A stretch of 64,000 bases of DNA from Saccharomonospora glauca K62 (lineage in GTDB: Bacteria; Actinomycetota; Actinomycetes; Mycobacteriales; Pseudonocardiaceae). Positions 1 to 64,000 of the stretch are shown piece by piece. The notes beneath the pieces were generated by a model, which searched no databases, was not told the DNA's origin, and worked only from the letters and a program-made list of their open reading frames with translations. Made by a program: the position numbers and the translations under genes. Numbering within the stretch: the first letter of the stretch is position 1; each line of letters begins with the position of its first letter. Location of the stretch: positions 1,165,568-1,229,567 of the forward strand of contig NZ_CM001484.1 in NCBI RefSeq assembly GCF_000243395.2, written 5' to 3'.

Positions 1-1
1 G

Positions 2-847
2 GCCCTCGACGCCGTGGGGGCCCCGTATGCCGACGACGGCGGCGGCCCCGACGCGTTCTCGTGCGACGGGCTCGTCCACACGCTGTACCGGCGGGTGGGC
101 TTCGAGGTCGCGGAGTCGGCGGCCGGGCAGTGGGCCACCGGGCGGGAGGTCGCGTACGAGGATGCGGTCCCCGGCGACCTGGTGGTCGTCGGCTCGCGGA
201 GGTACGGCATCCAGTCGATCGGCATCGTCGTGGGCGAGGACGTGATGGTGACGGCGGACGCACGGGCGGCGGCCGTGGTGGTGGCCGCCCTGCCCGGACG
301 GGACGCGGTGCTCGGTGTGGTGCGGCCGAGCCTGGGGCCTCGTCCCGCGCGGCCGGTCCCGGAGGGGGAGGACTCGCCGTCCTGGCGTTGCGGGGGCATT
401 CAGCCCTCCGGCGGCACCGGAGCGAGCGGGCCCGCCCAACGTGGCTGGGCGGGCTATCCCAACGGACTCATTCCCAGCGGGGTGTTGTGCGAACTCGACG
501 AGAAGCCGCACGCATTGCGTTGTGACGCCGCCCGCGATTTCGCGGCGCTTTCCGAGGCTTACGCCGACGAACTCGGCGAGTCGTTGTGTCTGACGGATTC
601 CTACCGGACCCTGGAGATGCAGCTGGATCTGTACCGACGTAAACCGGAGTTGTCGGCGACACCGGGAACGAGTAACCACGGCTGGGGCCTGGCGGTGGAC
701 CTCTGCGGTGGTGTGGAGCGGTTCGGTACTGAGGAACATCGCTGGATGCGTGCCCACGCTCCCGATTTCGGTTGGATACATCCTTCCTGGGCACGTGAGG
801 GCAGCCCGCGGGAAGAGCCGTGGCACTGGGAGTACGTGGGTCGCTGA
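2..847 (+). CDS. Partial NlpC/P60-like plus VanY-type D-Ala-D-Ala carboxypeptidase
   Basis: Cell-wall hydrolase-like protein cut by the left edge: the frame is open to base 2 and reads ALDAVGAPYADDGG, the usual start of an NlpC/P60 core, so the true start lies upstream. The first visible domain keeps the Cys position (SCDGLV) and the PGDLVVVGS strand, but the position of the family's catalytic His (normally HVGIY) reads SIGIV, so this half looks degenerate. The C-terminal half is a convincing M15/VanY peptidase: DSYRTLEMQ, GTSNHGWGLAVDL (zinc His and Asp) and EPWHWEY (third zinc His). Expected role is trimming peptidoglycan stem peptides outside the cell. It is followed 37 bp later by a small cysteine-rich gene. 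Confident for M15; the loss of NlpC activity is inference. Confidence 0.85.
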   Translation, partial: ALDAVGAPYADDGGGPDAFSCDGLVHTLYRRVGFEVAESAAGQWATGREVAYEDAVPGDLVVVGSRRYGIQSIGIVVGEDVMVTADARAAAVVVAALPGRDAVLGVVRPSLGPRPARPVPEGEDSPSWRCGGIQPSGGTGASGPAQRGWAGYPNGLIPSGVLCELDEKPHALRCDAARDFAALSEAYADELGESLCLTDSYRTLEMQLDLYRRKPELSATPGTSNHGWGLAVDLCGGVERFGTEEHRWMRAHAPDFGWIHPSWAREGSPREEPWHWEYVGR

Positions 848-884
848 ACGGAAATTGTCGGAGGGGGTTCGTATCGTTTTCCGC

Positions 885-1118
885 ATGAACGAGGTCGAAC
901 GAACTCGCAACACCGTCGGCGAAACCGAGCGGGATTCGACCACGGTGACCATCGACTGCGATCGGTGTCTGTTCCGGAATCGCGATTGCGCGAACTGCGT
1001 GGTCAGTGTGGTGGTCGACGCGCCCGACCCACTGCGGTGGAGTTCCGAGGAACTTCGCGCCATTTCACTCCTCGCGGCCGCGGGAATGGTACCGGAGTTG
1101 CGTCACGCGGCGGCGTGA
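885..1118 (+). CDS. Small cysteine-rich actinobacterial protein
   Basis: A 77-residue protein starting at ATG 885, downstream of the peptidase gene; the frame is open further upstream but the ATG is the only convincing start. It carries a compact cysteine cluster, CDRCLFRNRDCANC, which suggests a small zinc-binding or redox knuckle, then a hydrophobic strand and a predicted helix (EELRAISLLAAAG). Small proteins of this kind next to NlpC/P60 genes are common in actinobacteria, from memory of the group; no biochemical role is known to me. No signal peptide, so probably cytoplasmic. The coding call rests on the Cys pattern, the ATG start and the position between two cell-wall genes. Confidence 0.7.
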   Translation: MNEVERTRNTVGETERDSTTVTIDCDRCLFRNRDCANCVVSVVVDAPDPLRWSSEELRAISLLAAAGMVPELRHAAA

Positions 1119-1573
1119 GTTGCTCCGGGTCGGTTTTCCGGTCTCGGGGGAGCCTTCCGGTGAACCCCGAGTGATCACTCTGCGCCAAGCCTTTTCGGTG
1201 AGCGGTCCATCCGATCAGGTGAACGGTCTCAAGCCTGAGAGTGTCTCCTTGTTGTCCTAGTCACATCTGACGGCAAAGCGCAGGTCCGGGCGCCGCCACA
1301 CGCACGGTTACCGATTCCCTTCGCTGGGTTGGTGGACTTCCGCGATCTCGCTTCGTAATCTGGCCGAGATCTCGCGCCAGGCAGCCGTTCCACAGGGGTC
1401 GGCGACGCGAGATCGCCGCCGAAACAGCTTGTCGGGGAGCTGCGCCGGATACGACGCGACAATGTCGCTTCCGCCTGTCGAAAACCAGCATCGCGATGTT
1501 CTTCGGCCTGCGGGTGTCCACGTTGTCGCGGTTACCCGGCGGGCGGCCGGAGAGCAAAGGAGACACACGCGAC
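1119..1573 (+). promoter_or_regulatory. 455-bp intergenic leader of the RipC-like gene
   Basis: No convincing gene. It holds dyads that could fold in RNA: GCGATCTCGC at 1342-1351 matches GCGAGATCGC at 1407-1416, with GAGATCTC lying between them. I looked for the c-di-AMP (ydaO) riboswitch found before some actinobacterial cell-wall hydrolase genes and did not find its conserved blocks. An AAAGGAG ribosome-binding site ends this stretch, 11 nt before GTG 1574. Confidence 0.4.
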
Positions 1574-2626
1574 GTGCAGTCGCATCCCGTGAGACGTGTG
1601 GTGTCGGGAGCGCTGGCGGCGTGCGCCGTGATCGCGGTCGTCACCTTCACCCAGACGCCGGCGACGGCATTACCCGCGGTCCCCGCCCCGCAACAACCTC
1701 AGAGCACCTCGGAGGCACTGGAGAAGTACCGGGAGCTCGCCGACAAGGCGCAGAAGCTCAACGAGGAGTACCTCTCCGCCCAGGAGGAGCTTGAGAAGAA
1801 GGAGAAGGAGCTCGACAAGCTCACCAAGTCTCTGGAGAAGGCCAAGAAGGCCGAGGCGGGGGCACGCAAGGACGAGGAGATCTTCCGGAAGGAGGTCGAC
1901 AAGTTCGCGGGTGCGTCCTTCACGAGTGGTGCGCAGTTGAGCAAGCTGTCCGCGCTGCTCACGGTCGACTCCCCGCAGGAGTTCCTCGACCGTTCCTCGG
2001 CCATCGACCTCCTCGCGCGGGATCAGAACCGGGCGCTGCAGGCGCTCCGAAACGCCGTCCAGAAGGCGGAGGGCAGCCGCAACGAGGCAGCCGCTGCCCA
2101 GCAGAAGGCCAAGGAGGCCAAGGACAAGGCCGCCAAGATCGCTGCGGATCTGAAGGACCGCAAGGAGAAGCTGGAGGCGCAGAAGGAGGAACTGGCGGCC
2201 CAGTACGGCCTGCTGAGCGACTCCGACAAGGCGCAGCAGCAGGACATCGGCCCCGATCCGGGAAACGTCAAGGCTCCGGGCCCCGCGGCTCAGAAGGCGG
2301 TCGACGCCGCGCTGAGCCAGCGTGGCAAGCCCTACGGGTGGGGTGACACCGGCCCGGACAGCTACGACTGCTCGGGGCTGACCCAGTGGGCCTACGCCCA
2401 GGCGGGCATCAGCATTCCGCGCACCAGCGGCGCGCAGTCGACCTTCGGGACGCCGGTCCCGAGGGCGCAGCTGCAGCCGGGTGACCTGGTGTTCTTCGGG
2501 TCGCCCGTGTACCACGTCGGCATGTACATCGGTAACGGCATGATGGTCCACGCGCCCAACACGGGCGACGTGGTCAAGGTCGCGCCGATCCAGGCCGAGT
2601 ACAGCGGCGCCCGCCGAGTCGCCTGA
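1574..2626 (+). CDS. Secreted NlpC/P60 peptidoglycan endopeptidase, RipC-like
   Basis: Secreted cell-wall hydrolase of 350 residues that would cut D-Glu-mDAP stem peptides. GTG 1574 is preferred over an in-frame ATG at 1496 because of the AAAGGAG site and because it gives a clean signal peptide (basic start, hydrophobic SGALAACAVIAVVTF, ending near ALPA). Residues about 45-220 are charged, Ala/Lys/Glu-rich coiled coil. The NlpC/P60 domain fills the C-terminus with Cys at about 266 (YDCSGL), His at about 314 (YHVGMY) and a third His in VHAP. A coiled coil before NlpC/P60 matches the RipA/RipC layout. The next gene is pimB'; in M. tuberculosis ripC (Rv2190c) lies close to pimB' (Rv2188c), which supports a RipC-type assignment. 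Confidence 0.9.
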   Translation: MQSHPVRRVVSGALAACAVIAVVTFTQTPATALPAVPAPQQPQSTSEALEKYRELADKAQKLNEEYLSAQEELEKKEKELDKLTKSLEKAKKAEAGARKDEEIFRKEVDKFAGASFTSGAQLSKLSALLTVDSPQEFLDRSSAIDLLARDQNRALQALRNAVQKAEGSRNEAAAAQQKAKEAKDKAAKIAADLKDRKEKLEAQKEELAAQYGLLSDSDKAQQQDIGPDPGNVKAPGPAAQKAVDAALSQRGKPYGWGDTGPDSYDCSGLTQWAYAQAGISIPRTSGAQSTFGTPVPRAQLQPGDLVFFGSPVYHVGMYIGNGMMVHAPNTGDVVKVAPIQAEYSGARRVA

Positions 2627-2661
2627 GACCGGCACCGCGTCGGCCCTCCACCGGGGCGGGA

Positions 2662-2667
2662 TAGTCT
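2662..2667 (+). promoter_or_regulatory. -10 box of leaderless type before pimB'
   Basis: TAGTCT (TANNNT) ends 6 nt before ATG 2674 and no Shine-Dalgarno sequence is present, so the transcript probably begins at or next to the start codon. Confidence 0.55.
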
Positions 2668-2673
2668 CGCACC

Positions 2674-3870
2674 ATGCCTCGCACGTTGCTGGTGACGAAC
2701 GACTTCCCGCCCCGGCCGGGGGGCATTCAGTCGTATCTGCACGCGTTGGCCACCCGACTGCCCTCGGACGAGCTGGTGGTCTACGCCCCGGCGTGGGAAC
2801 GGGAATCGGGTTCGCACACCCGGTTCGACGCCGACCAGCCGTTCGAGGTGGTGCGGCATCCCACGTCGCTCATGCTTCCCACCCCCGACGTGCTACGGCG
2901 GGCCACGCAGCTTTTGCGTTCCCGGCACTGCGAGACCGTCTGGTTCGGTGCCGCCGCCCCGTTGGCCCTGCTCGCCGAGCCGCTGCGTCGGGCGGGCGCG
3001 AATCGCGTGATCGCCTCCACGCACGGACACGAGGTCGGGTGGTCGATGCTTCCGGTGGCTCGCCAGGCGTTGCGCCGTATCGGCAACACCACCGACGTGC
3101 TCACGTTCGTCAGCCACTACACCCGGCGCCGGTTCGCCTCGGCGTTCGGTCCCGCGGCGGGACTGGAGCACCTACCGTCCGGAGTGGACCCTCAGGTGTT
3201 CCGTCCCGACGACGCCGCGCGGGCCGAGCTGCGGAAGCGCTACGGACTGGCCGACCGGCCCACGGTGGTGTGCGTGTCGAGGTTGGTGCCTCGCAAGGGC
3301 CAGGACATGCTGGTGCGGGTTCTTCCCGAACTCCGGCGTCGGGTCCCCGACGCGGCGTTGCTCCTCGTCGGCGGCGGTCCCTACCGCAAGAAGCTCACCG
3401 AACTCGCGGCGCACTGCGGGGTATCCGATCACGTGGTCTTCACCGGTTCGGTGCCGTGGGAGGAGCTGCCCGCCCACTACACGGTCGGTGACGTGTTCGC
3501 CATGCCGGCACGCACCCGCGGCAAGGGCCTCGACGTGGAGGGACTGGGCATCGTCTACCTGGAGGCGTCGGCGACGGGCCTGCCGGTCGTCGCGGGCAAC
3601 TCCGGTGGTGCCCCGGAGACGGTGCTGGACGAGGTCACCGGACACATCGTCGACGGCAGGCAGGAAACCCAGCTCGTCGAGACTCTTGCCTCGCTGCTCG
3701 CCGACCCGGTCCGCGCCCGGCGGATGGGCGAGGCGGGCAGGCAGTGGGTCAGCGAGCACTGGCGCTGGGACGTCCTGGCGGAGAGGCTCTCCGACCTGCT
3801 GGCCGGACGTCGTTCCCTCGGCAGGGCCGCGGAGCTGCGCCCCCGCCACGGTGGGCGGTCGTCGAGCTGA
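2674..3870 (+). CDS. pimB: PimB'-type GDP-mannose-dependent mannosyltransferase (GT4)
   Basis: 398-residue GT-B fold glycosyltransferase of family GT4, expected to add the second mannose to phosphatidylinositol monomannoside at the inner membrane face. N-terminal domain starts RTLLVTNDFPPRPGGIQSY, with STHGHEVGW in the acceptor region. The C-terminal nucleotide-sugar domain shows VSRLVPRKGQD, LLLVGGGPYR, FTGSVPWEELPAHY and the E-x7-E-like stretch EGLGIVYLEASATGLPVVAG. The sequence and the RipC-like neighbour fit Rv2188c (PimB') well. Expressed separately from the hydrolase, to judge by a -10-like box just before ATG. It converges on the next gene, and a hairpin covers both stop codons. Confidence 0.88.
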   Translation: MPRTLLVTNDFPPRPGGIQSYLHALATRLPSDELVVYAPAWERESGSHTRFDADQPFEVVRHPTSLMLPTPDVLRRATQLLRSRHCETVWFGAAAPLALLAEPLRRAGANRVIASTHGHEVGWSMLPVARQALRRIGNTTDVLTFVSHYTRRRFASAFGPAAGLEHLPSGVDPQVFRPDDAARAELRKRYGLADRPTVVCVSRLVPRKGQDMLVRVLPELRRRVPDAALLLVGGGPYRKKLTELAAHCGVSDHVVFTGSVPWEELPAHYTVGDVFAMPARTRGKGLDVEGLGIVYLEASATGLPVVAGNSGGAPETVLDEVTGHIVDGRQETQLVETLASLLADPVRARRMGEAGRQWVSEHWRWDVLAERLSDLLAGRRSLGRAAELRPRHGGRSSS

Positions 3871-3888
3871 CCCGGCCGACGGGTCAGC
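3866..3888. terminator. Bidirectional hairpin over convergent stop codons
   Basis: Perfect 9-bp arms GCTGACCCG and CGGGTCAGC with a 5-nt loop. The arms include the TGA of pimB' and the stop of the opposing gene. No T-tract, as is usual in actinobacteria. Confidence 0.6.
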
Positions 3889-4528
3889 CCTCCCGCAGCG
3901 CGGGGTGTTCGGGATTGTCCATCCGCACCACGACGTCCGCGAGTTCCGCGGGTCGCACCTCGGCGTCGTAGCGGGCGTAGGCGGGGAGTGCCCACTTCAC
4001 GTCCTCGGGGAGCCGCCGCCGCAGCGCGGCGGGGGAGAGCCACAGGTGCACGGCGAGTTCGGCGGGAAGCCCCCGTCCGAGCAGCAGTTCGCCGTCGAGC
4101 ACCACGACACCGCCGTCGGGCAGCCGGGTGCGGGACAGGCGGAAGGCGCGGTCGCGGGTGGTGTCCCACAGAGCGGGCAGCACCTCACCGGCGCCCGACT
4201 CCTCCAGCGGTCCGAGCACCTCGCGGCGAAGGGCGGCGACGTCCAACCAGTCCTCGTAGCGCACGTCGGGGTCGTGCCTGCCGCGTTCGAACCGCAACGA
4301 GGCCGGGCGCAGGAAGTCACGGGCCGACACGCGCAGCACCTCGTGACCGCGCACTCGCAGCGGGTCGACGAGCGCGTCGGCCAGGGCCTCGGTGTCCGTC
4401 GCGGTGTCGGCGCCGTCAATCAGCACGCGACTCCACCGCCTGTGTGCCGCGAGGTCGGCGACCCGGTCGGCGAGTTCGGACACCAGACGTTCGACCGTGA
4501 TGGGTCGGTAGCGGGCGCTGGTCGACAT
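3884..4528 (-). CDS. Uridine kinase-like protein with degenerate P-loop
   Basis: 214-residue protein related to the uridine kinase/P-loop family often found in actinobacteria. Family traits seen: opening strand VLIDGAD, an [24 protein letters not shown] acceptor loop, YDW-type spacing (VRYEDWLDV) and the late strand [15 protein letters not shown]. The Walker A loop, expected as GxxxxGKT, reads GADTATDTE at residues 39-47, so the invariant Gly-Lys-Thr is gone. It may have lost kinase activity or bind a nucleotide differently. ATG 4528 is 37 bp from the divergent bioA start, so the two promoters overlap. Function unknown; family membership fairly sure. Confidence 0.7.
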
Positions 4529-4552
4529 GGCACCACGGTATCCGGCGCGTCG

Positions 4553-4558
4553 TAGAGT
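4553..4558 (+). promoter_or_regulatory. -10 box of leaderless type before bioA
   Basis: TAGAGT followed by 7 nt and ATG 4566, without a Shine-Dalgarno sequence. Confidence 0.55.
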
Positions 4559-4565
4559 GCCCGGC

Positions 4566-5858
4566 ATGACGTCCGAGCCCGCGATCCGCGAACTGCTGCG
4601 CCTCGATGCCGCCCACGTGTGGCATCCGTACGGTCCGATGCCCGCGACCGTGCCGCCGTTGCTGGTGGAGGAGGCGTCCGGCGTGCGGTTGCGACTGGCC
4701 GACGGCAGGGAGCTGGTCGACGGGATGTCGTCGTGGTGGGCCGCCATCCACGGCTACCGCAATCCCGTCCTGGACGCGGCGCTGGCCGAGCAGGCCTCCA
4801 GGATGAGCCACGTCATGTTCGGAGGTCTGACGCACGAGCCCGCGATCAGGCTCGCGACCACGCTCGTGGACCTCACCCCCGAGGGTCTGGAGCACGTGTT
4901 CCTGTGCGACTCGGGCTCGGTGTCGGTCGAGGTGGCGCTCAAGATGTGCCTGCAGTACTGGCGTTCGCTCGGGCGGAGGGACAAGGTCCGGATGCTTACC
5001 TGGCGCGGCGGGTACCACGGCGACACGTTCCACCCCATGAGCGTGTGCGACCCCGAGGGAGGAATGCACGCGTTGTGGCGCGGGGTGTTGCCGGAGCAGC
5101 TCTTCGTACCCACCCCGCCGTCGGGGTTCGGGACTCCGGTCGACGAGTCCTACGTGGACACCTTGGTGCGAGCGGTGGAGGAACACGCCGACGAGCTCGC
5201 CGCGGTGGTGGTGGAACCGGTCGTGCAGGGCGCCGGTGGCATGCGGTTCCACAATCCCGCCTACCTGCGGGTGCTGCGCGAGGTCACGAGGGAACACGAC
5301 GTACTGCTGGTGTTCGACGAGATCGCCACGGGGTTCGGGCGCACCGGCGCGTTGTTCGCCGCGGACCACGCCGGTGTCGCTCCCGACGTGCTCTGCGTGG
5401 GCAAGGCGTTGACCGGTGGCTACCTCACGATGGCGGCGACGTTGTGCACGCGGCGGGTCGCCGACGGCATCTCCCGTGGCGAGGTGCCGGTGTTGGCCCA
5501 CGGGCCGACGTTCATGGGTAATCCGCTCGCAGCGGCCGTCGCCAACGCGTCGCTCGATCTGCTGAGCGAGGGCACGTGGCGCGACGAGGTACGGCGGGTG
5601 GAACGCAAGCTGCGGGAGGGCCTCGCCCCCGCGGCGGCCGTGCCGGGTGTCGTGGACGTCCGGGTGCTCGGCGCCATCGGTGTGCTGCAGCTCGACCATG
5701 CCGTCGACCTGGCGGTGGCGACCGAGGAGTTGACCTCACGGGGGGTGTGGCTGCGGCCGTTCCGCGACCTGATCTACACGATGCCGCCGTACATCACGTC
5801 GGACGCGGACTTGGAGCTCGTGACCGAGGCGATGGTGGACACCGCGAAGGTGGCCTGA
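4566..5858 (+). CDS. bioA: Adenosylmethionine-8-amino-7-oxononanoate aminotransferase
   Basis: 430-residue class III PLP aminotransferase that converts KAPA to DAPA using S-adenosylmethionine as amino donor. Diagnostic stretches: HVWHPYGPM near the N-terminus, [27 protein letters not shown] for the PLP phosphate, [35 protein letters not shown] (PLP Asp) and the Schiff-base Lys in [10 protein letters not shown], with [11 protein letters not shown] after it. ATG 4566 is preferred over an in-frame ATG 39 nt upstream because of its spacing to the TAGAGT box. First gene of a biotin locus that continues, after a 305-bp gap, with a transporter-anhydrase fusion and bioD. No bioF is in the window. Confidence 0.95.
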
Positions 5859-5865
5859 CCGGAAG

Positions 5866-5887
5866 GTGCGAACGGTACCGTTCGCAC
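5866..5887. terminator. 22-bp perfect palindrome after bioA
   Basis: Perfect palindrome with arms GTGCGAAC / GTTCGCAC around GGTACC, 8 bp after the bioA stop. It could be a T-less terminator, or an operator for a biotin regulator controlling the genes downstream; the sequence alone cannot separate these. Confidence 0.5.
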
Positions 5888-6163
5888 GCTGGGTGGAGTC
5901 TGCGCCCGGAAAACACTCGATCGAGTCGGATACGTGTGTGATCGGATGTAGATCGTCACGAAGAGAAATGACGATCGCGAATAGCGTCGCGTATGGAGTG
6001 AGAGACGTATCACTCCGCTACGACGAGTGTCGCGGAAGCATGTTCCCTTCGTGACGGTGACACCTCTTCTGCAACATGAAAACCTTTCCCGATAGCGGAC
6101 ATTTCGGTCGATCTGCTGTTACCTGGTGCCCGCGGCCAATCTCACGAAATCGGGAGAGAGACC
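5888..6163 (+). promoter_or_regulatory. Upstream region of the SulP-carbonic anhydrase gene with several dyads
   Basis: Less GC-rich than its flanks and without a gene. It holds ACTCGATCGAGT (5915-5926), GATCGTCA...TGACGATC (5951-5958 / 5969-5976, 10-nt spacer) and GGAGTGA...TCACTCC (5995-6001 / 6010-6016, 8-nt spacer). A GGGAGAGAG ribosome-binding site precedes ATG 6164. The stacked dyads suggest regulator binding or a folded 5' leader. Confidence 0.45.
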
Positions 6164-8422
6164 ATGACCGGCACCCCACCGTCCGACGATCGCGTCGGCG
6201 TCACGGTCCGAAGTGGAGTGTGGTGGAAGACCGTGCTGCGACACGACGTTCCCGCCTCGCTGGTCGTCTTCCTCGTGGCCGTTCCGCTGTCGTTGGGCAT
6301 CGCGCTTGCCTCGGGAGCGCCGATCGTGGCCGGTGTCGTCGCCGCGGTCGTCGGCGGAGTCGTGGCCGGCGCGCTCGGAGGTTCTCGACTCCAGGTGAGC
6401 GGGCCCGCCGCGGGCCTCACGGTGGTGCTGGCGGAGACCATCGACGAGTTCGGCTGGACGGTCACGTGCGCCGTCACGGCGTGCGCCGGGGTGCTCCAGA
6501 TCCTGCTCGGACTGAGCCGGGTGGCGCGCGCGGCGCTGGCCATCGCGCCCGCTATCGTGCACGGCATGCTCGCGGGCATCGGGGTCACGCTCGTGCTCGG
6601 TCAGCTTCACGTCATCCTCGGTGGGGCCCCGCAGAGTTCGGCCCTGGCCAACCTGGCGGAGCTTCCGGGGCAACTCGTCGGGCACCACGACGCGGCCGCC
6701 CTCGTCGGGCTCGCCACGATCGCGGTGCTCCTGCTGTGGCCACGCCTGCCCCGCCCGGTCACGCGCGTTCCCGCTCCGTTGGCGGCCGTCACGCTCGTCA
6801 CCGTCGGCTCGCTGCTCGCCGGCGTGTCGGTGGAACGAGTCGACCTGCCGAGCGACCTGCTCGATCTCGGCTTCCTGCCCGAACTGCCCTCGGCGGGGTG
6901 GTTCGACTTCGGCCTCGCGGTGGTCACGATCGCGCTCATCGCCAGTGTCGAGACCCTGTTGTCGGCCGTCGCCGTCGACCGCCTGCACGGTGGTTCCCGC
7001 ACGAACCTCAACCGGGAACTCGTCGGCCAGGGCGTGGCGAACATCGCCTCCGGTTCCCTCGGAGGCCTCCCGATCACCGGGGTGATCGTGCGAAGCTCGG
7101 CCAACGTCGCGGCTGGCGCCCGTACCCGTGCGTCGGCGATCCTGCACGGTGTTTGGGTGCTGCTGTTCACGGTGGCGTTGGCCGGGCTCATTCGCAGCAT
7201 CCCCCTCGCCGCGCTCGCGGGTCTGCTGACCTATGTCGGGGCGAAGCTGGTGAACGTCCGCACGATTCGCACGGTGCGCGGGCACGGTGACCTTCCGCTG
7301 TACGTCGCCACGCTGCTCGGCGTCGTGGTGGTCGACCTGCTCACCGGCGTGCTCCTCGGCGTCGTGCTGTCACTGGCGTTCATGCTGCGCCGCACGATGT
7401 GGTCCGGTATCCACGTGCTCGGCCGCGACGACCAGTACCGTGTCGTCGTCGAGGGAGTGCTGACGTTTCTGTCGGTGCCGCGATTGTCGACAGTGCTCGG
7501 TGCGATTCCCCCGGAACGTACGGTGCGGCTCGAACTCGTCGTCGACTACCTCGATCACGCCGCGTTCGAGTGCCTGTCCGAGTGGCAGCATGGCTACGAG
7601 CGGGCGGGAGGCACCGTGGTGGTCGACGAGATCGGCCACCCGTGGTACGGCAACGGCCGGTCGCGCTCGCCCACCGTGCGCCGTCAAGAGGCCACTCGTG
7701 TGCCGCCTCGTTGGCTCGCCCCGTGGTCGGAGTGGATGGCGCAGGAACAGGGGGTGGCCATTCCCGAGCAACGACCTCGCCCGCTGCAACGGGGTACGTC
7801 GGAGTTCCAATGGCGTACCGCGCCCTTGATGAGGGAGACGCTGATGCGGTTGGCCTCGGGGCAGTCTCCCCACACGTTGTTCATCACGTGCAGCGACGCG
7901 CGGATCGTGCCGAACGTGATCACCACGAGTGGCCCCGGTGATCTCTTCACCGCGCGCAACATCGGCAATTTCGTGCCGATGGACTGGGAGAGGGACACCG
8001 ACGCGGACTCGTCCGTGGGCGCGGCCGTCGAATACGCCGTCGTCGTGTTGAAAGTCCGGGAGATCGTGGTCTGTGGACATTCCTCGTGCGGCGCGATGCA
8101 CGCCCTCCTCACCGGGGACGGTGCCGGACTTCCCGCCTTGCGGAAGTGGCTGCGGCACGGGGAACCCGTCCTGCGACGCTTCGACGAGGCCGCTCCCGTG
8201 AAACTGGGGGACGAGCCACCCGCGGTCCGGGCCGACGCGCTCGCGCTGCACAACGTGCTCGAACAGCTCGACCGGTTGAGGTCCCATCCACGGGTGGCCG
8301 AGGCCGAACGTGCGGGCGAACTCACGCTGACCGGAATGTACTTCGACGTCGGCGCGGCTCAGGTCTACTTGCTCGACGGCGAGACGGGCGTGTTCCAACC
8401 CGCCGGTGTGAAGGCCGGGTGA
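6164..8422 (+). CDS. SulP-family transporter fused to beta-carbonic anhydrase
   Basis: 752-residue inner-membrane fusion. Residues about 25-410 hold 10 or more hydrophobic segments of a SulP/SLC26 anion transporter (DVPASLVVFLVAVPLSLGIA, PAAGLTVVLAE, SVETLLSAVAVDRLHGG). A STAS-like stretch follows (about 425-500). The C-terminal 200 residues are a beta-carbonic anhydrase with zinc ligands Cys 576 (CSDAR), His 639 and Cys 642 (GHSSCGAM) and the Asp-Arg pair. This layout is known (for example M. tuberculosis Rv3273) and is thought to couple bicarbonate movement with CO2 hydration. It lies between bioA and bioD; BioD needs CO2 and biotin enzymes need bicarbonate, so a metabolic link is attractive but inferred. 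Its stop overlaps a possible GTG (8419) of bioD. Confidence 0.93.
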   Translation: MTGTPPSDDRVGVTVRSGVWWKTVLRHDVPASLVVFLVAVPLSLGIALASGAPIVAGVVAAVVGGVVAGALGGSRLQVSGPAAGLTVVLAETIDEFGWTVTCAVTACAGVLQILLGLSRVARAALAIAPAIVHGMLAGIGVTLVLGQLHVILGGAPQSSALANLAELPGQLVGHHDAAALVGLATIAVLLLWPRLPRPVTRVPAPLAAVTLVTVGSLLAGVSVERVDLPSDLLDLGFLPELPSAGWFDFGLAVVTIALIASVETLLSAVAVDRLHGGSRTNLNRELVGQGVANIASGSLGGLPITGVIVRSSANVAAGARTRASAILHGVWVLLFTVALAGLIRSIPLAALAGLLTYVGAKLVNVRTIRTVRGHGDLPLYVATLLGVVVVDLLTGVLLGVVLSLAFMLRRTMWSGIHVLGRDDQYRVVVEGVLTFLSVPRLSTVLGAIPPERTVRLELVVDYLDHAAFECLSEWQHGYERAGGTVVVDEIGHPWYGNGRSRSPTVRRQEATRVPPRWLAPWSEWMAQEQGVAIPEQRPRPLQRGTSEFQWRTAPLMRETLMRLASGQSPHTLFITCSDARIVPNVITTSGPGDLFTARNIGNFVPMDWERDTDADSSVGAAVEYAVVVLKVREIVVCGHSSCGAMHALLTGDGAGLPALRKWLRHGEPVLRRFDEAAPVKLGDEPPAVRADALALHNVLEQLDRLRSHPRVAEAERAGELTLTGMYFDVGAAQVYLLDGETGVFQPAGVKAG

Positions 8423-8444
8423 AACGCGATGCGCGCTTCGGTAT

Positions 8445-8450
8445 TAGTGT
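8445..8450 (+). promoter_or_regulatory. -10 box of leaderless type before bioD
   Basis: TAGTGT followed by 7 nt and GTG 8458. This is the main reason for choosing 8458 over the coupled GTG at 8419. Confidence 0.5.
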
Positions 8451-8457
8451 CGCTGCC

Positions 8458-9183
8458 GTGACCGTGCTGGTGATATCCGGGACCGGAACCGGCGTCGGTA
8501 AGACCGTCGTGACGGCGGCCATGGCCGCGCTGGCGGCCGACGACGGCCGCAGTGTCGCCGTGCTCAAGCCCGTGCAGACGGGCGTCGCGCCGGGAGAGCC
8601 GGGCGACCTCGCCGACGTCCGTCGGCTCGCCGGTGACGTGACCACGTGCGAACTGCGTCGCTATCCCGACCCGTTGTCCCCCGAGGCCGCCGCACGTCGT
8701 AGTGGCCTGCCGGAGGTGACTCCCGTCGACGTGGCCACCGCCGCGTCCCGGCTGCACGAGGACCACGACCTGGTGCTTGTGGAGGGTGCGGGAGGTCTGC
8801 TCGTCCGTTTCGACTCCTCGGGCGGAACACTCGCCGACGCGGCATGGGCGCTCGGCGCTCCCGTACTCGTCGTCGCGGAGGCGGGACTTGGCACCCTCAA
8901 CACCACGGCCCTGACCGCGGAGGTCGCCACTCGGCGGGGGATCGACGTGATCGGTGTCGTGATCGGTGCCTGGCCGTCGGAGCCGGATCTCGCGGCCCGG
9001 TGCAACACCGTCGATCTTCCGGTGGCCGCCGGGGCGCCGCTGCTCGGCGTGCTGCCGGAGGGACTGGGGTCGGCGAGTCGACAGGAATTCCTCGACGAGG
9101 CTCGCCGTGGGTTGGCCCCGTGGTTGGGGGGCACGTTCGACCCCGATCAGTTCACCCGTGCCGTGGCCGCGACGGGAGGATGA
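8458..9183 (+). CDS. bioD: Dethiobiotin synthetase
   Basis: 241-residue ATP-dependent carboxylase forming the ureido ring of dethiobiotin from DAPA and CO2. The P-loop GTGTGVGKT begins at residue 8. KPVQTG (substrate Lys and Thr), the PLSPEAAARRSG segment, VEGAGGLLVRF (Mg-binding Glu and glycine-rich loop) and GVVIGAWP follow in the standard order. GTG 8458 puts the P-loop where it normally lies; GTG 8419, which overlaps the stop of the preceding gene, would add 13 residues and remains possible. It is followed by bioB after 81 bp, so the two may be cotranscribed. Confidence 0.93.
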   Translation: MTVLVISGTGTGVGKTVVTAAMAALAADDGRSVAVLKPVQTGVAPGEPGDLADVRRLAGDVTTCELRRYPDPLSPEAAARRSGLPEVTPVDVATAASRLHEDHDLVLVEGAGGLLVRFDSSGGTLADAAWALGAPVLVVAEAGLGTLNTTALTAEVATRRGIDVIGVVIGAWPSEPDLAARCNTVDLPVAAGAPLLGVLPEGLGSASRQEFLDEARRGLAPWLGGTFDPDQFTRAVAATGG

Positions 9184-9264
9184 GCGACGTGACGTATGTC
9201 GCTGTGCGACTTCGGTCTCGTCCGTCAGACTCGTGACCACACCCCGCAAGCCGAAGGAGATGTC

Positions 9265-10281
9265 GTGAGGGCCGCAGCCACGGGAGCGGAGATCCTGACC
9301 GCCGCGCGCCGGAAGGTGCTGGAGGAAGGCACCGGGTTGGCGCAGGAGCAGGTGCTCGACGTGCTGCGCCTCGGCGACGAGCACATCCCGGAGCTGCTCT
9401 CGCTCGCCCACGACGTGCGGATGCGTTGGTGCGGTCCCGAGGTCGAGGTGGAGGGCATCGTCAGCGTCAAGACGGGCGGATGCCCCGAGGACTGCCATTT
9501 CTGTTCACAGTCCGGCCGATTTCCCACACCGGTGCGGGCGGCATGGCTCGACATCCCCGGTTTGGTGAAGGCGGCGGAGGAGACCGCGGCCACCGGAGCC
9601 ACCGAGTTCTGCATCGTCGCGGCCGTCCGTGGCCCGGACGCGCGGCTGATGGCGCAGGTCCGCGACGGCATCAAGGCGATTCGCGAGTCCGGCAACGACA
9701 TTCGGATCGCGTGTTCGCTGGGCATGCTGACGCAGAACCAGGTCGACGAACTCGTCGACATGGGGGTGCACCGCTACAACCACAACCTGGAGACCGCCCG
9801 CTCCCACTTTCCCAACGTCGTCACCACGCACACGTGGGAGGAACGCTGGGAGACGCTGTGCATGGTGCGTGAGGCGGGCATGGAGGTCTGCTGCGGCGGC
9901 ATTATCGGCATGGGCGAGTCGCTGGAGCAGCGGGCGGAGTTCGCGGTTCAACTGGCCGAGCTGGACCCGCACGAGGTCCCGATCAACTTCCTCATCCCGC
10001 AGCCGGGCACCCCGTACGAGTCGTTCGACGTCGTGGAGGGCAAGGACGCGCTGCGGGTCGTGGCAGCGTTCCGGCTCGCCATGCCACGCACGATGTTGCG
10101 TTTCGCGGGCGGGCGGGAACTCACGTTGGGCGACCTCGGTGCCGAGCAGGGCATGCTCGGTGGCGTCAACGCGATCATCGTCGGCAACTACCTGACGAAT
10201 CTCGGTCGTCCGGCACAGGAGGACCTCGACATGCTCAGTGATCTGAAAATGCCGATCAAGGCGCTCGGCGACAGTCTGTGA
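9265..10281 (+). CDS. bioB: Biotin synthase
   Basis: 338-residue radical SAM enzyme inserting sulfur into dethiobiotin. The SAM cluster motif CPEDCHFC gives Cys 73, 77 and 80. Further signatures are [43 protein letters not shown] (second-cluster Cys region is replaced by family variants elsewhere), [11 protein letters not shown] and [13 protein letters not shown] 9265 is chosen because AAGGAG lies at the right distance; an in-frame ATG upstream (9196) would add 23 unconserved residues. The next gene encodes the BsaP-type auxiliary protein, the arrangement seen in mycobacteria, where BioB depends on that partner. Confidence 0.95.
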
Positions 10282-10291
10282 GCGAGGTGGC

Positions 10292-10501
10292 GTGAACACG
10301 ACGTACTGCGTCCACTGCGGTGGGCTGTCGGTCTCGGCGGGCCATGAGCGGTGCCGGACTCCGCGCGCGGCGCTGGAACCGCCGCGCTACTGCCCCGAGT
10401 GCGGGCGGCGCATGGTGGTCCAGGTGACTCCGGGTGGATGGACGGCGCGGTGCAGCCGACACGGGGAAACCTCCTCGGTGGGTTCGACGCCGACCGGATA
10501 G
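10292..10501 (+). CDS. bsaP: Biotin synthase auxiliary protein, BsaP-like
   Basis: 69-residue cysteine-rich protein 10 bp after bioB. It has two CxxC-type pairs, YCVHCGG and YCPECGRR, plus two single Cys (HERCRT and TARCSRHG), a pattern suited to holding an iron-sulfur cluster or zinc. Position, size and Cys layout agree with the mycobacterial protein encoded by Rv1590, shown to be needed for BioB turnover and named BsaP. The next gene is a DUF2567 protein, as in Rv1590-Rv1591, so the microsynteny extends beyond bioB. Starts at GTG 10292 with GCGAGG upstream. The name rests on synteny and Cys pattern. Confidence 0.8.
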
Positions 10502-10525
10502 GCTCCTGACGGCGAAGACCGGGTC

Positions 10526-11119
10526 GTGCGGGAAGGTGGGGAGTTGTCGGAGCAGGCAGGCGCCGAGCGGGAACACGCGCTCCGCACCCGGTCGGCCGTA
10601 CGGATTCCTCGCGTGGTGGTGCGTGCGGACCTGCTGCCCGCGTTCAGCGTCGCGTCGCTGATCAGTCTCCTCGGGTTGCCGCTCGGGTGGCTCTGGGCTC
10701 AGCTCGCTCCACCTCAGCGCATGCGAGTGGTCACGCGTGACCACCAGATGGCGCCCCTGACGTCGGAAAGCTGGCACCGGTTCGACGACCTGGCGATCTT
10801 CTTGTTGCTCGGCCTGGTCGCGGGGCTGCTCGTGGGCGTGGTGGTGTGGTTGCTGCGAGCTCGCCGGGGACCGGTCATGCTCGTGGGCGCCACGCTCGGC
10901 TCGTTGGTGGGCGCGTGGCTCGCCATGCGGATGGGGTCGGCGTTCGCCGAGGCCCGGTTCGCGCTGCCCGCCGAGTTGCGACTCGGACAGGTGGTGGAAC
11001 GCGCGCCCATGCTGGAGTCGGACTGGGCGTTGCTCGCGCAGCCGCTCACGACGGCGTTCGCGTACGGGGTGCTCGCGGCCTGGAACGCGCGCGACGACCT
11101 CGGCAGGCGCCTGAGCTGA
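10526..11119 (+). CDS. DUF2567 family membrane protein
   Basis: 197-residue membrane protein, about four hydrophobic spans: FSVASLISLLGLPLGWLW, AIFLLLGLVAGLLVGVVVWL, VMLVGATLGSLVGAWLAM and a weaker one near the C-terminus (LTTAFAYGVLAAW). Family placement follows the Rv1591 position downstream of bsaP. Its role is unknown; the conserved link to bioB-bsaP hints at a biotin-related or simply cotranscribed function. GTG 10526 was taken as start; the 30-residue hydrophilic leader is not conserved-looking, so a later start is possible. The 3' end converges on the LON-domain gene with only 4 bp between stop codons. Confidence 0.7.
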   Translation: MREGGELSEQAGAEREHALRTRSAVRIPRVVVRADLLPAFSVASLISLLGLPLGWLWAQLAPPQRMRVVTRDHQMAPLTSESWHRFDDLAIFLLLGLVAGLLVGVVVWLLRARRGPVMLVGATLGSLVGAWLAMRMGSAFAEARFALPAELRLGQVVERAPMLESDWALLAQPLTTAFAYGVLAAWNARDDLGRRLS

Positions 11120-11132
11120 ACCGTCAGTTCAG
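11116..11132. terminator. Small hairpin spanning two convergent stops
   Basis: Arms CTGAAC / GTTCAG with a 5-nt loop. They include the TGA of the DUF2567 gene and the stop of the opposing LON-domain gene. Only 6 bp long, so weak. Confidence 0.4.
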
Positions 11133-11849
11133 ATTCGGCCGCAGCAGGGTTTCGGGTATCTCGTGCTGTGGTGGGGGCACGGCGCGCAGCTCGGACACGA
11201 ACGTCGCTTCCCGCGTCAGCAGCCGGTGGGCGAGCCGGAGCCGCCGTAGCGGGTTTCGTTCCTCCAGAAGTTCCTGCCTGTCCGCGAGGGGCAGGAGACA
11301 GTCGGACGCGAGGAGGTAGGCCAGGAGCGCGGGTTCGGTGTCCTGCGGTGGTGACTGCCAGCCACCGGACTGCCAGGCCACCGAGCAGTACCGGCGGTGC
11401 GCGGCGCGGCCCACGTCGGCGAGCCGCGCCACGGTCTCCTCGGAACCGACGGGAAGTGGTTCGTCGTCGAGCCACGTCACGGTGGCGCGCAGATACGGGG
11501 CGGACTCGGTGTCGAGCTCCAGCAGCCGGAACCGCCGGTGTCCGGTGGTGACGATGTCGAAACGTCCGTCCGGCAACCGGCGTGCCTCTCGTAGCCGCAC
11601 CGCGCACCCGACGGCGTGGACGTGGGCGAGCTCGTCGACCTCGTCGATCGTGGGGTTGCGAATCGCGGCCACTCCGAACAGCCGCTCGGGAACCACCTCG
11701 GTCACGAGGTCGATCGTGAGCTGCCGATAGCGCGGTTCGAAGATGTGTAACGGAAGATGCACGCCGGGCAATGCCACGGTGTGCAGCGGAAAGAGAGGCA
11801 GGGTCGTCCGGGCGGTCGGCTGGCTGTCGTGTCCTTCCGAGTGGGTCAC
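11124..11849 (-). CDS. LON peptidase substrate-binding domain protein
   Basis: 241 residues made almost wholly of the N-terminal (substrate-recognition) domain of Lon protease, without AAA or peptidase parts. Typical features: LPLFPLHTVALPGVHLPLHIFEPRYR near the start and GCAVRLREARRLPDGRFDIVTTGHRRFRLLE in the middle. Stand-alone LonN proteins are common in actinobacteria (about 210-230 residues); their role is not established. It reads away from nrtR with 4 bp between the nrtR stop side and its own start, so the two may share a transcript. Cytoplasmic, no signal peptide. Confidence 0.85.
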   Translation of the reverse strand: MTHSEGHDSQPTARTTLPLFPLHTVALPGVHLPLHIFEPRYRQLTIDLVTEVVPERLFGVAAIRNPTIDEVDELAHVHAVGCAVRLREARRLPDGRFDIVTTGHRRFRLLELDTESAPYLRATVTWLDDEPLPVGSEETVARLADVGRAAHRRYCSVAWQSGGWQSPPQDTEPALLAYLLASDCLLPLADRQELLEERNPLRRLRLAHRLLTREATFVSELRAVPPPQHEIPETLLRPNLN

Positions 11850-11853
11850 GTTG

Positions 11854-12633
11854 TCACGTTACGGGTTTGCCCGCCGCGCCGCGCGTTCGCCGTCTCGCCG
11901 TGGAGGCCGGGGGGCGGAACACCGCGAACTCGTCGGTGACCCGGAGGTCGCGATGGGCGAATCGGTACAGCGCGGCGGGACGTCCGCCCGCACGACCGGG
12001 CGGGGCCGTGCGACCGGTCGGCACCAGGACACCGCGTCGCGCGAGGACCCGTTGCAGGTTGGTGGCCGAGACCGGGTAGCCGAGCGCGGCGGAGTAGAGG
12101 TCACGCAACGCCGAGATCGTGAACTCCCGTGGCGCGAGCGCGAAGCCCACGTTGGTGTAGCTGAGTTTGGCGCGGAGGCGTTCCCGCGCGGCCAACACGA
12201 TGTCGGCGTGGTCGAACGCGGTACGGGGCAGCTCTTCGACGTCGTGCCACCTGGTGTCCTCGGGCACCGCCGGGTCGACGTCGCTCGGGACGAGTCCGAG
12301 GAACGCCGTGGCCACGACTCTCGGGCCCGGTACCCGGTCCGGCGCGCTGAACACGCTCAACTGCTCGACATGAGCCAGGGTCTTGACGTCGACCTTCTCG
12401 GCGAGTTGCCGACGAATGGAGGTCTCGGCGTCCTCGTCCGGACGCAACCTGCCGCCCGGTAGCGACCAGCGGCCGATGTGCGGGTCGAGCGCCCGCCGCC
12501 ACAACAGCACTCGAAGCGAGGCGGGCCCGTGATCGCGAGGGGACGCACCGGGCGGTGTGGCGTATCGCACCTGGAGAACCGCGGCGAGAACCTCGTGTGC
12601 CAGGGGGTCGCTGCTGTTAATATGAGAGTGCAC
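11854..12633 (-). CDS. nrtR: NrtR, Nudix-type repressor of NAD synthesis
   Basis: 259-residue regulator with an N-terminal Nudix domain and a C-terminal winged helix. The Nudix box is altered (SLPGGRLRPDEDAETSIRRQ, then AEKVDV in place of the canonical REEL/EE core), as in NrtR proteins that bind ADP-ribose or NAD-derived effectors without hydrolysing them. The C-terminal part, FTISALRDLYSAALG and GRPAALYRF, is the family's DNA-binding region. It is divergent from nadA, and an inverted repeat lies between them, so it very probably represses nadABC and itself. GTG 12633 directly follows a TATAAT box by 8 nt and lacks a Shine-Dalgarno sequence, suggesting a leaderless mRNA. Confidence 0.9.
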   Translation of the reverse strand: MHSHINSSDPLAHEVLAAVLQVRYATPPGASPRDHGPASLRVLLWRRALDPHIGRWSLPGGRLRPDEDAETSIRRQLAEKVDVKTLAHVEQLSVFSAPDRVPGPRVVATAFLGLVPSDVDPAVPEDTRWHDVEELPRTAFDHADIVLAARERLRAKLSYTNVGFALAPREFTISALRDLYSAALGYPVSATNLQRVLARRGVLVPTGRTAPPGRAGGRPAALYRFAHRDLRVTDEFAVFRPPASTARRRTRGAAGKPVT

Positions 12634-12634
12634 G

Positions 12635-12657
12635 GTTTTCGATTATAAGACGAAAAC
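12635..12657. promoter_or_regulatory. Putative NrtR operator
   Basis: Perfect 7-bp inverted arms GTTTTCG / CGAAAAC around a 9-bp AT-rich centre, in the 39-bp gap between nrtR and nadA. The centre contains the minus-strand -10 box, so bound repressor would block nrtR and probably nadA transcription. Confidence 0.75.
12642..12647 (-). promoter_or_regulatory. -10 box of nrtR (TATAAT)
   Basis: Perfect TATAAT on the minus strand, 8 nt before GTG 12633 and inside the operator. No Shine-Dalgarno sequence fits between, so nrtR is likely leaderless. Confidence 0.6.
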
Positions 12658-12672
12658 TAACGGAGGGCCACT

Positions 12673-13680
12673 ATGACGGCACACGTGGACGAGCTCGCTC
12701 CGTACGACGGGGTCGTGGCTGACGCGGCCTGGGCCGAGGAGGTGCGCAGCCTCGCTCGTCAGCGTGACGCGGTCCTGCTCGCGCACAACTACCAACTGCC
12801 CGAGATCCAGGAGATCGCCGACCACACCGGCGACTCGCTGGCGCTGAGCCGGATCGCCGCGTCGAGTGACGCCTCCACCATCGTCTTCTGCGGGGTCCAC
12901 TTCATGGCGGAGACCGCGAAGATCCTCTCCCCGGAGAAGACGGTGCTCATCCCCGACGCGCGGGCGGGGTGCTCGCTCGCCGACTCCATCACGGCCGAGC
13001 AGTTGCGGGAGTGGAAATCGCGACACCCCGGCGCGGTCGTGGTGTCCTATGTGAACACCACGGCGGAGGTGAAGGCCGAGACCGACATCTGCTGCACCTC
13101 CTCGAACGCCGTGGACGTCGTGTCCTCGATCCCGGAGGACAAGGAGATCCTCTTCTGTCCCGACCAGTTCCTGGGTGCTCACGTCAAGCGGGTCACGGGC
13201 AGGGAGAACCTGCACGTCTGGGCGGGGGAGTGCCACGTGCACGCCGGTATCAACGGCCCCGAACTCGCGGAACGCGCGGCGGCCGATCCGGAGGCCGACC
13301 TGTTCATCCACCCGGAGTGCGGGTGCGCGACCTCGGCCTTGTACCTGGCGGGAGAGGGCGCCGTCGCGCCGGAGAAGGTGAAGATCCTGTCCACGGGGGA
13401 CATGCTGACCGCGGCGCGCGCCACGAAGGCGAGGTCGGTGCTCGTCGCCACCGAGGTGGGGATGTTGCACCAGCTGCGCAAGGCCGCTCCCGAGATCGAT
13501 TTCCGCGCCGTGAACGACCGAGCGTCCTGCCGGTACATGAAGATGATCACCCCCGCGGCCCTGTTGCGGGCTCTGCGGGAGGGGGTCGACGAGGTCGACG
13601 TCGATCCGGAGATCGCGGCCGGGGCGCGGGCGTCGGTGCAAAGAATGGTCGAGATCGGCAACCCCGGCGGTGGGGAATGA
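12673..13680 (+). CDS. nadA: Quinolinate synthase A
   Basis: 335-residue [4Fe-4S] enzyme condensing iminoaspartate with dihydroxyacetone phosphate to quinolinate. Signatures: [72 protein letters not shown] and the late CRYMKM. Cluster-ligand cysteines are expected in CGVHF, DICC and ECGC. ATG 12673 has a strong CGGAGG site 6 nt upstream. First gene of the nadA-nadB-nadC operon; its TGA overlaps the ATG of nadB (ATGA). Expression is presumably controlled by NrtR through the operator just upstream. Confidence 0.96.
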
Positions 13681-15311
13681 CGCGGCCAGTTTTCGACCAA
13701 CAGTCGATAACTCCGTGGGAGGCGGAAGCCGACGTGGTGGTGGTCGGCAGCGGGGTCGCCGGGCTGACGGCGGCCCTGCGAGCCGCCGAACTCGGGCTGC
13801 GGGTGCTGGTGGTGACGAAAGGGCGTCTCCCGGAGGGCAACACGCGGTGGGCCCAGGGCGGGGTCGCCGTGGTGCTCGACGACGCCGAGAACGACGGCGA
13901 CTCGCTCGCCGCGCACATGGCCGACACCCTCGCCGCCGGAGCGGGACTGTGCGACGTCGACGCGGTACGCACCGTGGTCGAGGGAGGACCGGCCGCCGTG
14001 GAATGGCTGCTGAGCCGGGGAGCCCGCTTCGACACCGACTCCTCCGGACGGCTCGCGCGCACCCGCGAGGGTGGACACAGTGCCTTCCGGGTGATCCATG
14101 CCGGGGGCGACGCCACGGGCGCCGAGGTGCAGCGTTGCCTCGTGATAGCGGCGAAGGGGCTTCCGGTCCTGGAACGACACGTCGCCGTGGATGCCCTCAC
14201 CACGGACTCCGGCGCGGTGCGCGGGGTGCGGGTCCTGGCCGCGGCGGACTCTACGCCCGGCGTCGTGCGGGCGCGGGCGGTCCTCGTGGCCACGGGCGGG
14301 TTCGGGCAGCTCTACCGGGCCACGTCGAACCCCGAACTCGCCACCGGGGACGGGCTGGCCCTGGCATTGCGGGCGGGGGCGAGCGTCGCCGATCTCGAAT
14401 TCGTGCAGTTCCATCCCACCGTGCTCTACACGCCCGGAGCCACGGGGCGACGTCCGCTGGTGACGGAAGCGGTGCGCGGGGAGGGCGGTGTACTGGTGGA
14501 CGCCGCCGGGGAGCGCGTGATGGCGGGCGTGCACCCGTTGGGCGATCTCGCCCCGCGCGACGTGGTGTCGGCCGCGATCACGCGCAGGCTCGCCTCGGCC
14601 CCCGGTGGGGTCGACGACCACGTCTTCCTCGATGCCACGTCGGTCGAGGGGTTCGCCGAACGGTTCCCCACGGTGCTGGCCGCGTGCACAGAGGCCGGTA
14701 TCGACCCCACCCGTGAGCCGATCCCGGTCGTTCCCGCCGCGCACTTCGCGTGCGGTGGTGTGGTCACCGACCGGTACGGACGGACGGAGGTCCCCGGTCT
14801 TTACGCGGTGGGCGAGGTGGCACGCACCGGTCTGCACGGGGCCAACCGGTTGGCCTCGAACAGCCTGTTGGAAGGTCTCGTGATGGGACGCCGCGCGGCC
14901 GAGGCTGTGGCGGCGGATCTGGCGACGGACAAGCGGGTCGAGGCCGAGCCGCGGCCGGGCCCGACACCGGTGGCTCCCGTCGTCGAGCGGGCGACGTTGC
15001 AGCGGCTCATGAGCCGGTACGCGGCCATCGGACGGGATGCCGAAGGCATGGCGGTGGCGGGGTCGGTCCTCGACGTCTCGACGCAGGACATTCCGTTGTG
15101 GACGGTCGAGGCGGTGGAGGACGCGGCGCTCACGCTCGTCGCGCGCGCACTGCTCGCGGCGGCCACCGCGCGCACGGAATCGCGGGGCTGCCACGTGCGG
15201 CACGACCACCCCGAACGCGACGACCGGCGCTGGACGCGCAGCCAGACCATCCGGCTGAACCCGTCCGGACAACCCGTGTTGACCGATCCGATCCTGGAGG
15301 ACGTGGCGTGA
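13677..15311 (+). CDS. nadB: L-aspartate oxidase
   Basis: 544-residue FAD flavoprotein oxidising aspartate to iminoaspartate for NadA. The Rossmann start [20 protein letters not shown] lies at residues 20-39. Family stretches: [75 protein letters not shown] and [29 protein letters not shown], followed by the helical C-terminal domain with SRGCHVRHD. The start ATG overlaps the nadA stop, and its own stop overlaps the nadC GTG, so the three are translationally coupled and probably made in fixed ratio. Confidence 0.96.
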
Positions 15312-16165
15312 GCGAACCGGAGGCCGCCGAGGTACGGCGCGTCGTCACCACGGCGCTGGAGGAGGACCTGCGATACGGGCCCGATGTCACCACCGAGGCG
15401 ACGGTGCCCGCGAACGCGACGGCCGTCGCCGAGCTGACGCCGCGGTCGCCGGGAGTGCTGGCGGGCGGCGAGGTGGCCGTGGCGGTCTTCGACGCCGTCC
15501 TCGGCGACGACTACGAGGTGGTGTCCCGGTGTCCGGACGGCAGCAGGCTCTCCCGAGGCGAACCCGCGCTCGTGGTCCGGGGTCCGGTGCGTGGCCTGCT
15601 GACGGCCGAACGCACGGCGCTGAATCTGCTGTGTCACCTCTCCGGGATCGCGACGGTGACGGCGGAGTGGGTGGCGGCTGTGGCGGGCACGGGCTGCGCC
15701 ATCAGGGATTCCCGCAAGACGTTGCCGGGACTACGGGTGCTGGAGAAGTACGCCGTCCGCTGCGGAGGCGGCGTCAACCACCGCATGGGGCTCGGCGACG
15801 CGGTGCTGATCAAGGACAACCACGTCGTCGCGGCCGGATCGGTGACCGAGGCTCTGCGGCTCGCCAGGGAACGGGCCGGGGAGCTGCCCTGCGAGGTTGA
15901 GGTCGACGACCTGGAGCAGCTGGTCGAGGCACTGGAGGCCGGCGCCGACGAGGTGCTGCTCGACAATCTGTCCCCGCGTGACTGCGGGAGGGCGGTGGAG
16001 TTGCGTGCCGAGCTGTCGCCGAAGACGCGCTTGGAGGCCTCCGGCGGACTGACCCTGGCGGTGGCACGCGACTACGCGGAGACGGGCGTGGACTACCTCG
16101 CCGTGGGGGCGCTCACGCACTCGGCCCCGGCTCTCGACATCGGCATGGACCTGCGCGCCGCCTGA
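15308..16165 (+). CDS. nadC: Nicotinate-nucleotide pyrophosphorylase (carboxylating)
   Basis: 285-residue quinolinate phosphoribosyltransferase completing nicotinate mononucleotide synthesis. Signatures: [19 protein letters not shown] at the start, [35 protein letters not shown] (quinolinate and PRPP binding), [31 protein letters not shown] and [11 protein letters not shown] 15308 overlaps the nadB TGA by the GTGA arrangement. Last gene of the operon; a small hairpin at 16176-16190 separates it from the convergent hydrolase gene. Confidence 0.96.
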
Positions 16166-16175
16166 CCGACGCGTG

Positions 16176-16190
16176 GGTGACGACGTCACC
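16176..16190. terminator. Small hairpin between nadC and the nitrilase-family gene
   Basis: Arms GGTGAC / GTCACC with a 3-nt loop; the right arm includes the stop of the minus-strand gene. Short, so modest support. Confidence 0.4.
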
Positions 16191-16995
16191 GCGGTTCGAC
16201 GAGTTTCGGCCTTCGGTTCGCCAGCACGGCGGTGGCCGCGCGGGACGCCTCGGCCCGCGCGGGGTCGATGTCGACCACCAGCAGTTCGGGAGCGGCGTCG
16301 AGCTGACCGTGGACCCGGCCGAACGGGTCGGCCACGGTGGAGAAGCCGATACCGGTCGGCGCCTTCGGGTGTACGCCGACGCCCGTCGCGGCCGGGTCGG
16401 CCTGATCACAGGCGAGCACCCAGGAGCCCGAGTCGAGGGCCCGAGCCCGGACCAACAGCTCCCACTGCTCCCGCTTGCCCTCACCGGCTCCCCACGAGGC
16501 GGGCACCACGACGGCGTCGGCACCCGCCTCGGCCAGCGTCCGGAACAGTTCGGGGAACCGCACGTCGTAGCAGGTCGCGAATCCGAGGGTCACGTCGTCG
16601 ACCGTGACGGTCACCGGCTCGTCACCCGGCGCCACGGTGTCGGACTCACGGAAGCCGAACGCGTCGTACAGGTGGATCTTGTCGTAGCCGAGGTGGTGGC
16701 CGCACCCGGTGATGAGCAGGGTGTTGCGCACCCGCTCGCCGTCGGGGGTGAACATGCCCGCGACCACCAGGACGCCGAACTCGTCGGCGATCTCCCTCAC
16801 CCCGCGAGCCCAGGGGCCGTCGAGGGGTTCGGCCACCGACGTCAGCCGCACCCCGAAACGCGCCAGCATGGCCTCCGGGAACACGACGACTCGTGCCCCG
16901 CGAGCGGCGGCCGAGGCGGTCCACTCGCGCACCATCCGAAGATTCTCGCTCGGATCGACACCGGATGTGACCTGGCACAAGCCCACTCGGAGCAC
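16186..16995 (-). CDS. Nitrilase/carbon-nitrogen hydrolase family protein
   Basis: 269-residue C-N hydrolase with the complete Glu-Lys-Cys triad: Glu in VVFPEAML, Lys in [10 protein letters not shown] and Cys in [14 protein letters not shown]. The [13 protein letters not shown] and CYDVRFPE blocks resemble Nit/deaminated-glutathione amidase and omega-amidase members more than true nitrilases, so a small amide substrate and metabolite-repair role are plausible. Start is GTG 16995. It is divergent from hisD with 48 bp between, and convergent with nadC. Specific substrate cannot be told from sequence. Confidence 0.85.
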
Positions 16996-17030
16996 GGCTA
17001 CCTCCCGGTCGCGGACGCGGTTCCGCCTCG

Positions 17031-17036
17031 TACCCT
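17031..17036 (+). promoter_or_regulatory. -10 box of leaderless type before hisD
   Basis: TACCCT followed by 7 nt and ATG 17044; no Shine-Dalgarno sequence. Confidence 0.5.
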
Positions 17037-17043
17037 AGACGTT

Positions 17044-20065
<3,022 letters not shown>

Positions 20066-20224
20066 GTGTCGCGCGACGTCGTCGTGCTGCTGCTGTTCGC
20101 GCTGGCCGGATTTCTCGCCGGGGGCGCTTTCAGCTTGTGGAAGAAGTCACGGGGTATGGCGGTGGTGATCGGCGCCGCCGCCCTGCTGGCGGGCGGCGGC
20201 GCTGTCGTCTGGCTCTCGTCCTAG
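20066..20224 (+). CDS. Small two-helix membrane protein after hisB
   Basis: 52-residue protein whose GTG start follows the hisB TAG without any gap. It has two hydrophobic spans, VVVLLLFALAGFLAGGAFSLW and MAVVIGAAALLAGGGAVVWL (part), joined by a basic loop (KKSRG), so it should sit in the membrane as a hairpin. Similar small membrane proteins between hisB and hisH occur in related actinobacteria, from memory; no function is known. The stop lies within CTAG, where the opposing MMPL gene also ends. Coding support comes from frame continuity, the tight junction with hisB and the clean two-helix pattern. Confidence 0.65.
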   Translation: MSRDVVVLLLFALAGFLAGGAFSLWKKSRGMAVVIGAAALLAGGGAVVWLSS

Positions 20225-22413
20225 CGGCTCGGTTTCAGCTCGCGTTCGTCGCCGCTGCCGCCGTCCGTGCCTCGGGTGAGTTTCTCGCCCTCCACGTCAA
20301 CGTTGGGCAGGATGCGGTTCAGCCAGCGCGGCAGCCACCACGCGCTGCGGCCGAGCAACGACATCAGCGCGGGCACCAGGGTCATTCGTACCACGAAGGC
20401 GTCCACGGCCACCCCGACCGCGAGCGCGAACCCGATCGACTGGATCAGGATCGACTCGGCGAGGACGAAGCCGGCGAACACGCTGGTCATGATGAGCGCG
20501 GCGGCCACGACCACACGTGAGCCGTGCTTGAAACCGGTGATCATGGCTTGGTTCGGCGTGCTGCCGTGGACGTACTCCTCGCGCATGCGCGTCACCAGGA
20601 ACATCTGGTAGTCCATCGCGAGCCCGAACAGCACGCCGATCAGCAGGATCGGCAACACGCTCATGACCGGCCCGGTGGCGTCGACGCCGAGCAGGTCGCC
20701 GAGCCAGCCCCACTGGAACACGGCCACCACCGCGCCGAACGTGGCGCCGACGGAGCCGAGGAATCCCAGCGTCGCCGACAGCGGCACGAGCAGCGATCGG
20801 AACACGATCATCAGCAGGATGAAGGCCAGCCCGACGACCAGGGCCAGGTAGGGCAGCAGGGCGTCGGACATCCGCTGCGAGATGTCGATGTTCATGGCCG
20901 TGGCCCCGGTGACCGACATGGAGGCGCCGGTGTCGGCCCGCAGCTCGTCGCGGAGGTCGCGGATGTCGGAGACGAGGTCCTCCGTCTCCTGGGACTCCGG
21001 ACCGCTCTTGGGGATCACCGTGAGCAACGCCGTGTCGTGTTCCCGGTTGAACTGCGGCGGCGTGACCATGGCGACGTCGTCGAGCGCACCGATGCGCTGC
21101 ATCGCGGTCTGCGCCGTGCCCCGGGGGTCCGACTCCACGTCGAGCACAACGACCAGCGGGCCGTTCAGGCCGGGGCCGAAACTTTCGCTGATCAGGTCGT
21201 AGGCCTTGTGCTGCGTCGAGTCGGGCGGTTCGGTGGCGTCGGTGGGCAGCCCGAGCCGCATGTCCGAGGCGGGGACGGCCAGGACCCCGAGACCGACCAC
21301 GGTCGCGAGCAGCGCCACGATGCGGCGGCGGGCGAGGAAGGAAGCCCACCGCTCGCCCATCGTCGGGCCCGACTTGCCCGCGCGGCGCAGGCCGGGGATG
21401 CGGCCGCCGAGCACCTTGGTGCCCGCGAAGCCGAGGACGGCGGGCAGCAGTGTGACGGCGATGAGCACGGCGACGGCGACGGTCGCCGAGGCCGCCAAGC
21501 CCATCTGGCCGAGGATGGGAATGCCCACCACGGTGAGCCCGGCCAGCGCGATGATAACGGTCAGACCGGCGAACACGACCGCCGAGCCCGCCGTCCCGAC
21601 GGCCGTGGCCGCGGCGTCCTCGGGGCTCGCGCCGTTCTCCAGCTCGGTGCGGTGGCGCGACACGATGAACAGCGCGTAGTCGATGCCGACGGCCAAGCCG
21701 ATCATCAGTGCGAGCACCGGGGTGTTGGCGTTGAGGTCGACGAATCCCGACAACGCGGTGATGCCCGCCATGCCGATACCGACGCCGATCAGCGCCGTGA
21801 AGAGCGGAAGTCCGGCCGCGATCAGTGATCCGAACGTCACGATGAGCACGATGGCGGCGATGATCACGCCGACGCCCTCGGTGGGCTGGGTGACCGGGAT
21901 GCCCTGCATGGCGTCCCCGCCGAACTCCACCGTCCAGCCCGCCGCACGGGTCGCCTCGGCGGTGGCTTCCAACGCCTCGCGGTCGGCGTCGGTCACCTCC
22001 GTCGAGGACACCTGGTAGACGACCTGGATCAGGGCGAGCGACCCATCGGGTGCGATCGACTTCGCTTGGAACGGGTCGACGGCGGTGGCGACGTTCGGCG
22101 CCTCGCTCAGGTCCCGAACGAGTCCGGCGATCACCTTCGGGTCGAGCTGCTCACCCTCGGGCGGGGCCACGGCGACGTTCACCGTGCCTTTGCCGACCCC
22201 GGCCTCGGGGAACTTCTCCTCCAGGCGGTCGATGGTCTGCTGTGCTTCCGTGCCGGGAATGGTCACGGAGTTGGTGGTCTGTCCGGACAGCGTGAAGGCG
22301 CCGACCCCGAAGACCACGAGTAGCAGCACCCACAGGCTGGTGACCAGGCGGCGTCGCCGGAAGGACGCGCGGCCGAGTCTGGCAAGGAATGTGGCCAAGA
22401 CGAAAGCTCCCAA
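20221..22413 (-). CDS. MMPL-family RND-type membrane transporter
   Basis: 730-residue inner-membrane exporter of the MMPL/RND type with twelve predicted helices in two repeats. The first helix (LVTSLWVLLLVVFGVGAF) precedes a periplasmic domain; helices around MIGLAVGIDYALFIVSRHR in repeat one and GVLFGLAMDYQMFLVTRMREEY in repeat two carry the Asp-Tyr pairs of the proton-relay site. A TetR gene is divergent, with a palindromic operator between the promoters, so a small lipophilic inducer is likely. Start TTG 22413 or TTG 22398 (second gives MATFLARLGR). Substrate unknown: lipid export and drug efflux are both plausible. Confidence 0.9.
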   Translation of the reverse strand: MGAFVLATFLARLGRASFRRRRLVTSLWVLLLVVFGVGAFTLSGQTTNSVTIPGTEAQQTIDRLEEKFPEAGVGKGTVNVAVAPPEGEQLDPKVIAGLVRDLSEAPNVATAVDPFQAKSIAPDGSLALIQVVYQVSSTEVTDADREALEATAEATRAAGWTVEFGGDAMQGIPVTQPTEGVGVIIAAIVLIVTFGSLIAAGLPLFTALIGVGIGMAGITALSGFVDLNANTPVLALMIGLAVGIDYALFIVSRHRTELENGASPEDAAATAVGTAGSAVVFAGLTVIIALAGLTVVGIPILGQMGLAASATVAVAVLIAVTLLPAVLGFAGTKVLGGRIPGLRRAGKSGPTMGERWASFLARRRIVALLATVVGLGVLAVPASDMRLGLPTDATEPPDSTQHKAYDLISESFGPGLNGPLVVVLDVESDPRGTAQTAMQRIGALDDVAMVTPPQFNREHDTALLTVIPKSGPESQETEDLVSDIRDLRDELRADTGASMSVTGATAMNIDISQRMSDALLPYLALVVGLAFILLMIVFRSLLVPLSATLGFLGSVGATFGAVVAVFQWGWLGDLLGVDATGPVMSVLPILLIGVLFGLAMDYQMFLVTRMREEYVHGSTPNQAMITGFKHGSRVVVAAALIMTSVFAGFVLAESILIQSIGFALAVGVAVDAFVVRMTLVPALMSLLGRSAWWLPRWLNRILPNVDVEGEKLTRGTDGGSGDERELKPSR

Positions 22414-22445
22414 CGTGAACGAAATTCACGGAAGTACAGCACCGA

Positions 22446-22490
22446 ATGCTAGCCGATCGGCAAGTAGCTTTTAAGCCGATCGGATAGTGT
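22446..22490. promoter_or_regulatory. Divergent promoters with a TetR-type operator
   Basis: Arms CTAGCCGATCGG (22449-22460) and CCGATCGGATAG (22476-22487) form an inverted repeat with one mismatch and a 15-nt spacer; each arm also holds the palindrome CCGATCGG. Minus-strand TAGCAT (22446-22451) and plus-strand TAGTGT (22485-22490) lie at the two outer edges, so the regulator would cover both -10 boxes. Confidence 0.65.
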
Positions 22491-22592
22491 GTGACCCGGG
22501 GAACAGCGTCCGAAACCAGCTGGAGTGGTGTGGGTGAGGTGCGCCCCGACGCGGTGCGCGGCGTAGGGTCGGAGTGTTTGTGAGGAGGAAGG

Positions 22593-23210
22593 ATGAGTGG
22601 CGACACCGTTGCCGAGGACACCCGGTCCCGCCTGCTTGCCACGGCGTTGAAGCTGTTCAGCGAGCATGGGGTGGGGGGAACGTCGTTGCAGATGATCGCC
22701 GACGAACTCGGCGTGACGAAGGCGGCCGTCTACTACCACTTCAAGACCAAGGACGAGATAACCGAGGCCGTCGCCGCCCCGGCCCTGCAGGAGTTGCTCG
22801 CCCGCATGGACGAGGCCGAACGGCAACGCACCCGCGGCGCGCAGATCGATCACGCCCTCAGTGGATTCGTGGACCTCATCGTGCAGTACCGGTCGCTCAT
22901 CGCGTTGTTCAACAGCGATCCCGGCATCATCCGGGCCATCGACCGCTCGCTCAACGGGGTGGAGAACTTCGCCGCGCGCATGCGGAAGTTGCTCGTGGGA
23001 CCGGACCCGGACCTAGCCACCGCCCTCACCGCCAACGTTTTGTTGGCCGGGCTCGCGCTGGCCGGGGGCTCGCCGGAGCAGGCGCACCTCGACGACGAGA
23101 CGCTACGTGTGCACCTGTTCGACATCGGCCGACGCATGCTCGGACGGCCGAAGCGGCGCGGGTCGGCGAGGGCGGAAGGTAGTGCGAGCATGGGCGCGCA
23201 GGGGGCGTGA
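22593..23210 (+). CDS. TetR-family regulator, probable repressor of the MMPL gene
   Basis: 205-residue TetR-type protein. The N-terminal HTH is clear: TRSRLLATALKLFSEHGVGGTSLQMIADELGVTKAAVYYHFKTKDEI (split here only as a region, residues about 9-56). The ligand-binding half is helical and not assignable to a known ligand. GAGGAAGG precedes ATG 22593. Divergent from the MMPL gene with the dyad operator between, the classic layout for an efflux repressor that also controls itself. The last 25 residues (basic, then Gly/Ala-rich) look unconserved. Confidence 0.88.
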   Translation: MSGDTVAEDTRSRLLATALKLFSEHGVGGTSLQMIADELGVTKAAVYYHFKTKDEITEAVAAPALQELLARMDEAERQRTRGAQIDHALSGFVDLIVQYRSLIALFNSDPGIIRAIDRSLNGVENFAARMRKLLVGPDPDLATALTANVLLAGLALAGGSPEQAHLDDETLRVHLFDIGRRMLGRPKRRGSARAEGSASMGAQGA

Positions 23211-23221
23211 GCCGTCTGTTT

Positions 23222-23240
23222 CGTGGCTGATTCGGCCACG
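23222..23240. terminator. Hairpin between the TetR gene and the opposing gene
   Basis: Arms CGTGGC / GCCACG with a 7-nt loop, in the 69-bp gap between convergent genes. A second weaker dyad (TAGCG...CGCTA) follows. Confidence 0.4.
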
Positions 23241-23279
23241 GCCGTTCCGGAATTCGCTCGGTAGCGGAGTTCTCGGTCG

Positions 23280-23813
23280 CTACTGATCCAGCAAGCTGTC
23301 CGGATCGGGTTCCACCGGAGGGAAGGGATCCTTTCGCGGCAGGGGGCCGTCGGGGAAGTCGCCGCCCGGGGGAACGTAGATCACCTGGACGTTGCGTGCC
23401 CAGAAGAATATCTGGCGAGCATTGGCCTTGAAGATGAGGAAGGTCAAATCGATGGGCGCGAGGATGATGCCGATTATCACGCCTCCGAAGCCGACGGGGC
23501 TTCCCGTGTCGCCGTAGACCATGTAGAGGTTGTAACGGCGGTATCCCACGCTGCGGAACTGGTTAACGAAGTTGCTGGTCACCCATATGATGGCGAGGGC
23601 TAGAAGGATCGCCGACAGGAACAGGTAGAGGAACATCGAGAGAAGAAGCCCCATAAGGTGACTTGTGTCGCTGACGACGAATGAGACGAATTCTGAGATG
23701 AGCACTTCATTGGTAATGTAGAACAGAAACGCGATCATTATGTCGAAAAGCATCGCTTTTCGAACCTCGGACTTCTCGGCCAATCGCCACGTTTGCCCCG
23801 ATGCTTCCGACAT
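23280..23813 (-). CDS. Membrane protein of unknown function, low GC
   Basis: 177-residue protein that I cannot place. It has about four hydrophobic segments: AMLFDIMIAFLFYITNEVLI, LLLSMFLYLFLSAILLALAI, a weaker one near GFGGVIIGIILAP and LTFLIFKANARQIFFWA, followed by a Pro/Asp-rich cytoplasmic-looking tail ending DPDSLLDQ. ATG 23813 has GGAGGG upstream. Base use differs from its neighbours: many AT-rich codons (ATT, ATA, TTG, AAT, TTT) in a GC-rich genome, which suggests recent acquisition or relaxed selection. It converges on the TetR gene. No partner gene indicates a function. Confidence 0.7.
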   Translation of the reverse strand: MSEASGQTWRLAEKSEVRKAMLFDIMIAFLFYITNEVLISEFVSFVVSDTSHLMGLLLSMFLYLFLSAILLALAIIWVTSNFVNQFRSVGYRRYNLYMVYGDTGSPVGFGGVIIGIILAPIDLTFLIFKANARQIFFWARNVQVIYVPPGGDFPDGPLPRKDPFPPVEPDPDSLLDQ

Positions 23814-23917
23814 GGTGTTCCCTCCCCCAGGAGAAATAGAAAACTGAGACGTTGGTCGGGGGAGTCGGATAGTATCAATTTGCCGAGTTTCTTTTCCCAG
23901 TTTTCCCTACTCCTTTA

Positions 23918-23952
23918 GGGGGATTTAGGGGGGTGGGGTGCCCGATCCGGGG
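23918..23952 (+). other. G-run cluster, possible G-quadruplex
   Basis: Four G-runs on the plus strand: 5 G at 23918, 6 G at 23928, 4 G at 23935 and 4 G at 23949 (last loop 10 nt). It lies between soxR and the low-GC membrane-protein gene, upstream of the latter, where it could affect promoter structure. Confidence 0.35.
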
Positions 23953-23984
23953 TGTTACTACGCAACCCGCGACGCGGTGTGACG

Positions 23985-24446
23985 TCAGATGCCGCCCTCG
24001 GACTTCGGCTTCAGACCCGGCGCGCCCGGCCCGAGGGCCGCGATCTTGTCGTCCGGGTTGTTGAGAGCACACGTGCGCAGTGACAAGCAGCCACAGCCGA
24101 CACAACCGGTAAGTTGATCACGCAGGCGCTGCAGCGCGTCGATGCGGGCGTCGAGTTCGGCCTGCCAGCTTCGCGACAACCTCGCCCAGTCGGCCTTCGT
24201 GGGCGCGTGATCGCGGGGCAGGGTGGCCAACGCCTCACCGATCTGCTCCAACGTCAGGCCGACGCGCTGGGCCGCCCGGATGAACGCGATCCTCCGCAGC
24301 ACGGACCGCGGGTATCGGCGCTGGTTGCCCGCGGTCCGCTCGGCGAAGATCAGGCCGCGGTCCTCGTAGAACCGGAGAGCGGTGTGCGGCACACCGCTGC
24401 GTCGGGCGACCTGCCCGATGGTGAGATGGTCGGCGAGCTTCGGCAC
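23985..24446 (-). CDS. soxR: SoxR, redox-sensing MerR-family activator
   Basis: 153-residue MerR-type regulator with a [2Fe-2S] site. HTH: LTIGQVARRSGVPHTALRFYEDRGLI; wing: RRYPRSVLRRI. The cluster motif CVGCGCLSLRTC has the C-x2-C-x-C-x5-C spacing of SoxR. GTG 24446 is chosen over longer upstream frames because the MerR fold starts there and because TACGGT ends 6 nt before it. In actinobacteria SoxR responds to redox-cycling compounds such as quinones or phenazines and controls a small regulon; no obvious target gene adjoins it here. Confidence 0.93.
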   Translation of the reverse strand: MPKLADHLTIGQVARRSGVPHTALRFYEDRGLIFAERTAGNQRRYPRSVLRRIAFIRAAQRVGLTLEQIGEALATLPRDHAPTKADWARLSRSWQAELDARIDALQRLRDQLTGCVGCGCLSLRTCALNNPDDKIAALGPGAPGLKPKSEGGI

Positions 24447-24452
24447 GCCATC

Positions 24453-24458
24453 ACCGTA
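24453..24458 (-). promoter_or_regulatory. -10 box of leaderless type before soxR
   Basis: TACGGT on the minus strand, 6 nt before GTG 24446. A short CGAGC-TAAG-GCTCG hairpin overlapping the stop of the upstream gene lies just before it. Confidence 0.4.
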
Positions 24459-24481
24459 CCCGAACCTCCAGCAAGGTCGAG

Positions 24482-25297
24482 CTAAGGCTCGGCGACATGT
24501 CGCCGGTACGACTCGATCACCTTTCGCAACGCCACCTCGCCGGGCAGGCTCCACAACTCGGCGTTGAAGACCTCGACCTCGATGGGCCCCCGGTATCCCG
24601 CGGCCTCCACACGGGACCGCAGCCCACGGTGGTCCACGGGGCCCTCACCCGGCAACGCGCGAGCCAGCAACGGGTCGGTGAACGGCACGAGCGGGTCGCA
24701 CACGTGGAAGCCCAAAATGCGTTCGCCGGCCCTCGCGATGGAGGCCTCGACCTCCGGGTCCCACCACACGTGGAACTCGTCCACCACCACGCCGACGACC
24801 TCGGCCGGATGCTCCTCGGCGAGGTCCAGCGCCTGCGCGAGCGTGGAGAGGACCGACCGGTCGACGCACTGCATGGGGTGCAAGGGTTCGAGTCCCAGGC
24901 GGACCCCGCGTTCCCGCGCGTACGGGGCGAGCTCGCCCACGGCGTCGGCCACCCGCTGCCGGGAGGCCGCGAGGTCGTTGTCCGCGATCCCGCCCACCAC
25001 GAGCACGAGGACGTCCGTGCCCAGGGCCGCGGCCTCGTCGATGGCCCGTCGGGTGTCGGCCACGCCGTCGACGGGCTCGCCCTCCGGTGTCACCCCGGTG
25101 AGAAAGCCCCCGCGGCACAGCGAGGACACCTTGACGCCGTAGCGCTTCAGCAACCGGACCGTCTCGGCGACGCCGACTTCGGCGACCTTGTCGCGCCACA
25201 GCCCGATCCACTCCACGCCGGCCTCGGCACAGCCCGCGACCGCCTCGGGCAGCGACCACGACTTGGTGCTGATCTGGTTCAGACTCAGCCGGTTCAC
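24482..25297 (-). CDS. Xylose-isomerase-like TIM-barrel protein
   Basis: 271-residue sugar phosphate isomerase/epimerase (AP endonuclease 2-like TIM barrel). Candidate metal ligands lie in LGLEPLHPMQC (Glu), VVDEFHVWWD (Asp, His), GFHVCDP (His) and the C-terminal IEVEVF (Glu). Proteins of this fold isomerise or epimerise sugars, keto-sugars and inositols; the substrate cannot be read off. Last gene of the minus-strand arm LacI, enolase-like, DUF993, TIM barrel. GTG 25297 overlaps the DUF993 stop (GTGA), so it is translated together with it. Not exported. Confidence 0.85.
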   Translation of the reverse strand: MNRLSLNQISTKSWSLPEAVAGCAEAGVEWIGLWRDKVAEVGVAETVRLLKRYGVKVSSLCRGGFLTGVTPEGEPVDGVADTRRAIDEAAALGTDVLVLVVGGIADNDLAASRQRVADAVGELAPYARERGVRLGLEPLHPMQCVDRSVLSTLAQALDLAEEHPAEVVGVVVDEFHVWWDPEVEASIARAGERILGFHVCDPLVPFTDPLLARALPGEGPVDHRGLRSRVEAAGYRGPIEVEVFNAELWSLPGEVALRKVIESYRRHVAEP

Positions 25298-26454
25298 AGG
25301 CTCACCCCCGCCGCCTCCAGCAGTGGCCGCATCCGCGCGACGGCCAACTCCGGATCGGGCAGCACACCCGCGCGGTCGGCCAGGCGCAGCACCTCGGACA
25401 GATGGACGATCGAGCGGGCCGACTCCAGGCCGCCGATCATGCGGAAGTGCCGTTGGTGACCCGACAGGTAGGCCAGGAACACCACACCCACCTTGTAGTG
25501 CCGAGTGGGTTCCCGGAAGATCTCGCGCGACAGCGCCACCGTGGGTTCCAGAAGTTCGGTGAAGCCCGCGCGATCGCCTTCGTCGAGGCGGGCCAGCGCC
25601 GCCCCCGCCACGGGGGCGATCGGGTCGAAGATGCCGAGCAGCGCCTCGCTGTGGCCGTCGTCGTCGCCCGCGATGAGTTCGGGGTAGTGGAAGTCGTCAC
25701 CGGTGTAGCAGGCGACGCCTTCGGGCAGGGAGGCGCGGAATCGGCGTTCCACCTCGGCGTCGAGCACCGACACCTTCACCCCGGCGACCACGGAGGCGTG
25801 CTCGGCGCAGAGCGCGGCGAGTTCGTCGGCGGCCGCGGTGACGTCGCGGTGGCCCCAGTAGCCGGTGAGCGCGGGATCGAACTGCTCGCCCAGCCAGTGC
25901 AGCAACACCGGGCTCGTGGCTTCCGAGAGCAGGGCGCCGTACGCGCGGTGGTAGTCGTCCGGGCTCGTCGCGGTGGCCGCGAGCGCGCGACTGGCCATGA
26001 CGACGGGGATCGCGCCCTCGCCGCTGACGAACTCCAGTTGTTCCCGCCAGGCGGCCACGACGTCGTCGATCGTGGCGGGGCCCTCGGGGAGTTGGTCGGT
26101 GCCCACGCCCGCGACCCACGCGCCACCGCAGGCCTTCGCCTCGGCGCCCGTGCGGCGGACCAGTTCGGTGGTGGTCGGCCAGTCGAGTCCCATACCGCGT
26201 TGGGCGGTGTCCATGGCCTCGGCCACGCCGAGTCCGCACGACCACAGGTGGTGGCGGAAGGCGAGGGTGCTGTCCCAGTCGAGCGCGACGGTGTGTGTGG
26301 GGTCGTGTCCGGCAAGGGGGTCGGCGACCACGTGGGCGGCTGCGTAGGCGATGCGGGTCGAGGCCGGGGCTCCCGACGGGGTGGGGACGCTCCGGCCGGA
26401 GGGCGACCACGTCTCCAGCGTCCCGTCGGGTCTCGGCAGTGGTATGGCGACCAT
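25294..26454 (-). CDS. DUF993 family aldolase-like protein
   Basis: 386-residue member of DUF993, distantly related to dihydrodipicolinate synthase-type aldolases. Visible features: VALDWDSTLAFRHHLWSCG, AWREQLEFV, a central VLLHWLGEQFDPALTGYWG and the late RHYKVGVVFLAYLSGHQ, whose Lys could form a Schiff base by analogy. Family members lie with Gfo/Idh oxidoreductases and TIM-barrel isomerases in other actinobacteria, which suggests carbon-carbon bond cleavage in the breakdown of an oxidised sugar or cyclitol; that is inference. Two tandem LacI-type operators precede ATG 26454 by about 15-40 bp, so expression starts there under LacI control. Confidence 0.8.
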   Translation of the reverse strand: MVAIPLPRPDGTLETWSPSGRSVPTPSGAPASTRIAYAAAHVVADPLAGHDPTHTVALDWDSTLAFRHHLWSCGLGVAEAMDTAQRGMGLDWPTTTELVRRTGAEAKACGGAWVAGVGTDQLPEGPATIDDVVAAWREQLEFVSGEGAIPVVMASRALAATATSPDDYHRAYGALLSEATSPVLLHWLGEQFDPALTGYWGHRDVTAAADELAALCAEHASVVAGVKVSVLDAEVERRFRASLPEGVACYTGDDFHYPELIAGDDDGHSEALLGIFDPIAPVAGAALARLDEGDRAGFTELLEPTVALSREIFREPTRHYKVGVVFLAYLSGHQRHFRMIGGLESARSIVHLSEVLRLADRAGVLPDPELAVARMRPLLEAAGVSL

Positions 26455-26468
26455 CTACCCTCCATAGT

Positions 26469-26494
26469 GAAAGCGTTTTCTAGAAAGCGTTTTC
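26469..26494. promoter_or_regulatory. Tandem LacI-type operators upstream of the DUF993 gene
   Basis: Two identical 12-mers GAAAGCGTTTTC at 26469-26480 and 26483-26494, start to start 14 bp. They have the CG-centred near-palindrome typical of LacI-family operators. A matching pair lies at 29041-29065. Confidence 0.75.
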
Positions 26495-26547
26495 ACGAAC
26501 CATAGGGTAAGAGCCCGTGTGCGACAAGAGGTCGCCCCGAGCCCACC

Positions 26548-26631
26548 GTGTCCGCAAGTTAGGCACTCGTGTCCGCAGGTTGTGCACTCGTGTCCGCAAG
26601 TTGGGGACGGGTGTTTGCACTTCTCGTACGG
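26548..26631 (+). repeat. Left block of 21-bp repeats (four diverged units)
   Basis: Four head-to-tail 21-bp units at 26548, 26569, 26590 and 26611. The first three begin GTGTCCGCA, the fourth GTGTTTGCA. Units differ in their second half, so this block looks old. It is the same family as the right block, in opposite orientation. Confidence 0.8.
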
Positions 26632-26650
26632 AGATTGGAGGTCTAAGGGA

Positions 26651-26680
26651 GCGTGTCCGCGCCGTAGGCTGCGGACACGC
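26651..26680. repeat. Hairpin at the junction of the two repeat blocks
   Basis: Perfect 10-bp arms GCGTGTCCGC / GCGGACACGC with a 10-nt loop, made by one repeat core in each orientation. It is a strong fold in RNA or single-stranded DNA and could terminate the enolase-like gene read from the right. Confidence 0.75.
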
Positions 26681-26807
26681 GTACGGGATCTGCGGACACG
26701 CGTACGGGATCTGCGGACACGCGTACGGGATCTGCGGACACGCGTACGGGATCTGCGGACACGCGTACGGGATCTGCGGACACGCGTACGGGATCTGCGG
26801 ACACGCG
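26669..26807 (-). repeat. Right block of 21-bp repeats (six perfect units plus a partial)
   Basis: Six identical 21-bp units start at 26669, 26690, 26711, 26732, 26753 and 26774, each CTGCGGACACGCG followed by TACGGGAT; a 13-bp partial unit ends at 26807, 2 bp before the stop codon of the enolase-like gene. Read on the minus strand each unit begins GTGTCCGCA, so the block is inverted relative to the left block. Perfect identity points to recent expansion. Confidence 0.9.
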
Positions 26808-26809
26808 GG

Positions 26810-27952
26810 TTAGTCCAGGACGTTGATCGCCAGTTTTCTCACTGTTGGTTCGTCCACTGTCACGCCCAGGCCGGGGCCCGTCGGTACTCGCGCGACGCCG
26901 CCGTCGACCTCGACGCCGTCGGCGTAGACCGAGTCGACGAATTGCCTGCCGTTGAGATCCACCGGCGTGTCGATGCCGAACGCGCCGAACAGGTGCAGTG
27001 ACGCGGCGAGCCCGACGTCGGAGTCGGTGAGTCCCGATCCCATGAGCCGCACACCGCAGTCCTGCGCCAGGGAACACAACCGCCGCGACAGCGTGAGGCC
27101 CCCGCTGCGCTGCACTTTCGCGATGGCGACGTCCACGGCGTCGAGCCGCACGAACGTGGCGAGGTCGCTCGGATGCCGCAGGCTCTCGTCGAGGGCCACT
27201 GGCACGGGGGAGGCGTCCTTCAGCCGACGCAGCCCGACGATGTCGTTGGCGGGCAACGGTTGTTCGAACGCGGTCACGCCGAGCCGGTGCAGTTCGCGGC
27301 TCACGCGCAGGGCGGCGTCGACGCTGAGTCCCTGGTTCGCGTCCACCCACAGCGGCGCGTCGTCGCCCGCGGCCTCGCGTACGGCGGCGACCACGGCGAG
27401 GTCCTCGCGCTCGCCGCGCAGGCCGATCTTCACCTTGAACGCCTCGTAGCCCGCCGCCCGGCCTTCGGCGACGTGGTCGGCCACCTCGGAGGGGGCCTGC
27501 CCGGACACCATCCAGCCGAGCGTGAGCTCCTCGCGCCTGCGTTGTCCCCACAGGGTGCTGACGGGAACGCCGAGGGCTCGGCCGAGGAGGTCGTGCAACG
27601 CGGTGTCCACGGCGGCCTTGGCCAGCGGGGAGCCGATCGTGAAGCCGCGGTTGATCGCGCGATCGAACACGCTCGTGACGCCGTCGAGGTCCCAACACGG
27701 CCGCCCGAGCACGGCGGGCGCGAGGTAGCGGTCGATGGTCGTGACGATCGACTCCGCCGTCTCGTACGTCCACGCGGGAATGGGCGTGGCCTCGCCCCAG
27801 CCGCACACTCCGTCGGCGCTGACCTTCACCAGCACGCGCACGCTCGGTCGACCCGCCGTCGCCACCGCGCCGCCGGACACCCCGAACGAACGCAGCGTCG
27901 GCAGCGCGACGGCGAAGGTCTCCACCCGCTCGACGGTCAGTTCCGCGATCAC
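26810..27952 (-). CDS. Enolase-superfamily (muconate cycloisomerase/mandelate racemase type) enzyme
   Basis: 380-residue enolase-superfamily enzyme of the muconate-lactonising subgroup. N-terminal capping domain, then barrel motifs: FKVKIGL (Lys-x-Lys), LWVDANQG (metal Asp), FEQPLP (metal Glu), ALDES (metal Asp/Glu) and IAKVQRSGGL (opposite-face Lys). Such enzymes abstract a proton next to a carboxylate, so the substrate should be a carboxylic acid, for example an aldonate, a dipeptide or a muconate. Candidate roles are sugar-acid dehydration/epimerisation or dipeptide epimerisation. GTG 27952 overlaps the lacI stop. Downstream is the 21-bp repeat block, which separates it from DUF993. Confidence 0.85.
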   Translation of the reverse strand: MIAELTVERVETFAVALPTLRSFGVSGGAVATAGRPSVRVLVKVSADGVCGWGEATPIPAWTYETAESIVTTIDRYLAPAVLGRPCWDLDGVTSVFDRAINRGFTIGSPLAKAAVDTALHDLLGRALGVPVSTLWGQRRREELTLGWMVSGQAPSEVADHVAEGRAAGYEAFKVKIGLRGEREDLAVVAAVREAAGDDAPLWVDANQGLSVDAALRVSRELHRLGVTAFEQPLPANDIVGLRRLKDASPVPVALDESLRHPSDLATFVRLDAVDVAIAKVQRSGGLTLSRRLCSLAQDCGVRLMGSGLTDSDVGLAASLHLFGAFGIDTPVDLNGRQFVDSVYADGVEVDGGVARVPTGPGLGVTVDEPTVRKLAINVLD

Positions 27953-28983
27953 ACCCGGACCTCCTTCGTGCTGTCGCGCACCACGACCTCGGCGGGTACT
28001 CGCACCACGCGGCTGCGCGCGCTCTTCTCGCCGCGGAGCGCGAGTTCCATGGCCTTTTCTCCCAGCTCCTCCAACGGGAGCGCGACAGTGGTGAGACTCG
28101 GTGTCAGATCCCGCACCACCGGGATGTCGTCGAACCCGGCCAGCGAGACGTCGTCGGGCACGTTGACCCCGGCCTCCCGCAAGGCGGTGAGCGCGCCGAT
28201 GGCCATGACGTCGGTGACGGCGAACACGCAGGTTGACTTCAGTCCGCGGTCCAACGCCCGGCGCATGGCGGTGTAGCCGCCGTCACGGGTGAAAGTGGAC
28301 TCGAAGATGTCGTCCTCCGACAACTCCACCCCGGCTTCGGCGAGGGCGCGGCGGAATCCGGTGAGCCGGTCGACCACCGTGGTGAGCTTGCGTGGACCGG
28401 TCAGCACGGTGAAACGCCGGTGTCCGAGGTCGAGCAGGGTACGGGCGAGTTGCTCCGCGCCACGCTTGTTCTCCGGCTGCACGCTGTCGGCGCGCACGTT
28501 GCGGTGACGCGACACGACGGCGACGTGGCCGCCGCCGCGTTGGTAGGGCTCCAACTCCTCCGTCAGCGCCTTGCTCCAGGCGCGGTCTTCGAACCCGGAA
28601 CCGACGAGCAGGATGGCCGACGCCCGCTGCGCGCGGAGCATCGAGACGTACGCGATCTCCTTCTGCGGGTCGCGGAACGTGCTCGCCAACATCACGAGGA
28701 ATCCCTTGTCGTCGGCGACGCGCATGACCCCGCGTGCGATGGCGGCGAAGTAGGGGTCGCTGACGTCGTGGCACACGACACCGACGGTGCGGTGGGTGCC
28801 GCCCGCGAGGGCCTGGGCGTGGGCGTTGGGTGCGTAGGCGAGCTTCCTCGCGGCGGCGAGGACTCGTTCCCGGAGATCGGCGCGCACCTTCGTGGTGCCG
28901 TTCAGTGCGCGGGAGGCGGTGGCCAGGGACACCTCGGCAGCTCGGGCGACGTCGGACAGGGTGACATGGGGGTGAGCGTCCAT
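27949..28983 (-). CDS. LacI-family repressor of the cluster
   Basis: 344-residue LacI-type regulator. HTH VTLSDVARAAEVSLATASRAL with hinge TTKVRADLRERVLAAARKLAYAPN, then the periplasmic-binding-protein-like effector domain (TVGVVCHDVSDPYFAAIARGV, VSLAGFDDIPVVRDLTPSLTTV). ATG 28983 is preferred over TTG 28989 because AGGAG lies 7 nt before it. It is divergent from the ABC transporter genes, and the paired GAAAGCGCATTC operators lie in the shared upstream region; the related pair before DUF993 gives it a second target. The effector is presumably the transported substrate or a catabolite. Confidence 0.92.
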   Translation of the reverse strand: MDAHPHVTLSDVARAAEVSLATASRALNGTTKVRADLRERVLAAARKLAYAPNAHAQALAGGTHRTVGVVCHDVSDPYFAAIARGVMRVADDKGFLVMLASTFRDPQKEIAYVSMLRAQRASAILLVGSGFEDRAWSKALTEELEPYQRGGGHVAVVSRHRNVRADSVQPENKRGAEQLARTLLDLGHRRFTVLTGPRKLTTVVDRLTGFRRALAEAGVELSEDDIFESTFTRDGGYTAMRRALDRGLKSTCVFAVTDVMAIGALTALREAGVNVPDDVSLAGFDDIPVVRDLTPSLTTVALPLEELGEKAMELALRGEKSARSRVVRVPAEVVVRDSTKEVRV

Positions 28984-29040
28984 ACGCAACTCCTGGGAAA
29001 AGAACGCTTGACCGGGTATCCCTCCCTGCCTACTCTACCG

Positions 29041-29065
29041 GAAAGCGCATTCAGAAAGCGCATTC
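29041..29065. promoter_or_regulatory. Tandem LacI-type operators between lacI and the ABC genes
   Basis: Two identical 12-mers GAAAGCGCATTC at 29041-29052 and 29054-29065, start to start 13 bp. They share GAAAGCG and the closing TTC with the pair at 26469-26494 and have the same tandem layout. Confidence 0.72.
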
Positions 29066-29129
29066 AGGGTCGGTTTCCGCTGGCTCTGAGTGGGTGTCGT
29101 CCGAAACGTTCACCGTTGAACGGAGGACC

Positions 29130-30017
29130 ATGGTCACGCCGAGTCCGTCACCGTCTCCCGAGTCACCCACGCGGCCGTCGGAACGGCCCGCCGAGCCCGT
29201 CCTCGACGGCGGACGGCCCTCGACTGCGCAACGCCTCGCCGCCTTTGTGGAACGTTCGTGGCGTCCGATCGCGTTGTTGCTCGCGTTGTTCGTCGCATGG
29301 TGGGTCGTGACCGCGGCCGAGTTGGTCGAGCCCTATCTCGTGCCGTCCCCCGGTGACACCTTCGCGGCCATCGCCGAAGCCCCGGACTACTTCTGGGAGC
29401 ACACGTGGACCACGACCTACGAGACGCTGTTGGGCTTCGTCATCGCGACGGTGGTCGGGGTCGTCTCCGCGCTGGTGATGGTGCAGTCGTCGACGGTGGA
29501 GAAGACGCTCTACCCGCTGCTGCTGTTCGCGCAGGTCATCCCGAAGATCGCCATCGCGCCGCTGTTCGTGGTGTGGCTCGGGTTCGGGCTCGGACCCAAG
29601 ATCGTCGTGGCGGTCCTCATGGCGTTCTTCCCGGTGGTGATCTCGATGGTCACGGGACTGAAGTCGGTCGACCCCGAGATGCTGGAGTTGTCCGCCACCA
29701 TGGGGGCCAAGCCGGGACAGACCTTCTGGAAGATCCGCTTCCCCGCGTCGCTTCCGCACCTGTTCTCCGGGCTGAAGGTGGCGGCGACCATGGCGGTCAC
29801 CGGCGCGGTGGTGGGTGAGTTCGTCGGCGCGGACGCCGGGTTGGGCTACGTCATCCTCCAGGCCAACGGCAACCTCGACACCCCCGTCCTGTTCGCGGGG
29901 CTGCTGATCATGTCGGTTCTCGGTGTCCTGCTGTTCGTGCTCGTGGAGTGGCTGGAACACCTCGTCCTGCCGTGGCACGCCAGCCGACGTGCCGACACCG
30001 TGGCGACGACCCTGTAG
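29130..30017 (+). CDS. ABC transporter permease, NitT/TauT type
   Basis: 295-residue permease with about six to seven membrane spans after a Pro/Ser-rich cytoplasmic leader. Spans include PIALLLALFVAWWVVTAAEL, TLLGFVIATVVGVVSALVMV and GLLIMSVLGVLLFVLVEWL. The EAA-loop region LSATMGAKPGQTFWKIRFPASLPHLFSGLKVA contacts the ATPase and is typical of the SsuC/TauC/ThiX group. ATG 29130 has CGGAGG upstream; a GTG at 29094 is less likely. First gene of permease, binding protein, ATPase and oxidoreductase, about 65 bp after the LacI operators. Confidence 0.9.
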   Translation: MVTPSPSPSPESPTRPSERPAEPVLDGGRPSTAQRLAAFVERSWRPIALLLALFVAWWVVTAAELVEPYLVPSPGDTFAAIAEAPDYFWEHTWTTTYETLLGFVIATVVGVVSALVMVQSSTVEKTLYPLLLFAQVIPKIAIAPLFVVWLGFGLGPKIVVAVLMAFFPVVISMVTGLKSVDPEMLELSATMGAKPGQTFWKIRFPASLPHLFSGLKVAATMAVTGAVVGEFVGADAGLGYVILQANGNLDTPVLFAGLLIMSVLGVLLFVLVEWLEHLVLPWHASRRADTVATTL

Positions 30018-30082
30018 CAAACGCCTCGGCGAGGCACCGCGAAAGCACCTCCGAAAGGCACGCGAAAGACAAAGGAAGGGCC

Positions 30083-31099
30083 ATGAAACGACTGTCCGCG
30101 CTCGTCGCAGGCGCTGCGCTGCTGCTCGCCGCAGGTTGCGGCGGCTCCGGCCCCGAGACCACGACCAACGCCGAGGGCAAGGAGCTCACCAAGGTCACGC
30201 TGACTCTCAACTGGTACCCGTACGGCGAGCACGCGCCCTTCTACTACGGCAAGGCTCGGGGGATCTACGAGGACCACGGCATCGACCTGGAGATCAGGGC
30301 GGGGCAGGGGTCGCAGAAGACCGTGCAGGCCACGGCCGCGGGCCAGACCGACTTCGGGTGGGCGGACACCCCGGCGCTTCTGGCCGGCGTGTCGCAAGGG
30401 CTCGACGTGAAGAGCGTGGGTGTGTTCCTCCAGACGACCCCGTCGTCGGTGCAGTTCTTCAGCGAGAAGGGCATCGACTCGGTGGACGACCTCAAGGGCA
30501 GGACCATCGCCACCACTGCGGGTGATGCGCTGAGCGCCACGTTCCCCACCTTCCTCGCCGTCAACGGGCTGAGCGAGAGCGACGTGACCATGCAGAACAC
30601 CGACGCCGCGGGCAAGATGGCCGCGGTCATGTCGGGGCAGACCGACGCGCTGCTGGGTTACGCCACCGACCAGGGGCCGACCATGCAGGAGAAGTCGGGC
30701 AAGGAGGTCTCGTACCTCCGTTTCGCCGAGCACGGTCTCAACTTCTACAGCAACGGGCTGCTGACCTCTCAGGACATGCTCGACGAGCACCGGGATCTCG
30801 TGCGGCGCATGGTGACCGCCACGAGCGAGGCGTGGGCCGCGGCCGCGCAGGACCGGGAGGCGGCGGTGGCGGCCATGGAGGGCGCCTCCGAGCAGTTGCC
30901 GTCGCAGCAGGTGCTGGCCGATCAGTTCGCCTCCACGCTGGAGCTGCTGCACACCGAGAACACGCAGGGCATGCGGCCCGGCGTGAACGTCGAGGAGGAC
31001 TGGCGCGCCACGATCAAGGTGTTCCACGACGCGGGGGTCATCCCCGAGGCCGACGAGCCCGGCGCCTACTGGGAAGCGAACCTGAGTTCTGAGGAATGA
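30083..31099 (+). CDS. ABC transporter substrate-binding lipoprotein, NMT1/THI5-like
   Basis: 338-residue lipoprotein with a lipobox ending at Cys 19 (LLLAAGC). The mature part opens VTLTLNWYPYGEHAPFYYGKARGIYEDHGIDLEI (as a region), the hallmark of the NMT1/THI5-like family that binds thiamine precursors, nitrate, sulfonates or aromatic acids. Aromatic residues in NWYP and FYYG probably line the pocket, suggesting a ring-shaped or planar ligand; that is inference. AAGGAAGG precedes ATG 30083. Its TGA overlaps the ATG of the ATPase. The LacI regulator and sugar-like enzymes beside it argue for a carbon source rather than a vitamin. Confidence 0.88.
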   Translation: MKRLSALVAGAALLLAAGCGGSGPETTTNAEGKELTKVTLTLNWYPYGEHAPFYYGKARGIYEDHGIDLEIRAGQGSQKTVQATAAGQTDFGWADTPALLAGVSQGLDVKSVGVFLQTTPSSVQFFSEKGIDSVDDLKGRTIATTAGDALSATFPTFLAVNGLSESDVTMQNTDAAGKMAAVMSGQTDALLGYATDQGPTMQEKSGKEVSYLRFAEHGLNFYSNGLLTSQDMLDEHRDLVRRMVTATSEAWAAAAQDREAAVAAMEGASEQLPSQQVLADQFASTLELLHTENTQGMRPGVNVEEDWRATIKVFHDAGVIPEADEPGAYWEANLSSEE

Positions 31100-31893
31100 G
31101 TGGGGCCATGTCGAGCTACGCGGTCGAGATCTCCGACGTGACGGTGCGGTTTCGCACGAAGAAGCGCGACGTCCTGGCGCTGCGCGACGTCGGCCTGAAC
31201 GTCGAGCCCGGTGAGTTCATCGCCATCGTCGGGCCGTCGGGGTGCGGCAAGTCCACGCTGTTGAAACTCACCTCGGGGTTGCTGCGGCCGTCCGCGGGAC
31301 GGGTGCGGCTGCAGGGGGAGGACGTGACGGGCCCTCGCAAGGACGTGGGCTACGTGTTCCAGAAGGCCGCGTTGCTGGAGTGGCGTACGGCGAGGAAGAA
31401 CATCCTGTTGCAGGCCGAGATGCGGCATCTTCCCGCGCGCGAGGCGCAGCAGCGGGCCGACGAACTCATCGCGATGACGGGGTTGTCCGGGTTCGAGGAC
31501 GCCTACCCCCACGAGCTGTCGGGCGGGATGCAGCAGCGGGTGGCGTTGTGCCGAGCCCTGCTCCACCGGCCTCCCGTGCTGCTCATGGACGAGCCGTTCG
31601 GGGCGCTCGACGCCCTCACCAGAGAGCAGATGAACGTCGAGTTGCGACGTATCTGGCGCGAGACCGGGACCACCGTGCTGTTGGTGACCCATTCGATCTC
31701 CGAGGCGGTGTACCTGGCGGACCGGGTCGTCATGGTGACGGCCCGTCCGGGCACGGTGGCCGGGGTGGTGGACGTCGACCTTCCCGTGGAGCGCGACTAC
31801 GGCAGGACCATGTCGGACCCCGAGTTCGCGCGCGCCACCCAGCGCATTCGCGACCACCTCGGCGCGGCCCGTGCGGCGGTCGTGGGCGATTAG
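31096..31893 (+). CDS. ABC transporter ATP-binding protein, NitT/TauT type
   Basis: 265-residue ATPase: Walker A GPSGCGKST, Q-loop in YVFQKAALLEW, signature LSGGMQQR, Walker B VLLMDEPFGALDALT and H-loop His in LLVTHSISEAVYL. The EPFGALDA stretch and length match SsuB/TauB-type subunits. ATG 31096 overlaps the stop of the binding-protein gene; a second ATG at 31108 is possible. It would energise import through the permease two genes upstream. Confidence 0.93.
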   Translation: MSGAMSSYAVEISDVTVRFRTKKRDVLALRDVGLNVEPGEFIAIVGPSGCGKSTLLKLTSGLLRPSAGRVRLQGEDVTGPRKDVGYVFQKAALLEWRTARKNILLQAEMRHLPAREAQQRADELIAMTGLSGFEDAYPHELSGGMQQRVALCRALLHRPPVLLMDEPFGALDALTREQMNVELRRIWRETGTTVLLVTHSISEAVYLADRVVMVTARPGTVAGVVDVDLPVERDYGRTMSDPEFARATQRIRDHLGAARAAVVGD

Positions 31894-31975
31894 GAGCCGT
31901 GCCCATCACGCCGGTGGCGCGGGGCGGACCGGCTCCGCACCACGGCACTGCTGACACCACACAGAAAGGCGACCT

Positions 31976-33136
31976 ATGACGGGACTCAAGGAGCGGTCGG
32001 TCGGGATCGTGATGAACGGCGTCACCGGGCGCATGGGATATCGACAGCACCTGGTGCGGTCGATCCTGGCGATCCGGGAGCAGGGGGGCCTGGCGATGCC
32101 CGACGGAACCGTGATCCGGCCCGAACCGATTCTGGTGGGGCGCAGCGAGGCGAAGCTGGCGGCGATCGCCCAGCGGCATCGGCTCGACAACTGGACCACC
32201 GATCTCGACGCGGCGCTGAGCGACTCGTCGGCCGAGATCTACTTCGACGCGCAGGTCACCAGCCGCAGGGCCGAGTCGGTGCGCAAGGCCGTGGCGGCGG
32301 GGCTGCACGTCTACACCGAGAAGCCCATCGCCGAGGACACCGAGACCGCGTTGGAGCTGGCCCGTGTGGCCGCCTCCGCCGGTGTGAAGGTCGGCGTGGT
32401 GCAGGACAAGTTGTTCCTGCCCGGACTGCGGAAGCTGAAGCGGTTGGTGGATGGCGGATTCTTCGGTCGCATCCTCTCGGTGCGCGGCGAGTTCGGCTAC
32501 TGGGTCTTCGAGGGTAGCTGGCAGGAGGCGCAGCGACCGTCCTGGAACTATCGCGCGGAGGATGGCGGAGGCATCATCATCGATATGTTCTGCCACTGGC
32601 GTTACGTGCTGGAGGACATCTTCGGCCCGGTGCGCTCGGTGCAGGCGCTGGCGGCCACCCACATCCCGGAGCGGGTCGACGAACAGGGCAGGACCTACAC
32701 CTGCACGGCCGACGACGCCGCGTACGGCATCTTCGAGCTCGACGGCGGCGTCGTCGCGCAGATCAACTCGTCGTGGGCCACACGGGTCTTCCGCGACGAG
32801 CTGGTGGAGTTCCAGGTGGACGGTACGGAAGGCAGCGCCGTCGCGGGGCTACGACGTTGTCGTGTGCAGCACCGGTCGGTGACGCCGAAGCCGGTGTGGA
32901 ACCCCGACCTCCCGGCTACGGAGGACTTCCGTTCGCAGTGGCAGGAGGTGCCCGACAACGCGGAGTTCGACAACGGGTTCAAGGCCCAGTGGGAACTGTT
33001 CCTCAAGCACGTGGTGAACGACGAGCCGTTCCCCTGGGACTTCCTGGCGGGTGCCCGTGGGGTGCAGCTCGCCGAACTCGGCCTGCGCTCGGCTCGTGAG
33101 GGCCGCAGGATCGCGGTCGACGAACTGACGCTGTAA
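31976..33136 (+). CDS. Gfo/Idh/MocA-family oxidoreductase
   Basis: 386-residue NAD(P)-dependent oxidoreductase. The nucleotide-binding start is unusual, GIVMNGVTGRMGYRQHLVRS in place of GxGxxG, followed by VGRSEAKLAAIA. The catalytic EKP motif is intact (YTEKPIAEDTETA), with a late MFCHWRYVLEDIFG region carrying the usual His. Family members oxidise sugars or inositols at ring hydroxyls, or reduce keto-sugars. It is the last gene of the transporter arm and, with DUF993, the TIM barrel and the enolase-like enzyme, outlines a sugar or sugar-acid pathway. AAAGG precedes ATG 31976. A strong hairpin follows its stop. Confidence 0.88.
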   Translation: MTGLKERSVGIVMNGVTGRMGYRQHLVRSILAIREQGGLAMPDGTVIRPEPILVGRSEAKLAAIAQRHRLDNWTTDLDAALSDSSAEIYFDAQVTSRRAESVRKAVAAGLHVYTEKPIAEDTETALELARVAASAGVKVGVVQDKLFLPGLRKLKRLVDGGFFGRILSVRGEFGYWVFEGSWQEAQRPSWNYRAEDGGGIIIDMFCHWRYVLEDIFGPVRSVQALAATHIPERVDEQGRTYTCTADDAAYGIFELDGGVVAQINSSWATRVFRDELVEFQVDGTEGSAVAGLRRCRVQHRSVTPKPVWNPDLPATEDFRSQWQEVPDNAEFDNGFKAQWELFLKHVVNDEPFPWDFLAGARGVQLAELGLRSAREGRRIAVDELTL

Positions 33137-33181
33137 CGCCCTCGCGGTCGGCACTTGCGCGGTTCGGACACGGTGTCGCGG

Positions 33182-33208
33182 GTGGGCCGGGCACGGTGCC
33201 CGGCCCAC
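33182..33208. terminator. Strong bidirectional terminator hairpin
   Basis: Perfect 12-bp arms GTGGGCCGGGCA / TGCCCGGCCCAC with a CGG loop, between the convergent Gfo/Idh and WXG-type genes. Confidence 0.75.
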
Positions 33209-33217
33209 ACCGACGTT

Positions 33218-33772
33218 TCAAGCCAGTTCCGCCAGCTCACGGGCCATGTCGCTGATGGATTGGACCGTATCCCGCACGATGAGCGCGATCGTCCGGCAGG
33301 CCTCGTTCACGGTCTCGGCCGCTTCGTCGGACTCGCCCCTCACCACGGCATGGCTGGCCGGGGCCGCTTCGCCCGCGATGGACAAGGACTGGTCCACCGC
33401 CGCGCGGACGTAGGAGTCGAGAGTGGATGCCACCTGGGAACCGATCTTGGCGCTGTCGTAGGTCCGGTCCGTGACCCCCCGGTACTCCCTGTCGACCTCG
33501 TCCGCGCGCTCGGCGAACGCCTCGTAACCCGCTCCCGACCAACCGCTACTGATCTCCTTTAGAGCCATGGTGAAACCGGTGGACGAGGCGTCCACCATCC
33601 TGGCCGAGTCGGCCAGGCGAGCGGCCAACTCGGCGACGACCGGAGGATCGCAGTCGAGGTGTCGCAACGCCTGAAACGGGTCGGGGGAGCCGATTATGTC
33701 GGCGGCTATGGCGAGCAGCGTGAGCTCGGGTGACGCGAGGGCACTTGTCAGTGCGGGATGCCGGAAGCTCAT
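33218..33772 (-). CDS. WXG100-like ESX-associated protein
   Basis: 184-residue helical protein with a WXG-type turn, ISSGWSGAGYEAFAERADEV, between two predicted helices, as in type VII (ESX) substrates. The C-terminal part is longer than in a typical 100-residue WXG protein and stays helical (SDEAAETVNEACRTIALIV). ATG 33772 has GGAGGAG upstream. Third gene of a minus-strand trio with a second WXG-like gene and a YbaB-like gene; such trios are frequent in Pseudonocardiaceae without a full ESX secretion locus nearby. No toxin domain is visible. Secretion by ESX is inferred from fold only. Confidence 0.65.
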   Translation of the reverse strand: MSFRHPALTSALASPELTLLAIAADIIGSPDPFQALRHLDCDPPVVAELAARLADSARMVDASSTGFTMALKEISSGWSGAGYEAFAERADEVDREYRGVTDRTYDSAKIGSQVASTLDSYVRAAVDQSLSIAGEAAPASHAVVRGESDEAAETVNEACRTIALIVRDTVQSISDMARELAELA

Positions 33773-33791
33773 GGTTCTCCTCCGTCCTCCC

Positions 33792-34178
33792 TCAGTCGCC
33801 CGACGTGCCGGGGGCGATTCGCGAGGCGCTTTCCCGCCGTGGGCGTTCCCGCTCCCCGGCCAGCGCCTTCTCCTGCCGTCGTATGGTCTCGGAGTGGTCC
33901 GAGTCCTCCCACTCGTAGGAGTCGGCCGCTTCCCGCACGGTCCCCGCCAGTTGGTCGGTCTCGTGCGCCAGGGACTTCATCTCGGCGACCCGAGCCTTGA
34001 CCAGGGCGGACCAGGCCTCGGCGAGTTCCTTTCCCCCTTCGGACGCGCCGAAGGCCCCCGACGAGCCGTCGGCACCCTTCGCCGTGCTCGCGGCCTCGGC
34101 GGTGTTGTCGGCTGTCTTGGTGAGTTCTTCGGCGCCACGACGTAGGATCGCCGGGTCGACGCTGAAGCGGTCCCTCAT
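33792..34178 (-). CDS. Small ESX-type helical protein
   Basis: 128-residue protein beginning FSVDPAILRRGAEELTKTADNTAEAA, the usual opening of EspC/WXG-like 'type VII secretion target' proteins in actinobacteria. A Gly/Ser-rich link (GADGSSGAFGASEGGKEL) separates it from a second helix with AWSALVKARVAEM and YEWEDSDHSE. ATG 34178 has a clear GGGAGGAAA site. It lies between the YbaB-like gene (47 bp upstream) and the larger WXG-like gene (19 bp downstream), so the three probably form one transcript. Partner of the larger protein is a reasonable guess. Confidence 0.65.
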   Translation of the reverse strand: MRDRFSVDPAILRRGAEELTKTADNTAEAASTAKGADGSSGAFGASEGGKELAEAWSALVKARVAEMKSLAHETDQLAGTVREAADSYEWEDSDHSETIRRQEKALAGERERPRRESASRIAPGTSGD

Positions 34179-34225
34179 GCCGTTTCCTCCCCCATGGAGA
34201 TTCGCCGTGCCGCAGCCCTCGGTGC

Positions 34226-34501
34226 TCACGACAGGGCGTCGGCGCGTGACTGCGCCGCGCGCGCGGCCTGGAGCATGGCCTCGGCGAGGTCGGCCAGGTT
34301 CGTCCTGGCCGCGAGGTCGGCGTTGATCGCCACTTCCTGCAACCGTCCTCGTGAATCGACGGTGACCTCGACTAGCCCCCAGTCGTCCTGAGCCTTGATG
34401 CGTTGCTGGCCGGCTTGTCTGCGCTTCGCGAGAAGACGGCGATCCACACGGTCCGACTGCGCCAGCAGGTCGTTGAGTGATGGCAGGTTCTTCTCGCTCA
34501 T
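34226..34501 (-). CDS. YbaB/EbfC-like small protein
   Basis: 91-residue protein resembling the YbaB/EbfC fold: helix (SLNDLLAQSDRVDRRLLAKRR), two strands (GLVEVTVDSRGRLQEVAI) and a C-terminal helix (LADLAEAMLQAARAAQSRAD). YbaB proteins bind DNA as dimers, but the variants attached to ESX-type genes in actinobacteria may be chaperone-like. First gene of the minus-strand trio. ATG 34501 has only a weak CGGGA upstream. Note that this is not the ybaB-recR housekeeping gene, judging by context. Confidence 0.65.
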   Translation of the reverse strand: MSEKNLPSLNDLLAQSDRVDRRLLAKRRQAGQQRIKAQDDWGLVEVTVDSRGRLQEVAINADLAARTNLADLAEAMLQAARAAQSRADALS

Positions 34502-34801
34502 TCCCGTTCGACGTCGCCGGAGGGGAGCCGGTTCCCATGAAGGGAACGGAAACGTCTCCTCCCGCGTCCGAGGGGTATGGCATGGGTACGGGCACGCGTT
34601 GAGGAGCTGGTTCACCGCACGGAGCCGCCTTCGGCGAACGCGCTGGGCAGATGCCAGCCTCGCTGGGTGCGTTCCACGGGCGGACGCGGGGCGTTGACCG
34701 CTTCCCCGGAGCAGGTCAAGCGGCCTCGCCCGGCCGGTTCGGGTGCCGCTCGCGCGGGCGAACGCATTCTGCGTTGAGCCGGATGGGGCATACTCGGCGG
34801 T
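34502..34801. other. 300-bp intergenic region between divergent genes
   Basis: No gene seen. It contains a small perfect hairpin (GTTCCC / GGGAAC, 34531-34547) near the YbaB-like start, and the -10-like CATACT box of the dehydratase gene at its right end. Confidence 0.4.
34789..34794 (+). promoter_or_regulatory. -10 box of leaderless type before the dehydratase gene
   Basis: CATACT followed by 7 nt and GTG 34802; no Shine-Dalgarno sequence. Confidence 0.45.
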
Positions 34802-35770
34802 GTGGATCTGGTGAAACTCGATGACATCCGGGCCGCTGCCGAGCGGATCGCCGCCACGGTGGTTCGGACACCCCTCCTGCCCTGTACCTGGGCGGATCGT
34901 GACCGGCCGCTGTGGCTGAAGCCGGAGATCCTGCAGCCCATCGGGGCGTTCAAGATCCGGGGCGCGGTCAACGCCATCGCCAGGCTCGACGAGGACGCCC
35001 GCCGTCGCGGTGTGGTGACCTACTCCAGCGGCAACCACGCCCAGGCCGTCGCCTACGCGGCGGCGAACGAGGGGATCGCGGCCCATGTCGTGATGCCCGC
35101 GTCGACACCCCAGATCAAGATCGACAACACGCGGGCCTACGGCGCCGAGGTCGTTCTCTGCGGTGAGGGGCAGCGGGAGAAGGTCGCCTACGAGATCGTC
35201 GCCGAACGGGGCGCGGTGCTGGTGCCGCCGTTCGACCACCCCGACATCATCGCCGGTCAGGGCACCATCGGTCTGGAGATCGCCGAGGACCTGCCGGACG
35301 TCGAGGTCGTATTGGTGCCGATTAGCGGGGGAGGGCTCGCCTCGGGCGTGGCCGCGGCCGTCACGGCGTTGCTGCCGAACGCCAAGGTGATCGGTGTCGA
35401 GCCCGAACTCGCCGCCGACACCCGTGAGAGTCTGCGGGCGGGCTCGCGCGTCGACTGGTCGGTCGAGAAGCGGAACCGCACCATCGCCGACGGGCTGCGG
35501 TCCCAGCCCTCGGAGCTGACGTTCGCCCACCTGAAGGTCCACCTGCACGATCTCGTCACCGTGACCGAGGACGAGATCCGTTCCGCCATGGCGGTGCTGG
35601 CCCACAAGGGCAGGCTGGTCGCCGAACCGAGTGGGGCCGTGACCACGGCGGCGTATCTGTACCACGCGGCCGAGTTGCCCGCCGGGCGGACGGTGGCCAT
35701 CGTGTCCGGAGGGAACGTGGACCCCGCCCTGTTGTCGGACGTACTCACCCGAGCCCTCGACGAGGAGTGA
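34802..35770 (+). CDS. PLP-dependent threonine/serine dehydratase-like enzyme
   Basis: 322-residue fold-type II PLP enzyme without an ACT regulatory domain. Schiff-base Lys in GAFKIRGAVN, PLP stretch YSSGNHAQAVAYAA, phosphate-binding PISGGGLASG and the late VSGGNVDP. The length and lack of ACT match catabolic threonine dehydratase, serine racemase or hydroxyaspartate ammonia-lyase rather than biosynthetic IlvA, so the gene symbol is left open. It is followed 3 bp later by the Ddn-like gene, a likely operon. Confidence 0.85.
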   Translation: MDLVKLDDIRAAAERIAATVVRTPLLPCTWADRDRPLWLKPEILQPIGAFKIRGAVNAIARLDEDARRRGVVTYSSGNHAQAVAYAAANEGIAAHVVMPASTPQIKIDNTRAYGAEVVLCGEGQREKVAYEIVAERGAVLVPPFDHPDIIAGQGTIGLEIAEDLPDVEVVLVPISGGGLASGVAAAVTALLPNAKVIGVEPELAADTRESLRAGSRVDWSVEKRNRTIADGLRSQPSELTFAHLKVHLHDLVTVTEDEIRSAMAVLAHKGRLVAEPSGAVTTAAYLYHAAELPAGRTVAIVSGGNVDPALLSDVLTRALDEE

Positions 35771-35773
35771 ACG

Positions 35774-36181
35774 ATGCTGTTCGGTGACGAGCACGTGCGT
35801 CGGTACGAGGAGACCGACGGTGAGGTCGGTTACACCTGGTCCAACGGCGCGCCGATCCTCATCCTGTCCACCACGGGACGTCGGAGCGGGAAGCTCCGCA
35901 AGTCGCCGCTCATCTTCCGGGAGGACGACGGTCGTTACGTCGTCGTCGCCTCGAAGGGTGGCGCGCCGGATCACCCCGACTGGTATAAGAACCTGGTGGC
36001 GAACCCCGAGGTCCGCGTCCAGGTGAAGGCGGACAAGTTCGCCGCCCGCGCCCGGACGGCCGCCGGGGAGGAGCGCGCGCGGTTGTGGTCCCGCATGGTC
36101 GAGGTGTGGCCCGACTACGAGGACTACCAGCGCAAGACCGAGCGGGAGATCCCGGTCGTGGTCCTGGAGCGTCTCGACTGA
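35774..36181 (+). CDS. Ddn-like F420-dependent nitroreductase/quinone reductase family protein
   Basis: 135-residue split-barrel protein of the deazaflavin (F420)-dependent nitroreductase family. Typical parts: ILILSTTGRRSGKLRKSPLIF, YVVVASKGGAPDHPDWYKNLVANPEVRVQV and PDYEDYQRKTEREIPVVVLE, the last two carrying the family's substrate and cofactor signature. Such enzymes reduce quinones with F420H2 at the membrane; M. tuberculosis Ddn activates pretomanid. Presence implies the organism makes F420. ATG 35774 lies 3 bp after the dehydratase stop, and the next gene appears to start at the stop codon here. Confidence 0.88.
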   Translation: MLFGDEHVRRYEETDGEVGYTWSNGAPILILSTTGRRSGKLRKSPLIFREDDGRYVVVASKGGAPDHPDWYKNLVANPEVRVQVKADKFAARARTAAGEERARLWSRMVEVWPDYEDYQRKTEREIPVVVLERLD

Positions 36182-36933
36182 GTAGCCCCCGATTCGGTGA
36201 GCCGCGGGGCCCGCACCAGCTTTCACTCCTCCGCCGCTTCCCTCGTCGCGGCCGGGGATTCTGGTTCGGGCTCAGTATCGAGCTGCTCGCGCCCCTGCTG
36301 GCCGCGACGACCCGCTGGAGCTTCCGGGGCTGTCGGCACGTCCCCCGGCGGGGCGGCGTGCTGATAGCCAGCAATCACCTCTCCTTCGCCGACCCGCTCG
36401 CGGTGACGTTGTTCACACTCGCCGCGGGGCGGGTGCCGCGGTTCTTCGCCAAGGCGGAGCTGTGGGACACCCCCGTGGTGCGGCGGGTGATGAGTTCCGG
36501 GCGACACATCCCCGTGCATCGCGGTAAGGCGAGTGCGCTGCACTCGTACCGTGACGGAGTGAGCGCCGTGCGGGAGGGCGACTGTGTGGTGGTGTTCCCC
36601 GAAGGCGGGTTCACCGACCGGGCGGACGGCTGGCCGAGCAGGGGAAAGACCGGTCTCGCCCGCATGGCCCTGACCACCGGGACCCCCGTCGTGCCGGTGG
36701 CGTGCTGGGGCACGCAGGAGCTGCTCCCCGTGGGAAGCCGGTTACCGAAGGTGTGGCCGAGACCGACTTTGCACGTGGTGGCGGGACCACCGGTGGAGTT
36801 GTCGGATCTCGCGGGTGAACGGCCGAGCGCGAGCCAGTTGCGCGAGGCCACCGAACGCATCATGACGTCCATCACGGACCTCCTGGTGGAGGTCCGTGGC
36901 CGGACCCCACCGGTGGACGCGGTGGGGGCATAA
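36178..36933 (+). CDS. PlsC-like lysophospholipid acyltransferase
   Basis: About 250-residue glycerolipid acyltransferase (LPLAT). Catalytic block [11 protein letters not shown] (NHxxxxD form), block [16 protein letters not shown], block [13 protein letters not shown] and block [13 protein letters not shown] are all visible. N-terminal [19 protein letters not shown] could be a membrane anchor. The start is uncertain: no ATG, GTG or TTG lies between the Ddn stop and the conserved part, so I used CTG 36178, which overlaps the Ddn TGA; a GTG at 36085 inside the Ddn gene is the alternative. The stop TAA lies inside the -10 box of lpdA. Confidence 0.8.
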
Positions 36934-36934
36934 T
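36929..36934 (+). promoter_or_regulatory. -10 box of leaderless type before lpdA
   Basis: CATAAT followed by 7 nt and ATG 36942. It overlaps the TAA of the acyltransferase gene. Confidence 0.55.
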
Positions 36935-36941
36935 CGCGGCC

Positions 36942-38339
36942 ATGAGTGAACACTTCGACGTTGTGGTGCTGGGCGCAGGCCCCGGCGGATACACAGCCGC
37001 CGTCCGTGCGGCCCAGCTCGGGTTCGACACCGCCGTCATCGAGGAACGCTATTGGGGCGGGGTTTGCCTCAACGTCGGGTGCATTCCGTCGAAGGCGCTG
37101 TTGCGCAATGCCGAACTCGCCCACCTGTTCACCCACGAGGCCCGTACGTTCGGCATCCAGGTCGACGGCGAGGTGACGTTCGACTACACCGCGGCGTACC
37201 AGCGCAGCCGCAAGGTGGCCGACGGCCGCGTCAAGGGCATCCACTACTTGATGAAGAAGAACGCGATCACCCAGTTCAACGGTCGCGGCACCTTCACGAG
37301 TGACAAGTCCATCGAGGTCACCACGGCCGACGGCGTGGAGACCGTCACGTTCGACCACTGCATCATCGCCACGGGTGCCTCGCCGAAGCTGCTGCCGGGC
37401 ACCTCGATCAGCGATCGCGTCGTCACCTACGAGCAGCAGATCCTGTCGTCCGAGTTGCCCGAGAGCATCGTCATCTGCGGTGCGGGTGCCATCGGCGTCG
37501 AGTTCGGCTACGTGCTCCACAACTACGGCGTCAAGGTCACCATCGTCGAGTTCATGGACCGCATGGTGCCCGCCGAGGACGAGGAGGTGTCGGCCGAACT
37601 GGCTCGGCGCTACCGCAGGCTCGGCATCGACGTCCTCACCTCGACCCGCGTCGAGTCGATCGACGAGTCGGGTGAGAAGGTGCGCGTCACCGTGTCGAAG
37701 GACGGCGAGCAGCAGGTCCTCGAAGCCGACAAGGTGCTCCAGGCCATGGGTTTCGCGCCCAATGTGGAGGGTTACGGACTCGAGAACACCGGCGTGGCGC
37801 TCACCGAGCGTGGCGCGATCGATGTGGACGGTCGCTGCCGGACGAACGTGCCGCACATCTTCGCGATCGGTGACGTGACGGCCAAGCTGATGCTCGCTCA
37901 CACGGCCGAGTCGATGGGCATCGTGGCGGCCGAGACGATCGCCGACGCCGAGACCATGGAATTGGACTACCGCATGATTCCGCGGGCGACGTACTGCCAG
38001 CCACAGGTGGCGAGCTTCGGGCTCACCGAGGAGCAGGCGCGCGCCGAGGGTTACGACGTGCAGGTGTCGAAGTTCCCGTTCACGGCCAACGGCAAGGCGC
38101 ACGGGCTGGCCGACGCGGTCGGGTTCGTGAAGCTCGTCAGCGACGCCAAGTACGGCGAGCTGCTCGGTGGACACCTCATCGGCCCGGACGTCACGGAGTT
38201 GCTGCCCGAGTTGACGTTGGCCCAGCAGTGGGACCTGACGGTGCACGAGGTGGCACGCAACGTGCACGCGCACCCGACTCTGGGCGAGGCGGTGAAGGAA
38301 GCCGTCCACGGTCTCGCCGGACACATGATCAACATGTGA
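36942..38339 (+). CDS. lpdA: Dihydrolipoyl dehydrogenase
   Basis: 465-residue FAD/NAD disulfide oxidoreductase, the E3 part of 2-oxoacid dehydrogenase complexes. FAD motif [19 protein letters not shown], redox pair [13 protein letters not shown] motif [17 protein letters not shown], second FAD motif [11 protein letters not shown] and the C-terminal His-Glu dyad in HAHPTLGE are all present. It stands alone, so it probably serves several complexes and, as in mycobacteria, possibly peroxide defence. A CATAAT box 7 nt before ATG suggests its own leaderless transcript; a strong hairpin follows the stop. Confidence 0.95.
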
Positions 38340-38348
38340 TCGTCGCTT

Positions 38349-38380
38349 CCCCGCGGTCGGGATCTTTCCCGGCTGCGGGG
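38349..38380 (+). terminator. Terminator hairpin after lpdA
   Basis: 14-bp arms (38349-38362 and 38367-38380) with one mismatch and one G-U pair around a TCTT loop, 9 bp after the lpdA stop. Confidence 0.65.
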
Positions 38381-38610
38381 GCAACGGCGTCGTCCGTTGT
38401 CGGGCCGACAGTGGACGAAGCACCTGCTACCGGACTCGTATTTTCCTTCGGCGACCGTTCGACATCGACTTCGAGTTCGCTCCCGCGACGTCGCCGCGCG
38501 GAGGGCGCCGTCCCGCTGGCCACACGGAGCACCGGCGACGTCCGAATGGTGTAGTCGCCACCACGCGCGGGTGAGTAAAGATCATTACTGATCGGTGTGG
38601 TCTCGTCCCT

Positions 38611-38616
38611 TAAGGT
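38611..38616 (+). promoter_or_regulatory. -10 box of leaderless type before the GT39-like gene
   Basis: TAAGGT followed by 8 nt and ATG 38625. The remaining 230 bp back to the lpdA terminator hold no other feature I can support. Confidence 0.4.
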
Positions 38617-38624
38617 TTTGGTCT

Positions 38625-40100
38625 ATGGCGGTCCCGCGCTTCGCCCGGCTTCCGGTGTGTCTCATCGCCGGTGCCGCGATGGTGGTGCTGCTGGCTTTCG
38701 GCAACCGGTACGGCTACCACGGCGACGAGTTGTACTTCATCGCCGCGGGCCGACACCTCGACTGGGGTTACGCCGACCAGCCTCCGCTGCTGCCGTTGCT
38801 GGCGTTGTTGATGGACAGTCTGTTCCCGGACTCCGTGATGGGCTTCCGGCTGCCCGCGGTGGTGTTCACGGGGGCGGGCATCATCGTGGCCGGGCTGACC
38901 GCCCGCGAGCTCGGCGGTGGGACGCGGGCGCAGGTCATGGCGGCGGGGGCGTACGCGTGCTCGCCCTTCCTGTTGGCGGGTGCCGGGCACATCCTCGCCA
39001 CCCACATGGTGGACGCGTTTCTGTGGACGGTCATCGTGTGGTTGGTGGTCCGCTGGGTGCGGGTGCGTGACGACCGTGTGTTGCTGGCGGCCGCGCTCGT
39101 GACGGCGGTGGATCTCCAGGTCAAGTTTCTCATTCCGGTGTTCTGGGTCGTCGCCCTGCTGGCCTCGTGGCTGTTCGGTCCGAAGGACCTGGTGCGACGA
39201 CCGTTGTTGTGGGTCGGTGGCGCGATCGCGGTGGCGACTTGCGTGCCCACGCTCGTCTGGCAGGCGGTCAACGGCTGGCCGCAGCTGGAGATGAACCGCA
39301 TCGTCGCCGACGAGGTGTCGTACGCGGGTGGGCGTGTCACGTTCCTGCCGATGGCGCTCGAACAGGCCGGGTACGGCGTCGGCGCGGTGCTCGTCGTGCT
39401 GGGCGTGTGGTGGTTGCTGCGCTCGCCGAGGCTGCGCGAGTACCGGTTCCTCGGGGTGACCGTGCTGGGGGTGACGGCGGTCTTCTGGGCCTCCTCCGGG
39501 CGGCCGTACTACGTGGGCGGGATGTTCGCGCTGTGCTTCGCGGTCTCGGCCGTGGAACTCGACCGGGTGCTCACGGCGCGGTGGCGGCCCGCGATGGCGC
39601 TGGCCTACGCGGCCTCGGCGCTGGTGGCGGTGAGCTGGCTGCCGATCAAGCCGATCTCGGCGTACGCGGGGCAGCCGTACGACCCGATGAACATGGAGCT
39701 GGAGGAGTTCGGCTGGCCGCAGGTCGCTGCGAGCGTGGCGTCGGCGTACGCCACGTTGTCGCCGGAGCAGCGGGCGACGACCACGATCGTGACCGAGACC
39801 TACTGGCAGGCGTCGGCGATCGAGAAGTTCCAACCCGAGCTGCCGGACGCGTACAGCGGGGGCCGGGGCTACTGGTACTTCGGTTCGCCGCCCGAGGACG
39901 CCCGGCTGACGCTGTTCGTCGGCGCGAGCCGGGAACGGCTCGACGACTACTTCGACCACGTGAGGCGGATCGGCACCGTCGACAACGGGCACGAGGTCAA
40001 CAACGACAACCAGGGCGCGCCCATCTGGTTGTGCGAGGGGCGGAAGGCGTCCTGGGCCGAGTTGTGGCCCTCGTTCCGCCACATGCACTTCAAGTGGTAA
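38625..40100 (+). CDS. GT39/ArnT-like membrane glycosyltransferase
   Basis: 491-residue protein with about ten membrane helices and the N-terminal loop motif YGYHGDELYF, whose Asp-Glu pair is the catalytic feature of GT39/GT83 (dolichyl-phosphate mannose type, ArnT) enzymes. A second loop carries HLDWGYADQPPLLPL. These enzymes transfer a sugar from a polyprenyl phosphate donor outside the cytoplasm onto a protein, lipid or polysaccharide. ATG 38625 is preferred to GTG 38595 because of the -10-like spacing and better start of the first helix. The C-terminal 130 residues are extracytoplasmic, with YWQASAIEKFQPELPDAYSG. Acceptor unknown. Confidence 0.88.
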   Translation: MAVPRFARLPVCLIAGAAMVVLLAFGNRYGYHGDELYFIAAGRHLDWGYADQPPLLPLLALLMDSLFPDSVMGFRLPAVVFTGAGIIVAGLTARELGGGTRAQVMAAGAYACSPFLLAGAGHILATHMVDAFLWTVIVWLVVRWVRVRDDRVLLAAALVTAVDLQVKFLIPVFWVVALLASWLFGPKDLVRRPLLWVGGAIAVATCVPTLVWQAVNGWPQLEMNRIVADEVSYAGGRVTFLPMALEQAGYGVGAVLVVLGVWWLLRSPRLREYRFLGVTVLGVTAVFWASSGRPYYVGGMFALCFAVSAVELDRVLTARWRPAMALAYAASALVAVSWLPIKPISAYAGQPYDPMNMELEEFGWPQVAASVASAYATLSPEQRATTTIVTETYWQASAIEKFQPELPDAYSGGRGYWYFGSPPEDARLTLFVGASRERLDDYFDHVRRIGTVDNGHEVNNDNQGAPIWLCEGRKASWAELWPSFRHMHFKW

Positions 40101-40156
40101 CTCGCTGGTCACGAAGCGTTTCGGGCTGACGGGCCCACCCCTTTGGAATCTCACGC

Positions 40157-40186
40157 TTGACGACCGGCCGGTTACAGCCCTACTTT
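40157..40186 (+). promoter_or_regulatory. Vegetative-type promoter upstream of the second Gfo/Idh gene
   Basis: -35 TTGACG (40157-40162) and -10 TACTTT (40181-40186) with an 18-bp spacer, in the 342-bp gap after the GT39-like gene. It would give a leader of about 250 nt before GTG 40443. A 10-bp GAAGCGTTTC further upstream (40117-40126 region) recalls the LacI sites but is too short to call. Confidence 0.6.
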
Positions 40187-40215
40187 TGCATGCCAGAGAA
40201 GAAAGTGGGGCTGAT

Positions 40216-40446
40216 GTGGATTTAAGTCTGCACGCGGCAAGCGACGAAGTGAGCGCCCGGCCCCGGCTCACCACGTGCGAACCCGGCCGCAGCCCCTCGG
40301 CATCGGTCCCGCACCCACCCGGGCGTCCGGGGGTGTCAGCGTGGCCGGACCCGCCGACAACACCCGAGAGCCGTCGAGCGCTCACCACCGTCTCGGCGGC
40401 CATCGAACGACAACCGGATTTTCTGACGTTGGGTTACGACTGGTGA
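40216..40446 (+). CDS. Possible small ORF coupled to the Gfo/Idh gene
   Basis: Open frame of 76 codons from GTG 40216 whose TGA overlaps the GTG start of the next gene (GTGA). It lies downstream of the predicted promoter, with a GTGGGG stretch before it. The product is Pro/Ser-rich in the middle and ends AAIERQPDFLTLGYDW; no family recognised. It could be a leader ORF that couples translation, or chance in GC-rich DNA. Confidence 0.3.
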   Translation: MDLSLHAASDEVSARPRLTTCEPGRSPSASVPHPPGRPGVSAWPDPPTTPESRRALTTVSAAIERQPDFLTLGYDW

Positions 40447-41612
40447 CTGAACAAGCAAGCAGCAACGACGGTAAGCGGCCCACGCTGGGGGTCGCGATGG
40501 TGGGCCACGCCTTCATGGGTGCCGTGCACGCCCACGCGTGGCGCAGTGTCGCGCGGTTCTTCGACGTGCCGTACTCCCCGAGGATGGTCGTCCTCGGGGG
40601 ACGGGACCCGGAGCGCACCGCGCGGGCGGCCGAGCGCATGGGGTGGGCCGACTCCACCACCGATTGGCGGGCGTTGGTGGAACGCGACGACGTGGACCTC
40701 GTGGACATCTGCACGCCGGGGGACACCCACGCCGAGATCGCCATCGCGGCGTTGGAGGCGGGCAAGCATGTGTTGTGCGAGAAACCGCTGGCCAACACGG
40801 TGGAGGAAGCCGAGCGCATGGTGGAGGCGGCCGAGCGGGCCCGCGAACGCGGGGTGTTCGCCATGGTCGCGTTCAACTACCGCAGGGTGCCCGCGCTCGC
40901 GCTGGCCAAGAAGTTGGTGGACGAAGGCAGGCTGGGCGAGTTGCGCCACGTGCGGGCGGCCTACCTCCAGGACTGGCTCGCCGACGCCGACGCCCCGATG
41001 ACCTGGCGGCTGCGTAGGGAGCAGGCCGGTTCCGGTGCGCTCGGCGACATCGGGGCGCACATCATCGACGCCACCCAGTTCGTCTCCGGCCAGACGATCA
41101 CGGGGGTCTCCGGGATGACCGAGACCTTCGTGCGGCGCCGTCCGTCGGAGAACGCGGCCGACGGCATGGAGGACGTCACCGTGGACGACTGCGCGGTGTT
41201 CACCGCGCGGTTTGCGTCCGGCGCCGTGGGCAGCTTCGAGGCGACCCGCTACGCGTTGGGACGCAAGAACGCCATGCGGATCGAGCTCAACGGCTCGAAG
41301 GGCAGCCTCGCGTTCGACTTCGAGTCGATGAACGAGTTGTGGTTCCACGACGGCACGGAGGGGGAGACCACCGGTGGTTTCCGCCGCATCGTCGTCACCG
41401 AACCCACCCATCCCTACATCGGTGCCTGGTGGCCGCCGGGGCATGTGCTCGGCTACGAGCACACCTTCACGCACGAGATCGCGGACCTGCTCACCGCGAT
41501 CGACGCCGGGACGCCGGTGGAGCCGAGTTTCGCCGACGGCCTGCGAGTGCAGCGGGTGCTGGCGGCGGTCGAGAAGAGTGCGGAGAACGGATCGAAGTAC
41601 ATCGAGGTGTAG
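40443..41612 (+). CDS. Gfo/Idh/MocA-family oxidoreductase of the ebo-like region
   Basis: 389-residue NAD(P)-dependent oxidoreductase. Nucleotide-binding start VAMVGHAFMGAVHAHAW, then VLGGRDPERT, DICTPGDTHAEIAIAAL, the catalytic Lys in CEKPLANTVEEAE and the family His region GDIGAHIIDATQFVSG. The closest functional analogues oxidise glycosides or inositols, often at C3, or act on keto-sugars. Start GTG 40443; ATG 40497 would remove the leader and most of the first strand. It precedes a protein containing a DUF1080 domain (3-keto-disaccharide hydrolase family), which fits 3-keto-glycoside chemistry; that link is inference. Confidence 0.87.
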   Translation: MTEQASSNDGKRPTLGVAMVGHAFMGAVHAHAWRSVARFFDVPYSPRMVVLGGRDPERTARAAERMGWADSTTDWRALVERDDVDLVDICTPGDTHAEIAIAALEAGKHVLCEKPLANTVEEAERMVEAAERARERGVFAMVAFNYRRVPALALAKKLVDEGRLGELRHVRAAYLQDWLADADAPMTWRLRREQAGSGALGDIGAHIIDATQFVSGQTITGVSGMTETFVRRRPSENAADGMEDVTVDDCAVFTARFASGAVGSFEATRYALGRKNAMRIELNGSKGSLAFDFESMNELWFHDGTEGETTGGFRRIVVTEPTHPYIGAWWPPGHVLGYEHTFTHEIADLLTAIDAGTPVEPSFADGLRVQRVLAAVEKSAENGSKYIEV

Positions 41613-41660
41613 CCAGAACCGACTGGGCCCCACGCGTTGGGGGACGAGGAGTAGGTACCA

Positions 41661-44600
41661 GTGCAACGAAGCAGTAGTACCGGGGTGAGGACAGCGTCGC
41701 GGCGCCGGTGGAAGGCCGGCGTCGTGGCGCTGGCGTTGAGCACGGGGCTGGGGGCCGGTGGTGGTTTCACCGCCGTCGCCGACCAGCGGGTCCAGCACGA
41801 CGAAGCCAGCATTCTCGTTTTCTCGAAGACCGCCGGTTTCCGGCACGACTCGATCCCCGCCGGGATCGAGGCCATCGAGAAACTGGGGGCCGAGCACCAC
41901 TTCTCCGTGGATGCCACGGAGGACGCCTCGGCGTTCACCGACGACAATCTCGCCAACTACGACGCCGTCGTGTGGCTGTCCACCACGGGCGACGTCCTGA
42001 ACTCCGAACAGCAGGCCGCGTTCGAGCGTTACGTCGAAGGCGGCGGGGGCTACGTGGGCGTGCACGCCGCGTCCGACACCGAGTACGACTGGCCGTGGTA
42101 CGGCGATCTCGTGGGAGCCTGGTTCGACTCCCACCCCCAGATCCAGGAAGCGAAGGTCACCGTCGAGGACCGGGAACATCCGTCCACAGCGGACCTTCCG
42201 GAAGAGTGGGTGCGTACCGACGAGTGGTACAACTACCGGGAGAACCCGAGGCAGAACGTGCGCGTGCTGGCCTCCCTCGACGAGGGCAGCTACGATCCGG
42301 GCTCCGGTGCGATGGGCGATCACCCGATTGCCTGGTGCCACGAGAACAGCGGTGGCCGCGCTTGGTACACCGGCGGGGGCCACACGGTCGAGTCCTTCTC
42401 CGAACCGGAGTTCCTGGCTCACCTCGCCGGAGGGATCCGTTACGCGGCGGGACTCACCGACGCTGATTGTTCCACTTCGGACCAACCGGGGGATGCTCCG
42501 GACGACTCCGACTTCGACCAGATCACCCTCGCCAAGGGTGACGACGTCACCGGGGAACCCATCGCGCTCGCGGTGCTGCCCGACCGTCGGGTGCTCCACA
42601 CCTCGCGGGACGGTCGAGTGTTCTTGACCACCCCCGACGGCAACACCAGCGTGGCCGCGACCCTGGACGTCTACAACCACGACGAGGACGGCCTCCAGGG
42701 CATCGCGATCGACCCGGACTTCGAGAACAACCGGTGGGTCTACCTCTACTACGCGCCGCCGTTGGACACGCCGCCCGGTGACGCGCCCGAGAACGGGACG
42801 CCGGAGGACTTCGCTCCGTACGAGGGCTACAACCAGCTCTCGCGGTTCAAGTTCACCGACTCCGGCACGCTCGACCTCGACAGCGAGCAGCAGATCCTCC
42901 GGGTCCCCGCGACCCGCGGCATGTGCTGCCACGCCGGTGGCGAGATCGACTTCGACGCCGACGGCAACCTGCTGCTGTCCACGGGTGACGACACGAACCC
43001 GTTCGCCTCGGACGGCTACACACCGATCGACGAACGCGCCGACCGGAACCCGGTGTTCGACGCTCAGCGCACCTCGGGCAACACGAACGACCTGCGCGGC
43101 AAGATCCTGCGGATCACGGTGCAGGAGGACGGCAGCTACACCATCCCCGAGGGCAACCTGTTCGAACCCGGCACGGAGAAGACGCGGCCCGAGATCTACG
43201 CGATGGGCTTCCGCAACCCGTTCCGGTTCGCGGTCGACAAGGAGACCGGGTGGATCTACGTCGGCGACTACGGCCCGGACGCGGGCTCGGCGAACCCCGA
43301 CCGGGGCCCGGCGGGTACCGTGGAGTTCAACCTCGTGAAGGAGCCGGGCAACTACGGCTGGCCGTACTGCGTGGGAGACAACGAGCCCTACGTCGACTAC
43401 GACTTCGAGACCGGGACGTCGGGTGAGGCGTTCAACTGCGACGCTCCCGTCAACGACAGCCCGAACAACACCGGGCTGAGGGAGCTGCCGCCCGTGCAGC
43501 CCGCGTGGATTCCCTACGACGGCGGGTCGGTTCCCGAGTTCGGCACCGGCGGCGAGTCGCCCATGGGCGGGCCGGTGTACCACTTCGACCCCGAGCTCGA
43601 TTTCGACACCAAGTTTCCCGAGTACTACGACGGCAAGAACTTCGCCTACGAGTGGGACCGCGGCTGGATCAAGACGATCGAGGTCGGGGAGAACGGGGAA
43701 CGCGGAGCCATCGAGCCGTTCTTCGACTCCATGGAACTCACGCGGCCGATGAACATCGAGTTCGGTCCCGACGGCTCGCTGTACGTGCTGGACTACGGCA
43801 GCGGTTACTTCGGTGGTGCGGCCGACTCGGCCGTGTACCGGATCGACTACACCAAGGGCAATCGCACGCCGCAAGTGGTCCTGTCGGCCGACGTGACGTC
43901 CGGGCAGGCTCCGCTGGAGGTCACGTTCGATCCGTCGGGCACCCAGGACGCCGACGGTGACGAACTCACCTACGCCTGGGACTTCGACGGTGACGGGGAG
44001 ACCGACTCGACCGAGGCCGGGCCGGTGACCCACACCTACACCGAGGAGGGCCAGTACCACGCCAGGTTGGCGGTGACCGACTCCACGGGGTTGACCGGAA
44101 GCGCGAGCGTGATCGTGACCGTGGGCAACACGGCCCCCACCGTGACGCTCGAAGCGCCCGTGAACGGCGGGTTCTTCGGCTTCGGTGACACGGTGCCGTT
44201 CCGCGTGACCGTCACGGACCCCGAGGACGGCGAGATCGACTGCTCGAAGGTCACGGTCGAGTACATCCTGGGCCACGACAACCACGGCCACCCGCTGTCG
44301 AGGGCGACCGGCTGCGAGGGCGTGATCGAGACACCCGCCGACGAGGGACACGGGCTCGACGCGGACATCTTCGGCGTCATCGACGCGCGCTACACCGACA
44401 CCGGCTCCGGTGACGTGCCCGCGCTGGAGGGCTCGGACCAGGTGGTGCTCCAGCCGAAGATCAAGCAGGCCGAGTACTTCTCCGAACTCGAGGGCGTCGA
44501 GGTCGTGAACGCCGAGGGCGCCAGCGGCGGCAAGCGGATCGGCTACATCGACGACGGCGACTGGATCAAGCTGGAGCCGGCCGACCTGACCGGCGTCGAC

Positions 44601-46244
44601 GGCATCACGTACCGGGTGTCCTCCGGCGGCGCGGGCGGCACGATCGAGGCGCGGATCGGCTCGGTCGACGGCCCGGTGGTGCACACGGTCGACGTGCCCA
44701 ACACGGGTGGTTTCGACGAGTACGTCGAGATCGGTCCCGTCGCTGTCACCGATCCGGGTGAGAGGGGGCCGCTGTACCTGGTGTTCCGTGGCGAGGGCAG
44801 CGGAGGATTGTTCGACGTGGACGTCCTGTACGTCGACGGCGAGGGAGTCGCCGGACCCGGCACTCCGACCCCCGGCTGCCAGCCCGCTGAGCCCGAGGAG
44901 GGCTACCGGATGCTGTTCGACGGCACCGCCTCCTCGCTGGAGGGCTGGAACCAGTCCGGTCCCGGCTCGTTCGAGCTCGGTGAGGATTGCACCATCAAGT
45001 CCGTCGGCGGTATGGGACTGCTCTGGTTCGGCGAGGAGTTCGGCGCCTACAGCCTCAAACTCGACTGGAAGATGGCCGGTGACGACAACTCCGGCGTGTT
45101 CGTCGGGTTCCCCGACCCCGGGGACGACCCGTGGGTGGCGGTGAACGAGGGGTACGAGATCCAGATCGACCCCACCGACGCGCCCGAGAAGACCACCGGC
45201 GCGATCTACGACTTCCAGTCGGCCGACCTGGAGGCGCGGGACGCCGCGCTCAACCCGCCGGGGGAGTGGAACTCCTACGAGATCGTGGTCCGAGACCAGA
45301 CGATCAAGGTCTACCTCAACGGCACGCTGATCAACGATTTCGTCAGCACCGACCCGAACCGGGACCTGACCTCCGGCTACGTGGGCCTGCAGAACCACGG
45401 GGACGGCGACGACGTCTGGTTCCGCAACGTGCAGATCCGTGAGCTCGACACGACGGCCCCGGCCACCGAGGCGTCGTTCGCCGAGCCCGGTGCGAACGGG
45501 TGGCACAACGGCGAGGTCGGGGTCACGTTGTCGGCCACCGACGACGACTCCGGTGTCGAGCGCATCGAGTACAGCCTCGACGGCGGGGACTGGACCACGT
45601 ACACCGAGCCGGTGGTGATCAGCGGCGACGGCGAGCACACGATGCTCTACCGCGCCGTCGACAAGGCGGGCAACGTGGAGACCGACAAGGCCGTCACCGT
45701 CAGGATCGACGGCACGAACCCGACCGTGCTGATCGGAGGTGTGGCCGACGGATACGTCTACGGCGACGCGGAGGACCTCACGATCACGTGGCAGGCGCGG
45801 GACGCCACGTCCGGCATCGCCTCCGCCGGAGCCGAACTCGACGGCGAGGCACTGGAGTCGGTCACCACGGTGCCGTTGCACCGGCTGGAACTCGGCGACC
45901 ACACGCTCACCGTGACGGCCACCGACGAGGCCGGAAACACGGCCGAGCACACGGTGACCTTCACGTCGACCACCTCGGTAGACGAGGTGAGGGCGCTGGT
46001 GTACCGGTTCGGCGCCGAGCACCGGATCGGCCTTGCCCGGAAGGTCCTGCTGCTGGTCGACCTGGCTCGTGCGGAACGGGCCCTCGACCGGGACCACCCG
46101 AAGCAGGCCGTGCGCGCCCTGAACTCGTTCGTGGACCGGGCCGAGCAGGTCTCCGACAAGGAGGTGCGCCAGGTGCTGGTCCGGGACGGACGGGCCCTCC
46201 TCGGCGATCTCGACGGCAGCGCTCCGCTGCCCGTCGTGTCGTGA
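41661..46244 (+). CDS. 1527-residue secreted ThuA / sorbosone-dehydrogenase / PKD / CBM6 / DUF1080 protein
   Basis: Exported multidomain protein with a signal peptide (RRRWKAGVVALALSTGLGAGGG). Order by approximate residue: ThuA-like domain 50-265 (ILVFSKTAGFRHDSI); glucose/sorbosone-dehydrogenase-like propeller 285-730 (VAATLDVYNHDEDGLQGIAI, RGMCCHAGGEIDFD, YAMGFRNPFRFAVD); PKD 735-820 (YAWDFDGDGETDS); linker; CBM6-like 930-1065 (AEYFSELEGVEV, GYIDDGDWIKLE); DUF1080 1080-1262 (LFDGTASSLEGWNQ, GVFVGFPDPGDDPW, GEWNSYEIVV); one or two Ig-like modules 1265-1435; and a helical FIMAH-like end 1440-1520. No cell-wall anchor or membrane helix. It would bind and act on an external glycan or glycoside. 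GAGGAG precedes GTG 41661. Confidence 0.88.
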   Translation: MQRSSSTGVRTASRRRWKAGVVALALSTGLGAGGGFTAVADQRVQHDEASILVFSKTAGFRHDSIPAGIEAIEKLGAEHHFSVDATEDASAFTDDNLANYDAVVWLSTTGDVLNSEQQAAFERYVEGGGGYVGVHAASDTEYDWPWYGDLVGAWFDSHPQIQEAKVTVEDREHPSTADLPEEWVRTDEWYNYRENPRQNVRVLASLDEGSYDPGSGAMGDHPIAWCHENSGGRAWYTGGGHTVESFSEPEFLAHLAGGIRYAAGLTDADCSTSDQPGDAPDDSDFDQITLAKGDDVTGEPIALAVLPDRRVLHTSRDGRVFLTTPDGNTSVAATLDVYNHDEDGLQGIAIDPDFENNRWVYLYYAPPLDTPPGDAPENGTPEDFAPYEGYNQLSRFKFTDSGTLDLDSEQQILRVPATRGMCCHAGGEIDFDADGNLLLSTGDDTNPFASDGYTPIDERADRNPVFDAQRTSGNTNDLRGKILRITVQEDGSYTIPEGNLFEPGTEKTRPEIYAMGFRNPFRFAVDKETGWIYVGDYGPDAGSANPDRGPAGTVEFNLVKEPGNYGWPYCVGDNEPYVDYDFETGTSGEAFNCDAPVNDSPNNTGLRELPPVQPAWIPYDGGSVPEFGTGGESPMGGPVYHFDPELDFDTKFPEYYDGKNFAYEWDRGWIKTIEVGENGERGAIEPFFDSMELTRPMNIEFGPDGSLYVLDYGSGYFGGAADSAVYRIDYTKGNRTPQVVLSADVTSGQAPLEVTFDPSGTQDADGDELTYAWDFDGDGETDSTEAGPVTHTYTEEGQYHARLAVTDSTGLTGSASVIVTVGNTAPTVTLEAPVNGGFFGFGDTVPFRVTVTDPEDGEIDCSKVTVEYILGHDNHGHPLSRATGCEGVIETPADEGHGLDADIFGVIDARYTDTGSGDVPALEGSDQVVLQPKIKQAEYFSELEGVEVVNAEGASGGKRIGYIDDGDWIKLEPADLTGVDGITYRVSSGGAGGTIEARIGSVDGPVVHTVDVPNTGGFDEYVEIGPVAVTDPGERGPLYLVFRGEGSGGLFDVDVLYVDGEGVAGPGTPTPGCQPAEPEEGYRMLFDGTASSLEGWNQSGPGSFELGEDCTIKSVGGMGLLWFGEEFGAYSLKLDWKMAGDDNSGVFVGFPDPGDDPWVAVNEGYEIQIDPTDAPEKTTGAIYDFQSADLEARDAALNPPGEWNSYEIVVRDQTIKVYLNGTLINDFVSTDPNRDLTSGYVGLQNHGDGDDVWFRNVQIRELDTTAPATEASFAEPGANGWHNGEVGVTLSATDDDSGVERIEYSLDGGDWTTYTEPVVISGDGEHTMLYRAVDKAGNVETDKAVTVRIDGTNPTVLIGGVADGYVYGDAEDLTITWQARDATSGIASAGAELDGEALESVTTVPLHRLELGDHTLTVTATDEAGNTAEHTVTFTSTTSVDEVRALVYRFGAEHRIGLARKVLLLVDLARAERALDRDHPKQAVRALNSFVDRAEQVSDKEVRQVLVRDGRALLGDLDGSAPLPVVS

Positions 46245-46248
46245 TCCT

Positions 46249-46292
46249 CTCCCGTGCGGGCGCCGGTGGCGCGGCGGGCGCCCGCACGGGAG
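46249..46292. terminator. Very strong terminator hairpin
   Basis: Perfect 16-bp arms (46249-46264, 46277-46292) beginning CTCCCGTGCGGGCGCC, with a 12-nt loop, 5 bp after the stop of the large gene. It separates that gene from the operon that follows. Confidence 0.8.
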
Positions 46293-46410
46293 GCTCCACT
46301 GCGACCGCGTCGAGACGCCGGAACGGCAGGGGAGAGTGAGAGGGACGGTCAAGGCGCGGCGGCGCGAGCCCCGCCGCGAACGAACATAAGTGAACTGAGG
46401 TTGGTGCATC

Positions 46411-47559
46411 ATGGCGCCCACAGGGTTGTGGTTGATCGGTGCCAGGGGTTCGGTCGCCACCACGGCGATCACGGGGCTGCTCGCGTTGCGGTCCGGAGTC
46501 GTTCCTCCCGTCGGTTGTGTCAGTACGCTGCAGGAGTTCGCCGATGTCCCGCTGCCGGAGTGGGAAGACCTCCGCGTCGGAGGACACGACATCGTCGACA
46601 CTCCCCTGGAGAAACGAGCCGAACTACTCGCCGAGGCCGGCGTGGTTCCGCATCGGGTCCTCGACGCGGTGCGCTCCTCACTGTCCGAAGTAGAAAGTGA
46701 CTTGCGACCCGGCTACCACCCGGCGACGCACGCGGGCACGCAGGCGGAGGCGGCGCGGAACCTAACCGCGGACATCACCGAGTTCGCGCGCAGGCACGAC
46801 CTGGCCAGGGTCGTGGTGATCAACGTGTCGTCGACCGAACCCGTGTTCCCCGCTCTGTCCGAACACGACAACCTGGGTGCACTGGAGGCGGCCATGGCCG
46901 TTCCCGGTCGCACGGTGCTGCCGCCGAGTTCGGTGGCAGCCTACGCGGCGTTGCGGGCGGGGTGCTCGTTCGTCGACTTCACGCCGTCGACGGGCATCCG
47001 GATTCCCGCGTTGAGAACGTTGGCCGACCGGCAGCGGGTGCCTTACGCCGGGGCCGACGGCAAGACGGGCGAGACCCTGGTGCGCAGCACGCTCGCGCCC
47101 ATGTTCACCACACGGGGCTTCACGGTGCGGTCGTGGTCGGGTACCAACCTCCTCGGGGGCGGCGACGGCATGACGTTGGCCGACGCCGAGCATGCGGGCA
47201 GCAAGCTCGCGTCCAAGGGCCGGGGGCTGGCGACGCTGCTGGGCGGGGACGTCACCGCGCCCCTGCACATCGACAACGTCCCCGACCTCGGGGAGCAGAA
47301 GATCGCCTGGGACCACGTGTCGTTCGAGGGGTTCCTCGGCGCCCGCATGAGCCTGCAGTTCACGTGGACCGGCTACGACTCCTCGCTCGCCGCGCCGTTG
47401 GTGCTCGACCTGGCGCGCTTCACGGCGGCGGCCCACGCGGCGGGGCGGACGGGGCCGTTGGCCTCCCTCGGGTTCTTCTTCAAGGATCCGATGGGCAGTG
47501 ACGAACACCGGCTCGCGCATCAGTTCTCCGAACTCGTCGAGTGGGCGGGCACGCTGTGA
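46411..47559 (+). CDS. Inositol-3-phosphate-synthase-like protein
   Basis: 382-residue member of the myo-inositol-1-phosphate synthase family. Features: Rossmann start GLWLIGARGSVATTAITG, VVVINVSSTEP, VDFTPSTGIRIPAL, GADGKTGETLVRSTLAPMF (catalytic Lys region), RSWSGTNLLGGGDG and YDSSLAAPLVLDLARF. It is not obviously the housekeeping enzyme: its operon consists of ebo-type genes. In described ebo clusters a sugar-phosphate-cyclase-like EboD occupies this role; here an inositol-phosphate cyclase family protein may supply the cyclitol core instead. First gene of an eight-gene operon; a GAGG site lies 9-10 nt before ATG. Stop overlaps the prenyltransferase GTG. Confidence 0.88.
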   Translation: MAPTGLWLIGARGSVATTAITGLLALRSGVVPPVGCVSTLQEFADVPLPEWEDLRVGGHDIVDTPLEKRAELLAEAGVVPHRVLDAVRSSLSEVESDLRPGYHPATHAGTQAEAARNLTADITEFARRHDLARVVVINVSSTEPVFPALSEHDNLGALEAAMAVPGRTVLPPSSVAAYAALRAGCSFVDFTPSTGIRIPALRTLADRQRVPYAGADGKTGETLVRSTLAPMFTTRGFTVRSWSGTNLLGGGDGMTLADAEHAGSKLASKGRGLATLLGGDVTAPLHIDNVPDLGEQKIAWDHVSFEGFLGARMSLQFTWTGYDSSLAAPLVLDLARFTAAAHAAGRTGPLASLGFFFKDPMGSDEHRLAHQFSELVEWAGTL

Positions 47560-48422
47560 GCGCGTACGTCGAGCTCGTCCGGGCGCCCGCGGCGTTGACC
47601 GTGGTGGGCGACACCGTGGCCGGCGCGGCGGCCGCGGGAGTCCCGTTACGCGGCCGAAGGCGCTTGCTGCCTTTGGCGTCGACGGCGTTCTACTGGGCGG
47701 GCATGGCGCTCAACGACTGGGCCGACCGGGATCTCGACGCGGTGGAGCGTCCCGAACGTCCCATCCCGTCCGGACGGGTGAGCGCGAACGCGGCATTGGC
47801 CACGGGGGCCGCCCTCACCGCCGCCGGGCTCGCGTTGGCCCGACTCGGCGGGGGCGCCCGCGCGTGGCGTACGGCGGTGCCGCTCGCCGCCTGCCTGTGG
47901 GCGTACGACACGGCCCTGAAGGGCACGGCGTTGGGACCGGCGGGGATGGCGGCGTGCCGGGCGTTGGACGTGCTCATGGGCGCTTCCGGGCGGGAACGCG
48001 CGGCCCTGCCCGCGGCGGGAGCGCTGGGCGTGCACACGTTCGGCGTCACCACTCTGTCCACGGGGGAGGTGCACGGTACCAACGCCCGTACCGCGGGGAG
48101 TGCTCTCGCGGCGACGGTGACTTCCGCTGCCTCCGCCGCGGTGGCGCGGCGACGTTCCCCCGCCGTTGGTGGTCGGGCGCGACGGGCGGCCACGGCGGCG
48201 TTCGCGGGCGCGTACGCGCTGACCGTGGGCCGCGCCCAGTACGCGGCCCTGCGGAACCCCTCGGCCCAGCGGGTGCGCGAGGCGACGAAAGCCGGTATCC
48301 ACGGCATGGTTCCGCTTCAGGCCACCATCGCGGCGAGGCACGGAGCCGTGCGTGCCGCGACGCTGCTGGTGACCGCTCTGCCGCTGGCGCGGCGACTCGC
48401 GAGGAAGGTGAGCCCGACGTGA
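47556..48422 (+). CDS. UbiA-type prenyltransferase, EboC-like (SCO3242 family)
   Basis: 288-residue integral membrane prenyltransferase-like protein. The first Asp-rich motif is intact, NDWADRDLDAVERPERPIPSGR; the second UbiA region is reduced to WAYDTALKGTALG. Many Ala-rich helices (about eight) follow. EboC in the ebo cluster is a UbiA-family protein, and actinobacterial versions are known as SCO3242 family. It would attach an isoprenoid chain to a polar headgroup, possibly anchoring an intermediate in the membrane. Coupled on both sides by GTGA overlaps. Confidence 0.85.
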   Translation: MSAYVELVRAPAALTVVGDTVAGAAAAGVPLRGRRRLLPLASTAFYWAGMALNDWADRDLDAVERPERPIPSGRVSANAALATGAALTAAGLALARLGGGARAWRTAVPLAACLWAYDTALKGTALGPAGMAACRALDVLMGASGRERAALPAAGALGVHTFGVTTLSTGEVHGTNARTAGSALAATVTSAASAAVARRRSPAVGGRARRAATAAFAGAYALTVGRAQYAALRNPSAQRVREATKAGIHGMVPLQATIAARHGAVRAATLLVTALPLARRLARKVSPT

Positions 48423-49849
48423 GCACACTGCGATTCGGATACGGCACCAACGGTTTCGCCAACCACCGGCTCGACGACGCCCTGGCGATCATCGCCGACC
48501 TCGGCTACTCGGGGGTGGCGTTGACGTTGGACCACGCGCACCTGGACCCGTTCGCCGCCGACGTGGCCGCGCGGACGGCGCGGGTGGCGAAACGACTGTC
48601 GGAACTGGGGCTCGGAGTGGTGGTCGAGACCGGCGCCCGGTTCCTGCTCGATCCGTGGCGCAAGCATCAGCCCACCCTGCTCTCCGACGATCCCGGCCCC
48701 AGGCTGGACTTCCTGCGCCGGGCGGCCGACATCGCCGTCGACCTCGGTGCGGAGTGCGTCTCGTTCTGGTCGGGGGTCGCCGATCCCACCGTGGACGACG
48801 ACACGGCGTGGCGGCGGCTGGTGTCCACGGTGTCGGAGGTCCTGGACGGGACGAAGGCCCGGTTCGCCCTGGAACCCGAGCCCGGTCACTACGTCCAGCA
48901 CCTCGACCAGGCGTTGGCGTTGCGGCGGGAGCTGGGCGAGCCCGACCGCCTCGGCATCACGCTCGACGTCGGGCACTGCGTGGCGGTGGAGCCCGTCAGC
49001 GCCGCGGAATGCGTTCGCAAGGCCGGTGACCTGCTGTTCAACGTGCAACTGGACGACATGCTCCCCGGCGTGCACGAGCACCTGGAGTTCGGGGAAGGAC
49101 GGCTCGACCTCGCCGAGACACTCGGCGCGCTGGCCGAGATCGGCTACTCGGGGCTGGCGGCCGTGGAACTGCCCCGGCACAGCCACGCCGCCCCGGACGT
49201 CGCTCGCCGGGCGAAGGTGGCGTTGACGGCGGCCGACTGGGTGGTCGACGCGCAGGAGGCGATCCGGTCCGATCCCACCCGCATCCGCACGCTGTTCCCG
49301 GCGGTGGGCCGGAAGGTTGGGCGCACCGCCCTCCGCCCGGACGTCGACCCGGAAGGGCTCGTGCACGGCACCGTCGACGACCACGCGCGCGGCAAGCTCC
49401 TGGCCGCGCTGGGCTCGGCCTTGGACGCCGACGCGCTCGTGAAGGAAGTGGAGGAGTTGTACCGGTACGGCGACGGCGCCGAGCGTCGCGGCGTGCTGCG
49501 CAACCTCCACGTCCTGCCCACCGACGACCCACGGGTGGTCGAGGCCGGGGTGCGGTTGGTGGCCGACGCGCTGAGGGCCAACGACACCGGGTTGGTGGCC
49601 GCCGCGCTCGGGCCGTTCGCCGCCGACCACCTCGACGACCATGGCTGGCGGCACGGCGTCCTGAAGTTCCTGTTCACCGGCGTGCCCACGGCGGCCGTCG
49701 CCGGGTTGTCCCGACGCTGCGACGCCGAACTGATCCGCATGGTCTCCGACTACGTGGCCGAGAGGAAGGCCGCGGGCCGCACCGTGCCCGCCGATGCCGA
49801 GGCGATCCTGGCCCTCGGCGCCACCCGTGACGAGGAGGTCGCCCGATGA
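48419..49849 (+). CDS. TIM barrel-EboA fusion protein
   Basis: 476-residue protein in two parts. Residues 1-270: xylose-isomerase-like TIM barrel (TLRFGYGTNGFANHRLDDAL, FALEPEPGHYVQH, GITLDVGHCVAVEP, NVQLDDMLPGVHEHLEFG, AAVELPRHSH) with candidate metal ligands Glu, Asp, His and Glu. Residues about 290-470: helical EboA domain (AVGRKVGRTAL, DDHARGKLLAAL, RNLHVLPTDDPRVVEAG, AALGPFAADHLDDHGWRHGVLKFLFTG). EboA's role in metabolite handling is unknown. Having the isomerase-like barrel fused to EboA implies that the two act on one substrate or in one complex. Overlaps genes on both sides by 4 bp. Confidence 0.85.
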   Translation: MSTLRFGYGTNGFANHRLDDALAIIADLGYSGVALTLDHAHLDPFAADVAARTARVAKRLSELGLGVVVETGARFLLDPWRKHQPTLLSDDPGPRLDFLRRAADIAVDLGAECVSFWSGVADPTVDDDTAWRRLVSTVSEVLDGTKARFALEPEPGHYVQHLDQALALRRELGEPDRLGITLDVGHCVAVEPVSAAECVRKAGDLLFNVQLDDMLPGVHEHLEFGEGRLDLAETLGALAEIGYSGLAAVELPRHSHAAPDVARRAKVALTAADWVVDAQEAIRSDPTRIRTLFPAVGRKVGRTALRPDVDPEGLVHGTVDDHARGKLLAALGSALDADALVKEVEELYRYGDGAERRGVLRNLHVLPTDDPRVVEAGVRLVADALRANDTGLVAAALGPFAADHLDDHGWRHGVLKFLFTGVPTAAVAGLSRRCDAELIRMVSDYVAERKAAGRTVPADAEAILALGATRDEEVAR

Positions 49850-50709
49850 AGATCTTCGATCCGCACATCCACATGACGTCGCGCACCACCGACGACTACG
49901 AGAACATGTACGCCGCCGGAGTGCGCGCCCTCGTCGAACCCGCGTTCTGGCTCGGGCAGCCTCGCACGAACGTCGGTTCGTTCACGGACTACTTCGACGG
50001 GCTGATCGGGTGGGAGCGGTTCCGGGCCTCGCAGTTCGGCATCCGGCATCACTGCACGATCGCGTTGAACCCCAAGGAGGCCAACGACCCTCGGTGTACC
50101 GAGGTGCTCGACGTGCTGCCGCGCTACCTCGCCAAGGACGGCGTGGTGGCCGTCGGCGAGGTCGGATATGACTCGATGACCGACGCCGAGGAGAAGGCGT
50201 TCACCCAGCAGTTGGAACTCGCGATCGAGCACGACCTGCCCGTGCTCGTGCACACCCCGCACCGCGACAAGCTCGCGGGCACGCGACGCACGCTCGACGT
50301 CGTCCGGGAGTCGGGCATCGACCCGGCCCGCGTGGTGGTGGACCACCTCAACGAGGTCACCGTCGGACTCGTCGCCGAGTCCGGGTGCTGGATGGGCTTT
50401 TCCATCTATCCCGACACGAAGATGGACGAACACCGCATGGTGGCCATCCTGAAGGAGTACGGCACCGATCGGATGCTGGTGAACTCGGCGGCCGACTGGG
50501 GACGTTCCGACCCGCTCAAGACCTACCGCACGGGCAATGCCATGCTCGAAGCCGGATTCAGTGAGTCTGAAGTGGACAAGGTGTTGTGGGACAACCCCGT
50601 CGCGTTCTACGGGCAGAGCGAGAAACTGATGCTCGACCCGTTGCCGGGGGCGGCCCCGACGGCCGAGACGTTCGAGGGCAACTCCGTGCTGCGCGGCGCG
50701 AGGAAGTGA
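49846..50709 (+). CDS. TatD-family metal hydrolase, EboB-like
   Basis: 287-residue amidohydrolase-fold enzyme with the metal set of TatD proteins: IFDPHIHMTS (His-x-His), VVAVGEVGYDS (Glu), LPVLVHTPHRDK (His), VVVDHLNEV (His) and NSAADWGRSDPL (Asp). TatD enzymes are nucleases or lactonase/phosphatase-like hydrolases; in ebo clusters this position is EboB. The C-terminal region (SEKLMLDPLPGAAP) is longer than in typical TatD. It follows EboA by an ATGA overlap and precedes eboE by 3 bp. Confidence 0.88.
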   Translation: MKIFDPHIHMTSRTTDDYENMYAAGVRALVEPAFWLGQPRTNVGSFTDYFDGLIGWERFRASQFGIRHHCTIALNPKEANDPRCTEVLDVLPRYLAKDGVVAVGEVGYDSMTDAEEKAFTQQLELAIEHDLPVLVHTPHRDKLAGTRRTLDVVRESGIDPARVVVDHLNEVTVGLVAESGCWMGFSIYPDTKMDEHRMVAILKEYGTDRMLVNSAADWGRSDPLKTYRTGNAMLEAGFSESEVDKVLWDNPVAFYGQSEKLMLDPLPGAAPTAETFEGNSVLRGARK

Positions 50710-50712
50710 GCC

Positions 50713-51813
50713 GTGCTCTCCTACTGCACCAACGTGCATCCCGCCGAGGATCTCGACGGCATCGTCCGGCAACTCGACACCTACGCCGTGCCGGTGCGGG
50801 AGCGGCTCGGACTCGACCTGCTCGGCGTGGGATTGTGGCTCGCCGCCGACGTGGCGTCGGCACTGGCCGAGGACCCCGATACCAGGGCAAGGTTCGCCGG
50901 TGAGCTGAAGGCCAGAGGGCTGGGAGTGCAGACGCTCAACGCCTTTCCGTACGGCGGTTTCCACGACGACGTCGTCAAGCACGCGGTGTACGTTCCGGAG
51001 TGGACTGACCCGCGCAGGCTGCGCTACACCCGCGACTGCCTGACCGTGCTGGCCGACCTGCTGCACGAGGACGCGAGCTACGGCAGCATCTCGACGTTGC
51101 CACTGGCCTGGCGTGAGCCGTGGGACCCGGCCGATGACGAGCGCGCCGCGAAGGCCTTCGAGGAGGTCACGGCACACGCCAAAGCATTGTCCGAACGCGA
51201 CGGAAGGCTATTGCGGCTGGCCGTGGAACCCGAACCCGGATGCGTGCTCGACACGGTGGCCGACGCGGTGTCGTGGCTGTCCGGTCGGGTCGACCCCGAC
51301 CACGTCGGGGTGTGCCTCGACACCTGCCACCTGGCCGTGTCGTTCGCCGACCCGGCACGGGAGGTACGTCGCGTCCACGACGCCGGGCTCGACGTGGTGA
51401 AGGTGCAGGCGTCGGCCGCGCTGCACGTCGAGAACCCGGCCGAGGATCGGGCTCGTGCGGCGCTCGCCGAGTTCTGCGAACCTCGCTACCTCCACCAGGT
51501 GCGGGAGCTCTCGCCCACCGGGGAGGTCCTCGCGGCCGACGACCTCGACGCCGCGTTGACGGATCTGCCGGGAGCCGGACCCTGGCGCGTGCACTTCCAC
51601 GTGCCGCTGCACACCCGGCCGGCCCCACCGCTCACCTCCACCACGGACGTGCTGGTCGACGCGATGACCGCTCTGGACGAGAGCGGACGACCACGTCCTC
51701 ACGTCGAGGTCGAGACCTACACGTGGACGGTACTGCCCGAGGCCGACCGCACCGATCTCGCCGTCGGGATCGCCGACGAACTGGGCTGGGCACGGACGGA
51801 GGTAGCCGCATGA
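50713..51813 (+). CDS. eboE: Metabolite traffic protein EboE
   Basis: 366-residue protein of the EboE family, a TIM barrel related to sugar isomerases. Recognisable parts: LSYCTNVHPAEDLDGIV at the start, LGVQTLNAFPYGGFHDDVVK, YGSISTLPLAWREPW, RLAVEPEPGCVLD, GVCLDTCHLAVSFADP, VKVQASAALHV and VHFHVPLHT. In cyanobacteria ebo genes are needed to move a scytonemin precursor to the periplasm; EboE's own reaction is not known. GTG 50713 lies 3 bp after eboB-like; the stop overlaps the next ATG. Confidence 0.85.
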   Translation: MLSYCTNVHPAEDLDGIVRQLDTYAVPVRERLGLDLLGVGLWLAADVASALAEDPDTRARFAGELKARGLGVQTLNAFPYGGFHDDVVKHAVYVPEWTDPRRLRYTRDCLTVLADLLHEDASYGSISTLPLAWREPWDPADDERAAKAFEEVTAHAKALSERDGRLLRLAVEPEPGCVLDTVADAVSWLSGRVDPDHVGVCLDTCHLAVSFADPAREVRRVHDAGLDVVKVQASAALHVENPAEDRARAALAEFCEPRYLHQVRELSPTGEVLAADDLDAALTDLPGAGPWRVHFHVPLHTRPAPPLTSTTDVLVDAMTALDESGRPRPHVEVETYTWTVLPEADRTDLAVGIADELGWARTEVAA

Positions 51814-53210
51814 GGAAACTGTTGGTGCTCGACGTGGTGGGCATGACGCCCGACCTGTTGCGGCACATGCCGAACCTGTCGAAGGTGGCCGCCAAGGGAT
51901 GGCAGGCCGAACTGGGCACTGTGCTCCCCGCCGTCACGTGCAGCGTGCAGTCGACGCTGCTCACCGGAGCGATGCCCGCCGAGCACGGCATCGTGGGCAA
52001 CGGCTGGTACTTCCGGGACCTCGGCGAGGTCTACCTGTGGCGGCAGCACAACAAGCTCGTCCAACGGCCGAAGGTGTGGGAGGTCGCGCGGAAGGCGTAC
52101 CCCGACTACACCGCCGCCAACGTGTGCTGGTGGTACGCGATGGGCGCGACCACCGACATCACGGTCACCCCGAGGCCCATCTACCACGCCGACGGGCGCA
52201 AGTCGCCCGACTGCTACGTGCGTCCGCCGCATCTGCACGACGCGCTAACGGCCGAACTCGGGGCGTTCCCGCTGTTCCAGTACTGGGGGCCCACGGCATC
52301 GATCACCTCGTCGAAGTGGATCGTGGAGGCCACCCGGCGCATCCTGCGCACCGACAACCCCGACCTGCTGCTGGCGTACGTGCCGCACCTCGACTACGAC
52401 CTCCAGCGGTACGGTCCCAACTCGTCCCAGGCGGTGAAGGCGGCCCGCGACGTCGACGCCGTCCTGGCGCCGTTGCTCGCCGACGCCCAGCGAGCCGGGA
52501 CCACCGTGGTGGCACTGTCCGAGTACGGCATCACGCCCGTGGACACCCCGGTGGACATCAACCGGGCGCTGCGGCGGGAAGGGCTGCTGGAGGTCTACAC
52601 CCAGGACGGCATGGAGTACCTGGACCCGTGGACGTCACGGGCGTTCGCCGTGGCCGACCACCAGGTCGCCCACGTCTACGTCGCCGACGACTCCGACCTG
52701 CCGAGGGTTCGCAAGATCGTCGAGAACCTCACCGGTGTGGACGAGGTCCTGGACCGCGAGGCCCAGGCTCGGTACGGACTCGACCACGAGCGGGCGGGTG
52801 AGTTCGTCGCGGTGGCCGAACCTCGCGCGTGGTTCACCTACTACTACTGGTTCGACGACGACCACGCGCCCGACTTCGCGCGGGGCGTGGAGATCCACCG
52901 CAAGCCCGGCTACGACCCGGCCGAGCTGTTCCTGGACCCGACCGATCGCTTCGCCAAGGCCAGGGCGGGGCTCAACCTGGTGCGCAAGAAGCTCGGGCTG
53001 CGCTACGCCATGAACGTGGTGCCCACCGACCCGAGGTGGGTACGGGGCTCACACGGCCGGCTTCCGGACTCTCCCGAGCACGGTCCGGTGCTGGTCTGCT
53101 CCGATCCGGCCGTGCCTTCCGCCGTGGAGGCCTCCGGCCGGCTGTCCGCCACGGACGTCCACCACCTGCTCCTGCAACTGCAAGGAATCCGAGAGGGAAC
53201 TCAACGATGA
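51810..53210 (+). CDS. eboF: Alkaline-phosphatase-superfamily protein, EboF-like
   Basis: 466-residue nucleotide pyrophosphatase/phosphodiesterase-type enzyme. Metal and nucleophile features: [14 protein letters not shown] (metal Asp), [20 protein letters not shown] (Thr nucleophile), [16 protein letters not shown] (Asp and His metal pair), [12 protein letters not shown] in place of the common SDHG, and [11 protein letters not shown] (His). No signal peptide, so a cytoplasmic role is likely. EboF of described clusters has the same superfamily. It may remove a phosphate or nucleotide group from the cluster's product. Confidence 0.85.
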
Positions 53211-54211
53211 GCCGACCGGTAACGCTGTTCACGGGCCAGTGGGCCGACCTGCCGTTCGAGGAGGTGTGCCGACTCGCCTCGGAATGGGGATACGACGGGC
53301 TGGAGATCGCCTGCTCGGGCGACCACTTCGAGGTCGATCGGGCCTTGGCCGAGGAGGACTACGTCGCGAACAGGCTGAAACTGCTCGAATCCTACGGCCT
53401 CAAGGTCTGGGCCATCTCCAACCACCTCGTCGGCCAAGCGGTGTGCGACGACCCGATCGACGAGCGGCACCGCAACATCCTGCCCGCCCGGATCTGGGGA
53501 GACGGCGATCCCGAGGGGGTACGGCAGCGAGCCGCGGCCGAGATGGCCGACACGGCCAGGGCCGCCGCGAAACTGGGCGTGGACACCGTCATCGGCTTCA
53601 CCGGGTCGAAGATCTGGAAGTACGTGGCGATGTTCCCTCCGGTGTCCGCGGAGATGATCGAGGACGGTTACGCCGACTTCGCCCGGCGCTGGAACCCGAT
53701 CCTCGACGTCTTCGACGAGGTGGGGGTGCGGTTCGCCCACGAGGTGCACCCCAGCGAGATCGCCTACGACTACTGGACCACCAAGCGGGCGCTGGAAGCC
53801 GTGGACAACCGGCCCGCCTTCGGCCTGAACTGGGACCCGTCGCACTTCGTGTGGCAGGACCTCGACCCGGTGGGCTTCATCCTCGACTTCGCCGACCGCA
53901 TCTACCACGTGGACTGTAAGGACACGAAGAAGCGGCTGGATGGCCGTAACGGCAGGCTCGGCTCGCACCTGCCCTGGGCCGACCCGCGGCGGGGCTGGGA
54001 CTTCGTGTCCACCGGACACGGTGACGTGGACTGGGAGAGCGCCTTCCGGGCGCTGAACGCCATCGGCTACACCGGGCCCATCTCGGTCGAGTGGGAGGAC
54101 GCGGGCATGGACCGTTTGCGGGGCGCCGCCGAAGCCGTGCAGTACATCCGCGCTCATCTTTTCGACAAGCCGGAAGCCGCCTTCGACGCCGCGTTCAGCA
54201 CGGAGAGGTGA
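53207..54211 (+). CDS. Xylose-isomerase-like TIM-barrel protein of the ebo-like operon
   Basis: 334-residue sugar phosphate isomerase/epimerase. Metal-site candidates: [15 protein letters not shown] (Glu, His), [12 protein letters not shown] (Asp, His), [11 protein letters not shown] (His, Asp) and SVEWEDAG (Glu). The [26 protein letters not shown] start and the WDP-HF pattern occur in inositol/keto-sugar isomerases that pair with Gfo/Idh dehydrogenases. Cytoplasmic. ATG 53207 overlaps the eboF stop and the next gene follows 9 bp later, so it belongs to the same transcript. Confidence 0.87.
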
Positions 54212-54220
54212 CGAGACGCC

Positions 54221-55075
54221 ATGAGAGACACGAAGCTGTCCCGCAGGGCGATGTTCCGCACCGCGGTGGGAGCCGCGGCCGTCGTGGGGCTCACCGGAGC
54301 GATGAGCGGTACCGCCCACGCGCACTGGGGCGTGGGTAGACGCATTCCCAGAAACCGGATCAGCATCCAGCTCTACACCCTTCGGAACCTGCTGGAGGCG
54401 GACCTGGAGGGCACGCTGGAGGCGTTGGCCGACATCGGCTACCGCTCCGTGGAGCTCGCGGGCACCTACGGGCGCTCCGCCGCCGAGTTCCGCCGGTTGC
54501 TCGACCGCTACCACCTCAGGGCGACTTCCGCCCACGTCGCGTTCGACGGTGCCGACGTCGACGACCTCATCGAGGAGGCGAGGACGATCGGTTACCGGAA
54601 GGCGGCCTGCGCCTACGCCAACTACTCCACGCTCGACGAGTGGAAGGCGTTCGCGGAGCGGCTCGACAAGGCCGCGGCGGCCTTCCGCAGGGCGGGCATC
54701 TCGTACGGGTACCACAACCACGACCACGAGTACCGGCCCATCGACGGCGTCCGGCCCATCGACGTCATCGCCGAGCGCACCAGCCCTCGCAACGTGCACC
54801 TGGAGTACGACCTGTACTGGGTGATCGAGGGCGGGGCCGACCCGGTGGTGGAGTACTTCCGCCGGTTCGGCCGAGTCCTGCAGTTCCACGTCAAGGACCG
54901 TGGGCAGGACGGCGGTTGGGCCGACGTCGGCACGGGCACCATCGACTGGGCGACGCTGTTCCGTCGGACGTGGATCGGGCCGATGAAGCAGTACATCGTC
55001 GAACACGACGACCCGGCCGACCCGCTGAACACGGCCAAGGTGGGCTTCGACTACCTGGTGAACCTGCGTTTTTGA
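54221..55075 (+). CDS. Secreted (Tat-like) TIM-barrel sugar isomerase-like protein
   Basis: 284-residue TIM barrel with a twin-arginine-like leader, LSRRAMFRTAVGAAAVVGL, cleaved probably after AHA. Barrel features: RISIQLYTLRNLLEADLEG, SYGYHNHDHEYRPI (His and Glu), LEYDLYWVIEGG (Asp), LQFHVKDRG (His) and YIVEHDD (Glu). Tat export suggests a folded, metal-loaded enzyme acting outside. It shares the outside with the ThuA/DUF1080 protein encoded upstream, so both could process one external glycoside. Last gene of the operon; a hairpin follows. Confidence 0.85.
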   Translation: MRDTKLSRRAMFRTAVGAAAVVGLTGAMSGTAHAHWGVGRRIPRNRISIQLYTLRNLLEADLEGTLEALADIGYRSVELAGTYGRSAAEFRRLLDRYHLRATSAHVAFDGADVDDLIEEARTIGYRKAACAYANYSTLDEWKAFAERLDKAAAAFRRAGISYGYHNHDHEYRPIDGVRPIDVIAERTSPRNVHLEYDLYWVIEGGADPVVEYFRRFGRVLQFHVKDRGQDGGWADVGTGTIDWATLFRRTWIGPMKQYIVEHDDPADPLNTAKVGFDYLVNLRF

Positions 55076-55085
55076 TTCCTCCGGT

Positions 55086-55130
55086 GGTTCCGGCCGTGGG
55101 TGGTGGGCGCACCGCTCGCGGCCGGAAACC
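55086..55130 (+). terminator. Probable terminator after the ebo-like operon
   Basis: Outer arms GGTTCCGGCCG / CGGCCGGAAACC (one bulge) enclosing a smaller GGTG-GGCG-CACC hairpin, 11 bp after the last stop. Confidence 0.55.
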
Positions 55131-55296
55131 GAGCATGGCGCGCTGGGAACTCACCCGAGGACCCGGATCCCGCGCGGAAGCCCATGCAGCTGGCCGGGTG
55201 GCGTTCGTCACCGACGAGACACGCCGGATCACCGGCCGGGTGCTCGGCACCGAAGGTGGCTTCGCCTGCCTCCGCGAGGCCGGTGACGTCGGGAAC

Positions 55297-56199
55297 TCAG
55301 CCGTTCCGTTGGCCTGTCAGGATTCGCAGGGCGTTCACCGTGGTGTAGCCACGCCATTCCAGCTCGGCGGCGGGGGAGTAGCTGCCGAAGTCGACGGTCC
55401 GGCCTCCGTCGGCCGCCTGCTGCGACCTCAGCCGGGCGAGGTCGTTCTCCACCGCTTCCGGTGACAGCAACGCGCGGGCGGGTCCGGGCAGCGGTGCGAA
55501 GTCCAACGGCCGCATGTACTCGTCGGCGGCGCCGCCCTGCACGTGGACGGTGCCGTCGTCGGGCACGAACGTTCCCAGGATGGCGAGGAGCTCGCGACCC
55601 GTCTCGGGATTCCGGCTGCTCAGTATGTCGGCGAAGCGCACGGCGAAGGCCAGCTCGATGGCGTGGGGAGTGCGCCGCTGCCGGCGCAGGCGCCGGATGG
55701 CCGACACACAGAACTCGGTGGCGCGCGCCAGCCACGGATGGTCGGCCACGGCCCGGTCGTGGGCGGCCACCCGGTGGGCGTGCTGGGCCACGACGGCGGT
55801 GATCTGGAGGGACGAGGTCGTCGGGTCGGCCTCGACCCAAAACGGCGCGCAGTTCTCGGGACGGGTGACGGGCAATGCGAACGGCAGCCCGCCGTCGGGC
55901 AACGTGACCGTCAGCAACCAGTCGCAGAGTTGTTCGGCCTGAGAGGTCGTCACCGGGGCGAGTTCCGCCATCACCTCGAAGGCGTGCAGGGCGGCGGAGG
56001 GTTGGCTCTCGGGTGACCGCAGATCGGGTTCGAGACCGTGGCCGTACCCGCCGTCGGCGTTGCGGTAACCCGCGAGCGCCGACAGGGTCGCCGACGGATC
56101 TCCCGTCCCCACGAGCAGCCGGAACCGGTGTCGGTCGAGCAGTCGGGCGTTCGCCGACAGGAACGTCGATGCGGCCTCAAAGACTATGTCGTTCGTCAC
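55297..56199 (-). CDS. Prenyltransferase/squalene-oxidase-repeat-like protein
   Basis: 300-residue protein with alpha/alpha-toroid features: GYRNADGGYGHGLEPDLRSPESQPSAALHAF resembles the QW/PFTB repeat, with further partial repeats TLPDGGLPFALPV and RTVDFGSYSPAAELEWRGYTTVNALRIL. It lacks a DDxD terpene cyclase motif and is short, so enzyme activity is not implied. GTG 56199 is used since the upstream stretch looks non-coding; TACCGT lies 7 nt before it. Divergent neighbour is absent: it and the STAS gene read the same way, 101 bp apart. Role unknown. Confidence 0.7.
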   Translation of the reverse strand: MTNDIVFEAASTFLSANARLLDRHRFRLLVGTGDPSATLSALAGYRNADGGYGHGLEPDLRSPESQPSAALHAFEVMAELAPVTTSQAEQLCDWLLTVTLPDGGLPFALPVTRPENCAPFWVEADPTTSSLQITAVVAQHAHRVAAHDRAVADHPWLARATEFCVSAIRRLRRQRRTPHAIELAFAVRFADILSSRNPETGRELLAILGTFVPDDGTVHVQGGAADEYMRPLDFAPLPGPARALLSPEAVENDLARLRSQQAADGGRTVDFGSYSPAAELEWRGYTTVNALRILTGQRNG

Positions 56200-56300
56200 A
56201 AGGGGACGGTACCATGAATTCGAACACGCGTTCGACAACTGTCGAGGGGGTGCGACGGTGGCCCTCGCCGTGGTGCCACGGTGAGGGCCACCGTCGGTGT

Positions 56301-56771
56301 TCACCGAAGCGCGGGGTTCACCTGGAACGGGAACTGCGTCAGGTCGTCCTCTCGCGTCGGCTCGTCCCCGCTCCGGGGGACGGGGAACTCGGTCAGGGCC
56401 GACTCCACCGTCGGGTACAGCGGCAGTGCCTCGGCCAGACCCACGGCTTCGATCGGTCTCCGGACCGCACGCTGTGTGGCCACCACGCGCAAAGGAACGC
56501 CCTTGCGTACGGCGGCGTCCTGGGTGTCGAGCAGTAGAGCCAGTCCCGCCGAGCCCAGGAACGAGACCTCACCGAGGTCCACGACGAGCGACTGGGGCGG
56601 CGACACGGCGTCGAGTGCCCCGGCCAGGTGCTCGGCGAGTTCGCCCCTCGTGCTGAGGTCGATCTCCCCGCTCACCGTGACCACGACTCCTGCTTCGTGA
56701 CATTCAGTGGTTAAACCCAGCAGTGAAGTGGGTACTGCCAATTCGGACACGGCACCTCCAGCGGTGTCCAC
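56301..56771 (-). CDS. STAS-domain anti-sigma factor antagonist-like protein
   Basis: 156-residue protein holding one STAS domain: VVVTVSGEIDLSTRGELAEHLAGAL, SLVVDLGEVSFLGSAGLALLLDTQ (phosphorylatable Ser in GSAG) and a last helix near AVGLAEALPLYPTVESALTEF. Such proteins bind and silence anti-sigma kinases when unphosphorylated. The C-terminal tail (PVPRSGDEPTREDDLTQFPFQ) is extra. No anti-sigma or sigma gene is adjacent. GTG 56771 is taken; GTG 56750, with GGAGG just upstream, is a good alternative. Divergent from the CBS gene. Confidence 0.85.
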   Translation of the reverse strand: MDTAGGAVSELAVPTSLLGLTTECHEAGVVVTVSGEIDLSTRGELAEHLAGALDAVSPPQSLVVDLGEVSFLGSAGLALLLDTQDAAVRKGVPLRVVATQRAVRRPIEAVGLAEALPLYPTVESALTEFPVPRSGDEPTREDDLTQFPFQVNPALR

Positions 56772-56923
56772 ATCAACCGATAGGTCGAACTACGTCCGGC
56801 CGCTTTCTACTCAACCGCCCGACGCCCAAAGACTAGCCCGGACGGCGCAACGTGCAAAGACCAGAATCGCTGGGCACTCCCCAATCGGAGGATTTTTTCC
56901 GATATACGAGGAGTGATCCGACG

Positions 56924-57340
56924 ATGACGCGCGTTCGAGAAATCATGACCACGAACCCACTGTATGCGGAAACCAGCGAGACGGTGACGCACGCGGCCCG
57001 GACGATGGCGGACAAGGGGGTCGGTGCGCTGCCCATCCGGGGGGAGGACCACAAGCTCAAGGGGATGCTCACCGATCGCGACATCGTGGTGAAAGTGCTG
57101 GCAGAGGGCAAGGACCCGGTGGCCGTGCACGTGGGGGAGCTGCCGAGGGACGAGGTCGTCGCGGTGGGGCCCGACGACGACGTGGAGGAGGCGCTGCGGC
57201 TGATGTCGCGTCACCAGGTACGGCGATTGCCCGTCGTGGAACACGAGGAACTCGTCGGAATGGTGGCGCAGGCCGACGTCGCGCGAGAACTTCCCGACGC
57301 CGAGGTGGGAGAGACCGTGGAGGGCATCTCGCGTGACTGA
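56924..57340 (+). CDS. Two-CBS-domain protein (Hrp1-like)
   Basis: 138-residue protein made of a CBS pair: MTTNPLYAETSETVTHAARTM with GALPIRGEDHKLKGMLTDRDIV, then VGPDDDVEEALRLMSRHQVRRLPVVEHEELVGMVAQADVA. CBS pairs bind adenine nucleotides and act as energy or redox sensors. Size and pattern match mycobacterial hypoxic response protein 1, which is part of the dormancy response; the match is from memory. GAGGAG precedes ATG 56924 at normal distance. It converges on ugd with a 50-nt hairpin between. Confidence 0.88.
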   Translation: MTRVREIMTTNPLYAETSETVTHAARTMADKGVGALPIRGEDHKLKGMLTDRDIVVKVLAEGKDPVAVHVGELPRDEVVAVGPDDDVEEALRLMSRHQVRRLPVVEHEELVGMVAQADVARELPDAEVGETVEGISRD

Positions 57341-57396
57341 TCGAGTGAATTCGTTAGGGTTTGTCGTCGGGTTCGGAAAATAGTCGCTGACTAGTT

Positions 57397-57446
57397 CCAG
57401 GAAAGTAGCGGAGACAAAACGTGAAACGTTTCCGCTATTGTCCTGG
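57397..57446. terminator. Long nested bidirectional hairpin
   Basis: Nested arms CCAGGA/TCCTGG, TAGCGGA/TCCGCTA and AACGT/ACGTT with small bulges, in the gap between convergent CBS and ugd genes. Confidence 0.7.
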
Positions 57447-57453
57447 CGACAAT

Positions 57454-58752
57454 TCAACGACCCAACCCGTGATACGCGAAGCCCGCCCGCTCCAGGAGCT
57501 CGGGGTCGAGCAGATTACGCGTGTCGACGATCGTCGCGCGTTCGCTCAGGGCGGCCAGCAACGCCCAGTCGAGGTCGTGGAACTCCGGCCACTCCGTCAG
57601 CACCACCAACCCGGCGGCGTCCTTGGCCACCAGCGTGACGTCGTCCACCACCTGGACCACTCCGGCCACGCGGTCGCGGTCGATGCCGGGGTCGTACCCG
57701 GTCAGCACCGCACCGGCCTCCGCGAGCCGCGTCGCGACCGCGAGCGCGGGCGAGGCGCGCACGTCGTCGGTCCCGGCCTTGAACGTCAACCCGAGCAGCC
57801 CCAGGCGTAGGCCGTCCAGACAGCCGTCGGTTGCTCCGGTGACGGCTTGCCGAACCTTGGTCACCACGCGCTCGTGCTGGTGTCGGTTGGCCGCCACCGT
57901 GTCGGCCAGGAGCGCGAAGTCGACACCGGCCTCGTCCGCCGTGTGCAGGAGCGCGCGGGTGTCCTTTGGCAGGCACGACCCGCCCCAACCGGGGCCGGGG
58001 GCGAGGAACGCCGAGCCGATGCGCGGGTCGAGACCCATGACCCGTGCCACATCGACGATGTCGGCGCCGAGGCGTTCGCACAGCTCGGCGAGCACGTTGA
58101 CGTAGGACACCTTCACCGCGAGGAAGGCGTTGCTCGCGTACTTCGCCAGCTCCGCGCTCGCGGGGTCGGTGCGCAGGACCGGGGCCGCCACGCCGTCGTA
58201 GAGCGCGGTCACGAGGTCGGCGGCCGTCGGGTCGGTCGCGCCGACGACGATGCGGTCGGGGTGCAGGAAGTCGTGGACCGCGTGTCCTTCCCGGAGGAAC
58301 TCGGGGTTGCTCACCGCGGGCCGCCCCAGCAGCCGTTCCGTCCGTGTGGTCGTGCCGACCGGCACCGTCGACTTCACGGCCACGACGCAGTCGGGGTCGA
58401 GGACCTCCGCCAGGGAGCCGACCGCGGCGTCGAACGCCCGCAGCTCGGTGGCGCCCTCCGGCCCCGTGGGGGTGGGAACGCACAGCACGACCACCTCGGC
58501 ACGGGACAACGCGTCCGGGTCGGTGGTGAAGGCGAGTCGCCCTTCGGAGAGTCCCTCGGCGACCAGCGCGCCGAGGCCCGGTTCGGCGATCGGGATCTCG
58601 CCACGGGACAGGGAGGAGATCTTGGTGGCGTCGACGTCCACGCCCGTCACCCGGTGTCCCAGGTGGGCCAGGCAGGCGGCGCTGGTCAGTCCGACGTAGC
58701 CGGTGCCGACGACACCGACGGCGAGACGATTCCGGTCCGTGCGGTCCGACAT
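57454..58752 (-). CDS. UDP-glucose/GDP-mannose dehydrogenase family protein
   Basis: 432-residue NAD-dependent nucleotide-sugar dehydrogenase, most likely UDP-glucose 6-dehydrogenase making UDP-glucuronate. N-terminal Rossmann GVVGTGYVGLTSAACLAHLGH; VAVKSTVPVGTT; NPEFLREGHAVHDFLHPDRIVVG; catalytic Cys in GPGWGGSCLPKDTRAL; and C-terminal LGLLGLTFKAGTDDVRASPAL. All catalytic parts are present. Last gene of the heptose operon; its start lies 67 bp inside the end of the GT9 gene. UDP-GlcA could be a further donor for the surface glycan made by this operon. Confidence 0.92.
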   Translation of the reverse strand: MSDRTDRNRLAVGVVGTGYVGLTSAACLAHLGHRVTGVDVDATKISSLSRGEIPIAEPGLGALVAEGLSEGRLAFTTDPDALSRAEVVVLCVPTPTGPEGATELRAFDAAVGSLAEVLDPDCVVAVKSTVPVGTTTRTERLLGRPAVSNPEFLREGHAVHDFLHPDRIVVGATDPTAADLVTALYDGVAAPVLRTDPASAELAKYASNAFLAVKVSYVNVLAELCERLGADIVDVARVMGLDPRIGSAFLAPGPGWGGSCLPKDTRALLHTADEAGVDFALLADTVAANRHQHERVVTKVRQAVTGATDGCLDGLRLGLLGLTFKAGTDDVRASPALAVATRLAEAGAVLTGYDPGIDRDRVAGVVQVVDDVTLVAKDAAGLVVLTEWPEFHDLDWALLAALSERATIVDTRNLLDPELLERAGFAYHGLGR

Positions 58753-59699
58753 GGGTCACCTCCGGCGAGCAGCCTTCGGGCGGCGTCGAGTACGGCGGAC
58801 ACGGTGAGTCGCAACAGTCCCGCGTCCGGGGTCGGGGCATGGGGATCGCCGACGGTGCCCGCCCAGAGCACGACGTGCTGGGGTCGGGTGGCGGGCGGTC
58901 CCCAGCGGCTGGGAGGAGTGGGACCGAACAACAGCACCGACGGCGTCCCGAAGGCCGTGGCGAGGTGACCGACCCCCGTGTCACCGCAGACGACGAGCGC
59001 GGCGTCGGCCACGAGCGCCGCCAGGGTGCCGAGATCGTGGCCCGCCAGCACGGCGGACGTGCCGAGCCCCGCCCGCACGGCCACCTCGGTGGCCAACGGC
59101 CGTTCCGCCTCGCTGCCGGTGACGAGCACGGGGGTGTCGGTGCCCGCCAGGTCGGCGGCGAGCGCGCGTGTCACGGCGGCGAACCGCTCCGGAGGCCACC
59201 TGCGCGCTCCGAACGCCGCTCCGGGATGGACGATCACGGCGTTCGACACGGGAGCCGGTACGGGTGGTGCGGCCAGGGTGAGATCGGTGGGGTCGGCGGG
59301 GATGCCGTGCCAGCGGAGCAGCTCGCACCAGCGAGCCACCTCGTGCACGTCGTTTCGCCACTCGGGGCCGTCGAGGTGGGGATAGTCGGGATGCCGGTGG
59401 GTGAGCAGGTGCCGCGGCCGGGTGGCCAGCAGGTCGGCGATGCTCTCCGGGCCGCTGCCGTGGAGGTTCACGGCGAGGTCGACGGAAGGCGCCGGGGGCA
59501 GCGCCGACAACCCCGGCGTGGGCAGCAGCTCGATGCCCGGCCCGTCGGGGTCCACCAGTTCCACGAGGGGCGCCAGAGGGGCGGGCGCGGCCAGCACGAG
59601 CCGGTCGTCCGGCCGTGCCCCGCGCAGCGCACGCAACGCGGGCACGGCGGTCAACAGGTCACCGAGCCCGAGCGCGCGCAGCGCGAGCGTCACGGCCAT
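58686..59699 (-). CDS. GT9 heptosyltransferase-like protein (second of two)
   Basis: 337-residue GT-B glycosyltransferase of family GT9. N-terminal RALGLGDLLTAVPALRALR, central VIVHPGAAFGARRWPPERFAAV and VLVTGSEAERPLA, and the GT9 donor site VVCGDTGVGHLATAFGTPSVLLFGPTPPSRWGP are diagnostic. GT9 enzymes usually transfer heptose from ADP-heptose. With gmhA, gmhB and hldE in the same operon, it should use ADP-D,D-heptose, although LPS is absent in Gram-positives, so the acceptor is unknown. Overlaps the SDR gene by 10 bp and ugd by 67 bp. Confidence 0.88.
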   Translation of the reverse strand: MAVTLALRALGLGDLLTAVPALRALRGARPDDRLVLAAPAPLAPLVELVDPDGPGIELLPTPGLSALPPAPSVDLAVNLHGSGPESIADLLATRPRHLLTHRHPDYPHLDGPEWRNDVHEVARWCELLRWHGIPADPTDLTLAAPPVPAPVSNAVIVHPGAAFGARRWPPERFAAVTRALAADLAGTDTPVLVTGSEAERPLATEVAVRAGLGTSAVLAGHDLGTLAALVADAALVVCGDTGVGHLATAFGTPSVLLFGPTPPSRWGPPATRPQHVVLWAGTVGDPHAPTPDAGLLRLTVSAVLDAARRLLAGGDPCRTARTGIVSPSVSSAPATSD

Positions 59700-60367
59700 G
59701 AGCCCTCTTCCGAATGGCAGACGACCAGTTCCCGGACCTCGCAGCCCTCGGGTTGCCGCAGTGCGTGCAGGACGGCTCGGGCCACGTTCGCCGGGTCGTT
59801 GAGCTTCGCGCCGACCGGGGGCTTGTACTTCTCGTCGCGGGAATCGAAGAAAGCGGTGTGCATGCCACCGGGCACCAGCAACGTGACCCCGATCCGGCCG
59901 GCGGTCTCGGCGGCGAGCGCGCGGGTGAAGGCGACGACCCCCGCCTTCGACGCGCAGTAGGCCGTGGCGTCGGAGACCGAGCGCAGTCCGAGCGTGGAGG
60001 AGCAGGTGACGACCTTGCCCCGTGAGCGTTCGAGGTAGGGCAGGGCCGCGCGCACGACGGCGGCGGTGCCCAGCAGGTTGACCCGTACCACACGTTCCCA
60101 GTCCTCGGTGGAGACGGCGTCCAGCCTGCCGGGGACGTCGATGCCCGCGGCGGTGAACACGGCGTCGAGCCCGCCCGCCCGCTCGGCCAGCTCCCGCACC
60201 GCGTGCTCGGCGGCGGGCGTGTCGGCGAGGTCGACCAGGGCGTGGTCCACCCCGGTGGCCTCGGGTGGCTTACGGTCGAGCACGAGCGGGGTGTCGCCCG
60301 CGTCGAGGACCTCCCGGACCGTCGCGGCCCCGAGTCCCGACGAACCACCGCTGATCAGGATCTTCAT
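59690..60367 (-). CDS. Short-chain dehydrogenase/reductase
   Basis: 225-residue classical SDR: cofactor motif ISGGSSGLGAATVREV, the NAG-equivalent FTAAGIDVPG, catalytic Ser in TCSSTLGLRS and YCASKAGVVAF (Tyr-x3-Lys). Asp-rich DLADTPA follows VLDRK, favouring NAD. It is not HldD, which is an extended SDR of about 310 residues with a different signature, so epimerisation of ADP-heptose is not explained by it. It may modify the heptose or another sugar of the same glycan. ATG 60367 is 22 bp after hldE. Confidence 0.85.
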   Translation of the reverse strand: MKILISGGSSGLGAATVREVLDAGDTPLVLDRKPPEATGVDHALVDLADTPAAEHAVRELAERAGGLDAVFTAAGIDVPGRLDAVSTEDWERVVRVNLLGTAAVVRAALPYLERSRGKVVTCSSTLGLRSVSDATAYCASKAGVVAFTRALAAETAGRIGVTLLVPGGMHTAFFDSRDEKYKPPVGAKLNDPANVARAVLHALRQPEGCEVRELVVCHSEEGSWP

Positions 60368-60389
60368 CGTGCCTCCTCGCTTCCCTCGT

Positions 60390-61772
60390 TCACCGGCTCG
60401 TCCCCGAGAGCAACCGCGTCGTGGAGTAGCCCTCCACGACCGGCACCAGCACCACCTCGCCGCCGTGGCGGCGCACCACCTCGGCCTCGGGGAGTTCACC
60501 GCCCGCGTAGTCGCCGCCCTTGACCCACACGTCGGGGCGCAGTCGTTCGAGCACGGCCGACGGCGACGACTCCTCGAACACCACCACGGCGTCCACGGAG
60601 GACAGTTCGGCGAGCAGGCGGGCGCGGTCGCTCGCCGTGACGACCGGCCGTCCGGGGCCCTTGAGTCGCCGAACCGACTCGTCGGAGTTGAGGCAGACGA
60701 CGAGCGCGTCACCCAGTGACCTCGCGTGGCGCAGCAGACTCACGTGCCCGGTGTGCAGGAGGTCGAAGCACCCGCCCGTGGCGACGAGCCTGCCGCCGCG
60801 TCTGCGCACGGACTCCGCGAACGCGAACACCGGCGCGGCCTCGCCCGGCGGGAGGGGGAGCTCACCGTCACGGTGGGTGTCCTTCGTGGACAGGGCGGTG
60901 GCTCCCCCGGCGGCGACGAACCTCGATGCGGCCTCCACCGCCGAGGTCACGGCGTCGACCACGTCGGCGCCGGCGGCCAGCGCGGTGAGGGCGGCGCCGG
61001 CGAATCGGTCACCCGCGCCGCAGGTGTCGAGCTGCCGGCCGGTGAGCGTGGCGCCGTCCGGGACGCCAACGGCGAGTGCGGTTCCGTCCGGGACGGCGAG
61101 CGCCGCACCGCGTGCTCCCAGCGTCACCGCCGCGGCGTGACAGCGCCACCGCCGCCGCACCGCCCTCGCGGCCTCGGCCGGACCGAGCTGGGGGTCCGTG
61201 ACCGAGTGGGCCTCCCGCTCGTTGGGGGTGGCCAGTGTCACACCGGACACGGGCGCGGCCCCGTGCGGATGCGGGTCCCACACCACCGGCACCCGCCGGG
61301 CGGCCTCGGTGAGCAGCCGCCGCACGTGGGGGTGCGCCGTGAGTCCGCGACCGTAGTCGGAGACCAGCACCGCGCCCGCATCCCGGAGCGTGTGCCGCAC
61401 GCGCTCCGGCAGCGGGCCGTGGGTGGCGCGGCCGTCGCCGGTGTCCAGGCGCGTCACCGACTGCCCGGAGGCCCTGATCCTGGTCTTGCGCACCGTCCCG
61501 CCCGCCAACGGCAGCCGGAGTACCTCGACGTCACGGGCCAGGAGCGCGGCGAGCTCCCGCCCCGTGTCGTCGTCGCCCAACGCCGTGACGAGCCGCACGT
61601 CACCTCCGGCGTGCGTGGCGAGCAGGGTTGCCGCGAGCCCGGCGCCGCCCGCCCGCACCCATTCGCCCTCCACGTCCACCACGGGCACGGGCGCCTCGGG
61701 AGACAGCCGGGTGGCGGTGCCCTCGACGTCGACGTCGAGCAGCGCGTCGCCGACCACCACGAGCGGCCTCAT
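60390..61772 (-). CDS. hldE: Bifunctional heptose-7-phosphate kinase / heptose-1-phosphate adenylyltransferase
   Basis: 460-residue fusion. Residues 1-305: PfkB-type sugar kinase (VVVGDALLDVDVEGTATRLSPEAPVPV, RKTRI, the catalytic Asp in DTCGAGDRFAGAALTAL). Residues 325-460: nucleotidyltransferase of the cytidylyl/adenylyl class (VATGGCFDLLHTGHVSLLRHARSLGD with HTGH, and SYSTTRLLSG-like end VEGYSTTRLLSG). This is the normal HldE layout and gives ADP-beta-D,D-heptose from heptose-7-phosphate together with GmhB. Two minor variations (ERE and KGGDY stretches) are kept. ATG 61772 overlaps the gmhA stop. Confidence 0.92.
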   Translation of the reverse strand: MRPLVVVGDALLDVDVEGTATRLSPEAPVPVVDVEGEWVRAGGAGLAATLLATHAGGDVRLVTALGDDDTGRELAALLARDVEVLRLPLAGGTVRKTRIRASGQSVTRLDTGDGRATHGPLPERVRHTLRDAGAVLVSDYGRGLTAHPHVRRLLTEAARRVPVVWDPHPHGAAPVSGVTLATPNEREAHSVTDPQLGPAEAARAVRRRWRCHAAAVTLGARGAALAVPDGTALAVGVPDGATLTGRQLDTCGAGDRFAGAALTALAAGADVVDAVTSAVEAASRFVAAGGATALSTKDTHRDGELPLPPGEAAPVFAFAESVRRRGGRLVATGGCFDLLHTGHVSLLRHARSLGDALVVCLNSDESVRRLKGPGRPVVTASDRARLLAELSSVDAVVVFEESSPSAVLERLRPDVWVKGGDYAGGELPEAEVVRRHGGEVVLVPVVEGYSTTRLLSGTSR

Positions 61773-62332
61773 GCGGGCACTCCCAGCGTGCGGTCGAGCT
61801 GGGCGCAGAGTGCGTGGACGACCGCGAGGTGGACTTCCTGCACGGTGGCCACGTGATCGGCGTCCACCGCCACCGCGTCGTCGCACAGCGCGGTGAGGGG
61901 ATTCGGCTCCGGGCCCGTCAACGCCCAGGTCACCATGCCGAGTTCGTGGGCCATCTTCGCGGCGGCGACCACGTTCTGACTGCGGCCGCTGGTGGACAAG
62001 GCGACGAGCACGTCCCCCGGCCTGCCGTGGGCGCGCACCTGCCGCGCGTACAGCTCGTGCTCCCCGTAGTCGTTGACGATCGCCGTGGCGGCCGAGGTGT
62101 CGGCGTGGAGGGCGATGGCGGACAGCGGTCGTCGGTCGTGGCGGAACTTGCCCACGAGCTCGCCGGTGAGGTGTTGTGCCTCGGCCGCGCTGCCGCCGTT
62201 GCCGCACGCCAGCAGCCTGCCTCCGTCGGTCAACACCTCCGCGAGTCGCTTCGCCCACGCCTCGATGGTCGGCGCCGCGGCGCGCACCCGGTGCAGCGCG
62301 TTCTCCAGTGCGCGGAAATGCTCTTCGATCAC
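61769..62332 (-). CDS. gmhA: Sedoheptulose-7-phosphate isomerase
   Basis: 187-residue SIS-domain protein converting sedoheptulose-7-phosphate to heptose-7-phosphate. SIS parts: LLACGNGGSAAEAQHLTGELVGKF, VLVALSTSGRSQNVVAAAKMA, and the zinc-site Glu/His in QEVHLAVVHALC. GTG 62332 follows a GGAGG site and overlaps the stop of the first GT9 gene; its own stop overlaps hldE. First enzyme of the ADP-heptose pathway. The 187 residues match normal GmhA length. Confidence 0.93.
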   Translation of the reverse strand: MIEEHFRALENALHRVRAAAPTIEAWAKRLAEVLTDGGRLLACGNGGSAAEAQHLTGELVGKFRHDRRPLSAIALHADTSAATAIVNDYGEHELYARQVRAHGRPGDVLVALSTSGRSQNVVAAAKMAHELGMVTWALTGPEPNPLTALCDDAVAVDADHVATVQEVHLAVVHALCAQLDRTLGVPA

Positions 62333-63423
62333 GACACACCTCCGGGGGGTTTTGTGCCGACGCGCGAGGCGGTGGCGGCACCGTCGTTCCCGCGCCCGGT
62401 CGTGCGCGCCAGGGCCTCCACGGCCTCGACCACGTCCGCCGGGTCGATCGCCAGGCACGGATGGTTCGGAACGGGACAGCGCCGGGCCCCGGTGCCCTTG
62501 CACGGCGCGTCCCGGTCTCCCAGCACCACACTGGGTACGCCGTAGGGGGCCCAGCGGGCGCTGGGAACCACGGGGGCGAACAGGGACACCACGGGGGTGC
62601 CCACGGCCGCGGCGAGGTGCGCCGGGCCGGTGTTGGGGGCCACCACCACGCGGGCCGCGGCCAGGACGGCGGCGAGTTCGGCAAGCGACGTCGCACCTCC
62701 CAGGTCGACGACCCGGCCCGCGCGCGAGTCCGCGGCGAGGGCGACGCGCGCGGTGAGGTGGCGTTCGGAGGGAGCGCCGGTGAGGATCACGCGATGTCCC
62801 GCCTCGGCGAGCGCCGACACCACCGCGGCGGTTCGCTCCCACGTGGGTTGCCGCGCGGGAACGGAGGCCGCCGGATGGACCACCACGAACGGGTCCGGAC
62901 CGGTCAGCGCTCGGGTGTCGGGCAGCGGACGACGGACGGCGAGCGTGCCGTCGTCGCCCTCGGGCAGCGTGAACCCGCCCGCGGTGACGAGCGACAGCGC
63001 GCGTTCGGACTCGGGCGGGTCCCCGTCGACTCGGTGTCTGAGATCCAACAGTGATCCGGGGTAGTCGTCGCTGATCGCGCCGATCCACGGCACCCCCGCG
63101 AGTCGCAGCACGAGCGCCAGCGGCAACGGGGACTGGTGGAAGGAGGTGAGGACGAACGCGGCGTCCAGCCGCAGGTCCCGGATCTGCTTCACGAGCGCGT
63201 CGACCGATGCCTCGGTCAGAGCGGGTGGTTCCGGGTCGATCCACGGCGCGCACCACTCCACGATCTCGTCCACGCCGGGGAGCAGCTCCGCACCGGCGCG
63301 CCCGCGTGGTCCGGCGAGCAGGACGACGTGGTCGGCGTGCGCGGCCACGGCCCGGACGGCGGGGCCCGCCAGCAGCACGTCGCCGATGTTGTCGAGGCGC
63401 GCGACGAGGACCCGGCCCGTCAT
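62329..63423 (-). CDS. GT9 heptosyltransferase-like protein (first of two)
   Basis: 364-residue GT9 enzyme: VARLDNIGDVLLAGPAVRAVAAHADHVVLL at the start, FVLTSFHQSPLPLALVLRLAGVPW for the acceptor domain, and the donor site VVAPNTGPAHLAAAVGTPVVSLFAPVVPSARWAPYG. The late CKGTGARRCPVPNHPCL carries three Cys, possibly a metal or disulfide site and not usual in GT9. Predicted to add heptose from the ADP-heptose made by this operon. It overlaps gmhB and gmhA by 4 bp each, a fully coupled set. Confidence 0.88.
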   Translation of the reverse strand: MTGRVLVARLDNIGDVLLAGPAVRAVAAHADHVVLLAGPRGRAGAELLPGVDEIVEWCAPWIDPEPPALTEASVDALVKQIRDLRLDAAFVLTSFHQSPLPLALVLRLAGVPWIGAISDDYPGSLLDLRHRVDGDPPESERALSLVTAGGFTLPEGDDGTLAVRRPLPDTRALTGPDPFVVVHPAASVPARQPTWERTAAVVSALAEAGHRVILTGAPSERHLTARVALAADSRAGRVVDLGGATSLAELAAVLAAARVVVAPNTGPAHLAAAVGTPVVSLFAPVVPSARWAPYGVPSVVLGDRDAPCKGTGARRCPVPNHPCLAIDPADVVEAVEALARTTGRGNDGAATASRVGTKPPGGVS

Positions 63424-63998
63424 GTCAGCCCCAGTGCGATTCTCGCGGCGGTGAGCAGGTCGGGGGCGACGACCGCGTGGCGGCGGGCCAGCTCCACCTC
63501 CTCGGGCAGGGTGCGGGCCGTCGGCACGAGGATCGCCCGCGCCCCCGCCGTCAGCGCGGCCTCCACGTCGGAGCCGATGTCGCCGACGACCACGCAACGG
63601 CGCACGTCCACCCCCAGCTCCTCGGCGGCGCGGGTCACCAGGGTGGGCCGGGGTTTCCGGCACGGGCATCCCTCGTCGGGGGCGTGGGGGCAGTACTGCC
63701 AGGTCTGGAACGGTCCGAGCAGTTCGTCGACGCGGCGGGTGACGGCCCGGAACTGTTCCGGGGTGATGTGTCCTCGCGCCAGACCGGACTGGTTGCTCAC
63801 GACCCCCACGGGAACTCCCGCCGTGCGCAGGAGGTCGAGCGCGTCGGCCGCGCCCGCCATCGGCCGTACCTTCTCGGGGTCGGACAAGTACGGCACGTCC
63901 TCGATCAGGGTGTCGTCCCGGTCGAACAGCACCGCGCGACCGCGTCGGACCCGCCACTCTCCCGCGAGGCGGTGGGCGCAGGCCACGGGAGGGATCAC
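63420..63998 (-). CDS. gmhB: Heptose-1,7-bisphosphate phosphatase, GmhB-like (start near window end)
   Basis: HAD-IIIA phosphatase of about 192 residues, expected to remove the C7 phosphate of D-glycero-beta-D-manno-heptose 1,7-bisphosphate. Catalytic motif I is AVLFDRDDTLIED (DxD with Asp in place of the common Gly), motif II VVSNQSG, motif III Lys in CRKPRP and motif IV VVVGDIGSDVEAA. The zinc-loop WQYCPHAPDEGCPCRKPRP has the Cys-His...Cys-x-Cys pattern of GmhB. The frame is still open at the window edge, so GTG 63998 is only a possible start and the gene may be longer; a start near VRRGRAVLFD is another option. Confidence 0.85.
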   Translation of the reverse strand: MIPPVACAHRLAGEWRVRRGRAVLFDRDDTLIEDVPYLSDPEKVRPMAGAADALDLLRTAGVPVGVVSNQSGLARGHITPEQFRAVTRRVDELLGPFQTWQYCPHAPDEGCPCRKPRPTLVTRAAEELGVDVRRCVVVGDIGSDVEAALTAGARAILVPTARTLPEEVELARRHAVVAPDLLTAARIALGLT

Positions 63999-64000
63999 CG

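Follow-up and report, generated by a model that had tools for sequence, protein, structure and literature searches.

The ebo operon (eboA to eboF) is known from eustigmatophyte plastids, Bacteroidota, cyanobacteria, and other phyla, and both an isoprenoid-cyclitol product, proposed in 2016, and the actinobacterial fusion of a TIM barrel to EboA have been described (PMC5133447). The same paper describes ebo sets of planctomycetes that lack eboD. In Nostoc punctiforme, the ebo cluster is needed for transfer of the scytonemin monomer to the periplasm (PMC6282210). Conserved ebo genes of Saccharomonospora, the same or a sister genus as that of the operon reported here, have been described together with UbiA-297 (PMC9235831). 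The enzymes assayed in that paper came from Maribacter, Zobellia, and Algoriphagus, and its main text, in which EboD is called a putative 3-dehydroquinate synthase, does not use the word "inositol". We found ebo clusters in Proteobacteria, Deinococcota, Gemmatimonadota, and actinobacteria, where phyla beyond actinobacteria are represented by plasmid records, and we found no ebo cluster product in the openly licensed literature.

We analysed a window of 64,000 nucleotides from Saccharomonospora glauca K62, in which eight co-directional genes occupy positions 46411-55075 (Table 1). The open reading frames and junction sequences agree with the sequence-only reading, which had these genes joined by 4-bp overlaps or gaps of at most 9 bp: five junctions are 4-bp overlaps, and the remaining two leave 3 and 9 bp between genes. 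Like the eboA-F operon, this one combines EboA, EboB, EboE, EboF, and a UbiA protein, but it has no EboD and carries an INO1-like enzyme, an extra TIM barrel (TIMn), an SCO3242-type prenyltransferase, and linked 3-keto-glycoside-type genes (PMC5133447). Compared to the Nostoc punctiforme ebo and Pseudomonas fluorescens EDB clusters, the rear genes are homologous and the head enzyme is different (PMC6282210); nine neighbouring genes gave no sign of scytonemin genes in a scan that was not aimed at them. A putative transferase next to a myo-inositol phosphate synthase is also found in SCO3242-SCO3243 of Streptomyces coelicolor, which the transcriptome table of PMC3610822 lists as CDA-cluster genes with no ebo link drawn there. 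Our preferred reading, to which we give a probability of roughly 55%, is that the locus is an INO1-headed ebo variant in which INO1 would supply a cyclitol for prenylation.

Table 1. Features at and upstream of the ebo-like operon (positions within the window)
Feature	Position	Strand	Basis
Gfo/Idh/MocA oxidoreductase (Gfo)	40275..41612	+	PF01408/PF22725
Large multidomain protein (ThuA protein): ThuA, glucose/sorbosone-dehydrogenase-like, PKD, CBM6, 3-keto-disaccharide hydrolase	41661..46244	+	domain profiles
Strong hairpin 3' of the ThuA gene and 5' of INO1; could be a terminator lacking a T tail	46248..46293	+	stretch -46.1 kcal/mol, z -3.63
INO1-like cyclitol phosphate synthase, archaeal type, operon head (INO1)	46411..47559	+	PF07994, PF01658, 1u1i match, invariant catalytic positions
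SCO3242-family UbiA prenyltransferase (EboC counterpart)	47556..48422	+	NF045897, NDxxDxxxD
TIM-EboA fusion: xylose-isomerase-like TIM barrel (TIMn) and EboA domain	48419..49849	+	NF035938, AF2 model, Foldseek
TatD/amidohydrolase EboB	49846..50709	+	PF01026, motif alignment, 3guw match
EboE, TIM barrel	50713..51813	+	NF035939, model, Foldseek
EboF, alkaline-phosphatase-superfamily protein	51810..53210	+	PF01663, alignment of zinc-ligand positions
TIM7, 3-keto-glycoside-type TIM barrel; 4-bp overlap with EboF	53207..54211	+	2zds, 8ro4 matches
TIM8, 3-keto-glycoside-type TIM barrel	54221..55075	+	8bvk, 8tcd-type relatives
Strong hairpin directly 3' of the last gene (TIM8)	55082..55131	+	stretch -44.3 kcal/mol, z -3.55

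The cyclitol-type first enzyme of the earlier reading is borne out by both INO1 Pfam domains (PF07994, 173.2 bits, cut-off 25; PF01658, 100.3 bits, cut-off 27) and by intact presumed catalytic positions. The protein matches 1u1i, which we take to be the inositol-1-phosphate synthase of Archaeoglobus fulgidus, over its full length (E 5e-63). The five positions N255, K274, K278, K306, and K367 (A. fulgidus numbers), presumably catalytic in that enzyme, show no variation across the 37 rows of the ebo-type INO1 clade (31 with ebo genes, 4 without, and 2 at contig edges) or the 12 other rows. By contrast with the A. fulgidus enzyme, the operon INO1, whose activity is predicted from sequence, appears dedicated to the ebo-like operon. 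INO1 genes with 50% identity or more to it occur in 17 of 396 sampled Actinobacteriota genomes, EboE occurs in 19 (18 above the cut-off), and all 17 also have EboE at an INO1-EboE distance of at most 6 kb; the next INO1 genes in the Actinobacteriota genomes are only 33-40% identical, which together imply a dedicated enzyme. The core gene order also repeats in other Actinobacteriota, which speaks for more than a chance arrangement. The operon INO1 does not reach the mycothiol INO1 equivalog (TIGR03450, 22.3 bits, cut-off 638), and the genome carries a second INO1 that is of the mycothiol type. A distant member of the INO1 family, 6k96, is named as a five-membered-cyclitol-phosphate synthase.

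We found no match to EboD among the eight operon genes with Pfam and NCBIfam profiles, and INO1 and EboD exclude each other more widely. The 120 EboE-bearing loci among 127 examined comprise 84 with INO1, 10 with EboD, 26 with neither, and none with both; a smaller set at another threshold (n = 108) gave 75 with INO1 only, 8 with EboD only, 25 with neither, and again none with both. TIMn is present in 82 of the 84 INO1-type loci (L051 and L075 have no clear TIMn) compared to 0 of 10 EboD-type loci, the latter a thin sample of nine plasmid loci and one actinobacterial genome. By sequence comparison, INO1, the SCO3242-type prenyltransferase, and TIMn hold the place of EboD and EboC ahead of the same EboB, EboE, and EboF. 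A single plasmid, from Gemmatirosa (Gemmatimonadota), looks like a mosaic of the two types, with INO1-type head genes and EboD-type EboE and EboF. Its INO1 and TIMn are adjacent, its UbiA groups with the INO1 type (93/86) and falls below the cut-offs of both the EboC and SCO3242 models, its EboE and EboF fall inside EboD-type groups (100/100 and 100/99), and its EboB groups with Deinococcus and genome G381 (100/100). In none of 200 bootstrap trees of EboE did the EboD type form a single clade, and two occurrences of the head swap are favoured, with an AU test that is not significant (p 0.068). The EboB tree is not split by cyclase type, and five EboD-type EboB proteins lie among the actinobacterial ones.

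The loci with neither enzyme suggested a third head type in Streptomyces and Lentzea, which was rejected because 15 of the 17 genomes examined have an ebo-type INO1 elsewhere. These 17 of 25 INO1-less loci exclude eight with contig ends near the cluster. Of the 17 INO1 places fetched in those genomes, 11 fall within another ebo cluster or part of one. The two remaining genomes, G401 with no ebo-type INO1 and G279 with only a 38-39% identical one, have no EboD at the ebo locus, and no other cyclase was recognised by eye just upstream of UbiA in seven INO1-less loci. Among solved structures, the K. vulgare EboD comes closest to dehydroquinate synthases and to the cyclase 4p53, which we take to be EEVS-type; 2-deoxy-scyllo-inosose synthase is a weaker match. 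A DOIS-like glucose-6-phosphate cyclase activity of EboD was dropped on this ranking, which leaves the substrate undecided.

The exchange of INO1 and EboD points to a carbocycle as a requirement of the cluster, and we regard the swap, including the mosaic plasmid, as good evidence that the ebo pathway would depend on one. A natural swap of the ring-making enzyme also narrows what an ebo cluster could build. The INO1 family is a known one and the genome has another member, as would be expected if an ordinary second inositol-1-phosphate synthase, enlarging the inositol pool, lay beside the ebo cluster by chance; nevertheless, the invariable co-occurrence with EboE, the near-constant gene order, the mutual exclusion with EboD, and the mosaic plasmid make this explanation highly improbable.

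The ebo-like character of the rear genes was supported by profiles, although not for every family. The EboA domain (NF035938, 156.8 bits, cut-off 50) and EboE (NF035939, 442.3 bits, cut-off 250) passed, whereas the EboC counterpart remained below its cut-off, EboD was absent, and NCBIfam searches of the EboB and EboF candidates passed no cut-off and returned no match of either name. The proposed TIM-EboA fusion stands, with TIMn at about residues 1-275 and the EboA domain at residues 320-463, and does not reach the full EboA-family model (60.9 of 320). In the AF2 model (mean pLDDT 97.1), TIMn resembles ketose 3-epimerases by Foldseek; the 50 matches listed were all sugar isomerases or epimerases aligning to the TIM barrel, and none gave a fold relative of EboA itself. 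EboB was confirmed as a TatD protein (PF01026, 58.1 bits, cut-off 27; PTE PF02126, 27.4 bits, cut-off 22.4), with archaeal AF_1765 (3guw) as a solved relative (E 1.1e-27). It keeps the HxH, E, H, H, D pattern, which we take to be metal-ligand-like, and shares its ligand-like motifs with the TatD proteins of EboD-type clusters. The EboE model matched UlaE/SCO6571/YcjR in Foldseek. EboF belongs to the PF01663 lineage (222.7 bits, cut-off 23) and aligns throughout with EboF proteins. Four of the seven canonical zinc-ligand positions are replaced in all 86 aligned proteins; therefore, EboF is probably no ordinary phosphatase, and such a role should not be taken for granted.

The extent given in the sequence-only reading omitted two linked upstream genes, encoding Gfo and the ThuA protein, and counted as ebo members two last TIM barrels that are instead relatives of 3-keto-glycoside enzymes. 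Among 45 INO1-type clusters with full flanks, TIM7 neighbours 18, a TIM8 relative 19, and Gfo 13, placing all three outside the conserved core, and the description "eight ebo genes" was dropped. The best PDB match of Gfo is 4h3v (541 bits), followed by 6a3f (302 bits), listed as a putative dehydrogenase and presumably levoglucosan dehydrogenase; Gfo scores 363 bits against the levoglucosan dehydrogenase model NF052479, below its cut-off of 650. Its domain begins at about residue 70 of the annotated frame, so by eye translation probably begins at a GTG near 40443 and yields a cytoplasmic protein; a Tat signal on the long N-terminus was rejected. The ThuA protein (1,527 residues) has a signal-like N-terminus and TIM8 a twin-arginine-like one, both by eye. 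By sequence comparison, TIM7 is a relative of 2-hydroxy-3-keto-glucal hydratase (8ro4, E 6e-44) and of S. coelicolor SCO6571 (2zds, 596 bits), and TIM8 of the O-glycoside beta-eliminase AtOGE (8bvk) and 8tcd-type isomerases. Gfo, the ThuA protein, TIM7, and TIM8, all assigned by homology alone, thus resemble a cassette for 3-keto-glycoside breakdown, often found with INO1-type ebo clusters, and these neighbours should not be taken for ebo enzymes.

The resemblance of these four proteins to glycoside 3-dehydrogenase, hydrolase, glucal hydratase, and beta-eliminase is consistent with an operon that is mainly a 3-keto-glycoside catabolic unit, in which INO1 and the ebo core would process or import released matter and no prenyl-cyclitol carrier would be made. 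Of the 45 INO1-type clusters, 29 have a close relative of the ThuA protein (any part of it), TIM7, or Gfo nearby, compared to 0 of 14 INO1-less ones, which are hardly independent because 12 are from Streptomyces and 2 from Lentzea, and of which L067 adjoins distant forms of both ThuA and Gfo. TIM7 at 69% identity or more occurs in 14 of 17 INO1-ebo genomes compared to 9 of 379 others, and in L133, L134, and L137 INO1 adjoins Gfo and TIM7 without ebo genes. Nonetheless, in 16 of the 45 clusters none of the ThuA protein, TIM7, and Gfo is linked, TIM7 is also found in genomes without ebo genes, a hairpin separates the ThuA gene from INO1, and the annotated EboD-type stretches have Gfo genes only in K. 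vulgare and a ThuA gene in none. We therefore consider a mainly catabolic operon unlikely. The ThuA match in L137 has sugar-dehydrogenase-like and PKD domains and lacks the ThuA domain. A consensus scan of positions 40000-56000 returned neither T-tailed terminators nor sigma-70-like promoters.

The UbiA-type prenyltransferase of the earlier reading passes the SCO3242-family model (NF045897, 370.3 bits, cut-off 260) and not the EboC equivalog (NF035940, 154.6 bits, cut-off 250), which six of seven EboC proteins from EboD-type clusters also fail. The first Asp-rich motif, NDxxDxxxD, is kept in 23 of 23 aligned UbiA rows, and DxxxD, which we take to be the second such motif of UbiA prenyltransferases, is absent in 22 of 23, in both cluster types, with one isolated occurrence in L046. 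Among solved structures, digeranylgeranylglyceryl phosphate synthase is closest to the operon's UbiA (E 2.3e-5), with chlorophyll synthase close behind (3.5e-5). Two observations count against a prenyl-cyclitol: neither type has a conserved second motif, and an ebo-type UbiA farnesylates the aromatic 8-hydroxyquinoline-2-carboxylic acid, not a cyclitol, in vitro (PMC9235831). The latter favours an aromatic or quinone-like prenyl acceptor, in which the IolE-like TIM barrels and the Gfo dehydrogenase would oxidise and dehydrate the cyclitol to an aromatic ring, and its prenylation by UbiA would give a cofactor or metabolite of a new, lipid quinone-like kind. Consistent with such a route, BE-40644 is cyclitol-derived and farnesylated, presumably by a UbiA-superfamily enzyme (PMC5133447), TIM7 and TIM8 score best in NCBIfam against myo-inosose-2 dehydratase (44 and 51 bits, far under the cut-off of 290), and two Gfo proteins and a TIM barrel are likewise encoded in the EboD-type cluster of K. 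vulgare. However, with TIM7, TIM8, and Gfo outside the core, aromatisation would fall to the core genes by themselves, and no oxidase was recognised in the core with Pfam and NCBIfam profiles; an aromatic acceptor is accordingly improbable in our view.

In the preferred INO1-headed pathway, INO1 would, as the most certain step, cyclise glucose-6-phosphate to an inositol phosphate for the ebo pathway alone. INO1 chemistry is well known, and this head offers a concrete, easily assayed entry to the ebo pathway in easily handled hosts (Streptomyces, Saccharomonospora). With certainty decreasing at each step, the TIMn barrel may then isomerise or epimerise the ring; the membrane prenyltransferase may add an isoprenoid, giving a membrane-bound prenyl-cyclitol; EboB and EboE could finish the product, helped by EboA and the degenerate EboF in a binding or scaffolding role in which EboA would be no catalyst and EboF no ordinary phosphatase; and, least certain, the lipid might have a membrane function such as that of an anchor or carrier. 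Export by the operon, which the sequence-only reading had included, we can only infer; Pfam and NCBIfam profiles revealed no transporter in the set of eight genes.

More tentatively, the product could be a prenyl-cyclitol membrane lipid whose ring may be supplied by one of two unrelated cyclases, either EboD or an INO1 that brings a TIM barrel and prenyltransferase of its own, the whole head module being swapped while EboB, EboE, and EboF are kept, and in actinobacteria this lipid might work with a partly secreted 3-keto-glycoside breakdown. Such a swap implies that either both heads would converge on one ring or the ring would be a mere headgroup of a general carrier lipid. If both heads converge, hexose phosphate, rather than sedoheptulose 7-phosphate, would be a candidate substrate of EboD.

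The eight-gene, ebo-like operon described by the sequence-only reading, with 4-bp overlaps or gaps of 9 bp or less, is borne out: all eight genes run in one direction, five of the junctions overlap by 4 bp, the other two are gaps of 3 bp and 9 bp, and a strong hairpin lies on each side of the unit. The genome (4.56 Mb) is in two contigs. Domain scans of the operon returned INO1, UbiA, a TIM barrel-EboA fusion, a TatD-type hydrolase, EboE, a PF01663 protein, and a further pair of TIM barrels of xylose-isomerase-like type (TIM7 and TIM8). Profile searches upheld the assignment in part: the EboA domain and EboE reached their curated cut-offs, and UbiA, the EboC counterpart, scored above the cut-off of the SCO3242 model but below that of the EboC model. 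Among the 80 loci listed, the closest match to this EboE is from Saccharomonospora piscinae (79%). Immediately 5' of the operon, domain scans placed a Gfo/Idh/MocA oxidoreductase (Gfo) and then a multidomain ThuA protein.

Positions of features in the window and in fetched ebo loci (L-numbers)
Stretch	Position	Strand	Feature
Window	40275-41612		Gfo
Window	41661-46244		ThuA protein, 1,527 residues: ThuA, sugar-dehydrogenase-like, CBM6 and 3-keto-disaccharide-hydrolase domains; signal-like N-terminus (by eye)
Window	46411-55075	+	Eight-gene operon
Window	46411-47559	+	INO1-like protein P0001
Window	47556-48422	+	UbiA
Window	48419-49849	+	Xylose-isomerase-like TIM barrel (TIMn) fused to EboA domain
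Window	53207-54211	+	TIM7
Window	54221-55075	+	TIM8
Window	56301-59699	-	STAS-domain protein, UDP-glucose/GDP-mannose dehydrogenase, family-9 glycosyltransferase; apparently a separate sugar cluster past the operon
L049, Lentzea	2277-7036		INO1-less ebo cluster right after periplasmic sugar-binding-type protein (PF13407) and ABC-transporter ATPase (by eye)
L123, Ketogulonicigenium	5765-7811, 14201-15112		Two Gfo proteins and TIM barrel around ebo genes
L124, Deinococcus	7824-8150		Short hypothetical gene; EboA not annotated
L127, Deinococcus	7806-8144		Short hypothetical gene; EboA not annotated
L125, Mycetohabitans	3048-6066		'Ferritin-like protein' and hypothetical protein directly 5' of ebo genes
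L129, Aureibacter	2040-5100		As L125
L126, Salipiger	14666-16813		PQQ-dependent dehydrogenase gene directly 3' of EboD-type ebo cluster

The head enzyme had been proposed to be of cyclitol type, and P0001 is indeed an INO1, aligning over its full length to the archaeal enzyme 1u1i (E 5e-63). It is not of the mycothiol type, whose model it matched at 22 bits where 638 are required; another INO1 elsewhere in the genome is taken to be that one. The five positions of 1u1i that we take to be catalytic (N255, K274, K278, K306, and K367) are unchanged in 37/37 rows of the P0001 clade (31 from ebo clusters, 4 lacking EboE, and 2 from contig edges) and in 12/12 other actinobacterial rows of this kind. 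Because of this invariance, P0001 is likely to be catalytically competent.

The INO1 travels with EboE. Among 396 Actinobacteriota genomes, EboE was found in 19 (18 over cut-off) and an INO1 sharing 50% or more identity with P0001 in 17; in G246, the P0001-like INO1 was found as two adjacent pieces. In every one of these 17 genomes, that INO1 and EboE share a contig and lie no more than 6 kb apart. The next-best INO1 genes are 33-40% identical to P0001 and are found in different genomes or at different sites. Two EboE genomes are without an INO1 of at least 50% identity: G381, which has EboD, the usual ebo sugar phosphate cyclase, and G279, where EboE was matched as two pieces only and INO1 is of the 38-39% kind. 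Fisher values for the co-occurrence are uncorrected for kinship and descriptive only.

INO1 and EboD exclude each other. In 108 loci (L024-L131), INO1 only occurred in 75, EboD only in 8, both in none, and neither in 25. The enlarged set of 127 loci, less 7 without EboE, gave 84, 10, 0, and 26 of 120, respectively, where at least 8 'neither' loci are broken by contig ends. '3-dehydroquinate synthase' (EboD) is annotated in every one of nine plasmid ebo clusters (Ketogulonicigenium, two Deinococcus, Mycetohabitans, two Salipiger, Azospirillum, Aureibacter, and Roseivivax), none of which gave an INO1 match by tblastn. The short protein of Deinococcus L124 matched no NCBIfam model at E 0.01; Mycetohabitans and Aureibacter, which share 5' genes (see table), belong to different phyla. 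An ebo-type INO1 occurs elsewhere in 15 of 17 tested genomes with INO1-less clusters (exceptions, G401 and G279). When 17 such INO1 sites were fetched, 11 proved to be in a second ebo cluster, whole or fragmentary, 4 were without EboE (L133, L134, L137, and L138), and 2 stopped at a contig edge. Several genomes hold one ebo cluster with and one without INO1 (e.g., L132 and L049 in G396; L042 and L025 in G128). The transporter-type genes before L049 might serve cyclitol import instead of synthesis; ebo matches in L054 are laid out as in L049.

The exchange extends beyond the cyclase. TIMn, fused to EboA in 21 of the 80 listed loci and elsewhere encoded on its own or not recovered in full, is present in 82/84 INO1-type loci (missing in L051 and L075) versus 0/10 EboD-type loci. 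On a Gemmatirosa plasmid (L130; Gemmatimonadota), TIMn, INO1, and UbiA adjoin on one strand; its INO1 and TIMn are 43% and 51% identical to those of the window, and its UbiA groups with the INO1 type (support 93/86). Its EboE and EboF are nested in EboD-type groups (100/100 and 100/99), and its EboB groups with those of Deinococcus and G381 (100/100). This mixed branching, in a mosaic that is a single plasmid, and the distribution of TIMn make INO1, UbiA, and TIMn look like an exchangeable head replacing EboD and EboC. Several results limit this reading. The L130 UbiA falls below both curated cut-offs (172.5 versus 260 and 135.6 versus 250). The EboB tree is unsplit by cyclase type, with five EboD-type proteins among the actinobacterial ones. 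For EboE alone, a single EboD clade was not rejected (AU test, p 0.068), although it appeared in 0/200 bootstrap trees. The L130 INO1 branches deepest in the INO1 tree, next to the actinobacterial ebo clade; it is therefore akin to the INO1s of that clade and, on this branching, is not a separate recruitment from other INO1s sampled.

At the sequence level, gene content, head exchange, and residue patterns are the established part of the mechanism. INO1 would probably form a cyclitol phosphate, which TIMn would then adjust and UbiA prenylate into the membrane; EboB and EboE would probably complete the product, assisted by EboA and EboF. The nearest solved relative of EboC is digeranylgeranylglyceryl phosphate synthase (weak, E 2.3e-5; chlorophyll synthase, 3.5e-5), for which a polyol phosphate is the prenyl acceptor. 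The NDxxDxxxD motif is present in 23/23 aligned EboC rows, and the second motif is absent in 22/23. Threonine is the final residue in 21/23, in both types (window codon 48417-48419). Aromatic acceptors are a competing substrate class for UbiA, favored by in vitro farnesylation of 8-hydroxyquinoline-2-carboxylic acid by an ebo-type UbiA (PMC9235831, in part). An export role is carried over by analogy from Nostoc (available part of PMC6282210).

EboB and EboE retain, in their commonest variants, the motifs expected of metal sites, and the folds of EboE and TIMn resemble ketose 3-epimerases. When EboF was aligned to the bacterial nucleotide pyrophosphatase/phosphodiesterase 2gsn, V, Q, E, and Y replaced D54, H214, D257, and H258, and T90, D210, and H363 were retained (numbers and roles in 2gsn as we take them to be). 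In 86 aligned proteins of both types, the replaced positions read V 85 (A 1), Q 86, E 86, and Y 86, and the retained ones T 86, D 86, and H 85 (R 1). Since four ligand positions are replaced, EboF is probably not a two-zinc phosphatase, contrary to the guess of a phosphate hydrolase in section 17 of PMC5133447.

PMC5133447 already contains the isoprenoid-cyclitol hypothesis and the fusion of TIM barrel and EboA in actinobacteria; also published are ebo genes in Saccharomonospora (PMC9235831) and, in tabulated form, the SCO3242/SCO3243 pair (PMC3610822), going by the portions of these papers available. 'Inositol' is absent from the main text of PMC5133447, PMC6282210, and PMC9235831. Among openly licensed papers, none was found combining EboE, inositol, and Streptomyces, and no INO1-ebo connection appeared in those on SCO3242, SCO3243, or prenylated cyclitols. 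As far as that literature reaches, four observations are new: the exchange of INO1 and EboD, the mosaic plasmid, the loss of ligand positions in EboF, and the association with genes of 3-keto-glycoside type.

The two TIM barrels previously counted in the ebo-like set are present but are read as partners outside the ebo pathway proper. TIM7 is related to the 2-hydroxy-3-keto-glucal hydratase 8ro4 (E 6e-44) and TIM8 to 8bvk (E 2.9e-26), an O-glycoside beta-eliminase according to the available part of PMC10628242; Gfo is similar to levoglucosan and inositol dehydrogenases. The TIM7 start codon lies within the 3' end of EboF, and TIM7 is therefore probably co-translated with it. In the 59 of 80 loci whose flanks reach 9 kb or more on each side, the ThuA protein, TIM7, or Gfo has a close relative near 29/45 INO1-type clusters, in seven families and varying gene orders, versus 0/14 INO1-less clusters (12 Streptomyces and 2 Lentzea). 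At a threshold of 69% identity, TIM7 was found in 14/17 INO1-ebo genomes versus 9/379 others, and at E <= 1e-40 in 15/17 versus 40/379; ThuA over cut-off was found in 14/17 versus 47/379. We read these genes as a functional partnership around INO1. At L133, L134, and L137, INO1 adjoins Gfo and TIM7, and ebo genes are absent. Two points count against the contrast between 29/45 and 0/14: the 14 INO1-less clusters come from just the two genera named, and one of them, L067, has a ThuA protein (PF06283, 150 bits) and a Gfo, both distant, next to the cluster on the other strand.
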